Positions 1 to 61,715 of a stretch of 61,715 nucleotides of DNA are shown one piece after another. The notes beneath the pieces were generated by a model. It did no database searches. It saw only the letters and a list, made by a program, of their open reading frames with translations, and was not told the origin of the DNA. Position 1 is the first letter of the stretch. Every line of letters begins with the position of its first letter. The DNA lies in the IMG/VR virus record IMGVR_UViG_3300032331_002501, positions 1 to 61,715 of that record. One strand, 5' to 3'. The position numbers were made by a program, and so were the translations under genes. Source of the stretch: a virus.

Positions 1-323
1 GTTAAGAAATCAGCTTCATCTAAGATAATAATCTTAATTGGTTTAAATGAAGCACTTGAAGCAAAACCTTGAACTTTATCTCTAATAGTATCAATACCTC
101 TTTCATCTGATGCATTAATATAAAGGTAATCACAATTGAAATTATTTACAATTAACTTAGCTAATGTAGTTTTACCTGTTCCTGGTGTACCATACAATAG
201 TAAATTTTGTAAATCGTTTTTTTCAATATATTGAGCAACAATAGATTTTAGTTGCTCATTACCAATATAGTCTTCTAATGTTTTAGATCTATATTTTTCT
301 ACAAATAAACTATTTTCTTTCAT
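1..323 (-). CDS. 44: Sliding-clamp loader ATPase subunit (T4 gp44/RFC-like), N-terminal part
   Basis: Partial gene: the ATG is at 321-323 and the reading frame runs off the left window edge, leaving about 107 residues. The product is an AAA+ ATPase. It shows the RFC-type opening VEKYRSKTLEDYIG, the Walker A motif GTPGTGKTT, the clamp-loader signature INASDERGIDTIR and the Walker B motif IIILDEAD. In T4 this subunit opens the gp45 clamp and loads it for the gp43 polymerase; both partners are encoded upstream at 4052-7383. The gene starts right after a terminator hairpin, with almost no leader. The family assignment is secure, but nothing can be said of the C-terminal part. Confidence 0.9.
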   Translation of the reverse strand, partial: MKENSLFVEKYRSKTLEDYIGNEQLKSIVAQYIEKNDLQNLLLYGTPGTGKTTLAKLIVNNFNCDYLYINASDERGIDTIRDKVQGFASSASFKPIKIIILDEADFL

Positions 324-338
324 ATGGTGTAAAGATAA

Positions 339-360
339 TAAAAAATGGCCCGAAGGCCAA
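339..360 (-). terminator. Rho-independent terminator after the 387-785 gene
   Basis: On the minus strand a TGGCC/GGCCA stem with a TTCG loop is followed by a run of Ts. It lies between the stop at 387 and the clamp-loader start at 323, and so separates a late-type gene from a replication gene. Confidence 0.8.
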
Positions 361-386
361 ATTTTATTTAATATGTTTTTTAAAGA

Positions 387-785
387 TTAATCATTAGAAT
401 AATCATATTTATCTAAATAATCAATTAATGTTGTTGCAGGATTATTTTCAGCTGTTGATAACATATCAGAGATTAATTGTTCATGATCTATATCTAATAG
501 AATATCATATAGTAAATTATCATTCGCAATTGGCATATGTTTGAAACTGTAATCATCAGAATCATCTTCCATTTCGGTTAATTGTGCATCTTCCATATCT
601 CTAGCAATCGATAGTAGTTGGTTGATCATACCCATTGATTGTTCTTTATCACCATCATTGATTGAATTTCTTAATGAATATAATAGTGTAATTAAATCAC
701 TTTCAACTTCAGTTAATGTTCCTTTATACTGATTTTCAGTAATTAAACCAGCTAATTTTTGCATTTTTAAAAATTCCTTGCTCAT
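387..785 (-). CDS. Putative capsid-targeted protein with N-terminal MQKLAGLITE tag
   Basis: 132 residues, strongly acidic, no recognised enzyme domain. Residues 8-17 are MQKLAGLITE, nearly the same tag as in the head-module protein at 56694-57287. The tag ends in I-T-E followed by N, which matches the (I/L)-x-E cleavage rule of T4-type prohead proteases, so residues 1-17 may be a capsid-targeting propeptide. The gene sits among replication and chaperone genes. However, it has its own ATATTTAT motif 14 nt upstream and a terminator 27 nt downstream, so it looks like a stand-alone late unit. The gene call is firm; the packaged-protein role is inference. Confidence 0.75.
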   Translation of the reverse strand: MSKEFLKMQKLAGLITENQYKGTLTEVESDLITLLYSLRNSINDGDKEQSMGMINQLLSIARDMEDAQLTEMEDDSDDYSFKHMPIANDNLLYDILLDIDHEQLISDMLSTAENNPATTLIDYLDKYDYSND

Positions 786-799
786 TGTATATTTTTAAT

Positions 800-807
800 A
801 TAAATAT
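800..807 (-). promoter_or_regulatory. Late-type ATATTTAT motif upstream of 387-785
   Basis: The core ATATTTAT is on the coding strand, 14 nt before the start codon. One of 16 such copies in the window. It overlaps a TTATATTAA-like sequence. Confidence 0.55.
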
Positions 808-1079
808 TAATAATCTCCGTAAATGTTAAATTTCTTTGGAGGTGGAGGTGGTGGAGGAAGTGTTTTTTTAACCACTATGTTATTAATAGCATACAATTTA
901 CCTTCTGAAGGTGATAATTTAAAGTCACATAATTGGCTAGTTTCTTGGAAATAACCCTCTAATGCCTCAGTTAATGAAGGATACGCATAATTAGGATCAA
1001 TTACCAATACCCATTGATCTCCAGGTGCTTTTCTATTAGCAATTAATACTAACTCTTCTTTAGTTTCTAGTTCTGACAT
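807..1079 (-). CDS. Hypothetical protein with C-terminal polyproline run
   Basis: 90 residues, not recognised. It contains the stretch PSLTEALEGYFQET, which may form a helix. Near the C-terminus lies a run of seven prolines followed by KK and the end FNIYGDY. Such a run usually needs EF-P for translation and may bind a partner. Its 5' end overlaps the 64-residue gene upstream by about 20 nt, suggesting one operon with groES/groEL. Confidence 0.6.
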   Translation of the reverse strand: MSELETKEELVLIANRKAPGDQWVLVIDPNYAYPSLTEALEGYFQETSQLCDFKLSPSEGKLYAINNIVVKKTLPPPPPPPKKFNIYGDY

Positions 1080-1254
1080 ATTGTTCTTTTAATAGGATTA
1101 TTAATCTATCTAAGCCTATATTCATATTATAGTCGTCGTTACTTAAACTAACCCACACTGCATCCGTTCCAGGGATGTAGTGTAGGTCAGATATTGTATA
1201 CTTTTCTAAATCAATTTCAATTGTTTTACCGATTAGAGAAACAGCATCTAGCAT
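1060..1254 (-). CDS. Small hypothetical protein downstream of groEL
   Basis: 64 residues, not recognised. The start codon overlaps the groEL stop in a TAATG arrangement and its end overlaps the next gene, so translation is probably coupled. The composition suggests a small mixed alpha/beta protein. No membrane segment or catalytic motif is visible. Confidence 0.6.
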   Translation of the reverse strand: MLDAVSLIGKTIEIDLEKYTISDLHYIPGTDAVWVSLSNDDYNMNIGLDRLIILLKEQYVRTRN

Positions 1255-2870
1255 TAGAACATTCCTCCCATTCCTCCCATTGAGTCATCCTGCTTTTTAT
1301 CTTCAGGTTTGTCTACAATAGTACATTCGGTTAATAAAATAGTTCCTGCTACTGATGCTGCGTTTTCAATTGCAGTACGAGTAACTTTAGTTGGGTCAAT
1401 AATACCTTCCTCTTTCATGTTTACAAATGCTTCGGTTTTAAGATTATATCCTACCCAATTATGGCTCTTTTTTAATTCATTAATTAAACCATATGCTTCC
1501 ATTTCTTCATACCCAGCATTTGTAAGAATTTTAACAAATGGAGAAGAACATGCTTTATAAACAATTTTACCTCCTACTGATTCACGGTTTGAAATTGCTT
1601 CACGAGCATATATTAATGCTGCTCCACCACCCGGTACAATACCTTCTTCAAGAGCGGCTTTAGTAGCTTGTAATGCATCGTCAACACGATCTTTCTTTTC
1701 TTTAACTTCAGTTTCAGTGTTTCCACCTACATGAATAATAGCAACACCACCTACAAATTTTGCTAAACGTTCTTGTAGTTTTTCTTTTTCATATGGTGTT
1801 CTTGATTTTTCAATTTGTTGTTGAAGTTCTGTGATTCGGCTTTCGATTTTTTCTTTATCACCTTTACCATCAACAATAGTAGTTTCATCTTTGTTAATAG
1901 TAACTACTCGAGCTTCACCAAACCAATCCCAACTAAATTTATCAAGTTTCATACCTTTTTCAGTACTAAATACTTGACCACCAGTTAGAATAGCTATATC
2001 TTCTAGAATTAACTTTCTACGATCCCCAAAATCAGGTGCTTTAACTGCACATACTTTAATTGTACCTCTCATTTTGTTTACAATCAAAGTTGCTAGGGCT
2101 TCATTATCAATATCTTCAGCAATGATTAATAAAGAGCGATTTTGGTTAGATACTCCTTCTAACAATGGTAATAATTCTTTTACTTGGGTAAATTTCTTAT
2201 CCGCAATTAAAATCATAGGATTATCTAAAGTACAAGTCATTGTGTTGTTATCAGTTACAAAATAATGTGACTTATAACCACGATCAAACTGCATACCTTC
2301 TACTGTTTCAAGATACGTTTCACCTGATTTAGATTCTTCAATATGAACAACACCTTCACGTCCTACTTTTTGCATTGATGTAGCAATAAGTTTTCCAATT
2401 TCAGAATCGTTGTTTGAAGAAATAGTAGCAACCTGCTCTAATTGTTCTTCTAAACTAATATCTTCAGAAATTTCTTTACGTAAGTATGTAACTACATCTT
2501 TAATAGCAGTGTCTATATCACGCTTAATAGAGACAGCGTTTACACCATTATTTAAATGGGTTAAACCAGCTTTAACCATTTCTTGAGCCAACAATGTAGA
2601 AGTTGTAGTACCATCACCTGCATTATCTGCAGTTTTGATAGCTGCTTGTTTTACCATTTGAACTCCTAATTCTTCAATAGGATCTTCAAGCGAAATGCTT
2701 TTAGCTACTGTAACACCATCTTTTGTAGATGCTGGGTATTCGTTAGATTTTGAAATAACAACATTGCGTCCATTAGGACCTAATGTAGATGTAACTGCGT
2801 TTGCTAATTTGTCAATGCCATCTACAAGTTTCTTTCTTGCCTCAGGGCCAAATTCGATAATTTTACTCAT
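1254..2870 (-). CDS. groEL: Chaperonin GroEL (Hsp60), phage-encoded
   Basis: 538 residues, close to the 548 of E. coli GroEL. It shows the equatorial signature TLGPNGRNVVI near residue 30, the nucleotide-binding STKDGVTVA with Asp51 and GDGTTT near residue 90, then RVDDALQATKAALEEG with the ATPase aspartate, VPGGG, and a C-terminal GGMGGMF tail. The intermediate and apical regions, including LLIIAEDID and FGDRRK, are intact, so it should be active. YEKEKLQERLAKFVGGVA resembles Bacteroidota GroEL, which suggests capture from such a host. groES lies 9 nt upstream. In T4 only the cochaperonin gp31 is phage-encoded and it serves to fold gp23; here the phage brings both parts. Confidence 0.97.
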   Translation of the reverse strand: MSKIIEFGPEARKKLVDGIDKLANAVTSTLGPNGRNVVISKSNEYPASTKDGVTVAKSISLEDPIEELGVQMVKQAAIKTADNAGDGTTTSTLLAQEMVKAGLTHLNNGVNAVSIKRDIDTAIKDVVTYLRKEISEDISLEEQLEQVATISSNNDSEIGKLIATSMQKVGREGVVHIEESKSGETYLETVEGMQFDRGYKSHYFVTDNNTMTCTLDNPMILIADKKFTQVKELLPLLEGVSNQNRSLLIIAEDIDNEALATLIVNKMRGTIKVCAVKAPDFGDRRKLILEDIAILTGGQVFSTEKGMKLDKFSWDWFGEARVVTINKDETTIVDGKGDKEKIESRITELQQQIEKSRTPYEKEKLQERLAKFVGGVAIIHVGGNTETEVKEKKDRVDDALQATKAALEEGIVPGGGAALIYAREAISNRESVGGKIVYKACSSPFVKILTNAGYEEMEAYGLINELKKSHNWVGYNLKTEAFVNMKEEGIIDPTKVTRTAIENAASVAGTILLTECTIVDKPEDKKQDDSMGGMGGMF

Positions 2871-2879
2871 AATTGTTTT

Positions 2880-3182
2880 TTATTTTTCTTCTTCTGTGAT
2901 AACTGCTAATATTTGATTTTCAGGACATACCCAATATTCATCGCCTTCAAAGTCGATTTTATTTGGTCCCATAGAGGGTAATATAACTTCTTGTCCTACG
3001 TGTAATGTAGTTGGGATAAGATCACCAGATATGGAGAACTGTCCTGGTCCTACTGACACAATGGTACCTCTGAGGGCTTTGTCTTTACCTAGATCAGGTA
3101 CAACAATAGAACCATACATTGATTCTTCGTCTTCTCGAGGTTTTACAATAACTGCATTAAATGTAGCTTTTAATGTTTTCAT
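2880..3182 (-). CDS. groES: Cochaperonin GroES-like (T4 gp31 counterpart)
   Basis: 100 residues, matching the size of GroES. It begins with the Cpn10 pattern FNAVIVKPREDEESMYGSIV. It then has the mobile-loop region VPDLGKDKALRG that contacts GroEL, a GTIVSVGPG strand and VGQEVILPSMG, and ends AVITEEEK. It precedes groEL by 9 nt and overlaps the gene upstream by 4 nt, so the three are one operon. The product probably caps the phage GroEL to fold large virion proteins such as the capsid protein. Confidence 0.93.
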   Translation of the reverse strand: MKTLKATFNAVIVKPREDEESMYGSIVVPDLGKDKALRGTIVSVGPGQFSISGDLIPTTLHVGQEVILPSMGPNKIDFEGDEYWVCPENQILAVITEEEK

Positions 3183-3481
3183 AGTTCGGGGTTGATTAAT
3201 TGATTATAATTGTTTAATAATTGGGTCCAAGAATCAATATATTCTTTAAGAGAAGTATATTCTTTCTTTTTATTGATTTTTAATTTTGCAACATTTTTAA
3301 GACACATACTTAAATTTGTGTAATGTCCCCATGTCCTAAGATAGGTTTTAGATGTATTTTCTGATGAAACTGCATTTTCATAGATGGTATAACAGTAACT
3401 GTCTTTACCTATGAAATATGGTTCCAAAACAGAATCTTTAATTAGCGTAATGCTTGATAACTCTGATTTTTGTTCACTCAT
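3179..3481 (-). CDS. Hypothetical protein upstream of groES
   Basis: 100 residues, not firmly recognised. It has the look of small phage proteins of the DUF5405 kind: a beta-rich first half (VLEPYFIGKDSYCYTIYE) and a helical second half (SLKEYIDSWTQLLNNYNQ). The stop overlaps the groES start. A perfect palindrome lies just upstream of its start and may control the chaperonin operon. Confidence 0.65.
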   Translation of the reverse strand: MSEQKSELSSITLIKDSVLEPYFIGKDSYCYTIYENAVSSENTSKTYLRTWGHYTNLSMCLKNVAKLKINKKKEYTSLKEYIDSWTQLLNNYNQLINPEL

Positions 3482-3490
3482 AAATTTTAT

Positions 3491-3511
3491 ATTTACTATA
3501 ATATAGTAAAT
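3491..3511. repeat. Perfect palindrome upstream of the chaperonin operon
   Basis: Arms ATTTACTATA and TATAGTAAAT are separated by a single A, about 10 nt before the start at 3481. The near-zero spacer favours a dimeric-repressor operator over an RNA hairpin. The function is inferred. Confidence 0.45.
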
Positions 3512-3540
3512 TTTTTAGCTATTTCCAAGTTTAAAAATAA

Positions 3541-3554
3541 AGACCTTAGGGCAA
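3541..3554. repeat. Left copy of a 14-bp inverted repeat flanking hsp20
   Basis: AGACCTTAGGGCAA, just after the hsp20 stop. Its exact inverse complement is at 4018-4031. Confidence 0.7.
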
Positions 3555-3558
3555 GTTT

Positions 3559-3966
3559 TTATTTTATTTGTAAAGTTCTTGGTTTAGCTTCTTCTGCAAA
3601 TGGAATTTGTACGTTTAGTAATCCATCTTCCATAGCAGCTGTGCCTTTTGATAGGTCGTATTTAGATGAAATTTTATAAGCCAAATTAAAAGAGCGTCTT
3701 GACACACCCCGAGTTTGATAGATGCGTTCTGTGATTTCTTCTTGCTTTGGTTTGCTGTAGGATATTTTAAGCACATCGTGCTCAATATTAATCTCCACAT
3801 CCTTTTTAGTTAAACCAGTACATGCGATCTCAAAGGTTAATCCTTTAGTATCTTCAAAAATGTCTACTGGGTGTGGTGCTTTGGCTTCTGATAGAATGTT
3901 GAAGCCTGATTGTGAATTGAATAAGTCCCTGAATAGGACATCGAATGTTGTGAGTTCTCTGCTCAT
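3559..3966 (-). CDS. Small heat-shock protein, Hsp20/alpha-crystallin family
   Basis: 135 residues. The alpha-crystallin domain covers about residues 31-125: ACTGLTKKDVEINIEHDVLKI, a variable loop, RSFNLAY, and MEDGLLNVQIPF corresponding to the family's 'DGVL' strand. The C-terminus has an I-x-I-like anchor (LQI). Such proteins hold unfolding clients in an ATP-independent way and pass them to GroEL and other chaperones. It has an excellent Shine-Dalgarno sequence (AGGAGGT, 6 nt before ATG), unlike almost every other gene here. It is bracketed by 14-bp inverted repeats, which may mark separate acquisition. Confidence 0.92.
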   Translation of the reverse strand: MSRELTTFDVLFRDLFNSQSGFNILSEAKAPHPVDIFEDTKGLTFEIACTGLTKKDVEINIEHDVLKISYSKPKQEEITERIYQTRGVSRRSFNLAYKISSKYDLSKGTAAMEDGLLNVQIPFAEEAKPRTLQIK

Positions 3967-3972
3967 TGTTTT

Positions 3973-3979
3973 ACCTCCT
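3973..3979 (-). promoter_or_regulatory. Strong ribosome binding site of hsp20
   Basis: AGGAGGT on the coding strand, 6 nt before the ATG. Other leaders in the window are A-rich without such a match, so this gene is translated under different rules or came from elsewhere. Confidence 0.75.
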
Positions 3980-4003
3980 AAGATAGTTTAATTGTTTAAT
4001 TTA

Positions 4004-4012
4004 TTAATATAA
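4004..4012 (-). promoter_or_regulatory. TTATATTAA motif upstream of hsp20
   Basis: Coding-strand TTATATTAA, 37 nt before the start. The same 9-mer precedes polB, folE, nrdB and the polA-like gene. A candidate early/middle promoter element. Confidence 0.35.
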
Positions 4013-4017
4013 CTTGT

Positions 4018-4031
4018 TTGCCCTAAGGTCT
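4018..4031. repeat. Right copy of a 14-bp inverted repeat flanking hsp20
   Basis: TTGCCCTAAGGTCT, the exact inverse complement of 3541-3554, between the sliding-clamp stop and the hsp20 promoter region. Confidence 0.7.
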
Positions 4032-4051
4032 GTTTATTATACATATACCAA

Positions 4052-4774
4052 TTATTCGGCTTTTGCAACCAAATAATACTTACTTTGCAAGTTTTTGTAA
4101 TTAAATTCAATTTTCATTAATCCACTAGAATTAACATACAATTTACTACTGTCTGCGTTTTTATTAGCGACTAGTATTTCTTTTAGTAGGTCTGAGTTAT
4201 ATGTTAGGGTAAATATTTTACCAGTAAGATCTATATTTTGTATTGAATATGATACTTTATTAGCGTACTCAACATCTCCTCCAAATGTAAATTCTAAACC
4301 AGTTAAACTTGGTTTTATTACAACGTTTTCACTATTTGAAAGTGCGTTTTTAGCTTTAACTAATGCAGTTGTAATTTCACTATCTATTGCTGTTTCAATA
4401 TCATATTCTTCAGGACCATTATATGATCCAGGTTTAGGTACTGTTAATAAGTCAGCTAGTGAGTAATTTAGATTAAATTGTTGATCAGCTATAAGTAACT
4501 TACTTATGATTTTACCTTCTTTAGCATAATCAAGAATCAAATCTCCATTTGTAATAGATAATAGTTTATCTAATTGAGTAGTATTACTAATACCTATTTC
4601 AGACTCGGGTAATGGAAATCCACTGTATGTTAAACTACCTACCATTTCACGGGTTGGAGCCATAAAATTGACAGTAAGTTTTTTATTTGAATCAATTTCC
4701 CATTTAACGTTTTCAATTAAACCTTTTAAATGGTATTTTTCAATAATTGCTTGTAACTCTAATTTTGGTATCAT
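4052..4774 (-). CDS. 45: DNA polymerase sliding clamp (T4 gp45-like)
   Basis: 240 residues against 228 for T4 gp45. It shows alternating beta-strand/helix composition typical of clamps. The N-terminal helix is LELQAIIEKYHLKGLIENV. The C-terminal strand pair is GLMKIEFNYKNLQSKYYLVAKAE, a recognisable clamp ending. It lies 23 nt downstream of the gp43-like polymerase, and the clamp-loader gene is further down the same strand. The clamp ring tethers the polymerase to DNA and, in T4, also activates late transcription, which matters given the late-motif findings. The identification rests on C-terminal resemblance, length and context. Confidence 0.8.
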   Translation of the reverse strand: MIPKLELQAIIEKYHLKGLIENVKWEIDSNKKLTVNFMAPTREMVGSLTYSGFPLPESEIGISNTTQLDKLLSITNGDLILDYAKEGKIISKLLIADQQFNLNYSLADLLTVPKPGSYNGPEEYDIETAIDSEITTALVKAKNALSNSENVVIKPSLTGLEFTFGGDVEYANKVSYSIQNIDLTGKIFTLTYNSDLLKEILVANKNADSSKLYVNSSGLMKIEFNYKNLQSKYYLVAKAE

Positions 4775-4797
4775 AACTGTAATGTAATAAATGTTTT

Positions 4798-7383
4798 TTA
4801 AAAGGCAAAGAATTTTGCAACATTAGTATTAAGAGATGGGAAATCCCATTTAAGATCTTTATAAAGTTCCTTTAGTTTGTTTAATAGTAATGATTCAAAA
4901 ATTTCATCTACATCAATATACTGTTTAACAAATTTTTCTATATCTTCTGGCACTTTAGCATTTGGTAAACCAATTGTTTCTAATTTATAAGGATTAGCTT
5001 TTAGATTAATAATAAAGATTTTATCACCTTCAATAATTGACTCATATTGCTTATCCAAACGTTTGAATTTTAGTAAGTCATTATAACGAACTGCTGCTTT
5101 AGTATTGCTAGGAGCTTTTAGTTTAAATGTACTAAACATTTCACCTGCTCTAGGAGCATTTCTATATGATGATATTTGTTTTACTCCAGTAGGTTTACCT
5201 AATTCTTTAGGATCTAATGTTTTTACTAATTTATAAAAGTCAATAATTGTTTGATCAATTTCTGTTTTAATTTTACCAAACAATATATCTTTAATTAATT
5301 GCTCACCAAATTTCTTAAATCGTTTATTCATGTTAGACTTCATCAATTCAAGTCCTTTCATGTCTAATTCTTCAACAGCAACACCTTCCTTATTAGTGAT
5401 ATACATTGCATATCTTCTCTTACCTGTAACTAGGATACCTTTAGCAATTACCTCTTGTTTTAATTGGAAATAATGCTTTTCAGGATCAATGTTAAATATG
5501 TTTTTACACAATTTATTTAGATAATGATTTGATTCATCCTGGATTTCAGTAGCCATTTTTAATATGAGTTCATCTTTTTGCTCAGGTGTTGAATTAGGGT
5601 ATCTATGTTTTAGTAAATCACCTAATTCAATATACATAGAGTCAGTATCGCTAATACAAATGAATTGTTTATTTGATTCTAATTCAGTATTTAATTTATT
5701 GTTAGCAAATACAATTGATTCTTGTGTGAGCCTTTGACCACTATTGGTAATTGCAGCACTACAAATTAATCGACCATCAGTATATCTCCACCCACTTTTA
5801 GCGAATGTGCCATACATTGCGTTTTGTAAGATTTTAAATGCATGTTGAAATAAATCATATGAGGCATAATTAACCCAATCTTCACTCTTACCAGCTGTTT
5901 TCTTTAAACCACGATAATGTTCTCGTTTACCAAACCATCCCTCTAAAATCTTAGCAACTACACTTTGTTGATCAGTTCTAAACATAGCACCTGATGCTGC
6001 TATTGTAAAGTTATTTTCTTCAATAAGTTTAATTAAATCACCAAGTGGTAATTTAGCTTGAGATAAAGTATAATTATTTTTATTTACTTTTTCAACTATA
6101 ATTTCCTCATTTGGGTCACGTTCTTTTAATTTTTCTAAACTATGATTCTGTTCATAGGTAGCCATATGTGGTACTTTAATTCTACCTACTAATGTTTCAA
6201 TACCTAAATTAAGTGACTTAATGATTGAAGGATATAGTGAAGTAAAATCTAAGTCAATTACATCAAAATATAAGCCAGGTATGGGCTCTAATAAATAACC
6301 ACCGGCATAACTCTCATTAAAACTTTTTAATGAAGGATTATGAGTAGTAGGTTTATTAGGCGAAATAATACCTTCACGTTTAAGATGCTTTAATATAGCA
6401 CCTTCATTCATTACAGTATTATAATAGATTGATTCATAAGGGATATTACAAATATGAGATATCATTATTGTTAAATTGATAAACTTAAGTTTACCTTCTA
6501 ATGCCTCAATAATCTCAACGTCACGAAGGTTATAATCAATAAAAGCATTTAGATCATCTCTAAACAATGTATTTAAGTTACCTTCATATTCAATTTTACC
6601 TAAATTAACATATTTAGTTCCAATATCACCTAATTTATATGATGGTTCTTCCTTCATAATATATTTCTTATGAAGTAACATATAATCTAAACAATTAACA
6701 CCACCAATGGTAATTTGTGATTCACCATTAAATTCTCGTTGTGATACTTTTCTAATTGGGGATAAACGAGATGTTTCTTCAATACCTACAACTTGCACCA
6801 AACGATGATATAAATAAGGCATATCAAAATAATCTGAGTTATATCCAACAAGTATTGTAGGATCTAATTCTTCAAATTTAGATAAAAATTTATCTATTAA
6901 TTCACGTTCATTTTTACAAGGTATAATATGTTTACCATCTTGATTTGTCTCTTTAATTTGCCCAGATGGGTCAACAATAAGACATATTTTTTGCTTTGTA
7001 GTTATATCTATCAAAGCAATAGAAGTAAGAGGCATAGGTGCTTGTTGAACATAACTAGGAGTTAAAGCACCACCCATTTCAATCTCAATATCTATATAAA
7101 CAATGTTATGCCAAGATGGTACTACATCTTCTTCTTTATAATATAATTCTCGTAATGCGTATAGAGATTTATCAATATCTTTTTCTAATAAATCACGATC
7201 TTCTTTATCATATTTTTTAGTAGGAATAGCCCATCCTCCTGTTAAAATAGGACGAGCATTTTCTTGCCATTCAGGAACACGTTTCCAAAACGTAGGCTGG
7301 AGTTGAAAATCCATCCAGCCTTGCTTATCGTCTCGTAAATGGTAGGTATAAGTTTGAAAATCGTAGTAAATTGCTTGATACAT
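4798..7383 (-). CDS. 43: Replicative DNA polymerase, family B (T4 gp43-like)
   Basis: 861 residues (T4 gp43 has 898). Exonuclease motifs: Exo I IDIEIE near residue 98, Exo II GYNSDYFDMPYL, Exo III YNLRDVEII. Polymerase motifs: A DLDFTSLYPSII near 375, B LQNAMYGTFAKSG near 523, C SDTDSMYIE near 578, then GKRRYAMY. All catalytic carboxylates are present, so both polymerase and proofreading activities are expected. The C-terminus VAKFFAF resembles the short hydrophobic clamp-binding tail of T4-type polymerases. The sliding clamp follows 23 nt downstream. A TTATATTAA motif lies 4 nt before the start codon, leaving almost no leader. Confidence 0.97.
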   Translation of the reverse strand: MYQAIYYDFQTYTYHLRDDKQGWMDFQLQPTFWKRVPEWQENARPILTGGWAIPTKKYDKEDRDLLEKDIDKSLYALRELYYKEEDVVPSWHNIVYIDIEIEMGGALTPSYVQQAPMPLTSIALIDITTKQKICLIVDPSGQIKETNQDGKHIIPCKNERELIDKFLSKFEELDPTILVGYNSDYFDMPYLYHRLVQVVGIEETSRLSPIRKVSQREFNGESQITIGGVNCLDYMLLHKKYIMKEEPSYKLGDIGTKYVNLGKIEYEGNLNTLFRDDLNAFIDYNLRDVEIIEALEGKLKFINLTIMISHICNIPYESIYYNTVMNEGAILKHLKREGIISPNKPTTHNPSLKSFNESYAGGYLLEPIPGLYFDVIDLDFTSLYPSIIKSLNLGIETLVGRIKVPHMATYEQNHSLEKLKERDPNEEIIVEKVNKNNYTLSQAKLPLGDLIKLIEENNFTIAASGAMFRTDQQSVVAKILEGWFGKREHYRGLKKTAGKSEDWVNYASYDLFQHAFKILQNAMYGTFAKSGWRYTDGRLICSAAITNSGQRLTQESIVFANNKLNTELESNKQFICISDTDSMYIELGDLLKHRYPNSTPEQKDELILKMATEIQDESNHYLNKLCKNIFNIDPEKHYFQLKQEVIAKGILVTGKRRYAMYITNKEGVAVEELDMKGLELMKSNMNKRFKKFGEQLIKDILFGKIKTEIDQTIIDFYKLVKTLDPKELGKPTGVKQISSYRNAPRAGEMFSTFKLKAPSNTKAAVRYNDLLKFKRLDKQYESIIEGDKIFIINLKANPYKLETIGLPNAKVPEDIEKFVKQYIDVDEIFESLLLNKLKELYKDLKWDFPSLNTNVAKFFAF

Positions 7384-7387
7384 GATT

Positions 7388-7396
7388 TTAATATAA
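7388..7396 (-). promoter_or_regulatory. TTATATTAA motif upstream of DNA polymerase
   Basis: Coding-strand TTATATTAA, 4 nt before the polB ATG. If it is a -10 element, the transcript would be leaderless or nearly so. Confidence 0.35.
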
Positions 7397-7420
7397 CAAC
7401 CTTTATTTAGTTTGCCAAAC

Positions 7421-8521
7421 TTAATCTAATTTAGCATCTGTAAATGTTTCGATTTGATATACTTGTGTTGTGGTTGATAATGCTCCTCTAACTATAATTT
7501 GATATGTTTTTCCTCCAAATGGATTTGTCAATCCAGCTCCTGATCCTATATATAAAGGTAAGTTACCAAAATTTCCTGTTCCAGCATTTGTTCCAGTCCA
7601 TGTAATTCCTGAGCCAGTAATTTGAACAAAATTTAATCTTGGTATTAGCTCTAGTTCTTTAGTTGCTTGAGATATATCAAATAAACCTGTTATAATATCA
7701 TCACCATCTACTATGTTATCTACTCTTGCTTGAAGTGTTGTTGTCCCACGTAAATATAAACTATGATCTGCTGTTGAAGAAGGAGCACCAATTAAAAATG
7801 AACCATTAATACTACTAATATCTGAGCCTAGTATTAAAGGAATCCCAGCTGAGCTTGAATCAGTAACATGTATTCCTACACAAGCAGTCATTTTATCAGT
7901 TAAAGTAAAATCAATTGCAGGTGTAATTAATTGGGTAGCAGGTGATTTAGTAAAAGTTACATTTGGATTACCTTCATTATCAATTTGATATGTTGGGCGA
8001 GTATTATCATCAGCTGATGCAGTAGCATGATTCCCATTTCCAGATTTATCTAGCCATCTTCCTACAAATTGACCTACTGCTGTTACAGGAATAGTTCCTG
8101 CTCTATCTTGGAATAGTGTTGATCTATCACCAGCATCAAACCATACTCCTTTTTCTCCAGCAGCAAATAACGATGATGATGGATTAAAGGTTACCATACT
8201 AAATTGACCTGTGCCTTGAAATCTAAAATTAGTCCCATTAATTGGGGCAGCTGGGGTAAATGTTACGGATGAAGTACCAGGTTGGACTACAACTGAATTT
8301 ATAAATTTAGATGTAACGGGGCCCATAATTGCTGTAGATGGGGACCATGATCCTGAGGCGCATGTTGGTTTACCAGTAAATGTACCATCATTACCAGGTA
8401 TTGTTGCTAGTGTAAAATAAGATGAGTCACCTGGATTTGTAAACATGAGTAAGGTTGAGCCGGAAATAATTTCCCCGGCTGAGCCTGTTCCCGAGAGTTG
8501 TGCTGCAGTATATGATGCCAT
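7421..8521 (-). CDS. LamG/concanavalin-like virion or fibre protein
   Basis: 366 residues, rich in Ser, Thr, Gly and Asn like virion surface proteins. Residues about 122-185 contain the frequent phage pattern 'GVWFDAGDRSTLFQDRAGT ... RWLDKSGNGNHA ... RPTYQ', which usually precedes a LamG/concanavalin A-like jelly-roll domain. It has its own ATATTTAT motif and lies beside a glycosyltransferase although the region is otherwise metabolic. A late-expressed fibre or capsid-decoration protein is likely; the ligand is unknown. Confidence 0.75.
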   Translation of the reverse strand: MASYTAAQLSGTGSAGEIISGSTLLMFTNPGDSSYFTLATIPGNDGTFTGKPTCASGSWSPSTAIMGPVTSKFINSVVVQPGTSSVTFTPAAPINGTNFRFQGTGQFSMVTFNPSSSLFAAGEKGVWFDAGDRSTLFQDRAGTIPVTAVGQFVGRWLDKSGNGNHATASADDNTRPTYQIDNEGNPNVTFTKSPATQLITPAIDFTLTDKMTACVGIHVTDSSSAGIPLILGSDISSINGSFLIGAPSSTADHSLYLRGTTTLQARVDNIVDGDDIITGLFDISQATKELELIPRLNFVQITGSGITWTGTNAGTGNFGNLPLYIGSGAGLTNPFGGKTYQIIVRGALSTTTQVYQIETFTDAKLD

Positions 8522-8539
8522 TATTGTTAATTGTTTTTA

Positions 8540-8547
8540 ATAAATAT
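8540..8547 (-). promoter_or_regulatory. Late-type ATATTTAT motif upstream of 7421-8521
   Basis: Core ATATTTAT on the coding strand, 18 nt before the start codon of the LamG-like gene. Confidence 0.55.
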
Positions 8548-8564
8548 GGTCAATTATTGGGAAA

Positions 8565-9203
8565 TCATTTGCTCCAGTTTGTATTCTGTTCATGAAAACC
8601 AAAGACGCCTGATTTTTTGTCTAAAAGAGCATCTTGAAAAAAATAATTAAAATTTATTCCTAGTATGTGAACCCACTCTGTTAATCCAAATGGTCCTATA
8701 GGTTCTAATCTATTAAGAGAAAATTGTTTAGTTTTCATATATGTGTCTCCATCATGTTTTAACTTAACTCTTTCCATACAAAATTTAATACAAGATCCTA
8801 AAATATTAGGTTTACTATAAATGAATGGATCATCTAAAAGATAAACTATTTTATCACTAACTAATATAGAATTATCATGAAATGCAGGGAGAACAAGATC
8901 AAAGTTATAATATAATACTTCATTTAAAATCTTATTAAAAGACATATTCCAAGATATATCAAAATCGGAATATATTCCCCCAAATTTATCTAAAATTAAA
9001 TACTTAAGTAGATTACATTTACACACAAATGTTAAAGTAGACCAATAATCTAACAAATTATTATCTTCTAATATTGCTAAACATTCATTATTCCTCCATA
9101 TTTTAAAAGAAACCCCAGGGTTAATCTTAATACACTTTTCATAATTTTTAATATACCTTGATGGGATTTCTTTATTTCCTACCCATATGTAGTGTACCAA
9201 CAT
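8565..9203 (-). CDS. Glycosyltransferase, GT32/Och1-like (DXD sugar transferase)
   Basis: 212 residues. The opening MLVHYIWVGNKEIP is the nucleotide-sugar-binding strand of the Gly_transf_sug family. KYLILDKFGGIYSDFDISWN carries the metal-binding DXD (DFD) and the family's 'GGIY.D.D' signature. There is no signal peptide or membrane segment, so it should be cytosolic. Its ATG overlaps the stop of the MazG-like gene (TAATG). The acceptor is unknown: a virion protein (the LamG-like neighbour), modified DNA or a host glycan are all possible. Confidence 0.85.
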   Translation of the reverse strand: MLVHYIWVGNKEIPSRYIKNYEKCIKINPGVSFKIWRNNECLAILEDNNLLDYWSTLTFVCKCNLLKYLILDKFGGIYSDFDISWNMSFNKILNEVLYYNFDLVLPAFHDNSILVSDKIVYLLDDPFIYSKPNILGSCIKFCMERVKLKHDGDTYMKTKQFSLNRLEPIGPFGLTEWVHILGINFNYFFQDALLDKKSGVFGFHEQNTNWSK

Positions 9204-9694
9204 TATTTTTCTTCAAAAAACTGTTTTAAATTTGGGCGAAAGTAATTTATGTTTTTCATTACTTTTCTATCACGTGATCTATATACAACCCAATAATCAC
9301 CTACTTTTTCATAATGACATTGTTCACCTTGTTCTTGTTCTCTAAGTTTAACAGTTGCTTTAGCTTCTGCTTCATCTTTACAAGCTTTAGACATGTTACT
9401 TGCTTGAACCTCTGAGTAAGCGGGTAGAATTTTGTCTTTTAAACCGTGCAACATAGCCCCGTTTCCTAAAGATACGTAAGTAATATCGCATAATGCGTCT
9501 AAGACCTCTACGATGTTTCCTGTTTCGCATGCGTGTTTATATTCTTCTAATTCCTCTAAGATGAAGTTATAGACAAACATCCATTCATCTGTAGTAGGAA
9601 TTGTTGGTTCATAATTGTTTGGTTTACCCATTGTAGCGTTAAATGTTTCTACTTCACTAATAAATGGGACATAATTTTCTTTAGATTGAGACAT
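9203..9694 (-). CDS. MazG-like all-alpha NTP pyrophosphohydrolase
   Basis: 163 residues. The helix pair FILEELEEYKHACE and EVLDALCDITYVSLGNGA shows the EExxE ... ExxD metal-binding arrangement of MazG/dUTPase-type all-alpha pyrophosphatases. The later part (KVGDYWVVYRSRDRKVMK) looks like a small C-terminal strand region. These enzymes hydrolyse (d)NTPs to monophosphates, cleaning nucleotide pools or lowering alarmones. It overlaps folE by 14 nt within the nucleotide operon. Confidence 0.8.
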   Translation of the reverse strand: MSQSKENYVPFISEVETFNATMGKPNNYEPTIPTTDEWMFVYNFILEELEEYKHACETGNIVEVLDALCDITYVSLGNGAMLHGLKDKILPAYSEVQASNMSKACKDEAEAKATVKLREQEQGEQCHYEKVGDYWVVYRSRDRKVMKNINYFRPNLKQFFEEK

Positions 9695-10376
9695 GACCGT
9701 TATTTATTTTAAGTGAATCAAAAAACTCTTTACGTGCTAGATTATCGTTTTCCATAAACACACCTGATGCTTTAGTAGTAACCATTGCAGCACCTTGATG
9801 TTTAATACCTCTGCAACTAACACAATTGTGAGTAGCAACTACTGTTACAATAACACCTAAGTTTTTTTCACAAACTTTGTTTACGGCTTGATGAATAGCT
9901 GCTGTTAACTGTTCTTGAATAGCTCCTCTACGGCCAAAGTGTTCTACAATACGATTTAATTTTGATAAACCGATTACTCTACCCTCAGCACCGGCAATAT
10001 AACCAATATGTACTACACCTCTAATTGTTTGGTGGTGATGTGAACACATTGATGTTAATTGAATATTACGTTCAATAATTACACCATCATATCCATCTGA
10101 GGGGAATGATGTAATATCAGTAAATCCATTGTATCGGCCAGCCCATAAGTCATTAACATAAGCTTTAGCTACGCGACGAGGAGTATCTGCAGAATTAGGG
10201 TCGTTTTGCCAATCGCATTTTAAAGCTTCTAAGAACTTACCAAAATGTACAGATGCTTCATCAATCATTTGTTGCTTTTCTTCATCTGTTAAAGGACGAT
10301 CTAAAGCAGATCCATTTGCTAAACCAGTTTTCACACACTCTATGTCGTTGTGAAATTTTCTTCTATTATTTTCCAT
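9681..10376 (-). CDS. folE: GTP cyclohydrolase I (FolE)
   Basis: 231 residues. The catalytic zinc site is visible: SMCSHHHQTI (Cys and His ligands) and THNCVSCRGIKHQGA (second Cys), together with RVIGLSKLNRIVEHFGRR and IQEQLTAAIHQAV. The enzyme turns GTP into dihydroneopterin triphosphate, the first step towards preQ0 and folate. With QueD, QueE and QueC downstream of 13700 on the same strand, preQ0 synthesis is the likely purpose. The first about 50 residues are a helical extension typical of the family. A TTATATTAA motif stands 6 nt before the ATG. Confidence 0.96.
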   Translation of the reverse strand: MENNRRKFHNDIECVKTGLANGSALDRPLTDEEKQQMIDEASVHFGKFLEALKCDWQNDPNSADTPRRVAKAYVNDLWAGRYNGFTDITSFPSDGYDGVIIERNIQLTSMCSHHHQTIRGVVHIGYIAGAEGRVIGLSKLNRIVEHFGRRGAIQEQLTAAIHQAVNKVCEKNLGVIVTVVATHNCVSCRGIKHQGAAMVTTKASGVFMENDNLARKEFFDSLKINNGHVSI

Positions 10377-10382
10377 ATAACT

Positions 10383-10391
10383 TTAATATAA
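10383..10391 (-). promoter_or_regulatory. TTATATTAA motif upstream of folE
   Basis: Coding-strand TTATATTAA, 6 nt before the folE ATG; the flanks TTTATTATATTAAAG resemble those at nrdB. Confidence 0.35.
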
Positions 10392-10401
10392 TAAAACTTT
10401 T

Positions 10402-10908
10402 TTATTTTCCCACAATATAAGGAAGATTTCTATGAAATCCATCTTCATCATCCATCCCATATCCCCATACCCATTCATCTTTGATTTCAAATAGGTAATC
10501 TAAATTTTCAATAGATACGGTATTTTTTTCTCGCTTAATAACAGTAACAACATTGATACTTTTTGGATTTCTTTTGGAAAGATTTTTAATTAAATAATCA
10601 ACAGTTCGTCCTGAGTCGTAGATATCATCTACAAGATAGATATGTTTATTTTCAATAGATGTTTCTATACCTTTTATAGTAATAACTTCTCCTTGTTCTT
10701 GTCCTAGATAACTTTTTACTCTAATAAAATCACATTCAAAATTAGAAGGAGATATATTTTTAATTAAGTCACTAAAAAACATAAATCCACCATTAAGAAC
10801 ACAGACAAAAACTATAGGAGTAGAATCGTTTCTATGACGTTGAGAAATTTTAAAACCTAATTTAAAAATCTTGTCTTGAATTTTTTGTTTATCAAATAAT
10901 ATTTTCAT
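10402..10908 (-). CDS. hpt: Hypoxanthine/guanine phosphoribosyltransferase
   Basis: 168 residues. The PRPP-binding loop is IYLVDDIYDSGRT (two acidic residues then DSGRT). The pyrophosphate loop is VCVLNGGFMF and the purine-binding C-terminal end is DEWVWGYGMDDEDGFHRNLPYI, the Hpt signature. It salvages hypoxanthine or guanine to IMP or GMP using PRPP. It ends by overlapping the start of the thioredoxin-like gene only slightly. In this context it may feed guanine nucleotides to FolE and RNR; that link is inference. Confidence 0.92.
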   Translation of the reverse strand: MKILFDKQKIQDKIFKLGFKISQRHRNDSTPIVFVCVLNGGFMFFSDLIKNISPSNFECDFIRVKSYLGQEQGEVITIKGIETSIENKHIYLVDDIYDSGRTVDYLIKNLSKRNPKSINVVTVIKREKNTVSIENLDYLFEIKDEWVWGYGMDDEDGFHRNLPYIVGK

Positions 10909-11167
10909 AAAGTTCCTTTATTGAATGTAAACCTGGGTAATGTTTGATTTTTCCTTTATAAGATACAACCACATGAGGGTAGTAATCTACTTCAAATTCT
11001 TGTTCTAAATCAGTATTTTCATTAAGTCTAATTAATTTAAATTCTAATTTATTAGCAATTTCTTTAATTAAGGGAGATGCAACTTTACATGCATCACACC
11101 AATCTGCATAGAATACTACTATTGCGTTTTCTTTTTTTAATGCTTCGGTTAATAATTTTTTATCCAT
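10892..11167 (-). CDS. Thioredoxin-like protein (WCDAC)
   Basis: 91 residues, a minimal thioredoxin fold. VVFYADWCDACKVASPLIKEIA has the redox WCxxC active site, and VDYYPHVVVSYKG has the cis-Pro loop in the order Y-P-H. It ends directly at the queE start (TAATG-type junction) and overlaps the phosphoribosyltransferase by 17 nt. A second thioredoxin is encoded at 12411-12668. The likely role is electron supply to ribonucleotide reductase or to radical-SAM/Que enzymes. Confidence 0.88.
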   Translation of the reverse strand: MDKKLLTEALKKENAIVVFYADWCDACKVASPLIKEIANKLEFKLIRLNENTDLEQEFEVDYYPHVVVSYKGKIKHYPGLHSIKELYENII

Positions 11168-11958
11168 TATACTTCTCGTTTTGTGTCAAATGCTATAATA
11201 TGTTCTCTACCTGTAAAATTATAACCATTATCTCTACAAAAATCCATTACCATAGGATATACTCGGATTAACTCATCTCTTGTATCACCAGGAGGCATTA
11301 ACCAAGTCTTACGTTTTGGGATATCCATTTCAACTCTAAATGTTTCAATCTCAGCCCATGCTTCAGGCATTTCAATAGGATTGCAAACAGGTTTGAAATG
11401 ATAATCATGATGGTATTCTAATGTTTTTCTTATCGTTTCTTTATCAAGACGAAATTTATTATGTTGGTCCACCATTTTTTGGTCTGCCGTTTTACCTTGC
11501 GGAGTAAGAGTCCCAAGTGCAGGAACGCTGTTACTAAACTTAGGGCTAAGAGATATAAGACCAATAGGGTAGTCAGTTTTAATGAAATGAGAACCTTCTG
11601 TTTCAATTGTAATAAATAGGCCACGTTTTTCTGCTAAATGAGTTAATTCGTTTACTAGATCAGGATGCATAGTAGGTGAACCACCGGTTAGCATCATTTC
11701 TCTAATATATGGGTTATTATCATACATAGCGATAATATCGTTAAACGTGTATTTTCCTTTCTCAGGATGAATACTAGTATACCAGCTATCACACCAACCG
11801 CCGTCACCAAACCAACATCTGTGAGTACAACCTGTAGTTCTAATAACTACTGTAGGCATACCTGCTCTACTACCTTCAGATTGCACTGCTGTGTATAATT
11901 CTACAATTGGTAGTTTTTTATTATAGTCTTCTATTCTACCTGGTTTTTTATTCTCCAT
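11167..11958 (-). CDS. queE: 7-carboxy-7-deazaguanine synthase (QueE), radical SAM
   Basis: 263 residues. It begins with IVELYTAVQSEGSRAGMPT, the substrate-binding start of QueE. The cluster region is TGCTHRCWFGDGGWCDSWYT: three cysteines in C-x3-C-x7-C spacing instead of the canonical C-x3-C-x2-C. MMLTGGSPTMHP is the SAM-binding GGxP motif. The enzyme converts CPH4 to CDG, the third step to preQ0. The long cysteine spacing resembles variants in other QueE subgroups. It overlaps queD by 11 nt. Confidence 0.93.
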   Translation of the reverse strand: MENKKPGRIEDYNKKLPIVELYTAVQSEGSRAGMPTVVIRTTGCTHRCWFGDGGWCDSWYTSIHPEKGKYTFNDIIAMYDNNPYIREMMLTGGSPTMHPDLVNELTHLAEKRGLFITIETEGSHFIKTDYPIGLISLSPKFSNSVPALGTLTPQGKTADQKMVDQHNKFRLDKETIRKTLEYHHDYHFKPVCNPIEMPEAWAEIETFRVEMDIPKRKTWLMPPGDTRDELIRVYPMVMDFCRDNGYNFTGREHIIAFDTKREV

Positions 11959-12421
11959 AAATGGCTGAGTTTTTATTATGTTCTTTAAATTCTACTTGAG
12001 TAACACGTACTCTATTATTTGTTTCTTCTAGTACAAATTTATTTACTTTGTCATAAATGTATTTTGCAAATTGTTCTGCTCCAGTAGCAGGTATTACTCT
12101 TAATTGGATAAGTTTACCTGCATCCATATCTTTAAATAATTCCAAATACTTATCATCTTCTGCTATAATTACAGTATGATCAAACATATAATCCATCCAT
12201 GCTTTAGGATTCATACCATCGATAGTACCTTTAGCTCGTTTCATTCCACCAAAGTCCCATACCCAATTCTTTTCATCTAATTCACCTTCAAAGGTAATTT
12301 TAAATGAAACACCATAACCGTGTAGAAATTGACAGTGTGTTCCATCTGCTCTCCACTGGCGGAATACTGTGCTAAATCCGTCAAATAATTTTGTTGATTG
12401 GAATTTTGTTTTAGTTCCCAT
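11948..12421 (-). CDS. queD: 6-carboxy-tetrahydropterin synthase (QueD)
   Basis: 157 residues, of the PTPS family. ADGTHCQFLHGYG carries the catalytic Cys and the zinc His-x(n)-His-Gly-His-like pair. WDFGGMKRAKG is the typical 'vvDFg.lK' strand and FDHTVII supplies the 'LDH..L' motif. The final part shows TGAEQFAKYIYDKV and VTQVEFKEHNKNSAIY, including the catalytic E. It makes CPH4 from dihydroneopterin triphosphate, between FolE and QueE. It overlaps both neighbours by about 11 nt. Confidence 0.92.
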   Translation of the reverse strand: MGTKTKFQSTKLFDGFSTVFRQWRADGTHCQFLHGYGVSFKITFEGELDEKNWVWDFGGMKRAKGTIDGMNPKAWMDYMFDHTVIIAEDDKYLELFKDMDAGKLIQLRVIPATGAEQFAKYIYDKVNKFVLEETNNRVRVTQVEFKEHNKNSAIYGE

Positions 12422-12668
12422 AATTTAACCAGTCTATAATTTGATTATAAGATTTAACTCCTACAAAACGTCTTAGTTCTTTTCCGTTTTCTGCTAGTAC
12501 AACAACAGGAACACTACGTACTTGTGCTTCTGTTAGCATAGCCGGATCAACATGATCTACATTTTGTTTAATAACAGGAATTTGTCTTGCTATTTCATCC
12601 ATTATTGGTCCTAATGTTTGGCAAGGTTCGCACCATGGTGCACTGTAATAATATAATACTTGGCTCAT
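12411..12668 (-). CDS. Thioredoxin-like protein (WCEPC)
   Basis: 85 residues. LYYYSAPWCEPCQTLGPIMDEI carries the WCxxC redox site and VRSVPVVVLAENGKE the cis-proline (V-P). It is shorter than E. coli thioredoxin (109 residues) and closer to glutaredoxin-like phage thioredoxins. Its start overlaps the stop of a tiny membrane-protein gene (ATGA). It lies between queC and queD, so it belongs to the preQ0 operon. Confidence 0.88.
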   Translation of the reverse strand: MSQVLYYYSAPWCEPCQTLGPIMDEIARQIPVIKQNVDHVDPAMLTEAQVRSVPVVVLAENGKELRRFVGVKSYNQIIDWLNYGN

Positions 12669-12820
12669 ACTAATTCTTCAATTACACCTAAGGCTTCACT
12701 AGCAATTAAAATACTAGCAGCAATAGGAATGTTAATAAATAAAGTTACATATCCTACAATTCGTAAGATAGATTTAGCAAAACTAATTTGCTGGTGTTTT
12801 TTAGGGTCTGGGTGTTTCAT
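12665..12820 (-). CDS. Small single-span membrane protein
   Basis: 51 residues: a basic start MKHPDPKKHQQISFAKSILR, a hydrophobic stretch of about 24 residues (IVGYVTLFINIPIAASILIA) and the acidic end SEALGVIEELV. One transmembrane helix is predicted by eye, probably N-terminus inside. Both ends are fixed by overlaps: 20 nt with queC upstream and an ATGA junction with the thioredoxin downstream. This argues for a real gene. Function unknown; holin-like or membrane-anchoring roles are possible but unsupported. Confidence 0.7.
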   Translation of the reverse strand: MKHPDPKKHQQISFAKSILRIVGYVTLFINIPIAASILIASEALGVIEELV

Positions 12821-13700
12821 GGTTTTCTAATATTTGTGTTACGTGTGCTACTACTGTTTCCCAACTTACAGGACCTGTCTCATCAGCATAGTCAACTGGG
12901 TCTACTTTCCCAAGTCTCATAAATGCTTCAACTCGTTCTACTGATGATGCTGATTTATAATCACTGTACCAGGTTTCAAAAAAGACGTTTATTTCATCTT
13001 CTGTTCCTTCAAATCTTTTTTCCGATTCTACTATTCTAATTGGTTTATAAGATGTATTTGTGTAGCTATATACTTTATTAAAATTAAGACCTAATTGCTC
13101 ACAGCAGTTATCTCCATCTACTAAAATACCAAACTTATCATCCTCAAGGTAAGGTGTATAATGATATACTTTTTCAGCACCCCAATTACCTAATTTAAAT
13201 GCTTCAAAATCAGCATCTCTAAACTCTTGACGACAATCAGGATAAATAGCGTGATCACCTGCGTGTATCCCCATTGCAATAGCACATTCAGTATTCTTTT
13301 GTTCAGCAATTGATAACGCAACTGCTTGAATAATAGAACTAAAAATTTTATTGCGATTAGGAACTACTGTTGCTTTCATATTCTCTTCAGCATAGTGTCC
13401 TTCAGGTACTTCTTCACCTCCAGTAACTAATGCTGAGTTTAATAATTTAGATAGGCCATCTAGTTTGATTATTTGATGTTTTACATAATATGGGTATTCT
13501 GCTGTTTTAGACTCTTCATCTATAATACAGTATCCATTAATGTATTTAACTAAATCTTTAGCGCGCTCTAATTCTACATTATGTTTTTGTCCATAATCGA
13601 ATGATAATGCTGTTACTTCATATTCATTAGCGAGCAAATGAAGTAATAATGTGGAACTATCCATTCCCCCACTTAACGATAAAACTGCTTGTTTTTTCAT
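12801..13700 (-). CDS. queC: 7-cyano-7-deazaguanine synthase (QueC), zinc site altered
   Basis: 299 residues, longer than the usual ~220-230. The PP-loop AVLSLSGGMDSSTLLLHLL binds ATP. VVPNRNKIFSSIIQAVALS, AIAMGIHAGDHAIYPDCR and YTPYLEDDK follow as in QueC. The C-terminal segment aligns with the zinc-binding region by its tail SSVERVEAFMRLGKVDPVDY. However, the CxxC cysteines there are serines (SASS) and the earlier 'SCY' is 'TSY'. ATP-dependent conversion of CDG to preQ0 is expected, but structural zinc is probably absent. The DpdA-like gene upstream abuts it by a 4-nt overlap. Confidence 0.93.
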   Translation of the reverse strand: MKKQAVLSLSGGMDSSTLLLHLLANEYEVTALSFDYGQKHNVELERAKDLVKYINGYCIIDEESKTAEYPYYVKHQIIKLDGLSKLLNSALVTGGEEVPEGHYAEENMKATVVPNRNKIFSSIIQAVALSIAEQKNTECAIAMGIHAGDHAIYPDCRQEFRDADFEAFKLGNWGAEKVYHYTPYLEDDKFGILVDGDNCCEQLGLNFNKVYSYTNTSYKPIRIVESEKRFEGTEDEINVFFETWYSDYKSASSVERVEAFMRLGKVDPVDYADETGPVSWETVVAHVTQILENHETPRP

Positions 13701-14503
13701 ATATTGTTTATTTTACGGAATAAATCTACGTTATATAATGTTAAATCCAAATCTAATTTAGAAAAAGGAATTTTAATGATATCATCAATACGAGTTTTAG
13801 GTTTTGAAATTAAACCATATGGCTTGTATTTCATTCCATCTATAGCTGCTAGAATTGGATTTGATGTATCCATTGTTTCAATACAACTTAAATGGTGATA
13901 ACTAAATTCTTGTGGTAATTGACAACCTAATAAATGTAGTTTAACCTCTTGCCAAGAAGCATCTAATGAAAAATCATCAGATAATGTCTTAACAAATTTA
14001 ACTCGTCCTAACATTTTAGCAAAATTAGGGTCTGGGTGGTTTGATAGATCATTATACCAACTTGCTCCATAAGAAATAGCAATTTTTCTATATCCTAGAT
14101 TGTTTTTTAATTGGTTAAAACATTCAATCCCTTCTAATAAATTATTTGCTTGTACTACAGCTACAAATTTAGTACTAGGATAATCAAATTCTTTTTGAAT
14201 CCATTCTGTAGCACTGCCAAGGGTTTTGTCCTTATCCTGCCAGTGATCAGGTACAATAAATTCATCTGGTTGTAGTTTTTCTAGCCAATAAATAAGTCTT
14301 TCTTCAGAGTATGGAGTGCCTAATTCATGAAGACTATTATCCATTATGATATATCTTCCTTCTCTTTTAGATTGAAGAAAATAGTTTTTATATTCTTCAT
14401 CTTGATCTAACAAATGCGGTAAACAATAATCGTAGTCATTAAATTGTTTACTTAACTCTAAAAGGCACAAAGGTACCTCATGGGAAATTTTAGGTTTGAA
14501 CAT
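13697..14503 (-). CDS. dpdA: DpdA-like 7-deazaguanine DNA transglycosylase (TGT fold)
   Basis: 268 residues, shorter than bacterial TGT or most DpdA proteins. It shows TIM-barrel features of the tRNA-guanine transglycosylase superfamily. IIMDNSLHELG (Asp55) corresponds to the general-base strand. Then come DEFIVPDHWQDKDKT, a KIAISYG strand, HLLGCQLP ('vHlLG.G.P') and ETMDTSNP (Asp212), the presumed nucleophile. DpdA proteins exchange guanine in DNA for preQ0-type bases. The direct overlap with queC and the nearby queD/queE/folE support this. A different base-exchange enzyme of the same fold cannot be excluded. Confidence 0.75.
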   Translation of the reverse strand: MFKPKISHEVPLCLLELSKQFNDYDYCLPHLLDQDEEYKNYFLQSKREGRYIIMDNSLHELGTPYSEERLIYWLEKLQPDEFIVPDHWQDKDKTLGSATEWIQKEFDYPSTKFVAVVQANNLLEGIECFNQLKNNLGYRKIAISYGASWYNDLSNHPDPNFAKMLGRVKFVKTLSDDFSLDASWQEVKLHLLGCQLPQEFSYHHLSCIETMDTSNPILAAIDGMKYKPYGLISKPKTRIDDIIKIPFSKLDLDLTLYNVDLFRKINNI

Positions 14504-14516
14504 AGATTTTATTTAA

Positions 14517-14810
14517 TTATTTAACAAATTCACAAAAAGTCTCTTCTATCATTTCAATAACAAGATCATCTAAACCTTCAACTTCTCTAAATCTTTCTAT
14601 ATCAAATGTAGGTTCTATATGAACACCATTTAGTACTACAGATGGAGGGTTTATAATTTCTTCTAAACGAATACCTACTTTTTTACTTTGGTGTTCTTCT
14701 ACAGATCTAACCATGTATAATTTACCTCTATCAGGTAAAAATGCTATTAAATATTTTTGTTTTTCATTAAATGCAGCATTTATGCACTCTACTACAGATC
14801 CAACTTTCAT
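14517..14810 (-). CDS. Hypothetical protein in the 7-deazaguanine operon
   Basis: 97 residues from the ATG at 14808-14810. A longer upstream-extended frame would run through a terminator hairpin and is rejected. The sequence opens KVGSVVECINAAFNEKQ, has GKLYMVRSVEE and VGIRLEEIINPP, and ends with PTFDIERFREVEG. This looks like a small SH3-like beta-barrel seen in several phages with no known function. It precedes the dpdA-like gene by 13 nt and may be its first co-transcribed partner. Confidence 0.65.
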   Translation of the reverse strand: MKVGSVVECINAAFNEKQKYLIAFLPDRGKLYMVRSVEEHQSKKVGIRLEEIINPPSVVLNGVHIEPTFDIERFREVEGLDDLVIEMIEETFCEFVK

Positions 14811-14823
14811 ACTATAAAGATAA

Positions 14824-14847
14824 TAAAAAAAGGCCAAAAGGCCAAAT
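14824..14847 (-). terminator. Rho-independent terminator after 14883-15341
   Basis: Minus strand: a GGCC stem, TTTT loop and GGCC, then a T-run. It closely resembles the terminator at 339-360, including the flank TTATTATCTTTA, so the two are probably duplicated or recombined copies. Confidence 0.75.
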
Positions 14848-14882
14848 TTTATCATTAACCTTTTAAAGTTAATTATTTTATT

Positions 14883-15341
14883 TTAATAATTTGTTGATTT
14901 TACACCACTACCTAAATCAGATAATCTTACTAATTCAGGGCCATCTAAACCTTTAGTTTCTTTTATAGCATAACCTAAAACAACTTTAGCTTCTTCAGAT
15001 AAAACTCCAGGAGTTTGACCATCGCGAAGATTTTCAAGATATATTCTTGCATCTCTTATAGCTTCTATTTCGTCTGGGTCTGGGTTTCCTGTTCTTGAGT
15101 TACTTAGTTCTATTAAATATCCTATAAGAACTGAATATGGGTTTTCTGCTGAGATTTCAGTTTTATTTTTAGAAGAAACAGTTTGAGGCATATCTTGAGC
15201 TTTTATTCCTCCTAAAGATCCAGCTAGAGATGCTAGTCCTACTAAAACATTTTCCTTCCAACCCTCATTTATAGTATTATTTTTATTTAATACATTTTGG
15301 ATTTCTTCTCTAATGATTTGTTTTAGTTGTGATGATTTCAT
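14883..15341 (-). CDS. Putative virion protein with IREEI motif and hydrophobic segment
   Basis: 152 residues. The N-terminus is KSSQLKQIIREEIQNVLN, the 'KLRxIIREE' helix also present in the head-module proteins at 56694 and 57902. An I-N-E/G site near residue 27 could be cut by the prohead protease. After it comes a hydrophobic stretch (VLVGLASLAGSLGG), possibly a signal peptide or membrane helix, ending near AQD. The rest is polar. Like 387-785 it is a stand-alone unit, with an ATATTTAT motif 21 nt upstream and a terminator downstream, placed between nrdA and the deazaguanine genes. Function unknown. Confidence 0.7.
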   Translation of the reverse strand: MKSSQLKQIIREEIQNVLNKNNTINEGWKENVLVGLASLAGSLGGIKAQDMPQTVSSKNKTEISAENPYSVLIGYLIELSNSRTGNPDPDEIEAIRDARIYLENLRDGQTPGVLSEEAKVVLGYAIKETKGLDGPELVRLSDLGSGVKSTNY

Positions 15342-15362
15342 TTTTATTGAGAATTATTTACT

Positions 15363-15370
15363 ATAAATAT
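15363..15370 (-). promoter_or_regulatory. Late-type ATATTTAT motif upstream of 14883-15341
   Basis: Core ATATTTAT on the coding strand, 21 nt before the start, squeezed between the nrdA stop (15372) and this gene. Confidence 0.55.
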
Positions 15371-15371
15371 A

Positions 15372-17096
15372 TTATCCTTCACAAGAAATGCATTCTGATA
15401 AGCGCTGCAAATTATCTCCTCTCAGTACTGATTCAGTGCGTAGGTAATATAATGTTTTGATTCCTAGTTTATGAGCCTCTTTATGTACTTGGCTAATCCA
15501 TTTTGGAGTATCATTTGGATCAAAGCATAAGTTTAATGAGATAGCTTGGTCTACATATTCTTGTCTAACACCATTTTGTCTTACAATTTCTAATTGGTTG
15601 ATTTCTTTAAATGTTAAGAATACTTCTTTTTCTTCATCAGTTAAAATATAGGAAGGAACATTAATAACTGAACCTTGGTCTTTTAGGATTTGATCCCAAA
15701 CACTATCAATGTTATATCCTTTAGATGCTAATAATTCTTCTAAAATTTTATTACGTTTAATAAATACACCTTTTGCTGTTTTTAAATTATAAACATTAGC
15801 AGGAATAGGTTCGATTGAAGGTGATACACCTCCTGAAATGTGAGCATTTGATACTGTAGGCGCAATTGCTAGATGGTGGGTATGTCTTAAACCTGTACCT
15901 TTACACCATTCTGGTTCACCGTATAATTCTGCTTGGTTGCGGGATGCTTTTAAAGCACCTTTTTCAATAAAATCAGATATCATTCTTGTATGAGCCGTTG
16001 CTTGGATACCTACAAATGGTAATCCTTTTGATTGTAAAAATGTATGCCATCCTAAAACACCAATTCCAATTGCTCTACCTTTAGTAGCAGAACGAACTGT
16101 GTTTTCCATAAACTTAACATTCTTAGCTCTATCGATAAATTCTTGTAATACACCTTCTAAAAACCAGCATGTTAATTCAGGTAATGTCATTCCATTTTCA
16201 AATGTATAGTCTTTCCATTCATCCCAACGTGCAAGATTCAATGAAGATAAACAACAAATAAATGAGTGTAATTCGTCTGTGTATAATGAAATCTCAGAAC
16301 AAATATTAGTCATAGATACATGCAAATTGTTCTTAGTGTAAGCTAATGGGTTAGCATTATTAACATTATCTTCAAACATGATATAAGGTTCACCTGTTTC
16401 AAGACGTGTTTTTAATATTTCACCCCACAATTTTAATGCTTTAGGTTCTTTATTATCTAATTCTATCATAAACTTATCATCAATGACAACGCATTGATGT
16501 AAATTCAAACATTGACGATTAACATCACCCTTTGGTCTACGAATTTGTAAAAACTCTTCAATGTCAGGATGATTAATACTTAAGTTAACCGATGCTGCTC
16601 CTCTACGAACTGATCCTTGATTGGTAGCTAAGATAGTTGAGTCATAAATTTTAGCCCAGGGAACAATACCTTCTGATATGCCGTTATCTTTGATTTGTTT
16701 ACCTCGTCCTCTAATACGGGATAAACCAATACCTACCCCACCACCTTGAGATGATAATCTCATTAATTCTGAGTTAGCATCTGCAATACCTTCAATGCTA
16801 TCTCCAACATCAATACCAAAGCATGAAATTGGCATTCCACGCTCTGTACCTAGGTTTGATAATACAGGTGATGCTAAACACAACCAATTCTTAACTATTG
16901 CCTCATAAAAGAATGGTTGTAAATCTTTACGTTTTAATCTGCGAGCAGCTGATTTAGTTACCCTCTTATATGCATCAAATACATCTTCATCAGGTAGTAA
17001 ATAACCTTTTGAAATCATACTAACTGCTATTTCATCCATCCAACTCGGGTAATTCTTTCCTTTAACCCATCCATCTGTGTCTACTTGTATACTCAT
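15372..17096 (-). CDS. nrdA: Ribonucleotide reductase class Ia, large subunit (NrdA)
   Basis: 574 residues, shorter than E. coli NrdA (761) because the N-terminal ATP-cone is missing, so dATP feedback inhibition is probably lost. Active-site features: PISCFG (first redox Cys), TNICSEISL (Asn, thiyl-radical Cys, Glu), a later FICCLSSLNLA Cys, KTLYYLRTE (the Tyr-Tyr radical relay) and the C-terminal ECISCEG shuttle cysteines. It reduces NDPs to dNDPs together with NrdB, which lies 10 nt upstream. The encoded thioredoxins could regenerate the C-terminal disulfide. Confidence 0.97.
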   Translation of the reverse strand: MSIQVDTDGWVKGKNYPSWMDEIAVSMISKGYLLPDEDVFDAYKRVTKSAARRLKRKDLQPFFYEAIVKNWLCLASPVLSNLGTERGMPISCFGIDVGDSIEGIADANSELMRLSSQGGGVGIGLSRIRGRGKQIKDNGISEGIVPWAKIYDSTILATNQGSVRRGAASVNLSINHPDIEEFLQIRRPKGDVNRQCLNLHQCVVIDDKFMIELDNKEPKALKLWGEILKTRLETGEPYIMFEDNVNNANPLAYTKNNLHVSMTNICSEISLYTDELHSFICCLSSLNLARWDEWKDYTFENGMTLPELTCWFLEGVLQEFIDRAKNVKFMENTVRSATKGRAIGIGVLGWHTFLQSKGLPFVGIQATAHTRMISDFIEKGALKASRNQAELYGEPEWCKGTGLRHTHHLAIAPTVSNAHISGGVSPSIEPIPANVYNLKTAKGVFIKRNKILEELLASKGYNIDSVWDQILKDQGSVINVPSYILTDEEKEVFLTFKEINQLEIVRQNGVRQEYVDQAISLNLCFDPNDTPKWISQVHKEAHKLGIKTLYYLRTESVLRGDNLQRLSECISCEG

Positions 17097-17106
17097 TTTT
17101 TATTTT

Positions 17107-18057
17107 TTATAAATCGTCCCAATCTGCTGTTGATTTTGAATAACTTGTTACGCGACCTGCGAAAAAGTCTTGGTGTGTTTTACCACTTGTTAAATGACCA
17201 AACCACTCAATTTGTTTTAATAAATTTGGGTCGATATCGTTATAAATTGCTTTATAACCTAATTCCATCATTTTTTCATTAGCACGTGCCTTAATGAAAT
17301 TTTTAAGTTGATTAACGTTTAATCCATCAACATCTCCCATTTCAAATGCTTTATCAATAAAATCAAATTCTAATTGTACTGATATTTGGCATGCTTCTAT
17401 TACTGCTTTTCTTAATTGATCTGTATTTAATTCAGGTTGTTCTTCAAGTAATGTTCTAAACAACCAACATCCTGCTTTAGAATGTAATGATTCATCTCTA
17501 ACACTCCATTCAACAATCTGGCCTGTTCCTTTCATTAAGTTTCTTAGTTGAAAACTCATTAATATAGCAAATGAACTAAATAAATTTACACCCTCAGTAA
17601 ATGCTGAGAATATAGCTAGTGATAATGCTCTTTCTTCTAATGTTTCACCTGGGGTTTCAATTAGGCGCTCAATTTTTGCTTTTGATGTTTCGTCTTCTAA
17701 AAATGCTTGAAAATCATCTAAACCTAATTCTTCATTTAAGCGGGCATACGCCTCAGCGTGGATTGATTCAAAATCAGCAAACACACGAGCCATTGCTTGT
17801 ACTTCAGGTTTTGGAAACCACACTGATACTTTTGTTGACCAGTAATCGTTTACGTGGACTTCAGTTTGAGCAAATGATTTTAATATATTCCCAATTAAAT
17901 TCTTCTCAGGTTCTGTTAATTTACCTTTCCAATCACCTAAATCCGATGCTAATGGAACTTCATCTGCTAACCAGTGTACTCGATGTTGATCCTTATAAAA
18001 ATCAAATGCTTGTTGATATTCAAATGGCTTATAAAAATTTCTTACTTCAGTAATCAT
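17107..18057 (-). CDS. nrdB: Ribonucleotide reductase class Ia, small subunit (NrdB)
   Basis: 316 residues. The diiron ligands are in place: W..DE near residue 32, then QTEVHVNDYW, FESIHAEAYARL (Glu, His and the radical Tyr in the E-x2-H-x3-Y spacing of E. coli Glu115/His118/Tyr122), FTEGVNLFSSFA and RDESLHSKAG. It generates the tyrosyl radical for NrdA. The C-terminal tail STADWDDL is the peptide that docks on NrdA. A TTATATTAA motif lies 6 nt before the ATG. Confidence 0.97.
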   Translation of the reverse strand: MITEVRNFYKPFEYQQAFDFYKDQHRVHWLADEVPLASDLGDWKGKLTEPEKNLIGNILKSFAQTEVHVNDYWSTKVSVWFPKPEVQAMARVFADFESIHAEAYARLNEELGLDDFQAFLEDETSKAKIERLIETPGETLEERALSLAIFSAFTEGVNLFSSFAILMSFQLRNLMKGTGQIVEWSVRDESLHSKAGCWLFRTLLEEQPELNTDQLRKAVIEACQISVQLEFDFIDKAFEMGDVDGLNVNQLKNFIKARANEKMMELGYKAIYNDIDPNLLKQIEWFGHLTSGKTHQDFFAGRVTSYSKSTADWDDL

Positions 18058-18063
18058 ATAATA

Positions 18064-18072
18064 TTAATATAA
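18064..18072 (-). promoter_or_regulatory. TTATATTAA motif upstream of nrdB
   Basis: Coding-strand TTATATTAA, 6 nt before the nrdB ATG, at the boundary between the helicase and RNR genes. Confidence 0.35.
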
Positions 18073-18076
18073 TAAA

Positions 18077-19441
18077 TTATTTGCTAAGTTCAAAGAACTT
18101 TTTTTGGAGTGCTTCTCTCTCTAAAGAATTCACACTACTAAATTCATTTACAGGTTTTGATGGGGTATAATTACCAGCTTCTTCATCATAATCATCAAAT
18201 AATTCAAAATGACCAGTTGATGTATCAATTTTAGCACCAAATGTCATCCCATCTATCCCATATCTGTTTTTCATAATGTGAAATCTACCTGTTCCAGCCA
18301 CTTTATCTTCTTTTTTACGTGAGAGAGAAATAGCTACATCAGTAATCATGATTTTGTCATAGCTACCTGCAGCTTTATCGCCTTCAATAATATCATCTTT
18401 AGCTCCTGCTCTGTTAACTTGTGATACACTCCATATAGGAAGTTTTAGTTCACGAGCAAGACCTTTAGTACTAAGATAAATATCATCAATTTCGTCTTTA
18501 CGTTCACGATTGTTTCTTTTTGATCGAAGTAGATCGACATAATCTATGATTACTAAATCTGGTTTGAATCCTTGATCGATACATTTTTGGATATGTGATT
18601 CAATTGTTGATATAGATGCTTTGCCTGGTGAGTATTCTTTAATAACTAGATCACCAGGTAAATCTTTAATTGTATTTTCAACATCAGATTTGTGTTTGAG
18701 AATGGTGTTAACGGGTATTCCTGTAAAGAATGCATCGTATCGTCTACCAACATAATCTTCGCCTAACTCAAGTGTATAATGGATTACATTGTATCCTAAT
18801 TTAACTGCATGGCCGCCTAAAGCAATTAAGGTCCAGGATTTACCACCACCAGGATTACCAAATATTAATCCAAAATCTCCACTACCAATTCCACCTTGTA
18901 GTATATTATTAAACAAATCCCAAGGAGTAGATATAGCAATACGATGTTCTTCTCTATATCGAGTTTCTGTGTCTTTGCTGTATTCTAATCCTATATTTTT
19001 ATCTCCACCTGCCTTTAGAGCATTATCTACTAAAAAACGAATTGAATCATAGTCACCAGCATTTAATAATTCTACTGAATTTAGAAGTGCTTTTTTTAAT
19101 TGTTGGTTTTTACAGAAATTAGAAAATTCTTCTTCAACATATGCTAAATCATCATCTGATGCTTTATATGCTTCTTTAAGTTGTTCTTTAATTGATAATT
19201 GTAGAACATCATTGTCAATTCTTTTTAATTCAATTTTTAATACTTCCATACTTGGGGTAGTATGGTATTTTTCATAGTAATTTAAAATTTCTTTAATAAC
19301 CCATTTATGAGCGGTATTGTCAAAATATTCATCACTAATGATATCATGAATATTCACTAAGAACTCTTTATGGGTTAATAAAGACGATATTACTTTAATT
19401 TGAAAGTGTGTCCCATATTGGGAAAGGGTACTTAATGTCAT
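18077..19441 (-). CDS. 41: Replicative DNA helicase, DnaB/T4 gp41-like
   Basis: 454 residues (T4 gp41 has 475). A helical N-terminal domain of about 160 residues is followed by a RecA-like ATPase core: Walker A GNPGGGKS near 190, HYTLELGEDYVGRR, Walker B LVIIDYVDLLRS, SVSQVNRAG (H3-type sensor) and MKNRYGIDG. It unwinds the fork 5' to 3' as a hexameric ring on the lagging strand. It lies in the uvsX-exonuclease-helicase block. No primase gene is visible in the window. Confidence 0.94.
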   Translation of the reverse strand: MTLSTLSQYGTHFQIKVISSLLTHKEFLVNIHDIISDEYFDNTAHKWVIKEILNYYEKYHTTPSMEVLKIELKRIDNDVLQLSIKEQLKEAYKASDDDLAYVEEEFSNFCKNQQLKKALLNSVELLNAGDYDSIRFLVDNALKAGGDKNIGLEYSKDTETRYREEHRIAISTPWDLFNNILQGGIGSGDFGLIFGNPGGGKSWTLIALGGHAVKLGYNVIHYTLELGEDYVGRRYDAFFTGIPVNTILKHKSDVENTIKDLPGDLVIKEYSPGKASISTIESHIQKCIDQGFKPDLVIIDYVDLLRSKRNNRERKDEIDDIYLSTKGLARELKLPIWSVSQVNRAGAKDDIIEGDKAAGSYDKIMITDVAISLSRKKEDKVAGTGRFHIMKNRYGIDGMTFGAKIDTSTGHFELFDDYDEEAGNYTPSKPVNEFSSVNSLEREALQKKFFELSK

Positions 19442-19450
19442 ATAACTTAT

Positions 19451-20494
19451 TTATTTAAAACTACTTAATACTTTGAATGTTTCTTTTAACCAATAATCGG
19501 CATTTTTTAGAACATTAACTAAACCATCTTCATGGTATAAATTTAAAAATTCTTTTGATTTTAAATTAAATGGTCTTGCTTCTACTAATTCTTGTATAAT
19601 TTCTTTTTCTTCGTCATCCATTAACGGATTACTTAAATCCATTATTTTATAGTTATTTCTTATTGAATCACTATTAAACACTATTCGAGAATATATTACA
19701 TTTTCTTTATACTTAGCTTCACTAATATCAAATATATCATCTAATACTAAATTTTCTTCAGCTAGTTCTGGGAATAGTTTAAATAACTTCTTAGGGCCTA
19801 ATCCTTGTATTCCTGGGATTTTATCTGAATTATCACCCATTAGTGTTTTATATAAGATAAAATTCTTAGGCGATAAGCCAAATTTATCTTTTACTGTTTT
19901 TGGAGTGTAATACTCTTTAACCATAGGGCTATAAACAGTTATATTGTCTGTAACTAGTTGTAGAAAATCTTTATCTGCGGATGTAATAATACATTTAGAT
20001 TGATATTTTTCGGTCATGTATTGGGATAAATGAGCGATAATATCATCCGCCTCGACTTTATCAAGGGATATGACTTTAATTGGTAAACACCGTAGATAAT
20101 GAATTAGTCGAGATATTTGGTTAGCTTTAGAATCTTGTTCATCATCTATATTATCAAAAGCATCATAATTAGTTATCTGCTTAATGTTCCTACCCGATTT
20201 ATATTCGGGGAGTAAGTTCTTCCGGTTAACAGAAGAACCCACTCCATCAAATATAACATATACAGATGTAGGTTTATTTTGGTTAATTAGAAATCCTAAC
20301 GATCTTAAAAATCCTCCAAGTCCTCCAATATGAACTCCATCTTGATTAATATAATTTAATACAGCAAAATTTCTTAAAAATAAATTTAAACCATCTATAA
20401 TTAATACTCGATCATGTTTACTAAATGTGGGTTCGTCAGATTTTGGTTCGTTAGTGATACCATCTAATAACTTAAATAAATCCTTCTTATCCAT
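19451..20494 (-). CDS. 5'-3' exonuclease/flap nuclease (T4 RNase H-like)
   Basis: 347 residues from the ATG at 20492-20494; a TTG start 15 nt earlier is possible but would increase the overlap with uvsX. FEN-type motifs: RVLIIDGLNLFLRNF, YVIFDGVGSS, KVEADDIIAHLS, IITSADKDFLQL and LMGDNSDKIPGIQGLGPKKL (helix-hairpin-helix with metal-binding Asp). It should remove RNA primers and flaps from Okazaki fragments. The residue pattern is complete, so activity is expected. Its position between uvsX and the helicase fits a replication operon. Confidence 0.92.
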   Translation of the reverse strand: MDKKDLFKLLDGITNEPKSDEPTFSKHDRVLIIDGLNLFLRNFAVLNYINQDGVHIGGLGGFLRSLGFLINQNKPTSVYVIFDGVGSSVNRKNLLPEYKSGRNIKQITNYDAFDNIDDEQDSKANQISRLIHYLRCLPIKVISLDKVEADDIIAHLSQYMTEKYQSKCIITSADKDFLQLVTDNITVYSPMVKEYYTPKTVKDKFGLSPKNFILYKTLMGDNSDKIPGIQGLGPKKLFKLFPELAEENLVLDDIFDISEAKYKENVIYSRIVFNSDSIRNNYKIMDLSNPLMDDEEKEIIQELVEARPFNLKSKEFLNLYHEDGLVNVLKNADYWLKETFKVLSSFK

Positions 20495-21578
20495 TTGATT
20501 CTTCGTCAACTAAAACAATAACTTCCTTACTTTCATTCCACTCTGAATTGTCTTCTACTATTTCAAACTCGCCAGATCCTAGGATATCTACCCATTCATG
20601 TGCGTGTTCTTTTTTATATTTTTCAATTTCAGTTTCACCAATAAAACCATGAATAGTAGCTACTACTGTACTTTTAGTTTGCAACCCTGTAACGTGATTT
20701 TTATCACACGATACTTTTGTTCTAACAGCGTATTCTACTTCTTTTTTATTCTTAATTGCTTTGATTTTGCTGGTTCCACTATTGGTAACATTACCAAATG
20801 TTAAAACAATTGATGAATCTAAAAACATTGTTTCACCATTTTTCATTTTCATCTTTGGTTGACTCATAATAGTTTCTGCGGGTGCAACCCAGATTTTATT
20901 AACAGCTACCATTGAGTTAGTGTAAGGTGATGTTTCTTTACGCGATAGTGGGAAACGTTGGTTAATAAAATTACCAAATTGTTGTGATACTGCACCTGCA
21001 TTCCACATTGGGTTATTTTTATTCTGTTCTACACTCATTTTACATGGAATAGAACCAATTGAATCCCAGAAAAAACATAGATCATATGGTAAATTACCTT
21101 TCTTTTGTTCATCTAAAAGATCAGCTATAAAACTAGCTACGTCTTCAATTGTTCCTAATGTTCCTCTATCTACATACAAAAAGAAACCTTTGTAATCTAA
21201 TACCTCACCTGTTGATTCATCTACAACATCTTCAACTTGGAAACCCATTTGTTTAGCATGTTCCCAAGACCATTTCATTTCAGTAATAATAAAAACTGGC
21301 AAAACGCCCATTTTCTGGGCGTTGATTGCTAGTTCTAGCATGGCTGTTGTTTTACCTGTGTTACTATGACCACGTAATAACGTGATATGTCCCATAGGAG
21401 CTCCAGGTATTGAAATTGATTCTTGTAATGCTTTAGAAAACGGAATCCATCTTTGTTCTTTAAACTTAACATTCGTATTTAACAGCTTTTTCTCTTTGAA
21501 CTTGTCTAAGCTAAAATTAGCTTTCATTTCAGCGGATACGGCAGCCGTCAACGATGTTGATTTTTCTCTTTTAGCCAT
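20487..21578 (-). CDS. uvsX: RecA-like recombinase (UvsX)
   Basis: 363 residues. Walker A GHSNTGKTTAMLELA near residue 70, then VFIITEMKWSWEHAKQMG (the catalytic Glu of RecA/UvsX) and FFWDSIGSIPCKM as Walker B. Next come a long DNA-binding loop region (QQFGNFINQRFPLSRKE) and VNKIWVAP. The acidic C-terminal tail ends DEESNG. It forms filaments on ssDNA for strand exchange and recombination-dependent replication, working with the gp32-like protein 14 nt upstream. It overlaps the exonuclease gene slightly. Confidence 0.9.
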   Translation of the reverse strand: MAKREKSTSLTAAVSAEMKANFSLDKFKEKKLLNTNVKFKEQRWIPFSKALQESISIPGAPMGHITLLRGHSNTGKTTAMLELAINAQKMGVLPVFIITEMKWSWEHAKQMGFQVEDVVDESTGEVLDYKGFFLYVDRGTLGTIEDVASFIADLLDEQKKGNLPYDLCFFWDSIGSIPCKMSVEQNKNNPMWNAGAVSQQFGNFINQRFPLSRKETSPYTNSMVAVNKIWVAPAETIMSQPKMKMKNGETMFLDSSIVLTFGNVTNSGTSKIKAIKNKKEVEYAVRTKVSCDKNHVTGLQTKSTVVATIHGFIGETEIEKYKKEHAHEWVDILGSGEFEIVEDNSEWNESKEVIVLVDEESNG

Positions 21579-21592
21579 AATTTGTTTTTATT

Positions 21593-22462
21593 TTAAAATG
21601 GTGAACCTTCTCCTTCTTCTTCATCATCAAACAATGCATCAAACTTATCTGCTTTGCTTGAAGGTTTAGCAGAAGTTTTAAGGCTGTAATTTGATTTAGG
21701 TTCTTCTTTTGCTTTGGTTAAGATTGGATCTTCAGCTGGTGCTTCAGTTGTTACATCTTCCTCTTCTTCTTCGTCAACATCAGCTTCTGCATCTTCAGGA
21801 TTCAACCAATTTTGGAGAATTTCTTTTAAAGCATCAAACTCCATTTTACGTTGAAGTTCAAGAATGTTTGGTTGTTCAGTTAACCACGTTTTGATAGTTT
21901 CAGTATCAGTATTTAATGGTGTTGTTTTAGGTTTAACACGAATTGATGATTTCAATCCTTGGCGACCACCAATGTCACCTGTTACTACATCAACTGTAAA
22001 GTCGCGACCTTCATTAATGTCTGTGAAATCCCCATAGTCCTCATCCTCGGCAATACCTAATAATTGCATGTAGATTTCTTTTCCAAATTCCCACAAACGA
22101 ACTCCTTTTTCTTCTTCACCACGAACAACTACAGGAGCAAAAACTCTCATTTTTGGGTCTAATTTCTTAGCCAATTGCCAGTTTTCTTTTTCGGATGTGT
22201 TACGAAGTGATTTTGCAAACTCAACAATTGGATCTTTTTCACCCCAGTTAGTTAGAGCATAAATTGGGAATTTTGAGAACCCGTAGTGTACGAACACTTC
22301 TTGGAATGGGTTACTCTTGTTTAGTACTGAAGGTACGATTCGGATTTGATATTTACCTTCTGATTTTGGTTTCCAAAGATATTTGGAATAATCAACTTTT
22401 TCTTTCTTTTGCCCGGTTGATTGTAGGGCATTCAGTTTTTGTTTGATTGCTTTGATGTCCAT
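21593..22462 (-). CDS. 32: Single-stranded DNA-binding protein (T4 gp32-like)
   Basis: 289 residues. The N-terminus MDIKAIKQKLNALQ matches the cooperativity helix of gp32. The OB-fold core includes YLWKPKSEGKYQIRIVPS, the conserved start of the gp32 domain, and KMRVFAPVVVRGEEEKGVRLWEFGK. A very acidic linker (DVDEEEEEDV) and the tail DALFDDEEEGEGSPF fit partner-binding acidic C-termini. There is not one cysteine, so the zinc subdomain of T4 gp32 is missing. It coats ssDNA in replication and recombination. Confidence 0.9.
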   Translation of the reverse strand: MDIKAIKQKLNALQSTGQKKEKVDYSKYLWKPKSEGKYQIRIVPSVLNKSNPFQEVFVHYGFSKFPIYALTNWGEKDPIVEFAKSLRNTSEKENWQLAKKLDPKMRVFAPVVVRGEEEKGVRLWEFGKEIYMQLLGIAEDEDYGDFTDINEGRDFTVDVVTGDIGGRQGLKSSIRVKPKTTPLNTDTETIKTWLTEQPNILELQRKMEFDALKEILQNWLNPEDAEADVDEEEEEDVTTEAPAEDPILTKAKEEPKSNYSLKTSAKPSSKADKFDALFDDEEEGEGSPF

Positions 22463-22567
22463 AGCGTTTATTTATTTATTTATTAATGTACGAAATATAT
22501 AATTGAGGCAAAATTTAGTTATAAAAACTCTCGAAATCCTCTTAAAAAATGTACTTTGAAAATGCGC

Positions 22568-22990
22568 TTAAAGTTCTACAATGTTGTGTATTTTTGTTTT
22601 GAGTTGTTTTAGTTCGTTATGTTGTGTTAGTAATATTGTATTTTTGTAGTGTTGCCAATTAATTTTGTAATGAACATCTACTGCTCCGCCATTTAGCTTT
22701 TTAATTAACTCATTAAGAGCATTAATAGTGTAAAGAGTATTAGTTTCTTTTTTACGATGAACAAGAATAGTGTTATCGGGGATAGAACTTAAATTAATCT
22801 GGTCAGTATTGTAAGTGACGACATATTCCCCTGTATCTTTAATGTATAAAACAAATAGTTTATTATACATTATTGTATACCTGTGGGAAATATCCTTGAT
22901 GAAATTATCTATTTCTTCAAGTGTAACGAAAGTACAGAATAATTTATTGTTCACATCTACAAAATTCAGAAAGTCACTATAGTCATACAT
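22568..22990 (-). CDS. Hypothetical protein coupled to the polA-like gene
   Basis: 140 residues from the ATG at 22988-22990, 1 nt after the polA-like stop; a start 24 nt earlier is possible but overlaps. Not recognised. It contains FVTLEEIDNFIKDISHRYT, KLFVLYIKDTGEYVVTYN and a helical C-terminus. The tight junction suggests joint work with the upstream polymerase-like protein. The 105 nt after its stop side (22463-22567) hold no gene. Confidence 0.7.
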   Translation of the reverse strand: MYDYSDFLNFVDVNNKLFCTFVTLEEIDNFIKDISHRYTIMYNKLFVLYIKDTGEYVVTYNTDQINLSSIPDNTILVHRKKETNTLYTINALNELIKKLNGGAVDVHYKINWQHYKNTILLTQHNELKQLKTKIHNIVEL

Positions 22991-22991
22991 A

Positions 22992-24266
22992 TCATTTTTC
23001 TTCTGTAAAGTCATAATCGCGTCCTTGTTTGGTTTTTACATTTAAATTAAAATTCTTAAAAATATTATATATTTGAGGCATCAACTGTTGCTCTTCATTT
23101 TCATCTACATCGAATAAAAACGAATCGTAGGTATATAATACTATCTGTGTGTTTTTGCCTATTAATAGTTTATGAATTTTTAATAAAATTTCAACATTTG
23201 TTGAAGTTTCTAAATTTTGAAGCATATAATTAAATAGCTTCTGGGGATTCATATTAGGTAATTGGTTTGTAAGACGATAGCCTGAGATCGGCACAATAAC
23301 TTCATCTGAGTTAGTGAATGTTTTCCAGTTATTGTTTATAAATTCTGTTGTTTTTTGGAAAAATTCTAGGTGTTTATATTCATCAAACACACCTCCATAT
23401 AACTGTTTAAATGTTAATTCTTTAGCTTTATTATAATCTACCCCATACATGCTAGCAAAAGAAGCATGTATATCAGGTACATCAAATTCATAATTAACCA
23501 ATTGTCCAGCCAAGGTTGGATGATAAGCTGAGATGTCAATTTCAGTGAATTTGTGATTTTTTGGTATAAAGCTTTGACGTGAGCCATTTTCTTTATTTAA
23601 AGCGGCGAAATTAATCCCATTAAAACTATTTGAAGGTCTTCTCGTTGTAGTAAATAGGTTGTATTGAGTATAAACTGTGTCGTTTTGAATTGAATATAAC
23701 TTAGATTTTGTTTCATAAAATTTATCAAATGTGTTAGAATTAATTTTTATACCATTTTTTTCTATTCCAAAGAATGCTAAAATGGTCTTATCCATAAATA
23801 TATCTCTAGTTTCTGAAGTGGCTGTTTTAAACACATTTTCACAGGCTTCATAATGTTTTACTACAGGGATAATTCTATTAATATCATTACGATTTTTATG
23901 TTGGGAGTAAAAATATGTGTGGACTTTAGTAGATTCATTTATTGGAGTAAAACTACAATTAATTAAATTAATAACACTTTTTATAGGAAAATAATATAAA
24001 AAAGATTTTTTATCTCGAACATAAATGATATCTAATTTCTTTAAAAAATCAAAAACATAATTTATATCTAAAGATAAAGTTTCACTGTGATCGATACAAA
24101 TTAAACATCCGTGATTTCCTTTAATAGGTTTAATGTAAATTAAAGATACATCATTTAGTATGGGATGGGTATTACTGTTGTGTGGTATAACCTCTATGAA
24201 TACTTCCCTATATCCTTTATTATAAAATGCCTCCAATTGAGTTGGAGTCTCTATTAACCAAAACAT
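22992..24266 (-). CDS. Divergent family A DNA polymerase-like protein
   Basis: 424 residues. The C-terminal about 230 residues carry the Pol I palm/fingers pattern: TTTRRPSNSFNGINFAALNK ('T.TGRLSS..PN.QNI' equivalent), motif A TEIDISAYHPTLAGQL near 242, and an O-helix-like KAKELTFKQLYGG near 282. The O-helix-like stretch keeps the Lys, Phe and Tyr in Klenow spacing. Motif C is LYTYDSFLFD near 384, with D kept but the usual H-D-E changed to Y-D-S. The N-terminal about 190 residues show no clear exonuclease motifs. The replicative enzyme is the family B polymerase, so this may act in repair, recombination or priming. Confidence 0.72.
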   Translation of the reverse strand: MFWLIETPTQLEAFYNKGYREVFIEVIPHNSNTHPILNDVSLIYIKPIKGNHGCLICIDHSETLSLDINYVFDFLKKLDIIYVRDKKSFLYYFPIKSVINLINCSFTPINESTKVHTYFYSQHKNRNDINRIIPVVKHYEACENVFKTATSETRDIFMDKTILAFFGIEKNGIKINSNTFDKFYETKSKLYSIQNDTVYTQYNLFTTTRRPSNSFNGINFAALNKENGSRQSFIPKNHKFTEIDISAYHPTLAGQLVNYEFDVPDIHASFASMYGVDYNKAKELTFKQLYGGVFDEYKHLEFFQKTTEFINNNWKTFTNSDEVIVPISGYRLTNQLPNMNPQKLFNYMLQNLETSTNVEILLKIHKLLIGKNTQIVLYTYDSFLFDVDENEEQQLMPQIYNIFKNFNLNVKTKQGRDYDFTEEK

Positions 24267-24289
24267 AACCTTTATTTATTAGTACAATA

Positions 24290-24298
24290 TTAATATAA
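24290..24298 (-). promoter_or_regulatory. TTATATTAA motif upstream of the polA-like gene
   Basis: Coding-strand TTATATTAA, 23 nt before the start. It separates the end of the tail operon from the replication block. Confidence 0.35.
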
Positions 24299-24305
24299 TA
24301 AAATA

Positions 24306-25193
24306 TTATCCTATTCCCAAATTTCTAACAGTTTTCTTTTGTTGAAATTGTGGTGAGTACTTACGATAAAGTAATTTTCTTTGACCAATAGCTGGGGTTG
24401 AGTCTTCAGTAGGTCCTTTTATTTCCTCTATATGATAGTATCCACTATATGATTCTCCAGTAACTGTAATTAATTCATCTCCGGATGCGAATAAGCCATT
24501 TTGGGGAGTGTATCTGTAAAATTGCAAAAAATTATACTTTAAATATGCATCTAATCCTTTAATATTATTACCAGATTGAATATCTTTTATAGATGTAGAA
24601 TTAGAATTATATGTAGCTTCTATATTTCCACTGATTTTCCATATTGTTGAGTATACTGAGTATACATCAGTAGCGTATTTGGCTTTTTTATAGTCTCTTA
24701 CAGATTGGGAGGAAAAATTATCATATGTGAGTTTATCTATCTCTATATATGATGAATCAACATTTCTTCTTGCAAAATATCTATTAAAACTTCCACTATC
24801 ATAGTCACTCTGTTGTGGAAACGGGGTATATGGCGAAGGTAATTCTCTTAACGTGGGCTGTTGAATATCATCAACCAATTTAGCATACTCCAGTATAGAA
24901 TCGGTATATGAGTAATTAGTGTTAATGGGTAACGGGCTATTAAATATAGTAGTTACTTTATTATTAATTGAAGGAATATAAACATCTGTATATGAATCAA
25001 CTACATTTGATGGAGTTGCAGGAATAATTTCCTGGATAGGAGTATCATATTGGTTTTTCCCTGTGTATATTTTTCCTGTGTATAATTTATGGTAATATCC
25101 TATATACTCTTTTGATGGGTTTGATACATATACAAATTCCGATCCATCAGTGTATAGATTAGTTAGAATTCTATTTTTAGGTATATAGGTCAT
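24306..25193 (-). CDS. Tail/baseplate-associated hypothetical protein
   Basis: 295 residues, rich in Tyr, Ser and Asn. YTDGSEFVYVSNPSKEYIGYYH and LYTGKIYTGKNQYDTP form a two-part motif seen in virion proteins of aquatic phages. DELITVTGESYSGYYHIEEI repeats the 'YxGYYH' element near the C-terminus. It is the last gene of the tail operon, overlapping the lysozyme gene by 4 nt (ATGA). A structural baseplate or fibre-attachment role is inferred from position only. Confidence 0.6.
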   Translation of the reverse strand: MTYIPKNRILTNLYTDGSEFVYVSNPSKEYIGYYHKLYTGKIYTGKNQYDTPIQEIIPATPSNVVDSYTDVYIPSINNKVTTIFNSPLPINTNYSYTDSILEYAKLVDDIQQPTLRELPSPYTPFPQQSDYDSGSFNRYFARRNVDSSYIEIDKLTYDNFSSQSVRDYKKAKYATDVYSVYSTIWKISGNIEATYNSNSTSIKDIQSGNNIKGLDAYLKYNFLQFYRYTPQNGLFASGDELITVTGESYSGYYHIEEIKGPTEDSTPAIGQRKLLYRKYSPQFQQKKTVRNLGIG

Positions 25194-25834
25194 GAAAGAT
25201 AAAAAGAAAAATATTGGTTACAAAAAACAGCAGTTTCTGGGGGAAGAGGTTTATTTGTTTGGTAATATTCTTTAAGTTTAGATAATATTTTATTTACAGG
25301 GTATGCGGTTTGATCTAAATATCCTGAACCTGGGAGAGAAGGCCAGGATTTACAAATAGAAGTAATAGCTAATTCCCATTTACCTTGTTTAACATATGGA
25401 AGAGCTCTCTCAATCATTGCTAAACATATTTTATCTTGGTTAGATGGGGAAAAATTATCAATAAAATATTTACTCGCAAGATCTTTCCATATAGGAGCTA
25501 GGATCTGGTATCTCCCAGCAGCACTTGAAAAATTATTTTGATTAGTATCAGATCCTTGCTTCCATTTAATTAAAATGTTAGGGTGATTATTAAATTTAGA
25601 ATCTCCATTAATATAACTTCTTCCCCATTTTTCTAAAGTATTAGGTTTACTATATGAAGCATATGTACCTGTATATTTAGTTGTCCCATCATTTGGTATA
25701 CCATCTATTATCATGTTATACCCAATATTCTCATTTTTTAAGTCAGTACCTTCACTCCAAGCAATAGTATCTATCAAAGCTTGAATTCGGATAAAAAAAT
25801 CTGAGGTGGCTGTAGAAGGAGAGTTAAAATTCAT
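25190..25834 (-). CDS. Phage lysozyme/muramidase (lambda gpR-type, GH104-like)
   Basis: 214 residues. IQALIDTIAWSEGTD has the catalytic Glu in the 'IA.sEGT' motif. AAGRYQILAPIWKDLASKY, FSPSNQDKICLAMIERALPYVKQGKWELAITSICKSWPSLPG follow in family order. No signal peptide. It cleaves peptidoglycan glycan strands. Located between two baseplate-type genes, it may be a tail-borne lysozyme playing the role of T4 gp5 rather than the endolysin, but both are possible. Confidence 0.85.
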   Translation of the reverse strand: MNFNSPSTATSDFFIRIQALIDTIAWSEGTDLKNENIGYNMIIDGIPNDGTTKYTGTYASYSKPNTLEKWGRSYINGDSKFNNHPNILIKWKQGSDTNQNNFSSAAGRYQILAPIWKDLASKYFIDNFSPSNQDKICLAMIERALPYVKQGKWELAITSICKSWPSLPGSGYLDQTAYPVNKILSKLKEYYQTNKPLPPETAVFCNQYFSFYLS

Positions 25835-25837
25835 AGG

Positions 25838-28800
25838 TTATTGTGTATTAGTCTGTGTATTAGTCACAGTTATAGATCCTTTTGAGCGTGAAAATCTATT
25901 TGAAATTACAGTTAAACTATCAATAGTAGTAGTCCATTTATTTCCAGCAATATTATGAGATATTCCTTTAATAAGAAAATCTATAATCCCTTGAGTAACA
26001 GTTTGATTTGTATTATCATCTTTTACTACAGATGTTTTATAAGTAGTTGGAAGAATATTTTCAGTTACTGCAAATCTTTGATAGTTAGTTATTCCTGAAA
26101 GGCCATTCATTGTAAGTTGTAAGTCAAATGGGAGGAAAAATGGGGGTGGCATTTTTTCTTTTTCAGCCGCAAATCCTGTGATATAAAAAGCTAGGTCTTT
26201 ATTAATATCTACTAAACTTGAAATTGAGTCTTTATCTAAAAATTTATCAATATAAATTGCTTTAAAAAGAGTTGATTGAAGATCTAAATTCTTTCCAAAA
26301 ATTACTGTAGGATCACTAGCTTCTCCAGGAGTTGGGAGTCCTATAGAAGCTGGGTCAAGTTTAAAAGTAATAATTCTATCTGTTAATCCTTTATTAAGTT
26401 TAGATAATCCTGTAGCATTTTCTCCTACTATATTCCCGGAAGCTTGGGCTGAGATAGAGGCCATAGCTGCCATGTTAGGTGGGATTTTAATACTAAAATT
26501 GGCGTCAGTAACAAAACTTCCCCATAAATTACTTACATTAGGAGATGTAGTTTGTTCTTGGGATTGCTGTACGGGAGCATTAGCTATTCCATAAACATTA
26601 AAAGTAGCTATTTCACCTCCGGTCATTAATTCTTCATATTGTAAATTATGTTCCTCTATTAATTTTATAGAATTAATTTCAGCATCATATCCTATAGATA
26701 ATCTATTAATTCCACCTAAAGCAACATTTATACCATTTATTACTGATTTTAAAAATGGTAACATACTTGTTTTACCATATGCATCCGTGGAAGAATCAAT
26801 ACAATTAGTTATATGATTAATGTTAACATATATGTCTAAAGGTCTTCCTAGATATGGGTTTCCTTTTACTATATATCCGCTATTGTCATCTTCAACTCCT
26901 ATTAAATTAAAATTATATACTGCAGTAACTTTAGTTTTTCCATCTATAGGAGTTTTAAGAGTTTCTTTATCATAATAATTAAAAGGAATAACACATATTT
27001 CTGGGTTTCCGGACATTTGGTTGGGGAAATTCATACAAACTGTTTTAATCCTATCTAAATCAAAATCAAAAAAGGGAACTCCAACATCAATTGGTACTCC
27101 TGTAGATAAGCTAGTAGCTTTTTGTTCAGGGGCGGCATTTGTTTTAGAACTATCATATACTAAAAGTTCATTTCTTAAATAACTAAATAAAACTCCTAAT
27201 TTAATATATGCTTGTTCAAAATTACAGCTACTTTGCCCCTCATGTTTTTTAAAAGGTATTTTTAGGACAGGGTTGGTAAAACCATTAGAATAAGCTCCAA
27301 TAGCTACTGTAGCTTCAGCTTGGCTCTTTCTATATACGTTATCATATAACCATTGAGTAAGGCTACATCTACTTTGATTTTGTACAATAGCATTACTTTC
27401 AATTACTTTTGCTTGATCAAATGCAGCGTCAGTATTAGTAATATTAGCTGTTGCTGATTTAACAGCGGATACAGCTGATTTTAATTGTTGGGCAAATGCA
27501 GCAAGTTTATCTCCAGCTGCTCCTAAAAACAGTGGGTTATTATTTATATCTGCAACTTTATAATCAGTTTTAGGTTGGGAGATATCTGTTGTTACTCCTA
27601 ATGCTTTATAATGGAAGTCTGTGAATCCTCCAACTCCAACCCCATTAATTTGAACTGAAGGGTTTTGCCAATGCTGTTTTTGCATAAATGTAGCTACTTC
27701 TTCTAGCTTTTGTATGTACAGTGTAGAAGTACTATTTAACCAACTATCATCTCCAGCTTTAAAAGATGCAATGTCCGGAGCTTGTCCAGCGTTATTATAA
27801 AAGGTATTAACAGTATCATCTAAATTTAATTTAAATCCTATCTTATTACCTCTATCACTCCAAAGTGCATTTAATTGTGATTTAGCATCTTCTAAAGCTT
27901 TCTTTGCTTGTTCTTTTCTAGTACTTGCCTTTTCACTTAAAGCATTAGGATCTACCGTTTTTCCAGTTCCTTTATTAATTTTAAAATTCTCAATTACGTC
28001 CCCCATACCTATAAGAGTTAACTCTACTTCATACCCTTCAGGTTTATAATCATATTTAAAATTAACTACTTTTCCTAACATTGCATCATAATTAAAAGAA
28101 TGTGTTTCTCTTTCTTTTTTAATATATGCTATGATATCATTTTGAGTAGCAGAACCATTAAAAAAACCAATTAGAGGTTCAGTGGAAAAATTATTAAATG
28201 CTTCTAATTCATTATTATTATTAAAATACATAGTATTTCCCCATTCAAGAAGCATAGTATATCCTACTCTACAATAAAGAACATCAATAATTTCAAGCTG
28301 TTTAATACTATTAACTTGTATTTTTACTGTTGCTTTTGCTATTGCTCCTCTATTATAATATGATATATTAGTAGACATTATAGCAGGCATAGGTTTATAT
28401 CCTTGATCAATTCCTCCCCACCCATATGCTCCTATTAATGGTCTAGAAAATGGATCTAAATTAAGGCCAAAATTTAATGAAGGATCAGTAGTAGTTCCAT
28501 TTAATGCTGCTTCTAATGCTTTTTCTGAGGTTAAATCTTTACTATTGGAAATATCTATAGTTCCTCCAAACAATACACATTTTCTAGCTAAGTTATTTCC
28601 AATATAATCCGAAGCCGGAGTAAGAAATGGGAGTTTTTCTATAGGAAGATTAGGATTTACATTACCACTAGGATCTACAGGACACTCAACATCGATTGAA
28701 GACGCTAATCTTAAGAATGCTGTACTACTATTATAGAATACTAAATCTTCTGGGGAGCGGTTGAGTTTTCCTAAACGGCGTTGTCTAATGTCAATTTGTT

Positions 28801-28843
28801 TTGTTACCCCTTCCTGGAATGGTTCTCCGGTTAAATTTCCCAT
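25838..28843 (-). CDS. Large baseplate/hub-like structural protein
   Basis: 1001 residues. The start MGNLTGEPFQEGVTKQID is followed by RRLGKLNRSPEDLVFYNS. GWGGIDQGYKPMPAIMS and GYTMLLEWGNTMYFNNN are conserved-looking islands. A helical linker (about 300-330) and two beta-rich halves follow. The gene sits between the gp53-like and lysozyme genes, the place of baseplate wedge/hub proteins. I cannot equate it with a particular T4 protein. Size and position favour a hub carrying the lysozyme. Confidence 0.65.
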   Translation of the reverse strand: MGNLTGEPFQEGVTKQIDIRQRRLGKLNRSPEDLVFYNSSTAFLRLASSIDVECPVDPSGNVNPNLPIEKLPFLTPASDYIGNNLARKCVLFGGTIDISNSKDLTSEKALEAALNGTTTDPSLNFGLNLDPFSRPLIGAYGWGGIDQGYKPMPAIMSTNISYYNRGAIAKATVKIQVNSIKQLEIIDVLYCRVGYTMLLEWGNTMYFNNNNELEAFNNFSTEPLIGFFNGSATQNDIIAYIKKERETHSFNYDAMLGKVVNFKYDYKPEGYEVELTLIGMGDVIENFKINKGTGKTVDPNALSEKASTRKEQAKKALEDAKSQLNALWSDRGNKIGFKLNLDDTVNTFYNNAGQAPDIASFKAGDDSWLNSTSTLYIQKLEEVATFMQKQHWQNPSVQINGVGVGGFTDFHYKALGVTTDISQPKTDYKVADINNNPLFLGAAGDKLAAFAQQLKSAVSAVKSATANITNTDAAFDQAKVIESNAIVQNQSRCSLTQWLYDNVYRKSQAEATVAIGAYSNGFTNPVLKIPFKKHEGQSSCNFEQAYIKLGVLFSYLRNELLVYDSSKTNAAPEQKATSLSTGVPIDVGVPFFDFDLDRIKTVCMNFPNQMSGNPEICVIPFNYYDKETLKTPIDGKTKVTAVYNFNLIGVEDDNSGYIVKGNPYLGRPLDIYVNINHITNCIDSSTDAYGKTSMLPFLKSVINGINVALGGINRLSIGYDAEINSIKLIEEHNLQYEELMTGGEIATFNVYGIANAPVQQSQEQTTSPNVSNLWGSFVTDANFSIKIPPNMAAMASISAQASGNIVGENATGLSKLNKGLTDRIITFKLDPASIGLPTPGEASDPTVIFGKNLDLQSTLFKAIYIDKFLDKDSISSLVDINKDLAFYITGFAAEKEKMPPPFFLPFDLQLTMNGLSGITNYQRFAVTENILPTTYKTSVVKDDNTNQTVTQGIIDFLIKGISHNIAGNKWTTTIDSLTVISNRFSRSKGSITVTNTQTNTQ

Positions 28844-28863
28844 AACTTGTTATAGTTTAATTA

Positions 28864-29199
28864 TTAAGATAAATGGTTAAGCACATAATATGAGGCCAAT
28901 ATATTTTGAATATATATAGGAATTCGAAGTTGACTACCTACAGGAGGGAAAAGGGAGTTTTGAGATAACACATTAGGATTAGCTGAGGCTATTATCCACC
29001 ATAGTGTACTATCCTTATAAAATTGTTGGGCAAGTAAATCTAATCTGTCTCCTTCTGTAGTGATAACTTGTATATCATCATTGCTGAATGAGATTTTAGG
29101 GTATTTTACTGTTCCCATAATAGCAAAAGTCCTTTTATTTTTTATATCAATAGAAGGATCAGTAATTGCAGATTTTATATCTCGGTATCGACTAGTCAT
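28864..29199 (-). CDS. Baseplate wedge protein, gp53/LysM-like
   Basis: 111 residues. GDRLDLLAQQFYKDSTLWWIIASANP followed by PPVGSQLRIP is the LysM-like pattern found in T4 gp53 and in gpX-type tail proteins. It should help join wedges around the hub. It begins the baseplate operon behind its own ATATTTAT motif. Confidence 0.78.
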   Translation of the reverse strand: MTSRYRDIKSAITDPSIDIKNKRTFAIMGTVKYPKISFSNDDIQVITTEGDRLDLLAQQFYKDSTLWWIIASANPNVLSQNSLFPPVGSQLRIPIYIQNILASYYVLNHLS

Positions 29200-29220
29200 T
29201 TATAAAATTATTATTCTATT

Positions 29221-29228
29221 ATAAATAT
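29221..29228 (-). promoter_or_regulatory. Late-type ATATTTAT motif upstream of the gp53-like gene
   Basis: Core ATATTTAT on the coding strand, 21 nt before the start of 28864-29199; the flank reads TATATTTATAATAGAA. Confidence 0.6.
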
Positions 29229-29243
29229 AAAACAAGACAATTC

Positions 29244-31133
29244 TTATAAAGCTTGACCAGTAATAGCAGCATTTCCAGAAGTAGTAAACTTATTAGCAGT
29301 TAATCCGGTAGTTTGGTTAATACCCATGTTAATATATGGAGTATCAAAATTAGAATTAGGAATATTATCAATCCATTCTTGATTAAGTGTCTTTGGAAGG
29401 AATGAATGGATAGGTGTAAATGAGAATCCTGATACGTTTATAGTTTGGGGTAAATTTAATGCGTTTTCATCTTTTGTTCCATCACTATTTTTACCTATAT
29501 CCCAAGAATATCCATCATCTATATTAAATGTTAATGCAGTAATAATCCCAGGTTGGTCTACTAAATAGTCACCAATAGTAAGTTTTACTATATTACCTCT
29601 CATAAATCCACTTACAGATTTATTAAAACTTGAATAATTAGGAGCTAATAAAGAAGCTAAATAATTAAGTTTTTGATACATAACTTTATGTTCTGCTCTT
29701 GAATTGGCATGAACTACAAAATTCATACTTAAAGTTCTAGTAAATCCACCGTATGTAAAGAAATTTTCTCCTCGTCCTGTGTATTTAAAATTTGCCCATT
29801 CTGCTCCATAAGCATCAGAAAGTCCACTTATGTATGCTCTAAAATGAATATAATTATTTTTAGTAGGATCATCTAAATTGATGACAGCTATATAAAATGG
29901 GACTGAATCTGAGTCTTTAACATCAGCAGCAGGTTGATCACTTGAGTATATAGATTTAAAATTAACTTGATCAACAACAGAATCAATATCTGGTTGGCCG
30001 TTTGCCCCTAATGGAGCAAAAGAGTATGGGTTAGAACGATTTAAACCTCCTACCCCAGGGTCACCCATTTTATAGGTAGAAATCCTGTTAAATTTAGTGT
30101 AATCAGTAAATGATAAATTATTTGCAGCAACTGAGCCAGCATCTGGTGCTTGGTCAGTGCTTATAAATTGTCGGAAGTCTTTTATTGAAGATCCAGGAAC
30201 AGGAGCATTTTTAAAAGTATTATCGTTACTATACTTAAATAAATTTTTACTTGTAAATACAGAAAACCAAGCATTAATTCCTCCAACTTGAGGAGCAGAT
30301 CCAATTTGAACTATCCCTCCAGAGTCATCAGACCATCCTGTAGTGTCAGTTACTCTTCTATAGAAGTTTAATGGGCCATTTGGTCCTTCAGGGTAATAAA
30401 ATAAATTATTACTATTAAGAAGAGCTATATTAAAACTATTAGCAACTACAATTCCTGCTCCAGTTGGTGCAACAGTATTAATTTTTAAAGCCCATAATAA
30501 TCCTAATCTGTTAGAATTAGTATTTTGGAAAAAATTTCCCCCAAATTGTACATTGTTATATATAGTTCGGGTTTGAGTTTCGTATGTAGTTTCCTTATCA
30601 AATACATTACCTATTCTTCCTGCAAGGGCTAGGGCAGATAATTGAGGGCCAAGAGGAGCATTTAAATTTATTGGAGGGAGATTGGATTCTCCTTTTCCTC
30701 GTTCATGTAATCCCTGTGATCCTCCTGCTAAGTTTATGTATAGATTATTAGGATCATAAATGCGAGATGGGAGTATAGTAGAAGGGAGTTTTGATTGTTG
30801 CTTGTATAATTCTTTTTGTTTATCTAAAAATATTCCAAAAGAAGGATTACGATCATCATTTATAAATGCTGATATTCTTTGGATATTGGTAGAAACAATA
30901 GAAAGATAGTTATCTCCTCCTCTTAAAAATACATCTTTAGTTTGGGAGGGGGCTGTTGAAAAGGTATCAGGGATTGGGGTTTTAATATATGGTTGATTGC
31001 TATTCCCATTTCCCATTAAGTCATCTCCATATGGTAACTTTTTAGCAGAGAAATTACCTAAACCACCAACATATCCTTTAGATTGGTAGTAGTAAAAGTC
31101 GGATTGATTAGCAACTAAATTTATTAATCCCAT
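29244..31133 (-). CDS. Baseplate/tube-initiator-like structural protein
   Basis: 629 residues. The long N-terminal part is low in motifs. The C-terminal region from about 470 (SMNFVVHANSRAEHKVMYQ, LTIGDYLVDQPGIITALTFNID, then INVSGFSFTPIHSFLP) has the strand order of tube-like baseplate proteins such as T4 gp48/gp54. It lies between the tape measure and the gp53-like gene, where the tube initiator is expected. The assignment is tentative. Confidence 0.62.
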   Translation of the reverse strand: MGLINLVANQSDFYYYQSKGYVGGLGNFSAKKLPYGDDLMGNGNSNQPYIKTPIPDTFSTAPSQTKDVFLRGGDNYLSIVSTNIQRISAFINDDRNPSFGIFLDKQKELYKQQSKLPSTILPSRIYDPNNLYINLAGGSQGLHERGKGESNLPPINLNAPLGPQLSALALAGRIGNVFDKETTYETQTRTIYNNVQFGGNFFQNTNSNRLGLLWALKINTVAPTGAGIVVANSFNIALLNSNNLFYYPEGPNGPLNFYRRVTDTTGWSDDSGGIVQIGSAPQVGGINAWFSVFTSKNLFKYSNDNTFKNAPVPGSSIKDFRQFISTDQAPDAGSVAANNLSFTDYTKFNRISTYKMGDPGVGGLNRSNPYSFAPLGANGQPDIDSVVDQVNFKSIYSSDQPAADVKDSDSVPFYIAVINLDDPTKNNYIHFRAYISGLSDAYGAEWANFKYTGRGENFFTYGGFTRTLSMNFVVHANSRAEHKVMYQKLNYLASLLAPNYSSFNKSVSGFMRGNIVKLTIGDYLVDQPGIITALTFNIDDGYSWDIGKNSDGTKDENALNLPQTINVSGFSFTPIHSFLPKTLNQEWIDNIPNSNFDTPYINMGINQTTGLTANKFTTSGNAAITGQAL

Positions 31134-31136
31134 TTA

Positions 31137-31499
31137 TTACCCTGGTAGGTTGTTTTCGTAAGTATTATTAGGCAAATATGTTTGGACAAATCCGTATGCA
31201 CTAACAGGAGAATTGTTTTCAATATCAAATCCATATGGTCCATTAAATCCATTGTTATATAGATTTGAAGCATCATCTGGTGGAGCAGCTTGGCCTACTA
31301 CATTACTGTATGTTGTGTCTGGGAGGTAGGTTTGTTGGAATCCACTACTAGGGTCATTAATAGGTCCATTGTCTGTTAAATCTAGGTTTGAGTCTTCAAG
31401 TCCTTCTCCAGGTTGAATTGAAGGAGTTTGATTCTCACCCTCATAGTTGTTTGTAGGTCCTAAATTAGTAGTTGGGAGTAAATCTAATAAGCTTGGCAT
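31137..31499 (-). CDS. Small repeat-containing tail protein
   Basis: 120 residues, Pro/Asn/Gly-rich and probably extended. It has an internal duplication: GFQQTYLPDTTYSN near residue 52 and GFVQTYLPNNTYEN near residue 105. It lies directly after the tape-measure gene and before the tube-initiator-like gene, with an ATATTTAT motif 20 nt upstream. Function unknown. Confidence 0.65.
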   Translation of the reverse strand: MPSLLDLLPTTNLGPTNNYEGENQTPSIQPGEGLEDSNLDLTDNGPINDPSSGFQQTYLPDTTYSNVVGQAAPPDDASNLYNNGFNGPYGFDIENNSPVSAYGFVQTYLPNNTYENNLPG

Positions 31500-31519
31500 A
31501 ATTGTAAATGTTTTTATTT

Positions 31520-31527
31520 ATAAATAT
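31520..31527 (-). promoter_or_regulatory. Late-type ATATTTAT motif upstream of 31137-31499
   Basis: Core ATATTTAT on the coding strand, 20 nt before the start. It abuts the stop codon of the tape-measure gene. Confidence 0.6.
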
Positions 31528-34388
31528 TAAAATAACCCAGAGAATGATGTTACTAATGCTTCTCCTATTTTATTACCATCTAAGGTAATAGTTGCTTCTT
31601 TGTTATTTATAGCTACAAGAGTTTCAGCTTGCATTTTTCCACCTTCAACCATTAATGTTAATAATTGTACTACAGGAGCAAATGCTTCATTCATTATATC
31701 ATGGAATCTATCTAATGGAATAACAGCTTCAGGACCAGCTTCACCAATAAGGGCAGTAGTTGGTGATGTAACTATACCTCCTTTTGCTAACGCTAATAAT
31801 TCTAATTTTGGAAGATTAGGACTCCATGATCCACCTCCCATCCAATCTGGCATTTCAATACGGAGAGCTTCATTTATACCATCAATAAACCAGTTAATAG
31901 CTTCAATAATTAAATTAATAGGAGCAATAAGAAATTGTCTAACTGCTTGTCCTATAGATTTGATTGCATCTCCTATAGAATTTACAGCACTCATAACTCC
32001 ATCAACTAAAAGATCTATAAACCATGTTATAGAATCTATTATTCCCCCTATTATAACAGCTACTTCATTAAATACTCCAGCAATTACATCAACTATAGGT
32101 ACTAAAAAGTTAGCTATTGCCCCTATTATATCAAATATAAATTTCAACACACCTGCTAAAATTTGTACTATATCACCAAATAAACTAGCTACAAATTTAA
32201 TTATAGGAATAAGAATATTTAAAATAGGTTTAATTACTGCCATTATAATTTCTATAATAGGCATAAGAGCATCTACTAAAGATATTATTGCTGGTAGTAA
32301 AGCTTGGAATATATCTAAAACAACGGGCATAAGATCTACAGCTAGATCTGCAACCATAGTAAGGATAGGAATTAATGCATCTACTAATTTAAGTATTGCA
32401 GGAGCTAAAGTTTTAAATAATTCCGCTATCATAGGAACTAATTTTTTAGCTAATTCAGCAAATGCCTCAATTACAGGTTTAAGAGCTTCAAATATTTTTT
32501 GAATAATAGGAATTAAATCTTTTATAAACTGTGCTATTGGGGGGAGCAGCATATTTAACAAATCCATAAAGATTTGCATAAATGGCTTAAGCGCATCTAT
32601 AATTAGTTGGATTATAGGAATAATAGCAGTAAAAATATCCTTAACAGTTGGAAGTAAACTTGTTATCAATTCAGCAAACTGCGTCATAATAGGTGCAATT
32701 GCCTCAAATATTGATTGGATTATTGGTAAAAGAGATTGAAGAATACTTGCTACTATAGGAATAAGCGTTTTAGAAAGTTCAGCCATTGCTAGAAAAAATG
32801 GTTGAAGAGCAGTAAATATTGCTTGTATAACTGGTATTAATGCTTCTAAAAGAGCCTTTACAGGAGGGAGAATAGCTGCCATTATATCCATAAAGATTTG
32901 CATAAGTGGTTTAGCTGCATCTACTAATACTTTAACAATTTCTACTATTGGAGGAATAAGTTCATTTAAAATACTTGCAAATGATTCTACTAATTGTACA
33001 ATTAAATCTACAATCGGCATTATTATAGGAACAAGTGAACTTAGTAATTTAGCTAATGGTGGAGCTAATTTAGTAGCTAATTCTTGGAATATTAATACAA
33101 CTGGTTCTAATGCTTTGAAAACTCCTATAAAAGCAGCAGCTATTCCTTCTTGTCGTCTTTGGTACTGTTCAGCCATAGAAGCACTAGATTCCATTGATTT
33201 AGCTCCATCTTTTTGGCTATCTACTAAATTACCATTTTCTGCTACTATTGATTTTTGATTAGCTAAAGTTTGAGCTAATTCTTCACGATTCATACCTACA
33301 GCTTTTGCAGCAGCTTCTTGTTGAACCCGGTTCATTTTAGCAAAATCTGCAGAAGTTCCTATATTTTTAGCAAGCTCATCCGATAATGTAACCATATCAC
33401 CGTTTAATGCTGCTTCTCTTGCTTTTTCTAAATTTAAATCTTTACCAGTAAGCAATTCTGCTTCCATTTCTGCAGCTATAGAGTCTTCTAAGTTTAATAA
33501 ACCATTAGCTATGTCTTCAACTTTTGTAAGTTCCATACCTAATTTTTTAGAAGATAATACTGCTTTTGTAATAGCTTCAGCAGAACCACCTAATGTTAAT
33601 TTAACAGATGCTGATACTTTACCTACAGACTCCATTACGCTTTTCATACTAACTGCCATTTTATTGGCTTTAATAAAGCTTAATGAAGTATCTGCAACAG
33701 CATCTGCAAATTTTCCAGCATCTTGTCCTGTAATTTTAGCAGTTTTAGCTAATTCAGCTAATGTATCTGCAGATACTCCTGCAAATACACTTAATCTCAT
33801 AAATGTGTTTAATGTGCTTTGACTAAGCTTTTCTGTAGACCCTAATGCTGAGTATATTTGACCCATGGCTTGTACAGCTTGGTCATTAGTAATACCCATT
33901 TGTGCTCCTATGGCTCTAGCTTGCCCAGCTAATTTAGATGCCTCCCCTTGTGCTAAACCCATTGTTCTAGCTAATTCAGTATTTTGAGTACTGAATTTCA
34001 TTGCTGCTTCTTTACCTTTTTCATAAGCAGAGGTAATAAAGCTTATTATAGATGTTACACTTAGGAATTTTTTAGCCATCATAGCTAATGGGCTTAAAGT
34101 AGCTGTTATTCCCTTACCCAATAGTTTAGCCCCACTAACCATCCCATCCATAGATGATTTACCCACTGTCCAAAATTTACTCTTTCCAGCTTTATCAACT
34201 TCTTGACCAGTTTGATTAAAGGATTTAGTAAGATCTTTAGCACCTTGAGCGACTTTCCCTTGAACATCACCTAACTTTTGCATTGTTTTTAACAATCCTT
34301 TAGAAGTATCAACTGCACCTGAATAATCAGGTGCTGGTGGTGGTGGTGGAGCAGCTGCTGGGCCTTTAGCTGGTGGTTTTTTAGCCAT
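31527..34388 (-). CDS. Tail tape measure protein
   Basis: 953 residues. A Pro-rich start (APPPPPAPDYSG) and a helical first part precede a hydrophobic centre at about 450-740. That centre is built of 36-residue units with prolines spaced 11, 11 and 14. The C-terminal signature GGIVTSPTTALIGEAGPEAVIPL is typical of tape measures. At 1.5 Angstrom per helical residue it could set a tail of at most about 140 nm, longer than expected for T4's 590-residue gp29. It lies downstream of the gp26-like chaperone genes, as tape measures do. Confidence 0.95.
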   Translation of the reverse strand: MAKKPPAKGPAAAPPPPPAPDYSGAVDTSKGLLKTMQKLGDVQGKVAQGAKDLTKSFNQTGQEVDKAGKSKFWTVGKSSMDGMVSGAKLLGKGITATLSPLAMMAKKFLSVTSIISFITSAYEKGKEAAMKFSTQNTELARTMGLAQGEASKLAGQARAIGAQMGITNDQAVQAMGQIYSALGSTEKLSQSTLNTFMRLSVFAGVSADTLAELAKTAKITGQDAGKFADAVADTSLSFIKANKMAVSMKSVMESVGKVSASVKLTLGGSAEAITKAVLSSKKLGMELTKVEDIANGLLNLEDSIAAEMEAELLTGKDLNLEKAREAALNGDMVTLSDELAKNIGTSADFAKMNRVQQEAAAKAVGMNREELAQTLANQKSIVAENGNLVDSQKDGAKSMESSASMAEQYQRRQEGIAAAFIGVFKALEPVVLIFQELATKLAPPLAKLLSSLVPIIMPIVDLIVQLVESFASILNELIPPIVEIVKVLVDAAKPLMQIFMDIMAAILPPVKALLEALIPVIQAIFTALQPFFLAMAELSKTLIPIVASILQSLLPIIQSIFEAIAPIMTQFAELITSLLPTVKDIFTAIIPIIQLIIDALKPFMQIFMDLLNMLLPPIAQFIKDLIPIIQKIFEALKPVIEAFAELAKKLVPMIAELFKTLAPAILKLVDALIPILTMVADLAVDLMPVVLDIFQALLPAIISLVDALMPIIEIIMAVIKPILNILIPIIKFVASLFGDIVQILAGVLKFIFDIIGAIANFLVPIVDVIAGVFNEVAVIIGGIIDSITWFIDLLVDGVMSAVNSIGDAIKSIGQAVRQFLIAPINLIIEAINWFIDGINEALRIEMPDWMGGGSWSPNLPKLELLALAKGGIVTSPTTALIGEAGPEAVIPLDRFHDIMNEAFAPVVQLLTLMVEGGKMQAETLVAINNKEATITLDGNKIGEALVTSFSGLF
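32225..32870 (-). repeat. 36-residue proline-phased repeat in the tape measure
   Basis: The encoded residues about 508-721 show prolines at intervals of 11, 11, 14 repeated through six units without a slip. Typical units are PIIQSIFEAIAP and PIMTQFAELITSLLP. 36 residues equal ten alpha-helical turns. Confidence 0.8.
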
Positions 34389-34413
34389 GCAAAAATATAA
34401 TTATAATTTTATT

Positions 34414-34421
34414 ATAAATAT
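34414..34421 (-). promoter_or_regulatory. Late-type ATATTTAT motif upstream of the tape measure
   Basis: Core ATATTTAT on the coding strand, 25 nt before the start, directly after the 34423-34450 hairpin. Confidence 0.6.
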
Positions 34422-34422
34422 T

Positions 34423-34450
34423 AAAAGGCATTACTTTTGTAACACCTTTT
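34423..34450 (-). terminator. 12-bp hairpin after the gp51-like frame
   Basis: AAAAGG.. and ..CCTTTT arms of 12 nt with two G-U pairs and an AAAA loop, overlapping the stop at 34449. The trailing T-run is short, so it may be an attenuator or an mRNA-stabilising hairpin rather than a full terminator. Confidence 0.5.
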
Positions 34451-34646
34451 AAATTCGTTGATTATTTTTTATAGCACTTATTACGGATTGATTAGGATTT
34501 CCTATATCTATATTAGTAACTGTAGAATTAGAATTTGACATTCCTTTTTTTCCTTTGTTACCATATGAATTTTGGTATCTTTGGTTTTCTTTATCTACAC
34601 TATCGGCAATCATTTTATGAGTAAAATTTCTTAACCAAATAGGCAT
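34449..34646 (-). CDS. gp51-like/T-type tail chaperone extension, likely made by frameshift
   Basis: 65 residues if started at the only ATG (34646). The same frame is open back to 34757, giving GLTPEYRISLFKQIHDIV, HGKGGYDWFTIYEMPIWLR upstream of that ATG. This part is conserved-looking and includes the MPIWLR element, so the ATG is probably internal. There is no other ATG in the open part. A run of seven Ts at 34743-34749 lies where the frame overlaps the end of the gp26-like gene, so fusion by +1 or -2 frameshifting is the best explanation. T4 genes 26 and 51 sit at the same place. Confidence 0.7.
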   Translation of the reverse strand: MPIWLRNFTHKMIADSVDKENQRYQNSYGNKGKKGMSNSNSTVTNIDIGNPNQSVISAIKNNQRI

Positions 34647-34707
34647 TTCATATATTGTAAACCAATCGTATCCTCCTTTACCGTGATATACTATATCATG
34701 TATTTGC

Positions 34708-35499
34708 TTAAAAAGACTTATCCGATATTCCGGCGTCAGGCCAAAAAAAGCTAGTATTCATAGGTAATCTGACCCCCTCCTGTAGGCCTTCCGATGTTTC
34801 AAAAGAAATAGTCATATCAATATCTGGGGTGATGTTACGTAAATGTTCTCTGAATGATTGGGAATCTCTAGCTAAAAGATAATTATCAACAAATTCTCTA
34901 ACAGTTTTTCTTTCAGAATCACCATTTACTGAGATGATCATATGTTTTAATCGGGTAGAAAGTTCATATGATGCTGTTTTGTTGATTTTTTGTAATCCTT
35001 TTACTTCAGCATCAACTTTTCTTTCATCTCCATGAGTTAAAAGTTTAAAAGTAATTTCATTTTTTGAATGAGGTAAAGTATATGAGAACACATTTTCATG
35101 TGGAACAAATAAACTTTCATTAAATGGTTTTTCTTCTAAAGTAGATAAATCTATTGTTACTTTTTCTCCGTTCCAATCAAAAGTGTATTCTGCTCCGTAT
35201 CCTAAAACACGAGCTGCTAACATAATAGCATTTTTATCACCAATGATTAAATCATCATAGTTAATAGGAGATACAATTAAAGCTTGCAATAATTTATCAA
35301 TTACTGTTCCTTGTTTAATGTAATTTTGGTTAGTAAGAATATCTTCCTCTTTAGCTGTCATGTATTTCATTTCAATTTTACCATTAGAAAGGGGGTTTCC
35401 TTTTGAGTAAAGTAAACCTTTAGAAGGTAAAGAAATAAATTCAGTAGGGAATTTTGGCTTTTCAGAAGTAATTTCTGTTTTTGGATTTGATTCGCTCAT
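34708..35499 (-). CDS. 26: gp26-like tail assembly/baseplate hub protein
   Basis: 263 residues. FPTEFISLPSKGLLYSKGNP and IEMKYMTAKEEDIL are the hallmark opening of the gp26 family of T4-like phages. AARVLGYGAEYTFDWNGE and the C-terminal NTSFFWPDAG follow. By gene order (tube, this gene, a short gene, tape measure) it corresponds to the tail-assembly chaperone position of other phages. Near its end are an internal AGGAGGGGG and the T7 tract where a second frame opens. An ATATTTAT motif lies 33 nt upstream. Confidence 0.82.
   Translation of the reverse strand: MSESNPKTEITSEKPKFPTEFISLPSKGLLYSKGNPLSNGKIEMKYMTAKEEDILTNQNYIKQGTVIDKLLQALIVSPINYDDLIIGDKNAIMLAARVLGYGAEYTFDWNGEKVTIDLSTLEEKPFNESLFVPHENVFSYTLPHSKNEITFKLLTHGDERKVDAEVKGLQKINKTASYELSTRLKHMIISVNGDSERKTVREFVDNYLLARDSQSFREHLRNITPDIDMTISFETSEGLQEGVRLPMNTSFFWPDAGISDKSF
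34743..34749 (-). other. Candidate frameshift site (TTTTTTT)
   Basis: On the coding strand the gp26-like frame reads TTT TTT TGG. Shifting +1 or -2 on the T7 tract enters the downstream frame as FF-GLTPEYR. The incoming frame is closed by a TGA at 34758-34760, so the shift window is only about 10 nt plus the overlap to the stop at 34708. Confidence 0.55.
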
Positions 35500-35532
35500 A
35501 GATTTTTATTTGTTAAAACTTTATATTCGGAT

Positions 35533-35540
35533 ATAAATAT
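35533..35540 (-). promoter_or_regulatory. Late-type ATATTTAT motif upstream of the gp26-like gene
   Basis: Core ATATTTAT on the coding strand, 33 nt before the start and downstream of the tube-gene terminator. Confidence 0.55.
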
Positions 35541-35555
35541 ATTGAAAAATAGGAA

Positions 35556-35590
35556 GATAAAAAAAAACCCACATTTCTGTGGGTTCTTTT
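35556..35590 (-). terminator. Rho-independent terminator after the tail tube gene
   Basis: A 7-bp ACCCACA/TGTGGGT stem with a 4-nt loop, followed on the minus strand by a long T-run. It ends the highly expressed tube transcript. Confidence 0.85.
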
Positions 35591-35607
35591 AAAAATATTA
35601 ATTTTAA

Positions 35608-36096
35608 TTAGTAGTTCAAGATACAGTAATCCATACCTAATACCATAGTTAAGTTTTGAGCTTCAGCTTCAGTATCCCAGTTATATTCACCAAATTCGGC
35701 AGATTTAATAAATGCACCTTTGATGATCCATTCACTTACTATATCACCTACAGGACCTAATACTTCAATTTTAACATCCTTTTTATAAAAATCTGAGTAT
35801 CCGTCACGTCCGGTTACTGATTCATGGTGGAGGCGTACCCATTCCATTACGGCTTGTGCACCTGATGGAGTGATTGGGTCAAATAGCGTTAGTGATAAAT
35901 CATTCCATTTTAATTTACCTTTAATTTTACGGTAAGTATTTATATGGTTAAGAGTGATTTCTTCTTGTGTAAATCCCATACCGCTTACACCCTTAATAAG
36001 GTAACTAGGAATTCCTTCTACATACATATAGAATCTATTCTTTAATTTCGGTTCAAAGGATGTAAAAAATATTTCGTTTGGATTTAAAATAGCCAT
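35608..36096 (-). CDS. 19: Tail tube protein (T4 gp19-like)
   Basis: 162 residues, like the 163 of T4 gp19. KLKNRFYMYVEGIPSYLIKGV, then GKLKWNDLSLTLFDPITPSGAQAVMEW and a C-terminal GMDYCILNY follow the gp19/phage_T4_gp19 pattern of two beta-sheets and a long hairpin. It stacks as hexameric rings inside the sheath, which is encoded 41 nt upstream. It has its own ATATTTAT motif upstream and a strong terminator downstream, fitting high, separate expression. Confidence 0.93.
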   Translation of the reverse strand: MAILNPNEIFFTSFEPKLKNRFYMYVEGIPSYLIKGVSGMGFTQEEITLNHINTYRKIKGKLKWNDLSLTLFDPITPSGAQAVMEWVRLHHESVTGRDGYSDFYKKDVKIEVLGPVGDIVSEWIIKGAFIKSAEFGEYNWDTEAEAQNLTMVLGMDYCILNY

Positions 36097-36113
36097 GTTT
36101 TTATTATTTTATT

Positions 36114-36121
36114 ATAAATAT
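36114..36121 (-). promoter_or_regulatory. Late-type ATATTTAT motif upstream of the tail tube gene
   Basis: Core ATATTTAT on the coding strand, 17 nt before the start, in the full form AATATTTATAATAAAA. Confidence 0.65.
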
Positions 36122-36137
36122 TATTAAACTTCAGTTT

Positions 36138-37856
36138 TTATGATGGGAAAGTAGCTCCTGTTGGCAAGATGTTGAAATCTAATATAATAAATTCAGCTGT
36201 CTTAGTTGGTTGTAAATAAATAGCTCCTCTTAATTGGTTTCTATCTACTACATCTGGAGTGTTGTTACTTTCATCCATTACTACCTTGTAAGCATACAAA
36301 CCTTGACGTTGTTGTACACTTTCTAAGTATGGGTTTACTTGTGCTAAGAATGTATTTCTAGTAGCTAATGTATTTTGTTCAAATACTAATGTGTTAGATA
36401 TATTAGAAATAGTATTCTTAAGAGTAATTAATAAGCGGCGAACATTTACACGATCTAAAGCACTTGCTTTATTTTGTAATGTTTTCTGACCAAATACTAC
36501 AACTCCAGTTGCTGGGAAGGTAGCGATTGGGTTTATTTTAGCTGAGTATAAGTCATCGCGATTTGCAGATGATAATCTTCTTTCAGCTAATATCACTTGA
36601 GTTAATCCACCACGATTAATACCTGCTGGTGCAAACCATGGAGCAGCTACTTGGTCGTTGTAAGCATAAACGCCTGGGATTACTGTAGAGGCGGGAACCC
36701 ATACTAGGTTTTGAGTATCAGGGTCTACAATTTGAACCCATGGCCAGTATGCAGCCGCGTAGCTAGTATTTAAAGCAGCAGCTTGTGTTTTAACTGAAGC
36801 TATAGTTGTTCCGTATTTTACTAGATCAATAACTGCAATAGCATCACCTCTGTCTTGGGTATTGTTAATCAATGTATTAATTGGGGTAACGTGGCCTGTT
36901 TCACCGCGCATTAATCCAGGTGCCGTAATAATGTTATATTTATAATCATCTTTATTTGCTAAGATAGCAAATGATTGAGTATAGTCATTTGGGCCTATTC
37001 CTTGTAGATTTGAACCACCCATGTTTTCGTAAAAATTAGCTTGCCAGCTTACTGGAACATTTTCACCAGTTCCCCCACCAAATGCACCACTTTGAGCTGC
37101 AGGGATAGAACCAGTAAATGTTGATACTGCTGCTCCGTTATTATCAAAGAAATTAGGGGTCTTTTGGTTTACAGTTTTTACTCTTACATACTTACTATTT
37201 ACAGGATAACTACCTGATTGTTGTATGTATATACCATCGTCAGTGCGAATGTTTCTTGCTTGATTACCAATTACTTTTTCAATATAATTAGATTGATTAG
37301 GATCTAATGAAAGATTAGTCCAAGTTTCTAAAACAGTAGGAGTATTAGCAGTATCATCTCCTCTTCTAATTAATAGAGTAAATGTTCCTGATGATGTATT
37401 TGGTGATTGGACCTCCCAACGAACATTATAAGAACTACCACTAGGCAATGAACTGCTTACTTCTGATCCACTATTGTTACCAATGATACCATCAGTAAGA
37501 AATTCTAATGAAAATATATTATTAACAGCTGTTGTACTACCACTTACATTAGAACTAGATGCAGGAGTGAATGAACCACTTGCAACACGAGTAACTAATA
37601 AACTAGTACCACCGTTGTTAAAATAATTATATGCAGATAATGCTGTTAAATAGTTGTAAGTATTACCTCCACTAACAAAATAACCTCCGAAATTTTGTAA
37701 ATAATCAGAATAAGTGGTTACTATTTTTGGAATACCTACTTTACCCAACAAAGTTGGACCAACAATAGCTGCACCGATAGGTGCAGGGGTTGCAGAAACA
37801 AAAGATTGATCGTTTTCTCTTGCTAAAACACCAGGGGATATTAAAGTTTCGGCCAT
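36138..37856 (-). CDS. 18: Contractile tail sheath protein (T4 gp18-like)
   Basis: 572 residues. SPGVLARENDQSF at the N-terminus is the usual sheath start, and GPTLLGKVGIPKIV follows. The middle holds a variable Ser/Thr-rich domain. The conserved C-terminal part is VNVRRLLITLKNTISN, QGLYAYKVVMDESNNTP and LQPTKTAEFIILDFNILPTGA. The C-terminal strand interlocks subunits. Sheath and tube genes are adjacent as in T4. Confidence 0.96.
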   Translation of the reverse strand: MAETLISPGVLARENDQSFVSATPAPIGAAIVGPTLLGKVGIPKIVTTYSDYLQNFGGYFVSGGNTYNYLTALSAYNYFNNGGTSLLVTRVASGSFTPASSSNVSGSTTAVNNIFSLEFLTDGIIGNNSGSEVSSSLPSGSSYNVRWEVQSPNTSSGTFTLLIRRGDDTANTPTVLETWTNLSLDPNQSNYIEKVIGNQARNIRTDDGIYIQQSGSYPVNSKYVRVKTVNQKTPNFFDNNGAAVSTFTGSIPAAQSGAFGGGTGENVPVSWQANFYENMGGSNLQGIGPNDYTQSFAILANKDDYKYNIITAPGLMRGETGHVTPINTLINNTQDRGDAIAVIDLVKYGTTIASVKTQAAALNTSYAAAYWPWVQIVDPDTQNLVWVPASTVIPGVYAYNDQVAAPWFAPAGINRGGLTQVILAERRLSSANRDDLYSAKINPIATFPATGVVVFGQKTLQNKASALDRVNVRRLLITLKNTISNISNTLVFEQNTLATRNTFLAQVNPYLESVQQRQGLYAYKVVMDESNNTPDVVDRNQLRGAIYLQPTKTAEFIILDFNILPTGATFPS

Positions 37857-37876
37857 GTTTTATATGTTTTTTATTA

Positions 37877-37884
37877 ATAAATAT
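37877..37884 (-). promoter_or_regulatory. Late-type ATATTTAT motif upstream of the sheath gene
   Basis: Core ATATTTAT on the coding strand, 20 nt before the start. Confidence 0.6.
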
Positions 37885-37903
37885 GGCGAACTCTATTCAA
37901 AGT

Positions 37904-38152
37904 TTAGGATACAGGGGAAAATTCTCCGGTTTCTAAACTTATACTTCCTTCACCATACTTGGTTTTGATTTGATTAACTAATTCTAATTCTTGATTTTTT
38001 AAATCAGAAAATTGTTGTTTAATTTTTTCTTTTTCTTCAGCTAAATTAAGAATTTCTAATTCAAGTCTTCCTAATGTTAAAGCTGTTTGGTTATATTGTT
38101 CTTTAAGATTTTTTAAAGAATCTAATTCTTCATTTGATAAAACTGTTTTCAT
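37904..38152 (-). CDS. Small coiled-coil protein
   Basis: 82 residues. About 65 residues form a heptad-rich helix (SLKNLKEQYNQTALTLGRLE onwards), ending with YGEGSISLETGEFSPVS. The size and ending resemble small coiled-coil proteins of unknown function in T4-like phages. It lies between the gp15-like and sheath genes. It may be an assembly factor for the sheath; no direct evidence. Confidence 0.65.
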   Translation of the reverse strand: MKTVLSNEELDSLKNLKEQYNQTALTLGRLELEILNLAEEKEKIKQQFSDLKNQELELVNQIKTKYGEGSISLETGEFSPVS

Positions 38153-38172
38153 ATTATAAACTTATTTTTATT

Positions 38173-38180
38173 ATAAATAT
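38173..38180 (-). promoter_or_regulatory. Late-type ATATTTAT motif upstream of 37904-38152
   Basis: Core ATATTTAT on the coding strand, 20 nt before the start, in the full form ATATATTTATAATAAAA. Confidence 0.65.
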
Positions 38181-38192
38181 ATATAATCATTT

Positions 38193-39122
38193 TTAAGAAT
38201 CAACTCCATCCGTAAAGGAAGTAATATCTGATGGGTAAAAAGGTGTAGATCTATTAGGATATGTTGAGTCTTCGGGGGTAATTGAAGTTTCAGTACTAAA
38301 GACTACTTGAGTTTTATCTGGGAAGTATTTTATTGATGCTAATTCTTTATTGATAGAATCAGGGATTATATGTCCTCTAAGTGTGATAGTAAATTCGGTT
38401 TGAACTATTCTTTCTTCACCTTGTGATATTGAGTTATTAGTAGTAAAAGAAGTTATTCTAGCTATGAATTTAAATTTTTCAGGATCTCCCCAATATGCTT
38501 CAGAAGCGTAATTTATAGCTTCAACTATTTTATTCATTTGCTCTACAAAATAAGTCATAATTATACATTTATAACTTATAGTTACATAGTCAGGAATAAC
38601 AACAGCATGAATTTTCTTTTGAGGTTTACGATTATTTAATAAAGCAAAATTATCATATGCATCTCTTTGATTCCATTTTTCTACAAAAATTCCATAATTG
38701 TGGGGGCGATTAGCATCTAATTTATTCCCCATATTAAAGTTTTTTTCTAATGATTCTCTTCTAAACATAATTAAAGGAGACATTATTTTATCATTTTGAT
38801 CTCTATAATACCCATCTGCTTGAACTGCTTTCCATCTCTCAGGACTTCCATATATTATAGGAACCGGGATTTGGGTATTGTTTTGATATACAGAAGGTTT
38901 AATAACATTAGTAAAATAATAATGAATTGCTTCATCTATATCTGAGATACTGATGTTAAAAGATTTAGAGGTATCACCAGTAGATGATATTTGATTACCT
39001 CTATTTAAAGGATTTAATTCAAAAGATGAATCATTAGCATTACCATACTCTGAGCTATATGGGTTAATTCTCTCATTGCTGATTTCAGCTTGGGTTTTAG
39101 GTATGGGTTTTCTAGCAGGCAT
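38193..39122 (-). CDS. 15: Tail terminator/sheath stabiliser (T4 gp15-like)
   Basis: 309 residues. IPVPIIYGSPERWKAVQ and IMSPLIMFRRES, then VTISYKCIIMTYFVEQMNKIVEAI and ERIVQTEFTITLRGHIIP, follow the order of the gp15 fold. The N- and C-termini are polar and probably disordered. It should cap the finished tail and join it to the neck. It follows gp13/gp14-like genes exactly as in T4, with a 1-nt overlap. Confidence 0.7.
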   Translation of the reverse strand: MPARKPIPKTQAEISNERINPYSSEYGNANDSSFELNPLNRGNQISSTGDTSKSFNISISDIDEAIHYYFTNVIKPSVYQNNTQIPVPIIYGSPERWKAVQADGYYRDQNDKIMSPLIMFRRESLEKNFNMGNKLDANRPHNYGIFVEKWNQRDAYDNFALLNNRKPQKKIHAVVIPDYVTISYKCIIMTYFVEQMNKIVEAINYASEAYWGDPEKFKFIARITSFTTNNSISQGEERIVQTEFTITLRGHIIPDSINKELASIKYFPDKTQVVFSTETSITPEDSTYPNRSTPFYPSDITSFTDGVDS

Positions 39123-39628
39123 CAGATTCTAGCTTTAGTTAAACTGTATTTATCAGATGGGATTAATTGTCCTTGACATATGATTGAAATACTAGATCCA
39201 AAGTTTTCTAACCCAGGATTAAGTGGATTAGGATTATATGGATATTCTTCAGATTTACCAACAAAAAGTTGATTTTCTTGGATATTATCTAGTTCAAAGA
39301 AACTTTCATACCACATGATTATATCTCCTACTTCAGGTACAACTTGTGCATCTTTTAAATCATCTCTAAATAAGTTAAAGGTCATAGTTCTTGTAACATC
39401 AGGACCTAAATCACTTGATCCCCATGTTTGGTCGTTTCTTTGAATTAAACAATTTAAAAGAACAGGAGTAAAGAAAAATTTATCTATAGCTTCACCATAT
39501 ATATTAACTTTATTTTTTCCATAATCATACTTATAGTATGCAATTTGTTGAGTGATAATATCCCCTAATAATTCTCGATTAAGGTTTCTAAATAAACTGA
39601 TATCTCTTGCTCCGCCAAATAAAGCCAT
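39122..39628 (-). CDS. 14: Neck protein (T4 gp14-like)
   Basis: 168 residues. QIAYYKYDYGKNKVNIYGEA and KFFFTPVLLNCLI resemble the start of neck protein gp14. VGDIIMWYESFFELDNIQE follows. Shorter than T4 gp14 (256 residues). Supported mainly by its place between the gp13- and gp15-like genes, to which it is coupled by overlaps of 1-2 nt. Confidence 0.6.
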   Translation of the reverse strand: MALFGGARDISLFRNLNRELLGDIITQQIAYYKYDYGKNKVNIYGEAIDKFFFTPVLLNCLIQRNDQTWGSSDLGPDVTRTMTFNLFRDDLKDAQVVPEVGDIIMWYESFFELDNIQENQLFVGKSEEYPYNPNPLNPGLENFGSSISIICQGQLIPSDKYSLTKARI

Positions 39629-39629
39629 G

Positions 39630-40784
39630 TTATCCTATATAAATTAAGTAAGGGGTTTGTTGTAATTCTTTTAATCTAGCATCTGTTTCTAAAGATTTTC
39701 TTTCTAGTATTTTTTCCCTAGAAGTTTCTTCTAAATAAAGTTTTAATTTGTCAACTAAAGCAGTTTTTTCAGCAGTAGCAGCAGCTATAAGATCACCTTG
39801 ATTTAATGTTACTTCTGAGTTAGGGATGGGGATAGTTGAGTATTTACCTCTAATATATCCTAATATTTCTTTACATAGTGCTAATGTATACTCAAATATC
39901 CATTGACGACCAATAGAATTAATCTGCCCATATATGGGGTTTGCAAATGGTACATTAGAAACATTAGTAACTAATCCTGATCCAGAAGGAGCAACTGGGG
40001 TGTTTTTTTCAGATTTAAGGTAATATTCAAACCATAATCTAACTCCATTTTCTCCCTCACCAGGTTTAGGGAATAATCTTAATTTATTATTTCTAAGTTC
40101 AAAAGATATTTGTGATCTCCTTACTAAGTCATTCATTTCAATCTCTTGAATCTTTTGAATATCAAAATAAATAGGATATAAGGTAGCAGTATTAGCTATA
40201 CCGTAGTTAGCCCAACCAAAGTCATTTAATATGTTTAAATACTCATTACCAGCTCCAATGTAAGGATCTAAGTATCTTACAGAAGCAGGAATTTGATTTC
40301 TAAATAAACGAGTTATTGTAACATTTTGACCTGATAAGCTTTGGGAAGCAGCCCATTCATTTAAATCATAATCTTGAACATGTTCTTTAAGTATTATAGA
40401 TCCTGAGTAGAAGTTAACATCTCCTCCTACATTAGCTTCAATTCCATATTGTTCAGAGATACGAATAATTCCTCCTTGGTTAGGGCGAATTAATGAATGG
40501 TTTAATGCAGATGAAGTAGTAAATCCTTCTATATCAAGATAATCTTGTCTAACTTTATATGCATAAACTTCATTTCCATATGTAGTAATTGCTTCTTCAA
40601 ATGCAGTATAGAAGTTTAAGTCTTGAAGTTCAACATCCACTAATGGATACCCTAATCGACGAGCACAAAATGTTACTATTTTATCGGCATCAATTTGAAA
40701 GTCATAATCATAGTCATAAAATCCAAAAGGTGTATTACCAGGGATAAATGAACTTGAACCAGGATATATTGGGATGTTAGCCAT
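39630..40784 (-). CDS. 13: Neck/head completion protein (T4 gp13-like)
   Basis: 384 residues. IVTFCARRLGYPLVDVELQD and FYTAFEEAITTYGNEVYAYK are the conserved opening of neck-type connector proteins. ELRNNKLRLFPKPGEG and VRLWFEYYLKSE follow, and the C-terminal helix (AAATAEKTALVDKLKLYLEE) is amphipathic. It links the portal vertex and tail. First gene of the neck operon, with an ATATTTAT motif 15 nt upstream. Confidence 0.68.
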   Translation of the reverse strand: MANIPIYPGSSSFIPGNTPFGFYDYDYDFQIDADKIVTFCARRLGYPLVDVELQDLNFYTAFEEAITTYGNEVYAYKVRQDYLDIEGFTTSSALNHSLIRPNQGGIIRISEQYGIEANVGGDVNFYSGSIILKEHVQDYDLNEWAASQSLSGQNVTITRLFRNQIPASVRYLDPYIGAGNEYLNILNDFGWANYGIANTATLYPIYFDIQKIQEIEMNDLVRRSQISFELRNNKLRLFPKPGEGENGVRLWFEYYLKSEKNTPVAPSGSGLVTNVSNVPFANPIYGQINSIGRQWIFEYTLALCKEILGYIRGKYSTIPIPNSEVTLNQGDLIAAATAEKTALVDKLKLYLEETSREKILERKSLETDARLKELQQTPYLIYIG

Positions 40785-40799
40785 GTGTTAGGTTTTGTT

Positions 40800-40807
40800 A
40801 TAAATAT
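40800..40807 (-). promoter_or_regulatory. Late-type ATATTTAT motif upstream of the neck operon
   Basis: Core ATATTTAT on the coding strand, 15 nt before the start of 39630-40784. Confidence 0.6.
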
Positions 40808-41184
40808 TAATAAAGAACATTCCAACTTGTCCCATCAAAGAAATAAGGTTTTGGCGGAACACTAGAAGATACAGCAAATGATCCAGTAGCTACCCCGGAT
40901 GGGAGTGGATGTGTAGGTAATATAGTTAGTAGGTTGTTTAAAATAATACTACCACTTATATTTATTGAGCTTGTTACTTGTAAACTACTTGTTGTAGCCC
41001 AAATATTAGTACTTATATTAGTAAAAGGGGCTGATGGACCTATAGCACCTTGTGGTCCGGGTGAGTTTACTTGTATAATATCTGTTACAGGTTGTACTAC
41101 TGTTAATTGGTTATTATCAGTATTATTAACAACAACATTGTTAGTGGTTAAATTTACTACTATTCTATTTGAGTTATCAGCCAT
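40807..41184 (-). CDS. Small fibre-type protein with collagen-like stretch
   Basis: 125 residues. Asn/Thr/Val-rich start, short collagen-like PGPQGAIGPSAP, then Ser-rich strands and the end PYFFDGTSWNVLY, a common trimer-capping end in phage fibres. It overlaps no neighbour and follows the 906-residue protein by 3 nt. Likely virion-surface; no receptor can be named. Confidence 0.65.
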   Translation of the reverse strand: MADNSNRIVVNLTTNNVVVNNTDNNQLTVVQPVTDIIQVNSPGPQGAIGPSAPFTNISTNIWATTSSLQVTSSINISGSIILNNLLTILPTHPLPSGVATGSFAVSSSVPPKPYFFDGTSWNVLY

Positions 41185-41187
41185 ATA

Positions 41188-43908
41188 TTAAAAGAATGTT
41201 AGTTGTCTCCAGAGTGGAGTATCAGTATGTCTTGCTACATAAAGGTATTTTAAGTTATCTTCTGTTCTAATCATCCACATTCTTCGACCTTGAACAGCTG
41301 TACTCATACCTGCTGGTATTTGGCCTGCGTTGTGTGTTATATCTAAGTCAACATCTAAATAATATATACGGGCAGTAGCATTAGATTGAATATATAATCT
41401 ACTTTCTCCATCATAAGCATACATTGTGCCTGTTCCTAATAATTCACTAGTGTTTACTCCTAATAAAGATGCTCTTGGGAATTCAAGTTGCATAGTATTA
41501 ATGTTATATTTAGTATATCTTGTAGTAGAGTTACCTTCAAATAAGTAAATATATTTTCCTCTATTAGCAGCAGAACCTGATGGTCCGTATCCATAAATCC
41601 ATTTTAGTTCTCCTCCTGTTGTTCTTAGAGCATTAGGTATAATACTATAAACACTTGTTGAATCAAAAGCAGTTGTTAATGCTACAGTAAGAGTATTACT
41701 AGTATTAGCAGTAATAATATATTCATTACCTACGTTTGTTCCAGCTAAAATTCTTAAACGAGCACCCGCCCAAAAGTTAGAAGGCCAGTTTTTATTACTA
41801 TCAGTTAACACAGTAGTAGTACCAGAAGTACATACACCATGTCCCCAAGTTGAAGCCATACTTGATGTAGTAAAAATATTAGCAGTAGCTGTAGCATTTG
41901 CACTTATAGACATTGATATAAACTGAGGAGCTGTAGGTGCTATATCAAATGATCTATAAAATGTACCTGCAGGGATACCTGATCCTGTTATTGGGGCTCC
42001 TAATGGTAAAGCTAAAACACTTGCTGATAAGCTAGCTGTAACATATACAAATGGTGCTCCATTAACTGTACTACCTGATACAAAATAAGTACTACCAGTA
42101 TAAGGAGCTGGGTCTAATCCATAACTCGCCTGGAATGAGGCAGATGAAATAATATTATATCCCCAAATTGCTCCTGCTATTGTAGCAGGAAGGACTGAGT
42201 TTAATGTTAATGATTGGGATGTATTACTAGCTATTAAGCGATAATAAGTAGTAGGATTTTGAGCTGTGTTATTCCATATTTGTAATACTTTACCAACATG
42301 CTCATTTGTTATCCAGTTTTTAGACACATCAAAAATTGGAGAAGTAGTATGAGAGTTTAATGTAGCATTAGCTGAAGGTGTACTACTCATACCATAAGTA
42401 AATTGGGTAGGGCCTGTGCCTGCTGTTAATGCAGTAGATAAAGGGTATGAACTTGTTACTACAAAAAATCCATTATAAAAAGATGCATCAGCTCCTAAAG
42501 CCCCAGATACAAAGATTCTATCTCCATCTTTAAAAGAATGGTTAGCAATTGTTGTTACAGTTGCTACTGCTCCAGTTCTAGTAATAGTAGAAATTGGAAA
42601 TTTCATTTCAGTACTAGAAGAATATTGAACATATGCTATATTAGCTACACCCCAATCAAATACTTGAGAAGGAGACCATGAATTACTTTCATCTGAGTAT
42701 TGGGCTAATGTAGCATTAGCTGCCCCCATCATATAATACTTATCATCATCAGGTACTATGTCATATAAATTACTAGCACTTAATGGAAAATCCCAGTCAT
42801 GACCTATAGTGATAGTATCATTAGTATTTCTAATAATAGTATGTTCTTGACCATTAGTTAAATTTCTAACTTTATAGTTATTAAATTGGCCAGGAACCCA
42901 TGTTTTAGTATTATCAGTAAATGATCTAGATGTAGCAGTTGTTATAGATCCTGTGTCATATGCTGCTACAATTGTACTATCAATTCCTTCAATATATAAT
43001 TCAGAAGCAGCAGTATATGAAGGTATAACTCCAGTTTGGGTATGGCTTGAGAACCATTGGCCTCTAAGTGGTTCCCACCAATAATGAGTAAAAAATGAAC
43101 CAGCTGCTACATTTGTTATGTAATGTAATGTTCCACATTTAACCACACATTCACTTGTAATATCTAAAGTAGTAGTTAAGGGTGAATCTAAAGTTATAAC
43201 ACTAGATTCAATGACTGCTCTTGAACCATAAGAAGTGCTAGGTGTTAAGAAAGTAGAATCCCAACCATGATTATAAGCATTATGAGTATCTATAGCATGC
43301 CAGTTAGCATCTGCAAAGTATAAGGTATCATTATTATTATAAAGAATAGTTCTTACAAAGTACTGTTGTGAAGTACCTAAATAAACTCGAATTTGGTAGT
43401 TTCTCCATTGATTTATTCTCCATTTTTTAGATGAATCAGTTATAAAACCTGTAGTATTAGATGTGTTCTGGAAGGCTGTTACAGTAAGGTAATCAAATGT
43501 TGTAGTTTCAGATACATCAGTTATAGTACGTTCTTGTCCTGCTCCTAACCCATTTATAACTTTTATTTTATATCCTTTAACTGTTTCACCAGCTAAAAAT
43601 GCTCCAGTAATTGTAGAACCACTTCCAGCTATAGCATAAGTATGATAACCATCATCTACTTTCCAAGTACCAGTACATGTACTAGTTACACTAACAGGAA
43701 CACCACTATTTATGATAGCCCATGAATCTGAGTAGGTATCGTATTTATAAAAGGTAGTACTAGCAATGGCATATATGTACTGATTTCCACTTCCTGTTAA
43801 TGGAGGTAATATATAAGTAGAACTTGCGTTGTTTGTAAATGGAGAGTATCTCATCCATTCCCATACGGGTTGATCTACTATTTTTCTAAGTCTGTTTACT
43901 AAAGCCAT
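41188..43908 (-). CDS. Large repetitive virion surface/fibre protein
   Basis: 906 residues, Thr/Ser/Asn-rich and beta-structured. It starts MALVNRLRKIVDQPVWEWMR. A degenerate repeat of about 70-100 residues recurs, with the elements 'DSSKKWRINQWRNYQIRV' and 'VLTDSNKNWPSNFWAGARL', each followed by 'GQERTI' or 'GNEYIIT' and 'NTLT'. This suggests tandem beta domains. It contains WTWG-like aromatic patches that could bind glycans. Placed between neck and fibre genes; exact role unknown. Confidence 0.7.
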   Translation of the reverse strand: MALVNRLRKIVDQPVWEWMRYSPFTNNASSTYILPPLTGSGNQYIYAIASTTFYKYDTYSDSWAIINSGVPVSVTSTCTGTWKVDDGYHTYAIAGSGSTITGAFLAGETVKGYKIKVINGLGAGQERTITDVSETTTFDYLTVTAFQNTSNTTGFITDSSKKWRINQWRNYQIRVYLGTSQQYFVRTILYNNNDTLYFADANWHAIDTHNAYNHGWDSTFLTPSTSYGSRAVIESSVITLDSPLTTTLDITSECVVKCGTLHYITNVAAGSFFTHYWWEPLRGQWFSSHTQTGVIPSYTAASELYIEGIDSTIVAAYDTGSITTATSRSFTDNTKTWVPGQFNNYKVRNLTNGQEHTIIRNTNDTITIGHDWDFPLSASNLYDIVPDDDKYYMMGAANATLAQYSDESNSWSPSQVFDWGVANIAYVQYSSSTEMKFPISTITRTGAVATVTTIANHSFKDGDRIFVSGALGADASFYNGFFVVTSSYPLSTALTAGTGPTQFTYGMSSTPSANATLNSHTTSPIFDVSKNWITNEHVGKVLQIWNNTAQNPTTYYRLIASNTSQSLTLNSVLPATIAGAIWGYNIISSASFQASYGLDPAPYTGSTYFVSGSTVNGAPFVYVTASLSASVLALPLGAPITGSGIPAGTFYRSFDIAPTAPQFISMSISANATATANIFTTSSMASTWGHGVCTSGTTTVLTDSNKNWPSNFWAGARLRILAGTNVGNEYIITANTSNTLTVALTTAFDSTSVYSIIPNALRTTGGELKWIYGYGPSGSAANRGKYIYLFEGNSTTRYTKYNINTMQLEFPRASLLGVNTSELLGTGTMYAYDGESRLYIQSNATARIYYLDVDLDITHNAGQIPAGMSTAVQGRRMWMIRTEDNLKYLYVARHTDTPLWRQLTFF

Positions 43909-43909
43909 A

Positions 43910-44428
43910 TTAGCTAAATATTAAGTTTTGTCTTATTAATGCGTATGATTGTCTTGATTGAGGGAAAAACATTGCTTCTGCTGCTGTTATTGTTGAGTTT
44001 TGTGCACCACCTAAAAATGTTAAGTTATGTTGATTTGTAGCAGTAATTGTAGTAAAAGAAGCATCAACCATTTGTAAACCAGTAGATGTTGCTCTTGAAG
44101 ATGGTTCCAGTAACTTAGTCATACGTCTTAATAACTCTGTTTGTTCATTAACTAGTTGAAGTGTTTCATCGGAAGCAGGTGAATATCCATTTTCTAAATA
44201 AATTTGTAATTTATCAGATGCAGACATTGCAGTTGTATTATAACTTAAAGTAAGTACTTTTCCAGATAATGTACCTCCTGAGTTTGGGTCAGCAAAGTTA
44301 TATATAATTTGATTGGTAGTTACATTTGTAATTAATAATAAACGCTCAAGAGTTATTGTTTGGGTAGTTATAAAAGTAACTTGTTTAGTTGATGGGCTAA
44401 ACGTATATGTTTCTAATAATGCCTTCAT
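43910..44428 (-). CDS. Virion-associated hypothetical protein
   Basis: 172 residues. The first 80 residues are beta-rich (TFSPSTKQVTFITTQTITLE, GKVLTLSYNTTAMSASDKLQI). A helical stretch ETLQLVNEQTELLRRMTKLLEP and a hydrophobic end (ALIRQNLIFS) follow. It abuts the 906-residue gene by 1 nt, suggesting a partner in the same structure. Function unknown. Confidence 0.65.
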   Translation of the reverse strand: MKALLETYTFSPSTKQVTFITTQTITLERLLLITNVTTNQIIYNFADPNSGGTLSGKVLTLSYNTTAMSASDKLQIYLENGYSPASDETLQLVNEQTELLRRMTKLLEPSSRATSTGLQMVDASFTTITATNQHNLTFLGGAQNSTITAAEAMFFPQSRQSYALIRQNLIFS

Positions 44429-44439
44429 TTATTTACTCT

Positions 44440-44595
44440 TTAATTTGTGTTATTTTCTACTAATCTATATTGTTCTCCAGATGTAGTTTTATTTTGTAAT
44501 TCAACCATAACTTGTTCGGAACGATATTGGTCATAGCAACTAAATACTGTTTCCCATCTTCTATCTTGTAATAATTGTACTTCGTATATTGTCAT
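44440..44595 (-). CDS. Small hypothetical protein in the fibre block
   Basis: 51 residues, MTIYEVQLLQDRRWETVFSC to the end RLVENNTN. It fills the 186-nt interval between two fibre genes on the same strand. ATATTTAT lies 4 nt before its ATG, and the next gene follows after 11 nt. The composition is ordinary for a folded small protein. Not recognised. Confidence 0.65.
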   Translation of the reverse strand: MTIYEVQLLQDRRWETVFSCYDQYRSEQVMVELQNKTTSGEQYRLVENNTN

Positions 44596-44599
44596 AATA

Positions 44600-44607
44600 A
44601 TAAATAT
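44600..44607 (-). promoter_or_regulatory. Late-type ATATTTAT motif upstream of 44440-44595
   Basis: Core ATATTTAT on the coding strand, only 4 nt before the ATG, the closest of the 16 copies. It may instead serve the gene at 43910-44428. Confidence 0.45.
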
Positions 44608-44614
44608 ATAAAAA

Positions 44615-45853
44615 TTATCCTAATGCTATTGCATAAGCAATTGATAATGCTTGTAAACTTGTTCCATTTTGGGTTAAGTTACCTTGTACATTTAATGAAC
44701 CTGTTATATTTTGTGACCCAGTATTAGTTAATACTTTATGCCATCCAACTTGAGAACCACTATTATAATAGTATAATCCTTCGTTTGTTGATCCTGTTAA
44801 GTATGTTATTAAACCTTGAGCAGGGGATGTGATTGAGGATGTTGTAGCTGTACGTGGTGGGAGAAATCCTTTTGTAGTTGAGTCTATTTGAAGTTGTGCA
44901 GAAGCATTAACAGTTACTAATGATGTATTAGAACCAAACCATGCTGCATTTGTATTTTGGTAACCTAATGTGAAAGTATAGTTTGTATCGTGTTTAAATC
45001 TAAAATTATTACTTGAGTTATTGGTATTAAATAATATACCATTTGCAACTAAACCTGTATTTTCTAAACGAATATATGTGTTTGCACCTGATGAGGGTAC
45101 TAGACCAAATTGGACATTAGGGTCACCTAAATAAGATAATGCTATTAAATTCCCACTAGCAGTTACTGATCCTGTTACTGTTAAATTTTGGTTTAGTGGG
45201 TTAACATAAGAAGCAGTTGATGAAAATGATGCGCTAGTAGATTGAAATGTGTAAGAAGCAGATAACGCATATGATGCAGATAGTGCTGGGTTAGCACTTG
45301 TGTAAATCGACCCAGTTACATATGATGCTGTAGATGCAAATGAACTACTTATAGCTTGTAATACGTATGAAGCTGTTTGAGCGTTTTGCACATAGCTTGC
45401 AGTTTGAGCTGTTATAACATAAGATGCGGTTGTTGCAGTTCCTCGTAATGAACCTGTAAATGAAGGTGCTTCTATTCCTCTAGGAGATAGTAATCTACCA
45501 TCATTTCTAAATTCCCATAAATTAAATAGTGAACCTGATATTGTTGTTATATACACACCATAATCCTCTACTACAAAAGAAGATGATTGGTTATATGATA
45601 GTAATTCAACAAATCCACCAGGCGCTCCTGCTACAATATCAATATATCCAGGATAACTATTGCCGTAATAAGTCGATGTTATTTGAGATCCACTATTAAA
45701 TATAATAGATCCTGTTATTATCTGATTTCCGATAAACGTATTAGATCCAGTAGTTGCAAATGCACCAGTATCAATGCTACCCGAACCTGCTGGGCCTTGA
45801 GGGCCTGGTGGACCTTGGGGTCCTGCGGTGTTTACGACTATTACTCTAGCCAT
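44615..45853 (-). CDS. Collagen-like tail fibre protein with TASY repeats
   Basis: 412 residues. Near the N-terminus it has a collagen-like PQGPPGPQGPAGSG run. The centre carries repeated 'TASYV.. AQTASYV' units and a C-terminal part ends NVQGNLTQNGTSLQALSIAY. Such G-X-Y runs trimerise and Ser/Ala-rich repeats form extended shafts. It shares the TASY unit with 48684-50870 and 46541-48673, so these genes probably arose by duplication. Confidence 0.72.
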   Translation of the reverse strand: MARVIVVNTAGPQGPPGPQGPAGSGSIDTGAFATTGSNTFIGNQIITGSIIFNSGSQITSTYYGNSYPGYIDIVAGAPGGFVELLSYNQSSSFVVEDYGVYITTISGSLFNLWEFRNDGRLLSPRGIEAPSFTGSLRGTATTASYVITAQTASYVQNAQTASYVLQAISSSFASTASYVTGSIYTSANPALSASYALSASYTFQSTSASFSSTASYVNPLNQNLTVTGSVTASGNLIALSYLGDPNVQFGLVPSSGANTYIRLENTGLVANGILFNTNNSSNNFRFKHDTNYTFTLGYQNTNAAWFGSNTSLVTVNASAQLQIDSTTKGFLPPRTATTSSITSPAQGLITYLTGSTNEGLYYYNSGSQVGWHKVLTNTGSQNITGSLNVQGNLTQNGTSLQALSIAYAIALG

Positions 45854-45857
45854 ATTA

Positions 45858-46244
45858 TTAACGAGTTACTTCTTTGCTTAAACTAACTTGTCCTTCTAAT
45901 AATCGAGTTATTATACTACCTGATGCTATTTCTAAATCGTATCGTGCTGATGCGAATGTGAATGCAGATGCTGAGGGAGCTGAGATAAAAATTCCTATTG
46001 ATCCTGAAGTAGGTGGGGTTGTCCCATTGCTTCCACTAAAATTTAAACCTGTCCCATCGGCTGCTAATGAGCTAGATAATGTAGCATATGTGATAGGGTT
46101 ATTATCAGCATAATTAGATCTAATCATCATTTTACCACTGTATCCTGTTAAATTTACAGGTAGGTTATTAGAATCTTTATATTGGATTTCAAAATTTAAT
46201 GTTGATCCTTGTTCTATTGTAAATGAATATTTTCCAGCAGCCAT
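45858..46244 (-). CDS. Small fibre-associated beta protein
   Basis: 128 residues. KYSFTIEQGSTLNFEIQYKD and GYSGKMMIRS at the start, ARYDLEIASGSIITRLLEGQ and SLSKEVTR at the end. This is the pattern of small Ig/BppU-like phage proteins encoded next to fibres. A late motif sits 15 nt upstream. Possibly an adaptor for the 412-residue fibre, 4 nt downstream. Confidence 0.65.
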   Translation of the reverse strand: MAAGKYSFTIEQGSTLNFEIQYKDSNNLPVNLTGYSGKMMIRSNYADNNPITYATLSSSLAADGTGLNFSGSNGTTPPTSGSIGIFISAPSASAFTFASARYDLEIASGSIITRLLEGQVSLSKEVTR

Positions 46245-46259
46245 GAATTAGATTTTGTT

Positions 46260-46267
46260 ATAAATAT
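46260..46267 (-). promoter_or_regulatory. Late-type ATATTTAT motif upstream of 45858-46244
   Basis: Core ATATTTAT on the coding strand, 15 nt before the start. The flank AATATTTATAACAAAA is identical to that at 40800. Confidence 0.6.
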
Positions 46268-46275
46268 TAACAAAT

Positions 46276-46536
46276 CTAATCTAAATTATTATAAATAGAA
46301 AATGCAGTTGTGTGGTCTTGAAGCATTAATAATATAAAGTAATCTAATTTAGAATCATCTAGATAAAAATCTCTAATCATTTGATCAAATTCATCAATTC
46401 TAGTTTCTATAGATACTATTTTTTGAGATAAATCAGATGGATTATTAAATAAAGTAAAACGTACTTTAGCATCCATAGTATCAAGTAATTCTAAAATATA
46501 ATTTGTACTTAGTTGTGTAAATTTATTTTGTATCAT
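46276..46536 (-). CDS. Small helical hypothetical protein
   Basis: 86 residues, mainly helical (NYILELLDTMDAKVRFTLF, RIDEFDQMIRDFYLDD). It lies 4 nt downstream of the SHAEG-repeat fibre gene, a common position for a fibre chaperone. No family recognised. Confidence 0.6.
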   Translation of the reverse strand: MIQNKFTQLSTNYILELLDTMDAKVRFTLFNNPSDLSQKIVSIETRIDEFDQMIRDFYLDDSKLDYFILLMLQDHTTAFSIYNNLD

Positions 46537-46540
46537 ATTC

Positions 46541-48673
46541 TTATGTTGGATATATTCCGAAACTATATTGATTAACCGTAGGTCCGTTGGCTACACTAGT
46601 ACTAACTTGTAATGATATCTCAGCGCCTAGTGCAACTGATGCGCTATTAATTGTGTCAGAGTATAAACCAGCTGCTTGACCTCCAGATATGTTTATTCTA
46701 AGATTTGTAGATACACCATTAACTCTAACAGTAAATGTAGTAAAACTACTAGCAACAGCTGCACCATTAGTTCTTATATAAAGATTTTTTAATAACCCAG
46801 TAAATGGAGAAGCTATTTGACGTTGTGTTTCAGTAGCAGATACAGCTGTAGTTCCAAAAGGTAAATAAGTAACTATGGGGTTGGTAAAACCAGCACCCGC
46901 TGCATAGTTACCAAATATAGTAGAACCAATTACTGAGGTTGTTAATACATTTCCACTAGTATCTACACCTAACATTGCTGCTTCAGATCCAGTAAATGCT
47001 TCTGAGCCTGTGTATTTGTTAAATGCGACTTGTCCATTATGTAAGTTAATACCAAAATGTTGGGTAGTACTACTAGAATTTGTTCCTTTTAATATTCGGA
47101 ATTGGTCCTGCCAAGTATCAATCATTGAGGCAGATGTGTATAATCCTCCCGATGCTTGTAATAACATTTGGCCTCCTTCTCCAGGGCTTGTATTAGGTGG
47201 TAAACCTACAATTAAAGTATTTTCTCCTCCACCAGCACTTGAAGTTCCTACTGTTAATTGACCAGTTATTATTGATGAACCTGATGTTAATAGTGAGCCT
47301 GTAATTTGGAATTGTGAGCCAGAAGCAAAAACTAAATTTGATCTAGCAGAATTACTAGTTCCATTTCCAATTATAAAAGCACTTTGTGCTGATGATGATA
47401 TATTATATTGACCTTGTGTATGTTGATATGCTCCTAATGCTACAGTTCCCAATCCCTCCGCATGGGATGCAACTCCTTTTGCTTCTGTACTTGTTCCTTC
47501 AGCATGAGTGTATGAACCAGATGCTATAGTTCCCGATCCTTCAGCATGTGAAGAAGCACCATAAGTAGTAGTACTTTGTCCTTCAGTATGCGAATTATCA
47601 CCATAAGCATTAGTAGTATTTCCTTCGGCATGGGAATAATAACCAGATGCTATTGAGTATGCTCCTTCAGCATGAGATCCTGTTCCATTAGTAGTTGTGC
47701 CAACTCCTTCAACGTGTGAATATGCACCAATAGCTTGATTTAAATTCCCTCCTCCACCACCCCAACCTTCAGCATGAGATCCTTCTCCTATTGCTTGTGT
47801 ACCTGCACCTTCAGCATGAGAACCAACTCCAATTGCTTGGTTGTATGCATTGTATGGAGATCCTTCATCTAAATATGTGTAGTAATAACCTTCAGCATGG
47901 GAAGCAATTCCTGATGCTACAGTAAGAGAGCCCTCAGCATGTGAATAACTTCCAGTAGCTGTTGTACCAGATCCTTCAGCATGTGAAGCATATCCGTTTG
48001 CTGTTGTAGCGTTTCCTTCTGCGTGGGAGCCTGTTCCAGTTGTTTGATTACCGGCTATTCCTTGTCGAAAAGTACCTATTATTGAAGTTGATCCTGTTAC
48101 TCCTAAACTTCCTGTTATTAAGGCAGAGCCTGTGAATGGGAATGCAGATCCACCTCCTGGGGCATATGAAGCTGATAAGGCGTATGAGGCTGAAGTTGCT
48201 CTTGAAGCGGTTAGTGCATTTGAAGCACTTTGCGCCCAACTTGCTGTTCCAAAGAATCCTAATGAGGCTGTTATACTACCTGTAACTAATATTGATCCAT
48301 TAATATCTAGATTGTATCCATTTGTTATAGTAGATTTGTTAATACCCATTGAACCTGTAGCTGGGTTTACTACAAATTTAGTAGAGGCTACTCTTGAAGG
48401 TCTATATCCTGAGTTAGCTAAGAAAAATGATAAGTAGTTTGTAGCATTATTACTTGGTACATCATTTACTTCTATGTTTGCAGTAACGGATGATGTACTT
48501 GCGAATGATGCACTTGTAACAGAACCTAATAAAAATGAAGCAGTACTTGCGAATGATGCACTTGTAATGGATCCTAATAATGATGAAGCTGTTAAGGCAA
48601 ATGATGCGGTTGTTGCTAATGAAGCAGTAGCAGCATTAATTAGTAAACCATTTATTTGTGATATATTAGCCAT
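46541..48673 (-). CDS. Tail fibre with YadA-like SHAEG repeats
   Basis: 710 residues. Residues about 215-420 hold 14-18-residue repeats of the form 'GSHAEG..TTA.G..', like the left-handed beta-roll of YadA-type trimeric adhesin heads. TASFA repeats lie in the first 170 residues. The C-terminal domain (FTVRVNGVSTNLRIN, YSFGIYPT) could bind the host. It should be a trimeric fibre. It begins 10 nt downstream of the 728-residue fibre gene. Confidence 0.82.
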   Translation of the reverse strand: MANISQINGLLINAATASLATTASFALTASSLLGSITSASFASTASFLLGSVTSASFASTSSVTANIEVNDVPSNNATNYLSFFLANSGYRPSRVASTKFVVNPATGSMGINKSTITNGYNLDINGSILVTGSITASLGFFGTASWAQSASNALTASRATSASYALSASYAPGGGSAFPFTGSALITGSLGVTGSTSIIGTFRQGIAGNQTTGTGSHAEGNATTANGYASHAEGSGTTATGSYSHAEGSLTVASGIASHAEGYYYTYLDEGSPYNAYNQAIGVGSHAEGAGTQAIGEGSHAEGWGGGGGNLNQAIGAYSHVEGVGTTTNGTGSHAEGAYSIASGYYSHAEGNTTNAYGDNSHTEGQSTTTYGASSHAEGSGTIASGSYTHAEGTSTEAKGVASHAEGLGTVALGAYQHTQGQYNISSSAQSAFIIGNGTSNSARSNLVFASGSQFQITGSLLTSGSSIITGQLTVGTSSAGGGENTLIVGLPPNTSPGEGGQMLLQASGGLYTSASMIDTWQDQFRILKGTNSSSTTQHFGINLHNGQVAFNKYTGSEAFTGSEAAMLGVDTSGNVLTTSVIGSTIFGNYAAGAGFTNPIVTYLPFGTTAVSATETQRQIASPFTGLLKNLYIRTNGAAVASSFTTFTVRVNGVSTNLRINISGGQAAGLYSDTINSASVALGAEISLQVSTSVANGPTVNQYSFGIYPT
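47420..48030 (-). repeat. SHAEG repeat region
   Basis: About a dozen in-frame repeats encoding 'SHAEG' plus a linker, on the coding strand. The DNA copies are diverged ('tcagcatg' recurs), so expansion is old. Confidence 0.75.
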
Positions 48674-48683
48674 AAATTATTTT

Positions 48684-50870
48684 TTATATTTCATACCAAT
48701 CAGTGCTTGGTCTAAATTTCATTGTCCACCAATTAGCGTCTGTTGTGCTTTTGTAATATACATGACCTAATACCCTTACTACTCCTGTGGTTGGGACTGT
48801 TGTGGTCATTACTCCATTAGTACTACCAAGATATACTGGTAGTCCATAGCCTGCTCCTATTACATAAGCTCCTTGACTGTTATCATCACTTACTCCTATA
48901 TCACCTTCTATTAATACATACCCAGCTGTATCCACACATATACCTAACATTTTAGTAGCAGGAGGAGATAGATTTTTTAATGGATACCAAATACCGTCTG
49001 TATCTAAGTATACCACATTATAAAGAGCAGCACTTGATGTTACATCTGCCTGGATTACTTGTCCACCGTATGCTGGTGTATCTGCTAAAGATCTTTGAAC
49101 TTGTCTAGGAATAACATTATTATAGTATAGTTGACTACTTACAGACGCAGAGTTAGAATAATTAAGAGCTTCGAATGTGTTACTTGTTTCATAAAGCACT
49201 CTGTTTGTCCAATCTATACTAGCGCCTGCCTCGTCATATAAAAATTTGTTTTCCCAATCAACAACATTAATTCCAGCTGTAGTGTTAAGATAACCATTAA
49301 TCCAATCTACCTTTGAGATAGAACCTGAGTTAGATAATACTCCATTGATTGTATCTATTCCTCCTGTAGATCCAGATACTACTAATGACCCGGTAATTTT
49401 AGCTGCTCCTACATACGGGAAAGCTGATCCACCTCCTGGGGCCCAGGAAGCAGATGTAGCCCAACTAGATGTGCCTAATAAACTCCCAGTAAATGATCCT
49501 GTGAATGAAGATCCGGTTATAGCAGAAGAAGATATATTAGTAATAAATAATCTATTAGTAGATGGGTTAAAGTTAATTACACTTGAGTCTGAGTATAGGT
49601 TTGCATTTCCAAAAGCTGTACTAGCAAACGGTACAGGGTAAAAAATATTAGAAGTAGTATCAGGATTAACACTTACTGCATTAGAATAATTAGCTGCAAC
49701 TACATTATTAGCCCAGCTTGCAGTACCAAATAAACTTCCTGTTACAGCTGTAGGAGATCCTGCAGTACCAATAATACCTACAGTTAATGTGTCTACAATA
49801 GGATTATAAGTGAAATTATTGAGTTCAGCATATGCAATTTGAGATCCAGTAGAAGTAACAAATAGAATTTCATATGCTCCTGGAGAGGTGCTTAGATCTG
49901 TTACTTCTATTCTTTGGGCTATACTTGCAGTAGATGCGTAAGAAGCTGATGTAGCATTGGTTATACTTCCTGAAAAATAAGATGCAGTAGCTGCTATACT
50001 TGCACTAAGAGCATATGAAGCAGATGTTGCATTAGTTATGCTCCCTGAAAAATAGGATGCAGTTGATGCAAAAGATGCACTAATAGCATTTAATATATAA
50101 GATGCAGTTATAGCTTGAGATGAACTTACTGCCCAACTTGAAGTACCAAATAAACTTCCTGTAAATGATCCTGTAAATGAGGATCCAGTTATAGTAGAGG
50201 AAGATATACTGGTGATAAATAGTCTATTAGTAGATGGGTTAAAATTAAATACAGTTGAATCATATTTTACATCAACTGCTACACCAGCGACCTTAGCAAA
50301 TAAAACTTCAAGAAAATCATTAGTAGTAGTATCAGAAGCAACACTTATCCTATTAGCGGTAGTAGCAGTATCTGCTCTAGAAGCTGAGATTGCTCTAGAA
50401 GATGTTGTAAATAAAGTGCCATTAGCTGGGTTATAGTATAGACTAGATGAGTCTGTAAGAAGTTGTGAAGGATCAGTATTAACTCTTACAAATGTTACTG
50501 GGAATCCACCTGCTTCTGTTGTATTTGTTACTGAAGAAGATAAGGCAACAGATGCTGTAAGAGCAAAGGTAGCATTACTTATACTTCCTGAAAAGTATGA
50601 GGCTGTAGATGCAAAGGATGCGCTTCTAGCATTATTAGCCCAACTAGCTGTAGCAACAAAAGATGCTGTAAGAGCAAAAGATGCAGTTTCAGCATATGAA
50701 GCAGATGTAGCATTGGTTATACTCCCTGAGAAGTAAGATGCAGTTTCAGCATATGAAGCAGATGTAGCATTACTTATACTCCCTGAAAAATATGAGGCGG
50801 TAAGGGCTAAGGATGCTGTGTTTGCTTTTAAAGCAACTAATGCTATATCAGATTTAGTAGTAATTCCCAT
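48684..50870 (-). CDS. Tail fibre protein with TASYFSGS repeats
   Basis: 728 residues. Repeats of 'TASYFSGSITNATSASYA' occur in the N-terminal third and again near the middle. The block 'SSTITGSSFTGSFTGSLFGT' is also duplicated. The C-terminal about 150 residues are less repetitive (GYVLIEGDIGVSDDNSQGAY and WWTMKFRPSTDWYEI). A long shaft followed by a tip domain is suggested. A late motif stands 17 nt upstream. Confidence 0.75.
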   Translation of the reverse strand: MGITTKSDIALVALKANTASLALTASYFSGSISNATSASYAETASYFSGSITNATSASYAETASFALTASFVATASWANNARSASFASTASYFSGSISNATFALTASVALSSSVTNTTEAGGFPVTFVRVNTDPSQLLTDSSSLYYNPANGTLFTTSSRAISASRADTATTANRISVASDTTTNDFLEVLFAKVAGVAVDVKYDSTVFNFNPSTNRLFITSISSSTITGSSFTGSFTGSLFGTSSWAVSSSQAITASYILNAISASFASTASYFSGSITNATSASYALSASIAATASYFSGSITNATSASYASTASIAQRIEVTDLSTSPGAYEILFVTSTGSQIAYAELNNFTYNPIVDTLTVGIIGTAGSPTAVTGSLFGTASWANNVVAANYSNAVSVNPDTTSNIFYPVPFASTAFGNANLYSDSSVINFNPSTNRLFITNISSSAITGSSFTGSFTGSLLGTSSWATSASWAPGGGSAFPYVGAAKITGSLVVSGSTGGIDTINGVLSNSGSISKVDWINGYLNTTAGINVVDWENKFLYDEAGASIDWTNRVLYETSNTFEALNYSNSASVSSQLYYNNVIPRQVQRSLADTPAYGGQVIQADVTSSAALYNVVYLDTDGIWYPLKNLSPPATKMLGICVDTAGYVLIEGDIGVSDDNSQGAYVIGAGYGLPVYLGSTNGVMTTTVPTTGVVRVLGHVYYKSTTDANWWTMKFRPSTDWYEI

Positions 50871-50887
50871 TAGATTGATTATCTATT

Positions 50888-50895
50888 ATAAATAT
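50888..50895 (-). promoter_or_regulatory. Late-type ATATTTAT motif upstream of the fibre block
   Basis: Core ATATTTAT on the coding strand, 17 nt before the start of 48684-50870, adjacent to the phoH stop. Confidence 0.6.
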
Positions 50896-51581
50896 CAATC
50901 TCTATATTCTTGATAAAGTTTAAGAATTGGTTCAACTATTTCGTGGCGATGATTAGTTTTTAATGTTATTACTTTTACTCCTTTAATTTCAGCTTCTAAA
51001 CGAGTAAAAAATCCAATACCACTATCTTTCTTTTGTTTTAAATCGGTTTGAGTTATATCACCACAAAATACAATTTTACCACCTTTACCTAAACGACCTA
51101 ACATCATTTCAGTTTGACCGTGTGTAATATTTTGACATTCATCTACAATTACAAAACAGTTAGGGAATGTTCTTCCTCGCATAAACGCGAAAGGTACAAT
51201 TTCAATTTGACCTTCAGCAACCATTTTATCTATTTTATCTTTATCGTAAAGTAAATGTAAATTAGCATATATTGGAGCTAACCAAGGATCCATTTTTTCT
51301 TTTAGATCACCTGGTAGGAATCCAATATCTTCTTTTGCTACTGTAGGTCGTGTGATTACAATTTTTTCAACTTCTCTTTTAAAAACCATGTCTAAAGCTA
51401 TTTGACATGCTACTAATGTTTTACCAGATCCTGCCATTCCCTTTATTAAGGTAACTGGGTTTTCTAGGATTAGTTGTTTTGCTTCTTTTTGTTCACTATT
51501 AAGTTCTATTTTGAATTTAATGGGGTTTTTAGGTTTTCTTTTATTTTGAAATACCTCATCATTGTAATCATTTGAAGCCAT
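50895..51581 (-). CDS. phoH: PhoH-like ATPase
   Basis: 228 residues. Walker A IKGMAGSGKTLVACQIAL, then ITRPTVAKEDIGFLPGDLKEKMDPWL, Walker B CFVIVDECQN, FCGDITQTDL and LKTNHRHEIVEP. This is the full PhoH core. The N-terminal about 30 residues are a basic extension. PhoH is frequent in marine phages; an RNA-remodelling or phosphate-starvation role is proposed but unproven. It is the last gene of a unit with the decarboxylase- and amidinotransferase-like genes (1-6 nt gaps). Confidence 0.94.
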   Translation of the reverse strand: MASNDYNDEVFQNKRKPKNPIKFKIELNSEQKEAKQLILENPVTLIKGMAGSGKTLVACQIALDMVFKREVEKIVITRPTVAKEDIGFLPGDLKEKMDPWLAPIYANLHLLYDKDKIDKMVAEGQIEIVPFAFMRGRTFPNCFVIVDECQNITHGQTEMMLGRLGKGGKIVFCGDITQTDLKQKKDSGIGFFTRLEAEIKGVKVITLKTNHRHEIVEPILKLYQEYRD

Positions 51582-51582
51582 A

Positions 51583-52305
51583 TTATTTATATATTAGTTT
51601 AATTAATTTATCTACTCCTGCTTCCACGTGTGTGGTATCAGAATGAATAAGCTCGAAGTTATAGCGCTTATCTAACGGTAATACCAAATCTACTTGGCTA
51701 CCCCAGCGTATTAAACTAAATCTATCGTTTTGAGATACTAATGAGTTTTGATCATGTATAAAATGAGCAATAACATCAACATCTTCATCTGCAATTTGAA
51801 TTAGATAATAAGTATAATCTAGTCGAGGAGAGTATATTTTATTAAACATACGTTCATTATTTTTTAAATAATCAATCATATGTTTAGGATTAATAGCAGC
51901 ATTTAAAATATCTTTTTCCAGCGCTAACATTGGTTTATTCATCGATTCTATTGAATCCAACGGCTTCCATGTAATGTGACCTCCATACGGTATACGATTT
52001 ATATGAACGTCATAAAACGACATAAATATGCCTACTACTAAAGATGGTTGATCATAATCTTTATCACCCATAACATCTTTTAAAGTATATTTTTTACCTT
52101 TAACTTCAACTACAGGTGCATTAGGATCTTCTATATATTTTTGATATAAGATAGTACCATCAGCTGGTGAGTAAAAATGTTCATTATCTATATAATTAGG
52201 GCGCATTGGGTCTCTAAAAAAGAATACACTTCCTAATTCATCTACAGGTAATTTTTCTAGTTCGGCTACATCAGTATCCAACCATTCTTCCATTGACTTT
52301 GCCAT
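51583..52305 (-). CDS. psd: Phosphatidylserine decarboxylase-like protein
   Basis: 240 residues. FFFRDPMRPNYID and FYSPADGTILYQKY are the Psd N-terminal signatures. MSFYDVHINRIPYGGHIT holds the conserved His-containing 'm...DvH.nr.P..G'. FSLIRWGSQVDLVLP corresponds to the self-cleavage site, here GSQ in place of the usual GST, so Ser would become the pyruvoyl group. If active it makes phosphatidylethanolamine at the membrane. The late motif at 53246 would make expression late. Lineages with a soluble related function are possible. Confidence 0.82.
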   Translation of the reverse strand: MAKSMEEWLDTDVAELEKLPVDELGSVFFFRDPMRPNYIDNEHFYSPADGTILYQKYIEDPNAPVVEVKGKKYTLKDVMGDKDYDQPSLVVGIFMSFYDVHINRIPYGGHITWKPLDSIESMNKPMLALEKDILNAAINPKHMIDYLKNNERMFNKIYSPRLDYTYYLIQIADEDVDVIAHFIHDQNSLVSQNDRFSLIRWGSQVDLVLPLDKRYNFELIHSDTTHVEAGVDKLIKLIYK

Positions 52306-52311
52306 AAATTA

Positions 52312-53223
52312 TCAGATTAAAGTTTTAGTATAATCAACATAATTTAAATGCATAAACATGCAGCTTAATAAAGCACCTGATTTCATATATTCTGAGATGT
52401 TGAAGATGATAGGTTCCATACCTTCTTTAGCACAGATGCTTTCTAGTGTGTTAATTTTATGACGTTCTAAATCATATAATTCATCTGTTTTCTTTAATTC
52501 ACTAATATTAGAAGCGCATAAAATTGCATTACCTAAACGAACAGAATTAGTAATACCACCAAATGCATCATCTTCGTTTATATCAATAATATCTGTGTAT
52601 TTTGATAATACATCTAATTCTTCAGCAGAGTATAAAGATGTGCAAACCATTGTTTTATCTTTAGATACAGGGAATATTGAGCAATCTAAATGATATAAAT
52701 ACTCTTCTACCATTTCAAGTGGGATAATATTCATATTAAAGTTTTCACCCATCCACTCATATGTTTCTTTTTGAGAACGGATACCATATCCTCCAATATA
52801 AGTGTTACCGTAAAGATACTTTAAATCGGCTTCACCTTCCCATTTGTGTGGGCTAATGTGAGTTTTATATCCCATCATATCAAAGAATTTTTTACCAACA
52901 TGCTCTTCACCTTGTCTAGGTTCTGAAGTGTAGTTAGATAAAAGGATTGTGTTTTCTTTAATGTGGGGTAAGTATATGCCTAAATTAGCTACATATACTT
53001 GGTCTTGGAAATTACCTTCAGATGGTAATAGGTAACATAATCCTGATCCTGCTACAAAATTGTAAACATCTAAAAATTGACGATATGCTTTATTTCGATC
53101 AACTTTTATTTCTTCAGGGCTTAATTCTTTCATCCATATGTTATTTGGATTTGAAGTATCCAAAGTAAATGGAAAGTTCATTACATAACTAGGAATTGAA
53201 AGTTGAGATGGAGTTTCTTTCAT
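52312..53223 (-). CDS. Amidinotransferase/dimethylargininase-like protein
   Basis: 303 residues, of the arginine-deiminase superfamily (beta/alpha-propeller). KWEGEADLKYL supplies the acidic substrate-binding pair and YLYHLDCSIFP the catalytic His region ('.HLD...'). SGALLSCMFMHL places the nucleophilic Cys near the C-terminus. The first part YVANLGIYLPH and NYTSEPRQGEEHVG matches the 'vfvaN.g......R..E' pattern. It may hydrolyse or transfer guanidino groups; the substrate is unknown. First gene of the phoH unit. Confidence 0.78.
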   Translation of the reverse strand: MKETPSQLSIPSYVMNFPFTLDTSNPNNIWMKELSPEEIKVDRNKAYRQFLDVYNFVAGSGLCYLLPSEGNFQDQVYVANLGIYLPHIKENTILLSNYTSEPRQGEEHVGKKFFDMMGYKTHISPHKWEGEADLKYLYGNTYIGGYGIRSQKETYEWMGENFNMNIIPLEMVEEYLYHLDCSIFPVSKDKTMVCTSLYSAEELDVLSKYTDIIDINEDDAFGGITNSVRLGNAILCASNISELKKTDELYDLERHKINTLESICAKEGMEPIIFNISEYMKSGALLSCMFMHLNYVDYTKTLI

Positions 53224-53245
53224 TTTATATAGATTTTATTTTACT

Positions 53246-53253
53246 ATAAATAT
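53246..53253 (-). promoter_or_regulatory. Late-type ATATTTAT motif upstream of the amidinotransferase-psd-phoH unit
   Basis: Core ATATTTAT on the coding strand, 22 nt before the start of 52312-53223. Confidence 0.6.
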
Positions 53254-53291
53254 AAGTAAGACCTAGTAAACATAAAAGCTAGTATAAGGAA

Positions 53292-53325
53292 AAATAAAAA
53301 AGGCCGGAATAAATCCGGCCCTTTT
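53292..53325 (-). terminator. Rho-independent terminator after the major capsid gene
   Basis: A 7-bp GGCCGGA/TCCGGCC stem with a 5-nt loop, followed on the minus strand by a T-run. It is the strongest GC-rich hairpin of the head module. Confidence 0.88.
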
Positions 53326-53343
53326 AATTATTGAGGTATACTA

Positions 53344-55008
53344 TTAAAGAGTATTTAAACCATTTACATAGATCTTACCATAGAATTCAGGACGTAACAT
53401 CTTCTTAGCGAAGCGAGTCATTAAACCTTTACGTGGTGTGAAGGTATCTGGGTCGTACACTAGAGGAGTCATGATCAACGGAATGTATGGAGCGAACACA
53501 GCACCTGCTTCTAAGAACTGAGTACCACGGAAACCAACTAAGATAGTGTTTTCAGTCATATATGGGTTCTTGTAAACATTGTACTTGCTGTTTAAGTTAC
53601 CAGCTTTTTGTACTCCGAATGCATATTGCATTTTAGAAGCAGTACCATCAGAATTTGAAGCGAATCCAGGGATTGATTCAATGATAGTAGATACTGTTGG
53701 AGAACATACTAAGAAGTTAGCACCACCACGAAGAGTCAATTGGTGAATCTTGTTACTTAATTTTTGTAATTTAGTACCAAGAGTTTGGAACCACTGACCT
53801 TGAGTGTTGTAGAAACCTAAGTTAGCAGTTGGTAATGAAGTAGCTGTAAGAGTAGTGTTATTAATAGCACTCCAATATTCAACGTTAGTTGCAGGAACGT
53901 CTGCAATCAACATATCAAGGATTTCTAAATCGATCTCTAATGAGATATACTCAGACATAATGCTAGTTAATTCAGCTTCAGCATCTAAAGCTTGGTAAGC
54001 ATTTAAGTCTTGAGCGAATTCAGGTGTCCAAACTGCCTTTAACTTTTTAGTCTTAGCAACAATAGCCTCAGAACGCATTTTAACGTTAACTTCTGGGATT
54101 ACAATTGTAGAAGTACTAGCAGAGTTAGGAACAGCGAATGAACTTCCATCTTCAAAATCACCTACATTGTATCCTGGGGTACCTCCTAGAGCAGTAGCTT
54201 TAGTATAGATTACAGTACAGTTTACAGCAGCAGCAGTACCATTGGTTTGAGCTGTTGAAGATGAGAAGAAGAAGTTAACAACTGTATTGTTAGCAGTTGT
54301 AGTTGTAAACGCAGGTAACAAGTTACTTACTGTTTGAGTTGAACCAGAAGTAAATATAAATCCACGAACTGCTTCAACATCGTAACTTGGAATTAAAGAT
54401 GAAGAGAAAGAGAATTTTTTAACCTCACCTGCAACTGCAGAAGCAGACAAGTCAGAATCATAATTCACCTCAGCCCAAGAACCTGTAGCGATTGTTACAC
54501 CAGAAGCTATTAAGGAAGATGTTTGGTTAGTAGAGTAAGTGAAACGACCAGCACCATATAAACCACCTACAGGAGATGGATTAGCGAATGGGTATTGGCT
54601 TCCTGTGTTACCATACATAGAGTTGTTTACGTTGAATGGGTTCTTTGCGTTACCATATTGAAAATCCAAATAGAATACAAGACCTGAAGGGAAGTTCATT
54701 GGTTGTACGCTAACGAATTCTTTAGCAGCAATTTGTCCGAATACCTTACGAACTAATGGTAAAGCGATTCCAGCCCACTGCTCACCAGTACCAGCTGTAA
54801 ATGCACCTGTTCCACCAGTTGCAGAAGATTCAACTACTAATTGCTTTGCTTGATTCTCAAGCATAAGAGACATGTTATTCTTGTCGGTTTCTTCTAAACC
54901 TTCCAAAAGCCCTGTCTTGGCCCATTTGTTTGCTAATCTAGCGGCGTCGTTTTGTAAATTTTTCCAGCCACCCGCAGCAGACTCTAATAAATTTTGAACT
55001 GTGCTCAT
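53344..55008 (-). CDS. 23: Major capsid protein (T4 gp23-like)
   Basis: 554 residues (T4 gp23 has 521). A propeptide-like N-terminus precedes QLVVE60/SSATGGTGAFTAG, a probable prohead-protease site. Then LPLVRKVFGQIAAKEFVSVQPM is the conserved entry to the HK97-type fold. KMRSEAIVAKTKKLKAVWTPEFAQDL and the end MLRPEFYGKIYVNGL are typical gp23 segments. The encoded GroEL/GroES probably folds it, as T4 gp31 does with host GroEL. No late motif immediately upstream: it follows the scaffold gene by 37 nt. Confidence 0.95.
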   Translation of the reverse strand: MSTVQNLLESAAGGWKNLQNDAARLANKWAKTGLLEGLEETDKNNMSLMLENQAKQLVVESSATGGTGAFTAGTGEQWAGIALPLVRKVFGQIAAKEFVSVQPMNFPSGLVFYLDFQYGNAKNPFNVNNSMYGNTGSQYPFANPSPVGGLYGAGRFTYSTNQTSSLIASGVTIATGSWAEVNYDSDLSASAVAGEVKKFSFSSSLIPSYDVEAVRGFIFTSGSTQTVSNLLPAFTTTTANNTVVNFFFSSSTAQTNGTAAAVNCTVIYTKATALGGTPGYNVGDFEDGSSFAVPNSASTSTIVIPEVNVKMRSEAIVAKTKKLKAVWTPEFAQDLNAYQALDAEAELTSIMSEYISLEIDLEILDMLIADVPATNVEYWSAINNTTLTATSLPTANLGFYNTQGQWFQTLGTKLQKLSNKIHQLTLRGGANFLVCSPTVSTIIESIPGFASNSDGTASKMQYAFGVQKAGNLNSKYNVYKNPYMTENTILVGFRGTQFLEAGAVFAPYIPLIMTPLVYDPDTFTPRKGLMTRFAKKMLRPEFYGKIYVNGLNTL

Positions 55009-55045
55009 TTTATTTATTTGATTTTTGGGTTGTTAATTATTAATT

Positions 55046-56497
55046 TTAAATTATACCGGCTAACTTTTTAAATCTGTCAACCATCATATTTGATTCAACA
55101 ATAGGACTCTTAGTTGAAGTTCCCATTGCTTTTGAAGCAAATCCTAATGACTCATTAACAGAAGACTTAGTAGTTTTTAAGTTTTCTAATAATGTTTCAT
55201 ATACTAATTTAGCTTCTTTAACACTGTTTGCCTTGTCAAAAGCCGTTAAAACTTTAACCTTTTGAGTTTCATTTAGAGAACGATTTTTGAAGATCTTGTT
55301 AGTGTAAAGTAACTTAGCGTTTAGAACATTAACTTCGTTAAGTTCACTTCTTAAAGTATTGATAGCTGAGTAAGCTTCATCAAGTTCTTTTTTAAGTTGT
55401 TTAGTCTCTCCAAAAGAACCTTTAGACATTCCTCCTCTAACAGCTCCACCAGCACCTGTTCCTAGCTTTTGAGCTAAAGATCTAGTGTCTCCTGGGGTAA
55501 CATTAGTAATAAGATCGTTAAGTTCTTTTTTAACTACGTTTTTAAAGTCTGCAGGGTCTACATTAAATTTCTTTACTGCACCCGCTGCCCATGAATCGTA
55601 AGCTTTAAGTAACTTATCTTGAATAGTTTTTAGAGCTTCTGGGTTTTCTTCTGCATCTTTCTCAGCTGTTTTTAATGCTGCTAAATCTGCTTTGTAAGTA
55701 GTTTTAAAATCATTGACAGCTTTTTGTGCAGCGCCACCTAAAAATTCTCCAACTTTTTTACCAAGACCACCTAATATCTCATCAACTTCTTCTTTGTCGT
55801 TAAGTTTTTTAATTTCAGCAAGAAGTTCTTCAAGTGAATACTCATCAATAGGTTTTGATTCTTCTTCACTATCTTCAGTTCCTTCAGATTCACCAGGAGC
55901 TAAATCACCAGCAGAAACCATGTCTTTGATAACATCTTCAATAAATGATTTTAAATCATCTTCATCCATGTCTTCAATGTTCATATCTTCTTCTGATTCT
56001 TCACCACCTTCTTCTTCTTCAGTTTCTTCTTCTTCTTCTTCTTCAGTTTCTTCTTCTTCTTCTTCAGCTTCGTTTAAAAAGTCACTGTCAATGTCTTGCT
56101 CATCATCTTGAAATTCTTCTTCAGACTCTAATTCAGCTAAAAGTTCTTCTAAATCAATTTCATCGATTTCTTCTTCTTCTTCATAAAGTTCATCCATTTC
56201 GTCTGTTTCTTCCATTTCATCAAGCTCATCCATTTCGTCTGTTTCTTCCATTTCATCTAGATCAGATACATACTTTTTGTCTTTCTTTGATGGAGAAGGG
56301 TTGTAGTTTTTATACTCGTCCATTTCATTCATGTTTTCATCTTCTTCTTCCATTTCTGAAAGGCGTTGAGATAACATTGATTTAATTTGTGGAGTAAATG
56401 CTTCTTCAAGTGCAGCTTTAGCATTTGCAATGGCAGTTTCTTTAACAGCTTTAGCATCAGCGATAGCCTCTTTGAGTAAATCTCTGTTGTTTTTCAT
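55046..56497 (-). CDS. 22: Prohead core scaffold protein (T4 gp22-like)
   Basis: 483 residues. A helical start LLKEAIADAKAVKETAIANA is followed by a very acidic region at about 50-210, including a 12-residue duplication DEMEETDEMDEL. The helical C-terminal half contains LKKELDEAYSAINTLRSELNEV (coiled coil). It ends with MVDRFKKLAGII, which echoes the KLAGII tag of other head proteins. Position before the capsid gene and composition match gp22; the acidic insert is unusually long. Confidence 0.82.
   Translation of the reverse strand: MKNNRDLLKEAIADAKAVKETAIANAKAALEEAFTPQIKSMLSQRLSEMEEEDENMNEMDEYKNYNPSPSKKDKKYVSDLDEMEETDEMDELDEMEETDEMDELYEEEEEIDEIDLEELLAELESEEEFQDDEQDIDSDFLNEAEEEEEETEEEEEEETEEEEGGEESEEDMNIEDMDEDDLKSFIEDVIKDMVSAGDLAPGESEGTEDSEEESKPIDEYSLEELLAEIKKLNDKEEVDEILGGLGKKVGEFLGGAAQKAVNDFKTTYKADLAALKTAEKDAEENPEALKTIQDKLLKAYDSWAAGAVKKFNVDPADFKNVVKKELNDLITNVTPGDTRSLAQKLGTGAGGAVRGGMSKGSFGETKQLKKELDEAYSAINTLRSELNEVNVLNAKLLYTNKIFKNRSLNETQKVKVLTAFDKANSVKEAKLVYETLLENLKTTKSSVNESLGFASKAMGTSTKSPIVESNMMVDRFKKLAGII
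56191..56262 (-). repeat. Tandem 36-bp repeat in the scaffold gene
   Basis: Two nearly identical 36-bp units, 56191-56226 and 56227-56262, each encoding DEMEETDEMDEL. A recent slippage duplication in an acidic low-complexity part. Confidence 0.85.
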
Positions 56498-56643
56498 TTG
56501 TCCTTAAATTTTAATTTTTTGGAAATACGTTTATTAGATAGGAAACGTAATAGGGATTTTAACTAATAGTGATGCCATATAAGAGAGATGGCATATTCTA
56601 ATATACATATATGAAGATTCTTTAAAGTCGCGCAGAAAGAGAA

Positions 56644-56688
56644 ATGCCTCGCTATTGCGAGGCATCAATCCTAAAATGCTATTTTAGG
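56644..56688 (-). terminator. Double hairpin before the scaffold gene
   Basis: A perfect 9-bp hairpin ATGCCTCGC/GCGAGGCAT with a 4-nt loop (56644-56665) and a perfect 8-bp hairpin CCTAAAAT/ATTTTAGG (56670-56688). They lie just after the stop at 56694. The T-run after the first is broken (TTTCTCTTT). They may terminate or process the transcript upstream of the scaffold-capsid pair. The rest of 56498-56643 holds no gene. Confidence 0.65.
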
Positions 56689-56693
56689 AGGGG

Positions 56694-57287
56694 TTAAGAT
56701 TCCATTTCAGCACTTCTACGAACTCTGCTTATAAGTTTTGTAGCAAGTGATGAATTATTTTTCTTTAGTTCTTTATATTTTTTATCTTTAGCTAACGCTT
56801 CAACTCCTTTAGCACTATATTTTTTTTCTAAAGCATCAAAAATCTCTTTTTCTTCAGTTTTAGTTAATTCTTTTTCAACTTCTTCTCTAATAAATTGTCT
56901 TAATTTTGATATTTTAGATTCAGAAAAAGTATCTTCTTCATCATCAAATAAATCTGCATCTCCTATTTCACTATTATAATTAAATGCATCATCAGTATAT
57001 GCGTTTGGATTAGAGGTTCCAGAAGTTCCAATAGTACTAACATACTCTTCTACACCTTGTTGTATATCTCCTCGTAGTGCTGAGAAGGGGGTGTTAACTA
57101 CATCGTCTATATCTTCTGCTCCGTCAAGATAACCTAAAGCAATATCTTCTTTTTCTTCGTATGTTAGATCATTATCCCATACTGATGCTGCAGAAGGGGT
57201 GTTCATTTCGTTTAATTGAGATTCAGTAATAATTCCTGCAAGTTTTTGCATTTTGCGGAAATCTTCAGATAAAATTTGGTTTTTCAT
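56694..57287 (-). CDS. Putative prohead core protein with MQKLAGIITE tag
   Basis: 197 residues from the ATG at 57285-57287; a longer GTG start would overlap the protease gene. Residues 13-22 are MQKLAGIITE, followed by SQLNE, so an I-T-E/S prohead-protease site is likely. The middle is acidic (DADLFDDEEDTF). ISKLRQFIREEVEKELTKTE is the IREE helix shared with 14883 and 57902. It lies between the protease and scaffold genes. The core/packaged role is inference, not a named T4 homologue. Confidence 0.72.
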   Translation of the reverse strand: MKNQILSEDFRKMQKLAGIITESQLNEMNTPSAASVWDNDLTYEEKEDIALGYLDGAEDIDDVVNTPFSALRGDIQQGVEEYVSTIGTSGTSNPNAYTDDAFNYNSEIGDADLFDDEEDTFSESKISKLRQFIREEVEKELTKTEEKEIFDALEKKYSAKGVEALAKDKKYKELKKNNSSLATKLISRVRRSAEMES

Positions 57288-57291
57288 AGTG

Positions 57292-57900
57292 TTAGAATAT
57301 TGGGCATGATCCATTAGCACATAGTATGTCTGTGATAATAGAGTTTATTTTTAAATATGGGTTATTATTTTGTTGGTTTTCATTTAAGTTTCCGACAACA
57401 TGCATGTATGAGCCAGGGTTTGATGGGGTTGAGACAAAATCCCAACATAAAAGTTCAAAATCATTTTGTACTTCTAAAGTTTCACCTATTTGTTTTAGTG
57501 AACCCATTCCACGAGAAGATACTCCTACTGTGATGTTATTAGATAATAATGACGCTAATATATTTCCTGAAGGTGTAGGTAGGATTTCGATTGCGCCCAT
57601 TACTTTATCACCATCCCACCATATTTTTTTAATATTATGAGATACATTTTTTAGGTTAATGATAGAAGAATCAGGGTGATCAAGTTCACCTAAAGCACGA
57701 TTATCTTTAATACATTTTTGGTAGTTACCAATTTCTCTTTCCCAAAGTTCTTTTTTATAATATCGACCATTACCATTTTTTACTTCAGCTGTAGCTAATA
57801 TTCCTTCTACTAAAAGATTTCTTTCATTAGGAGATTTTCCCTCGTTTATGTTAACGGGTTTAAAACTAAAAGCAGAAGTTTCAATAAGTACTTGTTTCAT
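57292..57900 (-). CDS. 21: Prohead core protease (T4 gp21-like)
   Basis: 202 residues (T4 gp21 has 212). LVEGILATAEVKNGNGRYY at the start, RALGELDHPDSS with the catalytic His, and NITVGVSSRGMGSLKQ with the catalytic Ser are the herpes-like/gp21 serine-protease signatures. DFELLCWDFVSTPSNPGSYM follows as in gp21. It cleaves core and capsid propeptides after (I/L)-x-E. It lies between the putative core genes and the scaffold gene, and overlaps nothing when the next gene starts at 57287. Confidence 0.93.
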   Translation of the reverse strand: MKQVLIETSAFSFKPVNINEGKSPNERNLLVEGILATAEVKNGNGRYYKKELWEREIGNYQKCIKDNRALGELDHPDSSIINLKNVSHNIKKIWWDGDKVMGAIEILPTPSGNILASLLSNNITVGVSSRGMGSLKQIGETLEVQNDFELLCWDFVSTPSNPGSYMHVVGNLNENQQNNNPYLKINSIITDILCANGSCPIF

Positions 57901-57901
57901 A

Positions 57902-59215
57902 TTATGCTGCGTCAGTAGGTTGTTCAGATTTGGTTGTACTTTGAGCTTTTTTCAATGCTTGAATAGATTTATCAATAGCTTTCTTTTGCTCTTCTTTATT
58001 TTTAATTTCATTATCTAATTCAGAACCAGCAGCTGCTATTTCTTCTTTACTTCTTTCAGTAATAACATCTTCTTTAGGTTGTTCAGATTTAGAAGATTTT
58101 TTAGATTCACCAAGTTTAGATTTTAATTTTTCTAATTTCTTAATATCATCATTTAATTCTTTAATCTTTTTAGGATTAATAGAATCTTCTTCTAATTCTT
58201 TTAAAGTAGTTAATGCTTTTAATTTTTTCTTACGTCTTAAAATTTCCTTATCAATTAATTTAGCCTTAGCATTGTCTGAAGCTGTTTTACCAGCATCTTC
58301 AATAGATTTAATATCGATTGCTTCTCTAATAAGAGTAGATATTATTTTACGAAGTTTAGACTCATTAATACCTTCATCTTCTTCATCAGATTCTTCAAAT
58401 AATCCTGTGCTTCTAAAGTTCCCAGCATCTTTAAGCCATATATCGTTATAAACTTGTTCTGGGGATTTATTAGCATTAAAGTATCTTTGTAGTTCAAGAT
58501 TATCTACAGCTATATCATCAATATCTAGATTTGCATCGCTCATGAGAATATCATAAAGTTTTTCCTTCCATGTATTGAATTGATATTCCCATTCATTAGA
58601 ACCAATCTGTGGAGAACGTCCAGGTATTGATTCTTTTAATTTAACTGGTTCCATCCCAGATGCTTTATATTTACCTTTAACTTCTTTCGATGGGCTATAA
58701 CCAGGTAGTTTATCAGTGTATCCTAAACCTTCAATTCCGAATTGGCCATTTTTAAGATAATATTGATTATCTTTAGTTAAATTTTTAGTAACTATAGCTT
58801 TTAATTCTTCAGTAGTTTTATCAACATTTTTAGGATTATCAATTTCAACCGATAAACCTAAAAGATACTGGTTGAAAGAAACATTGTTTATATTTTTTTC
58901 ATCCTCATAATCGTAATTACGAGTTTCAGCATCTGTTACATTTTTAGTTGTTTTCTTTTCTACTGCTTTAGCTTCACCATTAGCTTCAGCTATATTTTCT
59001 TTAAAAATAGAAACCCAATCCGGAGTAGTACCAGTAGTAACTACACCACCCGCAGCTTCAGAAATAATACCTCTTTGTTTTAAGATAGAAGTAGTTTCTT
59101 GAAATGTAGAAGCATTAGTAATATATTGAGGAAATAAGGTTTTAGCCTGTTTAAGGAATATTTCTTTATTACCTTTACCTTCTTTAATTAAAGTGTATTG
59201 ATCTTGAAGTGTCAT
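57902..59215 (-). CDS. Putative prohead core/internal head protein
   Basis: 437 residues, charged and helical. The start LQDQYTLIKEGKGNKEIFLK is a conserved-looking module. Two sites match the prohead-protease rule and the T4 consensus closely: IISE53/AAGG and NIAE77/ANGE. ESKLRKIISTLIREAIDI is the shared IREE-type helix. The C-terminal 130 residues form long coiled coils (KKLKALTTLKELEEDSINPK and later). It lies between portal and protease, where T4 has core genes 67 and 68. The gene call is firm; the role is inferred. Confidence 0.7.
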   Translation of the reverse strand: MTLQDQYTLIKEGKGNKEIFLKQAKTLFPQYITNASTFQETTSILKQRGIISEAAGGVVTTGTTPDWVSIFKENIAEANGEAKAVEKKTTKNVTDAETRNYDYEDEKNINNVSFNQYLLGLSVEIDNPKNVDKTTEELKAIVTKNLTKDNQYYLKNGQFGIEGLGYTDKLPGYSPSKEVKGKYKASGMEPVKLKESIPGRSPQIGSNEWEYQFNTWKEKLYDILMSDANLDIDDIAVDNLELQRYFNANKSPEQVYNDIWLKDAGNFRSTGLFEESDEEDEGINESKLRKIISTLIREAIDIKSIEDAGKTASDNAKAKLIDKEILRRKKKLKALTTLKELEEDSINPKKIKELNDDIKKLEKLKSKLGESKKSSKSEQPKEDVITERSKEEIAAAGSELDNEIKNKEEQKKAIDKSIQALKKAQSTTKSEQPTDAA

Positions 59216-59731
59216 TTATTGTTGGTTTTTAAATAGTTTGATTAAATCATTTAAATAATCTACTGCTAACTCAGTACCATAAAGATTTTCCATAGATGGA
59301 TTTTCTTTATAGAAATTAACAGATTTTTGTTTAGCATTCTGAAGTAGTGGAATTAATTCATTTAATTTAATTTCTATTTCTTCAAATTCTTTCATTTTTG
59401 TAGCAACATGCTGTTTAACTCCAGCATCTTGAGTATCTAGACTATCAACGTAACTATTTACGTTAAAATTTTCTTCGTTTAGTTTAGATTTTTTCCACAA
59501 ATGTACGTAATCTACTCCTTTTTGTTTTTTAGCTAATTTATCAGGAGTAGCATCTTTAAAACCTAAAGAAGCATACATTGTATCTTTTACTCCTTTAATT
59601 TTCTTTTTAGAGAAAGCTAATGGGGTAGCATATTGTGGACCAGTACCTGCTGAAAATGCAGCTGTGCCCCCACTAGTAGCCATTTCTTGGAGTTTATTTT
59701 TTATAAATTCTGTAAGTTCTTTTCTGGTCAT
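59216..59731 (-). CDS. Putative prohead protein sharing a capsid-protein motif
   Basis: 171 residues. MTRKELTEFIKNKLQE16/M is followed by ATSGGTAAFSAGTGPQY. The latter matches the region after the predicted cleavage site of the major capsid protein (SSATGGTGAFTAGTGEQW). The rest is helical with a C-terminal segment (MKEFEEIEIKLNELIPLLQN). Start and stop are linked to both neighbours by overlaps of 0-4 nt. A capsid-lattice binding or core protein is suggested by the shared motif. Confidence 0.7.
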   Translation of the reverse strand: MTRKELTEFIKNKLQEMATSGGTAAFSAGTGPQYATPLAFSKKKIKGVKDTMYASLGFKDATPDKLAKKQKGVDYVHLWKKSKLNEENFNVNSYVDSLDTQDAGVKQHVATKMKEFEEIEIKLNELIPLLQNAKQKSVNFYKENPSMENLYGTELAVDYLNDLIKLFKNQQ

Positions 59732-60591
59732 ATTTTGGTGACTTTGATAAGTTCTTCTACAAGTTCAGAGTATTGGAGAAGATCAATTAGGTTATTATCT
59801 TTAATTTTTTGGTTTTTATCCATTTCAACTAAAAGTTTCATAACCTCATTTAACTTAATTTGAACTACTTTATCAGTAACTTGTTTGGTTAAGTTAGTTA
59901 ATCTAGAACGTATTTCATTAATTTTACTATTATAGAAATCTTTTAACTTAGATGTAGAATCTACAGAATTAATATATTCTTTTAATATTGATTTTTGCGG
60001 GTCACTAAAGTTTTCGTATTTAGAATTAAATTTTTCTAATAAAACATGATAAGTTAAAATACGTGTATCCTTATCATAGCTTTGGAATTCTTCTAAAAGT
60101 TTATCTTTAGTTACATTTTTATTAATAATACCTTTAGTTAAAAAGTCCAATAATGTAATTTTATTTTCAACTATAACATTAGGATTGACATTATCGTCTC
60201 CATTAGAAATTTCTAATAAGATAGCAAAAGATGCTAGTGCCTTATAATGTGAAATTCTAATCTTAAAAAATTCTTCTAAGTTATAGTGTTCCTTAATTTC
60301 TTTAATTAAGTTATATTTTTCTTTTCTTAAAGAAGTTCTATTTAGTTTTTTTGATGCATCTAAGGATGTAGATAATACTACATTAGCTTTAGTTTCACTA
60401 ACATTACTATATTTAAATAATGTCTCAAAAAGTTTATATTCTTTACCTAATTCAGTGTTGGTAAAATATTTTTTAAGTAACCCTAAGGCTTTAGATTCTT
60501 TACCCTCTAAAGTATCAGCTGTTACTCTTCTAACTAGTAGTTCAAAAAGAATTCCGGTGTTTTTAAACTTTGAATGTTTAAGTTGCATCAA
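59728..60591 (-). CDS. Putative core/portal-associated helical protein
   Basis: 287 residues, almost all helix. The start KHSKFKNTGILFELLVRRVT is followed by AlaLeu-rich and Lys-rich helices, with YNLIKEIKEHYNLEEFFKIR and VVQIKLNEVMKLLVEMDKN near the end. A related start is common in uncultured T4-like phages next to the portal gene. No catalytic motif. It follows the portal gene by 30 nt and carries its own ATATTTAT motif. Confidence 0.65.
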   Translation of the reverse strand: MMQLKHSKFKNTGILFELLVRRVTADTLEGKESKALGLLKKYFTNTELGKEYKLFETLFKYSNVSETKANVVLSTSLDASKKLNRTSLRKEKYNLIKEIKEHYNLEEFFKIRISHYKALASFAILLEISNGDDNVNPNVIVENKITLLDFLTKGIINKNVTKDKLLEEFQSYDKDTRILTYHVLLEKFNSKYENFSDPQKSILKEYINSVDSTSKLKDFYNSKINEIRSRLTNLTKQVTDKVVQIKLNEVMKLLVEMDKNQKIKDNNLIDLLQYSELVEELIKVTKI

Positions 60592-60603
60592 ATATATTTT
60601 TTT

Positions 60604-60611
60604 ATAAATAT
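60604..60611 (-). promoter_or_regulatory. Late-type ATATTTAT motif upstream of 59728-60591
   Basis: Core ATATTTAT on the coding strand, 12 nt before the start, between the portal stop and this gene. Confidence 0.55.
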
Positions 60612-60621
60612 GTATATTTTA

Positions 60622-61715
60622 TTAATCCTTTAATAAGTTTTCATCTAGAAACCCTTCTCCACCATCTTTATTAAAGATATTTATTTTTTTATCCATAGTT
60701 TCAAAAATAAGTTTATTTTTTAAGAGTGTAGTTTTAGCAACCTCATTAAAAGTATTTGGGCCTTTTTTTCTATTTCTAAATCTATTATCTTCAGGTCCCA
60801 TATCACCGTTTTCTTTCTTACCTAATCTATCTTTTCCTAATGGATCTTCTTGAGTATCTATAAATGAGGCTTTTTCTTGTGGGCGACCTGGGAGGTCTGA
60901 TTCGTATCCTGTTGGTACGTCTGCTGAAAGTGAGGAGTATCTTCCTTGGCCATATAGTGATGCTAAATCATGAGGTGTACCATACGATTTTCCAGATTCA
61001 AATGGATCATTACCTTCAGTTTCAATTTGTGATAGTCTGAATTTGAATTTTTGGTCTTGAATTACTAAGTCTCTGTATTCATCAAATGTATCTTCACTAA
61101 AGTTAAATATATTATCATAAACCCAATCTGCTGGTAATAATTTAGCGTCTAAGATATTCTTAGCTAGGTCTACTTTTTCTTTTAGTAAAGCAACTTTTTC
61201 TTGTTCAAATATGATAGAAGGGTTTGTTAAACCTAATTCAAAATTAGCTAAACTTTCCCCAGTATATCCTTGAGTATATAAATGAACTAAAGCTATTTTA
61301 TATAGTTCTGAAAGGATAATTCTTTGGATGCGGTCTACAGTACGAGCAAAGCGAATATCTTCTGCGGCTAGTGTAGCTTTACCTTGTAATTGAGCATCAT
61401 ATCCCATAAACGCTTTAGGTACTTTTAAAGCAGCCATCATTTTATCTCTCAAATAAACAACGTCTGTTATACCATCATAATCTAATCCTTTGGTAGTATC
61501 TATTTTAGTAGTAGCATCCCCACCTCTTACAGGAATAAAATAATCTTCTAACATGTTTTGCATGTTATATTTAAGATTATACTCACCAGTTTGAGGATCC
61601 ATATATGGTGTTCGTTTCATTTTAGAAACTGTTCTTTCCATAAATTGATCAATTTCATTAGGTGGAATTGAACCTACATTAATATAGAATACTCGTCTTT
61701 CTGGGGCTCTTACTA
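60622..61715 (-). CDS. 20: Portal vertex protein (T4 gp20-like), C-terminal part
   Basis: Partial gene: the frame is open to the right window edge, upstream of the first internal ATG at 61641. At least 364 residues are visible. RAPERRVFYINVGSIPPNE, EDYFIPVRGGDATTKIDT, and GKATLAAEDIRFARTVDRIQ are gp20 signatures; IRFAR-type residues line the clip/stem region. The C-terminal about 100 residues are disordered and charged. The dodecameric portal nucleates the prohead and lets DNA through. T4 order is kept (20, core genes, 21, 22, 23). Confidence 0.95.
   Translation of the reverse strand, partial: VRAPERRVFYINVGSIPPNEIDQFMERTVSKMKRTPYMDPQTGEYNLKYNMQNMLEDYFIPVRGGDATTKIDTTKGLDYDGITDVVYLRDKMMAALKVPKAFMGYDAQLQGKATLAAEDIRFARTVDRIQRIILSELYKIALVHLYTQGYTGESLANFELGLTNPSIIFEQEKVALLKEKVDLAKNILDAKLLPADWVYDNIFNFSEDTFDEYRDLVIQDQKFKFRLSQIETEGNDPFESGKSYGTPHDLASLYGQGRYSSLSADVPTGYESDLPGRPQEKASFIDTQEDPLGKDRLGKKENGDMGPEDNRFRNRKKGPNTFNEVAKTTLLKNKLIFETMDKKINIFNKDGGEGFLDENLLKD

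Follow-up and report, generated by a model that had tools for sequence, protein, structure and literature searches.

A short peptide with the core MQKLAG lies near one end of many unrelated proteins of a T4-like phage lineage and, judged from its sequence, it looks like a copy of the docking tail of these phages' own head scaffold fused to a cleavage site. We consider it probable that this KLAG tag is a capsid-targeting propeptide that acts by scaffold mimicry and is removed by the S77 protease; which partner it docks on, and that the proteins are packaged, cleaved and delivered, are inferences. What we observed directly is that the tag exists, that it is modular and matches the scaffold tail, that a cleavage-type site separates it from the cargo whether it is N- or C-terminal, that a protease gene is present and that one cargo is Acb1-like.

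Tagged genes and head module of the window

The window (the whole stretch of DNA analysed here, a 61,715-base IMG/VR virus record) has a T4-like head module on its minus strand, with the genes in the T4-like order gp20, gp21, scaffold, gp23 (table 1). The S77 protease encoded there is the enzyme expected to cut the tag. The scaffold ORF lies directly upstream of the major capsid protein gene and ends in NMMVDRFKKLAGII. Residues 1–60 of the capsid protein are predicted to be its pro-region, which would end in QLVVE immediately before SSATGG; the capsid proteins of relatives have a conserved LV[VTI]E and then a variable Gly/Ser-rich stretch, and the position of LV[VTI]E is that at which T4 gp23 is cut (T4 gp23 LTE65). 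A 171-amino acid protein (window 59216–59731, minus strand) starts MTRKELTEFIKNKLQE-MATSGGTAAFSAGTGPQYATP, and its part after the Glu is like the predicted start of the mature capsid protein (SSATGGTGAFTAGTGEQWAG).

Table 1. Tagged genes and head genes of the window, with their sequence features
Feature	Position	Strand	Basis or remark
Tagged gene 2	387..785	-	ORF, 132 aa; MSKEFLKMQKLAGLITE followed by NQYKG...
Gene 2 tag MQKLAGLITE	764..735	-	Pattern match
Major capsid protein, gp23 family	53344..55008	-	Pfam PF07068 E 3e-70
Head scaffold, acidic, 483 aa	55046..56497	-	Location and composition; 70 relatives show this architecture too
Scaffold C-terminal core VDRFKKLAGII, sequence apparently copied by the tag	55049..55081	-	
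PIVE, predicted cut site that would release the scaffold C-terminal peptide	55094..55105	-	
Tagged gene 1	56694..57287	-	ORF; protein MKNQILSEDFRKMQKLAGIITE followed by SQLNE...
Gene 1 tag MQKLAGIITE	57251..57222	-	Pattern match
Prohead protease, Peptidase_S77 / T4 gp21 family	57292..57900	-	Pfam PF03420 E 2e-28; PHROG 207
Portal protein, gp20 family	60622..61641	-	Pfam PF07230 E 3e-32; 5' part outside the window

Two unrelated minus-strand ORFs carry the tag near their N-termini, as the first-pass annotation had described, and the residues after I-T-E are also those it gave (S-Q in gene 1 and N-Q in gene 2). The N-terminal part of gene 1 translates as ...MKNQILSEDFRKMQKLAGIITESQLNE, and gene 2 reads MSKEFLKMQKLAGLITENQYKG. 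The start at 57287 previously assumed for gene 1 is plausible, though in-frame starts exist further upstream (GTG 57320 and ATG 57314), so that the tag is 12 to 23 residues from the start; one alignment took window:56697-57308 as its reference, beginning at His-5 of the longest ORF, and the results are unaffected. Gene 1, which is situated between the protease and scaffold genes, is composite, with the KLAG tag, an acidic linker, a second module SKLRQFIREEVEKEL and a C-terminal domain; this C-terminal part is similar to the L360 protein MKKSELKQLIKEEIQKVL..., and near-identical genes are present in L511–L513. The [ILV]xE rule that 195 of 202 tags obey (below) predicts a cut in its product after the Glu of codon 57222–57224, before Ser. 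The gene 2 body belongs to an 8-sequence BLAST cluster among the matches listed. The plus strand of both gene spans has stops throughout. Composition alone would give 2.8e-8 occurrences of the tag over all six frames of this window.

Several other genes of the minus strand deserve mention. Homologues of GroEL and GroES (by sequence; window 1254–3182) adjoin tagged gene 2, and two large repeat proteins (SHAEG-type and TASYFSGSI-type; 46541–50870), probably fibres or fibre-associated, adjoin a PhoH-like gene. Positions 9681–13700 hold what we take to be 7-deazaguanine/queuosine genes (judged by eye to be FolE-, QueE-, QueD- and QueC-like, which agrees with the annotation of phage immuto).

Spread of the tag and its cleavage-type site

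Scanning viral contigs for MQKLAG[ILMF]I[TNSI]E found at least 119 stretches, and when all loci from this and further scans (F-x-R-MQKLAG, in which ITE was not required, and two with FL[HYKN]MQKLAG) are pooled, there are at least 292 distinct MQKLAG contexts in IMG/VR contigs. Among the 292 contexts listed, 203 are N-terminal (no more than 45 residues from the start), 45 are at the extreme C-terminus and 44 are internal or subterminal; the N-terminal tags listed are mostly at residue 7, 11 or 12. A scan of related phages had been proposed in the first-pass annotation, and it finds the tag on a wide variety of proteins: BLAST comparison of the parts beyond the tag places the listed matches in about 99 body clusters, 66 of them singletons (clustering by BLAST may divide distant families into separate clusters). 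One mark of a T4-type capsid targeting sequence, a short terminal peptide on otherwise unrelated proteins, is thus present. Since the same six residues, MQKLAG, are encoded by 66 different DNA 18-mers among the matches listed, it is the peptide that is selected and not the DNA; the reversed pattern has no match in 33 records.

The tagged proteins are mostly short (median 140 amino acids) and 85% of their bodies are acidic, both among the matches listed, and complete or long genomes have from 0 to 6 tagged genes, which are often distant from the head genes. Nineteen of 30 tag-bearing contigs encode gp23 or S77 (S77 in 18), and both are encoded by all six contigs of at least 99.8 kb. The lineage has isolated members. 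One of them, immuto, a cultured phage of Flavobacterium sp. LMO8, shares the scaffold tail and carries two tagged genes, gp083 (YP_010114600) and gp230 (YP_010114453). In bacterial genomes the tag pattern was found in only 3 MAG contigs. One of these matches, in a Thiomonas contig (L127), falls inside an Arg-rich frame and is probably incidental. Two loci (L082 and L097) have tandem tags in one ORF, apparently two tagged proteins that have become fused, e.g. MNEEFTRIQKLAGVITE...NEEFKRMQKLAGIINE.

T4 gp21 cuts after L/I-x-E (PMC9026906), and the counts agree with the earlier suggestion that the I-T-E end of the tag is a site of this type: among the matches listed, [ILV]-x-E occurs within 8 residues after 195 of 202 N-terminal tags, whereas the background in body windows is 9%. 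At the C-terminal cores listed the site precedes the core in 40 of 42 and follows it in 3. The scan that did not require ITE has the site after the core in 87/92 N-terminal versus 4/52 C-terminal cores (again among the matches listed), and variants with altered spacing (LAGIPITE, LAGIPLAE, LAGINE and LAGIKINE) keep the rule. The scaffolds carry the core, not ITE. From the retention of the cleavage-type site on the cargo side, together with the capsid pro-site LV[VTI]E, the core appears to serve for binding and x-E for cutting. An xE also precedes the core in roughly half of the N-terminal tags listed, and in some proteins the tag might therefore be cut out at both of its flanks.

A second recurrent N-terminal peptide, M-K-x-[ST]-x-L-[KR]-x-[LI]-I-[RK]-E-E..., which includes L/I-x-E, is found at window 14883–15341 (minus strand) and in L054, L062, L073, L089, L300 and L323; most of those genomes have 1–7 copies near protein starts, versus about 0.1 expected. 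Proteins with a C-terminal KLAG core often start with this second peptide, and some cargo may accordingly have a tag at each terminus.

The scaffold tail and varied terminal peptides

Relatives were collected by their capsid protein, and the 70 with a complete upstream gene were taken. In all 70 the scaffold encoded upstream of the major capsid protein gene ends in the core, typically as PI[ILMV]E-xN-xxFxR[MW]QxLAGIKK, and the PI[ILMV]E before the core is kept in most of them. Only 21 of the 3,901 ORFs in 20 genomes are core-ended, one scaffold in each of 17 genomes and four other proteins. The scaffold of Microcystis phage Mel-JY01 ends ERMKKLAGIVK and that of Rhodothermus phage RM378, whose capsid protein is 34% identical, ends ERIKRLAGL, and in each genome this is the single ORF with the terminal motif; in two records of huge phages the scaffold-tail position is taken by LADIS and LAGRKAK. 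Pelagibacter phage HTVC008M and a cyanophage are without the motif. Because the core is conserved in scaffolds, distant phages included, the motif is primarily the scaffold's own and the cargo tags look like copies of it. The first-pass annotation had noted that the scaffold of the window ends in FKKLAGII, and the ORF does terminate in VDRFKKLAGII; what had not been recognized is the probable role of this string as the mechanism.

The scaffold tails have M, W or F at one position, where the tags keep Met, and no strict co-variation of residues between tag and scaffold tail was seen by eye. Three genomes (G002, G003 and G007) have a LAG scaffold but no N-terminal tag, so tagging is optional. 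The immuto protein annotated as 'DNA polymerase phi-like protein' (L122:35627-36868, NC_055915 gp067) is the head scaffold by position, composition and C-terminus. Two candidates for wider scaffold mimicry, T4 gp22 MLKEQLIAEA with the T4 capsid targeting sequence MKTYQEFIAEA, and LIxE-type second peptides with the scaffold N-terminus RDLLKEAI, have similarities too short to support a claim.

Scans of 83 tagged proteins with Pfam, PHROG and NCBIfam found little besides the Acb1/2H family (DUF6576 in L064 is above its cut-off but covers only 30 residues, and many weak family matches on one low-complexity protein, L034, were discarded). Acb1 degrades CBASS signals by means of an HxT/HxT tetrad (PMC9117128). 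The tagged protein L326:4266-4826 scores above the curated Pfam cut-off for Acb1 (29.1 versus 27 bits) and its sibling L115 just under it (26.8 bits); the His and Thr of both HxT pairs are invariant in 28 homologues. A structural model of the L326 enzyme (pLDDT 89) matches 2H phosphoesterases; the best Foldseek match is 9q2g, a phage phosphodiesterase whose PDB name is anti-CBASS Acb1 (E 5e-6), but the TM score is only about 0.54 and other 2H enzymes match as well. One cargo thus resembles an Acb1-like (anti-CBASS) phosphodiesterase, its substrate not having been shown. The presence of the tag on clear cytosolic enzymes had been named beforehand as an observation that would refute the propeptide idea; it was not seen on replication or metabolic enzymes, and the sole recognizable enzyme, an anti-CBASS-like phosphodiesterase, is the sort of cargo worth injecting, its delivery being inferred.

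The Acb1-like bodies average 52% identity while their N-terminal peptides are unrelated, and nearly all of these peptides end in hydrophobic-x-E a few residues before the body. They include MENQEFKRMQKLAGLIVE, MIKLLDLLKE, MIKKFTEFVNE, MKTIKDFITE, MKAVKLFEEFILE, MIIKNYIQFIKE and MHKFITFKNWLSE, and two homologues start MKTIKDFI[TN]E, like the T4 capsid targeting sequence MKTYQEFIAE. The KLAG-tagged versions are in phages with a core-ended scaffold (G057 and G064). The MKTIKDFITE version is in phages whose protease and scaffold are apparently fused and that have no core tail, and other proteins of the genome that bears it start SYSEFITE, SYTEFLNE and FGEFINE. Phages G060 and G069 have a LAG/LAN scaffold, yet a third type of peptide is on their Acb1-like enzyme. 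Three T4-like genomes with an apparent protease-scaffold fusion (G061, G063 and G077; L514–L525 and L551–L557) have N-terminal peptide families of their own, [FY]xx[FY][ILV][NTA]E, which is very like the T4 sequence, and YxxWLNE; in G077 many proteins have EKFxEESDPIxDMGIG in common near their starts.

Proposed mechanism, alternatives and known systems

During prohead assembly the C-terminal helix of the scaffold (..F-x-R-[MWF]-Q-K-L-A-G-[IL]) would dock inside the growing head; its partner there is most likely either the gp23-type capsid protein, on its inner face, or the core. Cargo carrying a copy of the helix, usually 7–14 residues from its start and sometimes at its C-terminus, would be built into the core, with a gp21-type site, [ILV]-x-E, between helix and cargo. 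At head maturation the S77 protease would cut both scaffold tails and cargo tags, and the freed cargo would stay among the DNA and be injected with it into the next cell. The tag had been put forward in the first-pass annotation as a candidate capsid-targeting propeptide, and that proposal now has computational support from the many unrelated bodies, from where the site is placed, from the S77 protease and from the match between tag and scaffold tail. Packaging and cleavage are unproven, because no virion proteomics of such phages was found in the literature, including the Baltic Flavobacterium phage paper.

The most serious alternative is that the tag is a core-assembly or minor-scaffold peptide, and that the tagged proteins take part in core building or in fixing head size, after which they are degraded and expelled, like T4 gp67 and gp68, and never delivered to the host. 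The identity of tag and scaffold tail would fit this, as would the mostly small, acidic bodies (85%, among the matches listed), which are like T4 gp67, and the location of gene 1 between protease and scaffold. We nevertheless think it unlikely, given about 99 unrelated bodies among the matches listed, of which a genome has 0–6, often at a distance from its head genes, and given that one body is an Acb1-like phosphodiesterase with an intact active site; such a fate is not excluded for some tagged proteins, including the product of gene 1 of the window, a protein of unknown function. Alternatively, the tag could dock its protein onto a different phage or host assembly (a membrane, replication or transcription complex), with the scaffold tail binding the same partner. 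The location of the tagged proteins is not known, and the peptide is modelled as a weakly placed helix, as are many docking motifs; but it is in the scaffold that the motif is conserved, and a site of the head-protease type separates tag from cargo at whichever terminus the tag stands, which makes this improbable.

Descent poses less of a difficulty. Some bodies do cluster (the 32 sequences joined by single linkage, among the matches listed), as they would if the tagged proteins were paralogues with a shared N-terminal domain and the tag had no role in transport, but the 99 clusters and 66 singletons among those matches, the tags at C-termini and the unrelated N-terminal peptides on Acb1-like bodies that average 52% identity leave this idea very little room. 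Nothing beyond AT-rich codon usage speaks for chance or for a DNA-level element (a regulatory sequence or mobile coding repeat), and we regard these as refuted by the 2.8e-8 occurrences expected per window, the failure of the reversed pattern to match in 33 records and the 66 DNA versions among the matches listed.

If the tag is indeed a capsid-targeting propeptide, a string of 12–20 residues would reveal injected phage proteins straight from sequence, in a lineage common in IMG/VR, and about 100 families (among the matches listed), mostly of unknown function, would become candidates for early-acting, host-directed proteins. It would also give a concrete answer to how a capsid targeting sequence is recognized, namely by copying the scaffold tail, an explanation that we have not found stated for T4. 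Judging from one cargo, anti-CBASS activity may arrive at time zero, and the tag could be tried as a short removable cargo-loading peptide. A broader proposal, for which we find the case evenly balanced, is that these peptides form a general loading code. A T4-like lineage of wide distribution would fill its heads with a changing set of pre-made anti-defence proteins by copying the scaffold docking tail onto them, and related lineages would swap loading peptides on one and the same effector. Injected effectors could then be picked out of environmental phage genomes by their terminal peptide alone. Our literature search found no mention of 'MQKLAG' or 'KLAGLITE' and no natural tag that copies a scaffold terminus.

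Several known systems are comparable. The cargo-loading peptides of encapsulins are likewise short terminal peptides that load diverse cargo into an HK97-fold shell; unlike the KLAG tag they are usually C-terminal, involve no scaffold and no removal, and serve a cellular compartment. The T4 capsid targeting sequence is on the internal proteins IPI, IPII and IPIII (PMC9026906, citing Mullaney and Black 1996), and it is like the KLAG tag a short N-terminal peptide with a hydrophobic-x-E end, on unrelated bodies, in a genome with an S77 protease. Since MKTYQEFIAE and FxRMQKLAGIITE have only hydrophobic-x-E in common, the KLAG tag would work like the T4 sequence and is not a member of it by sequence; unlike the T4 peptide it copies the scaffold C-terminus, is used at C-termini too and is on about 100 body clusters among the matches listed. 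The N-terminal residues of phage P1 DarB suffice to bring a reporter into the head, and that cargo is anti-restriction (PMC9024508), but DarB is one large protein with a different signal sequence and no scaffold mimicry described. Cargo of the Acb1 type has the two HxT motifs of Acb1 (PMC9117128), a 2H phosphoesterase and, in its structural model, matches 2H phosphoesterases; T4 Acb1 (gp57B) starts MMEFKDFSTGLYVAAK, without a hydrophobic-x-E site, whereas the KLAG cargo bears a peptide of the head-loading type, and in T4 infection Acb1-type activity is seen only from about 15 min (PMC9117128). In engineered P22 scaffold fusions (PMC9962691) cargo enters by way of the capsid-interacting part of the scaffold; these are man-made and use a long piece of scaffold, whereas the KLAG tag is natural, about 12–20 residues long and has a cleavage-type site built in. 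Capsid-targeting sequences (T4, P1) and loading by engineered P22 scaffold fusion are therefore known already, and what is new, as far as we have found, is a natural tag that copies the scaffold terminus.
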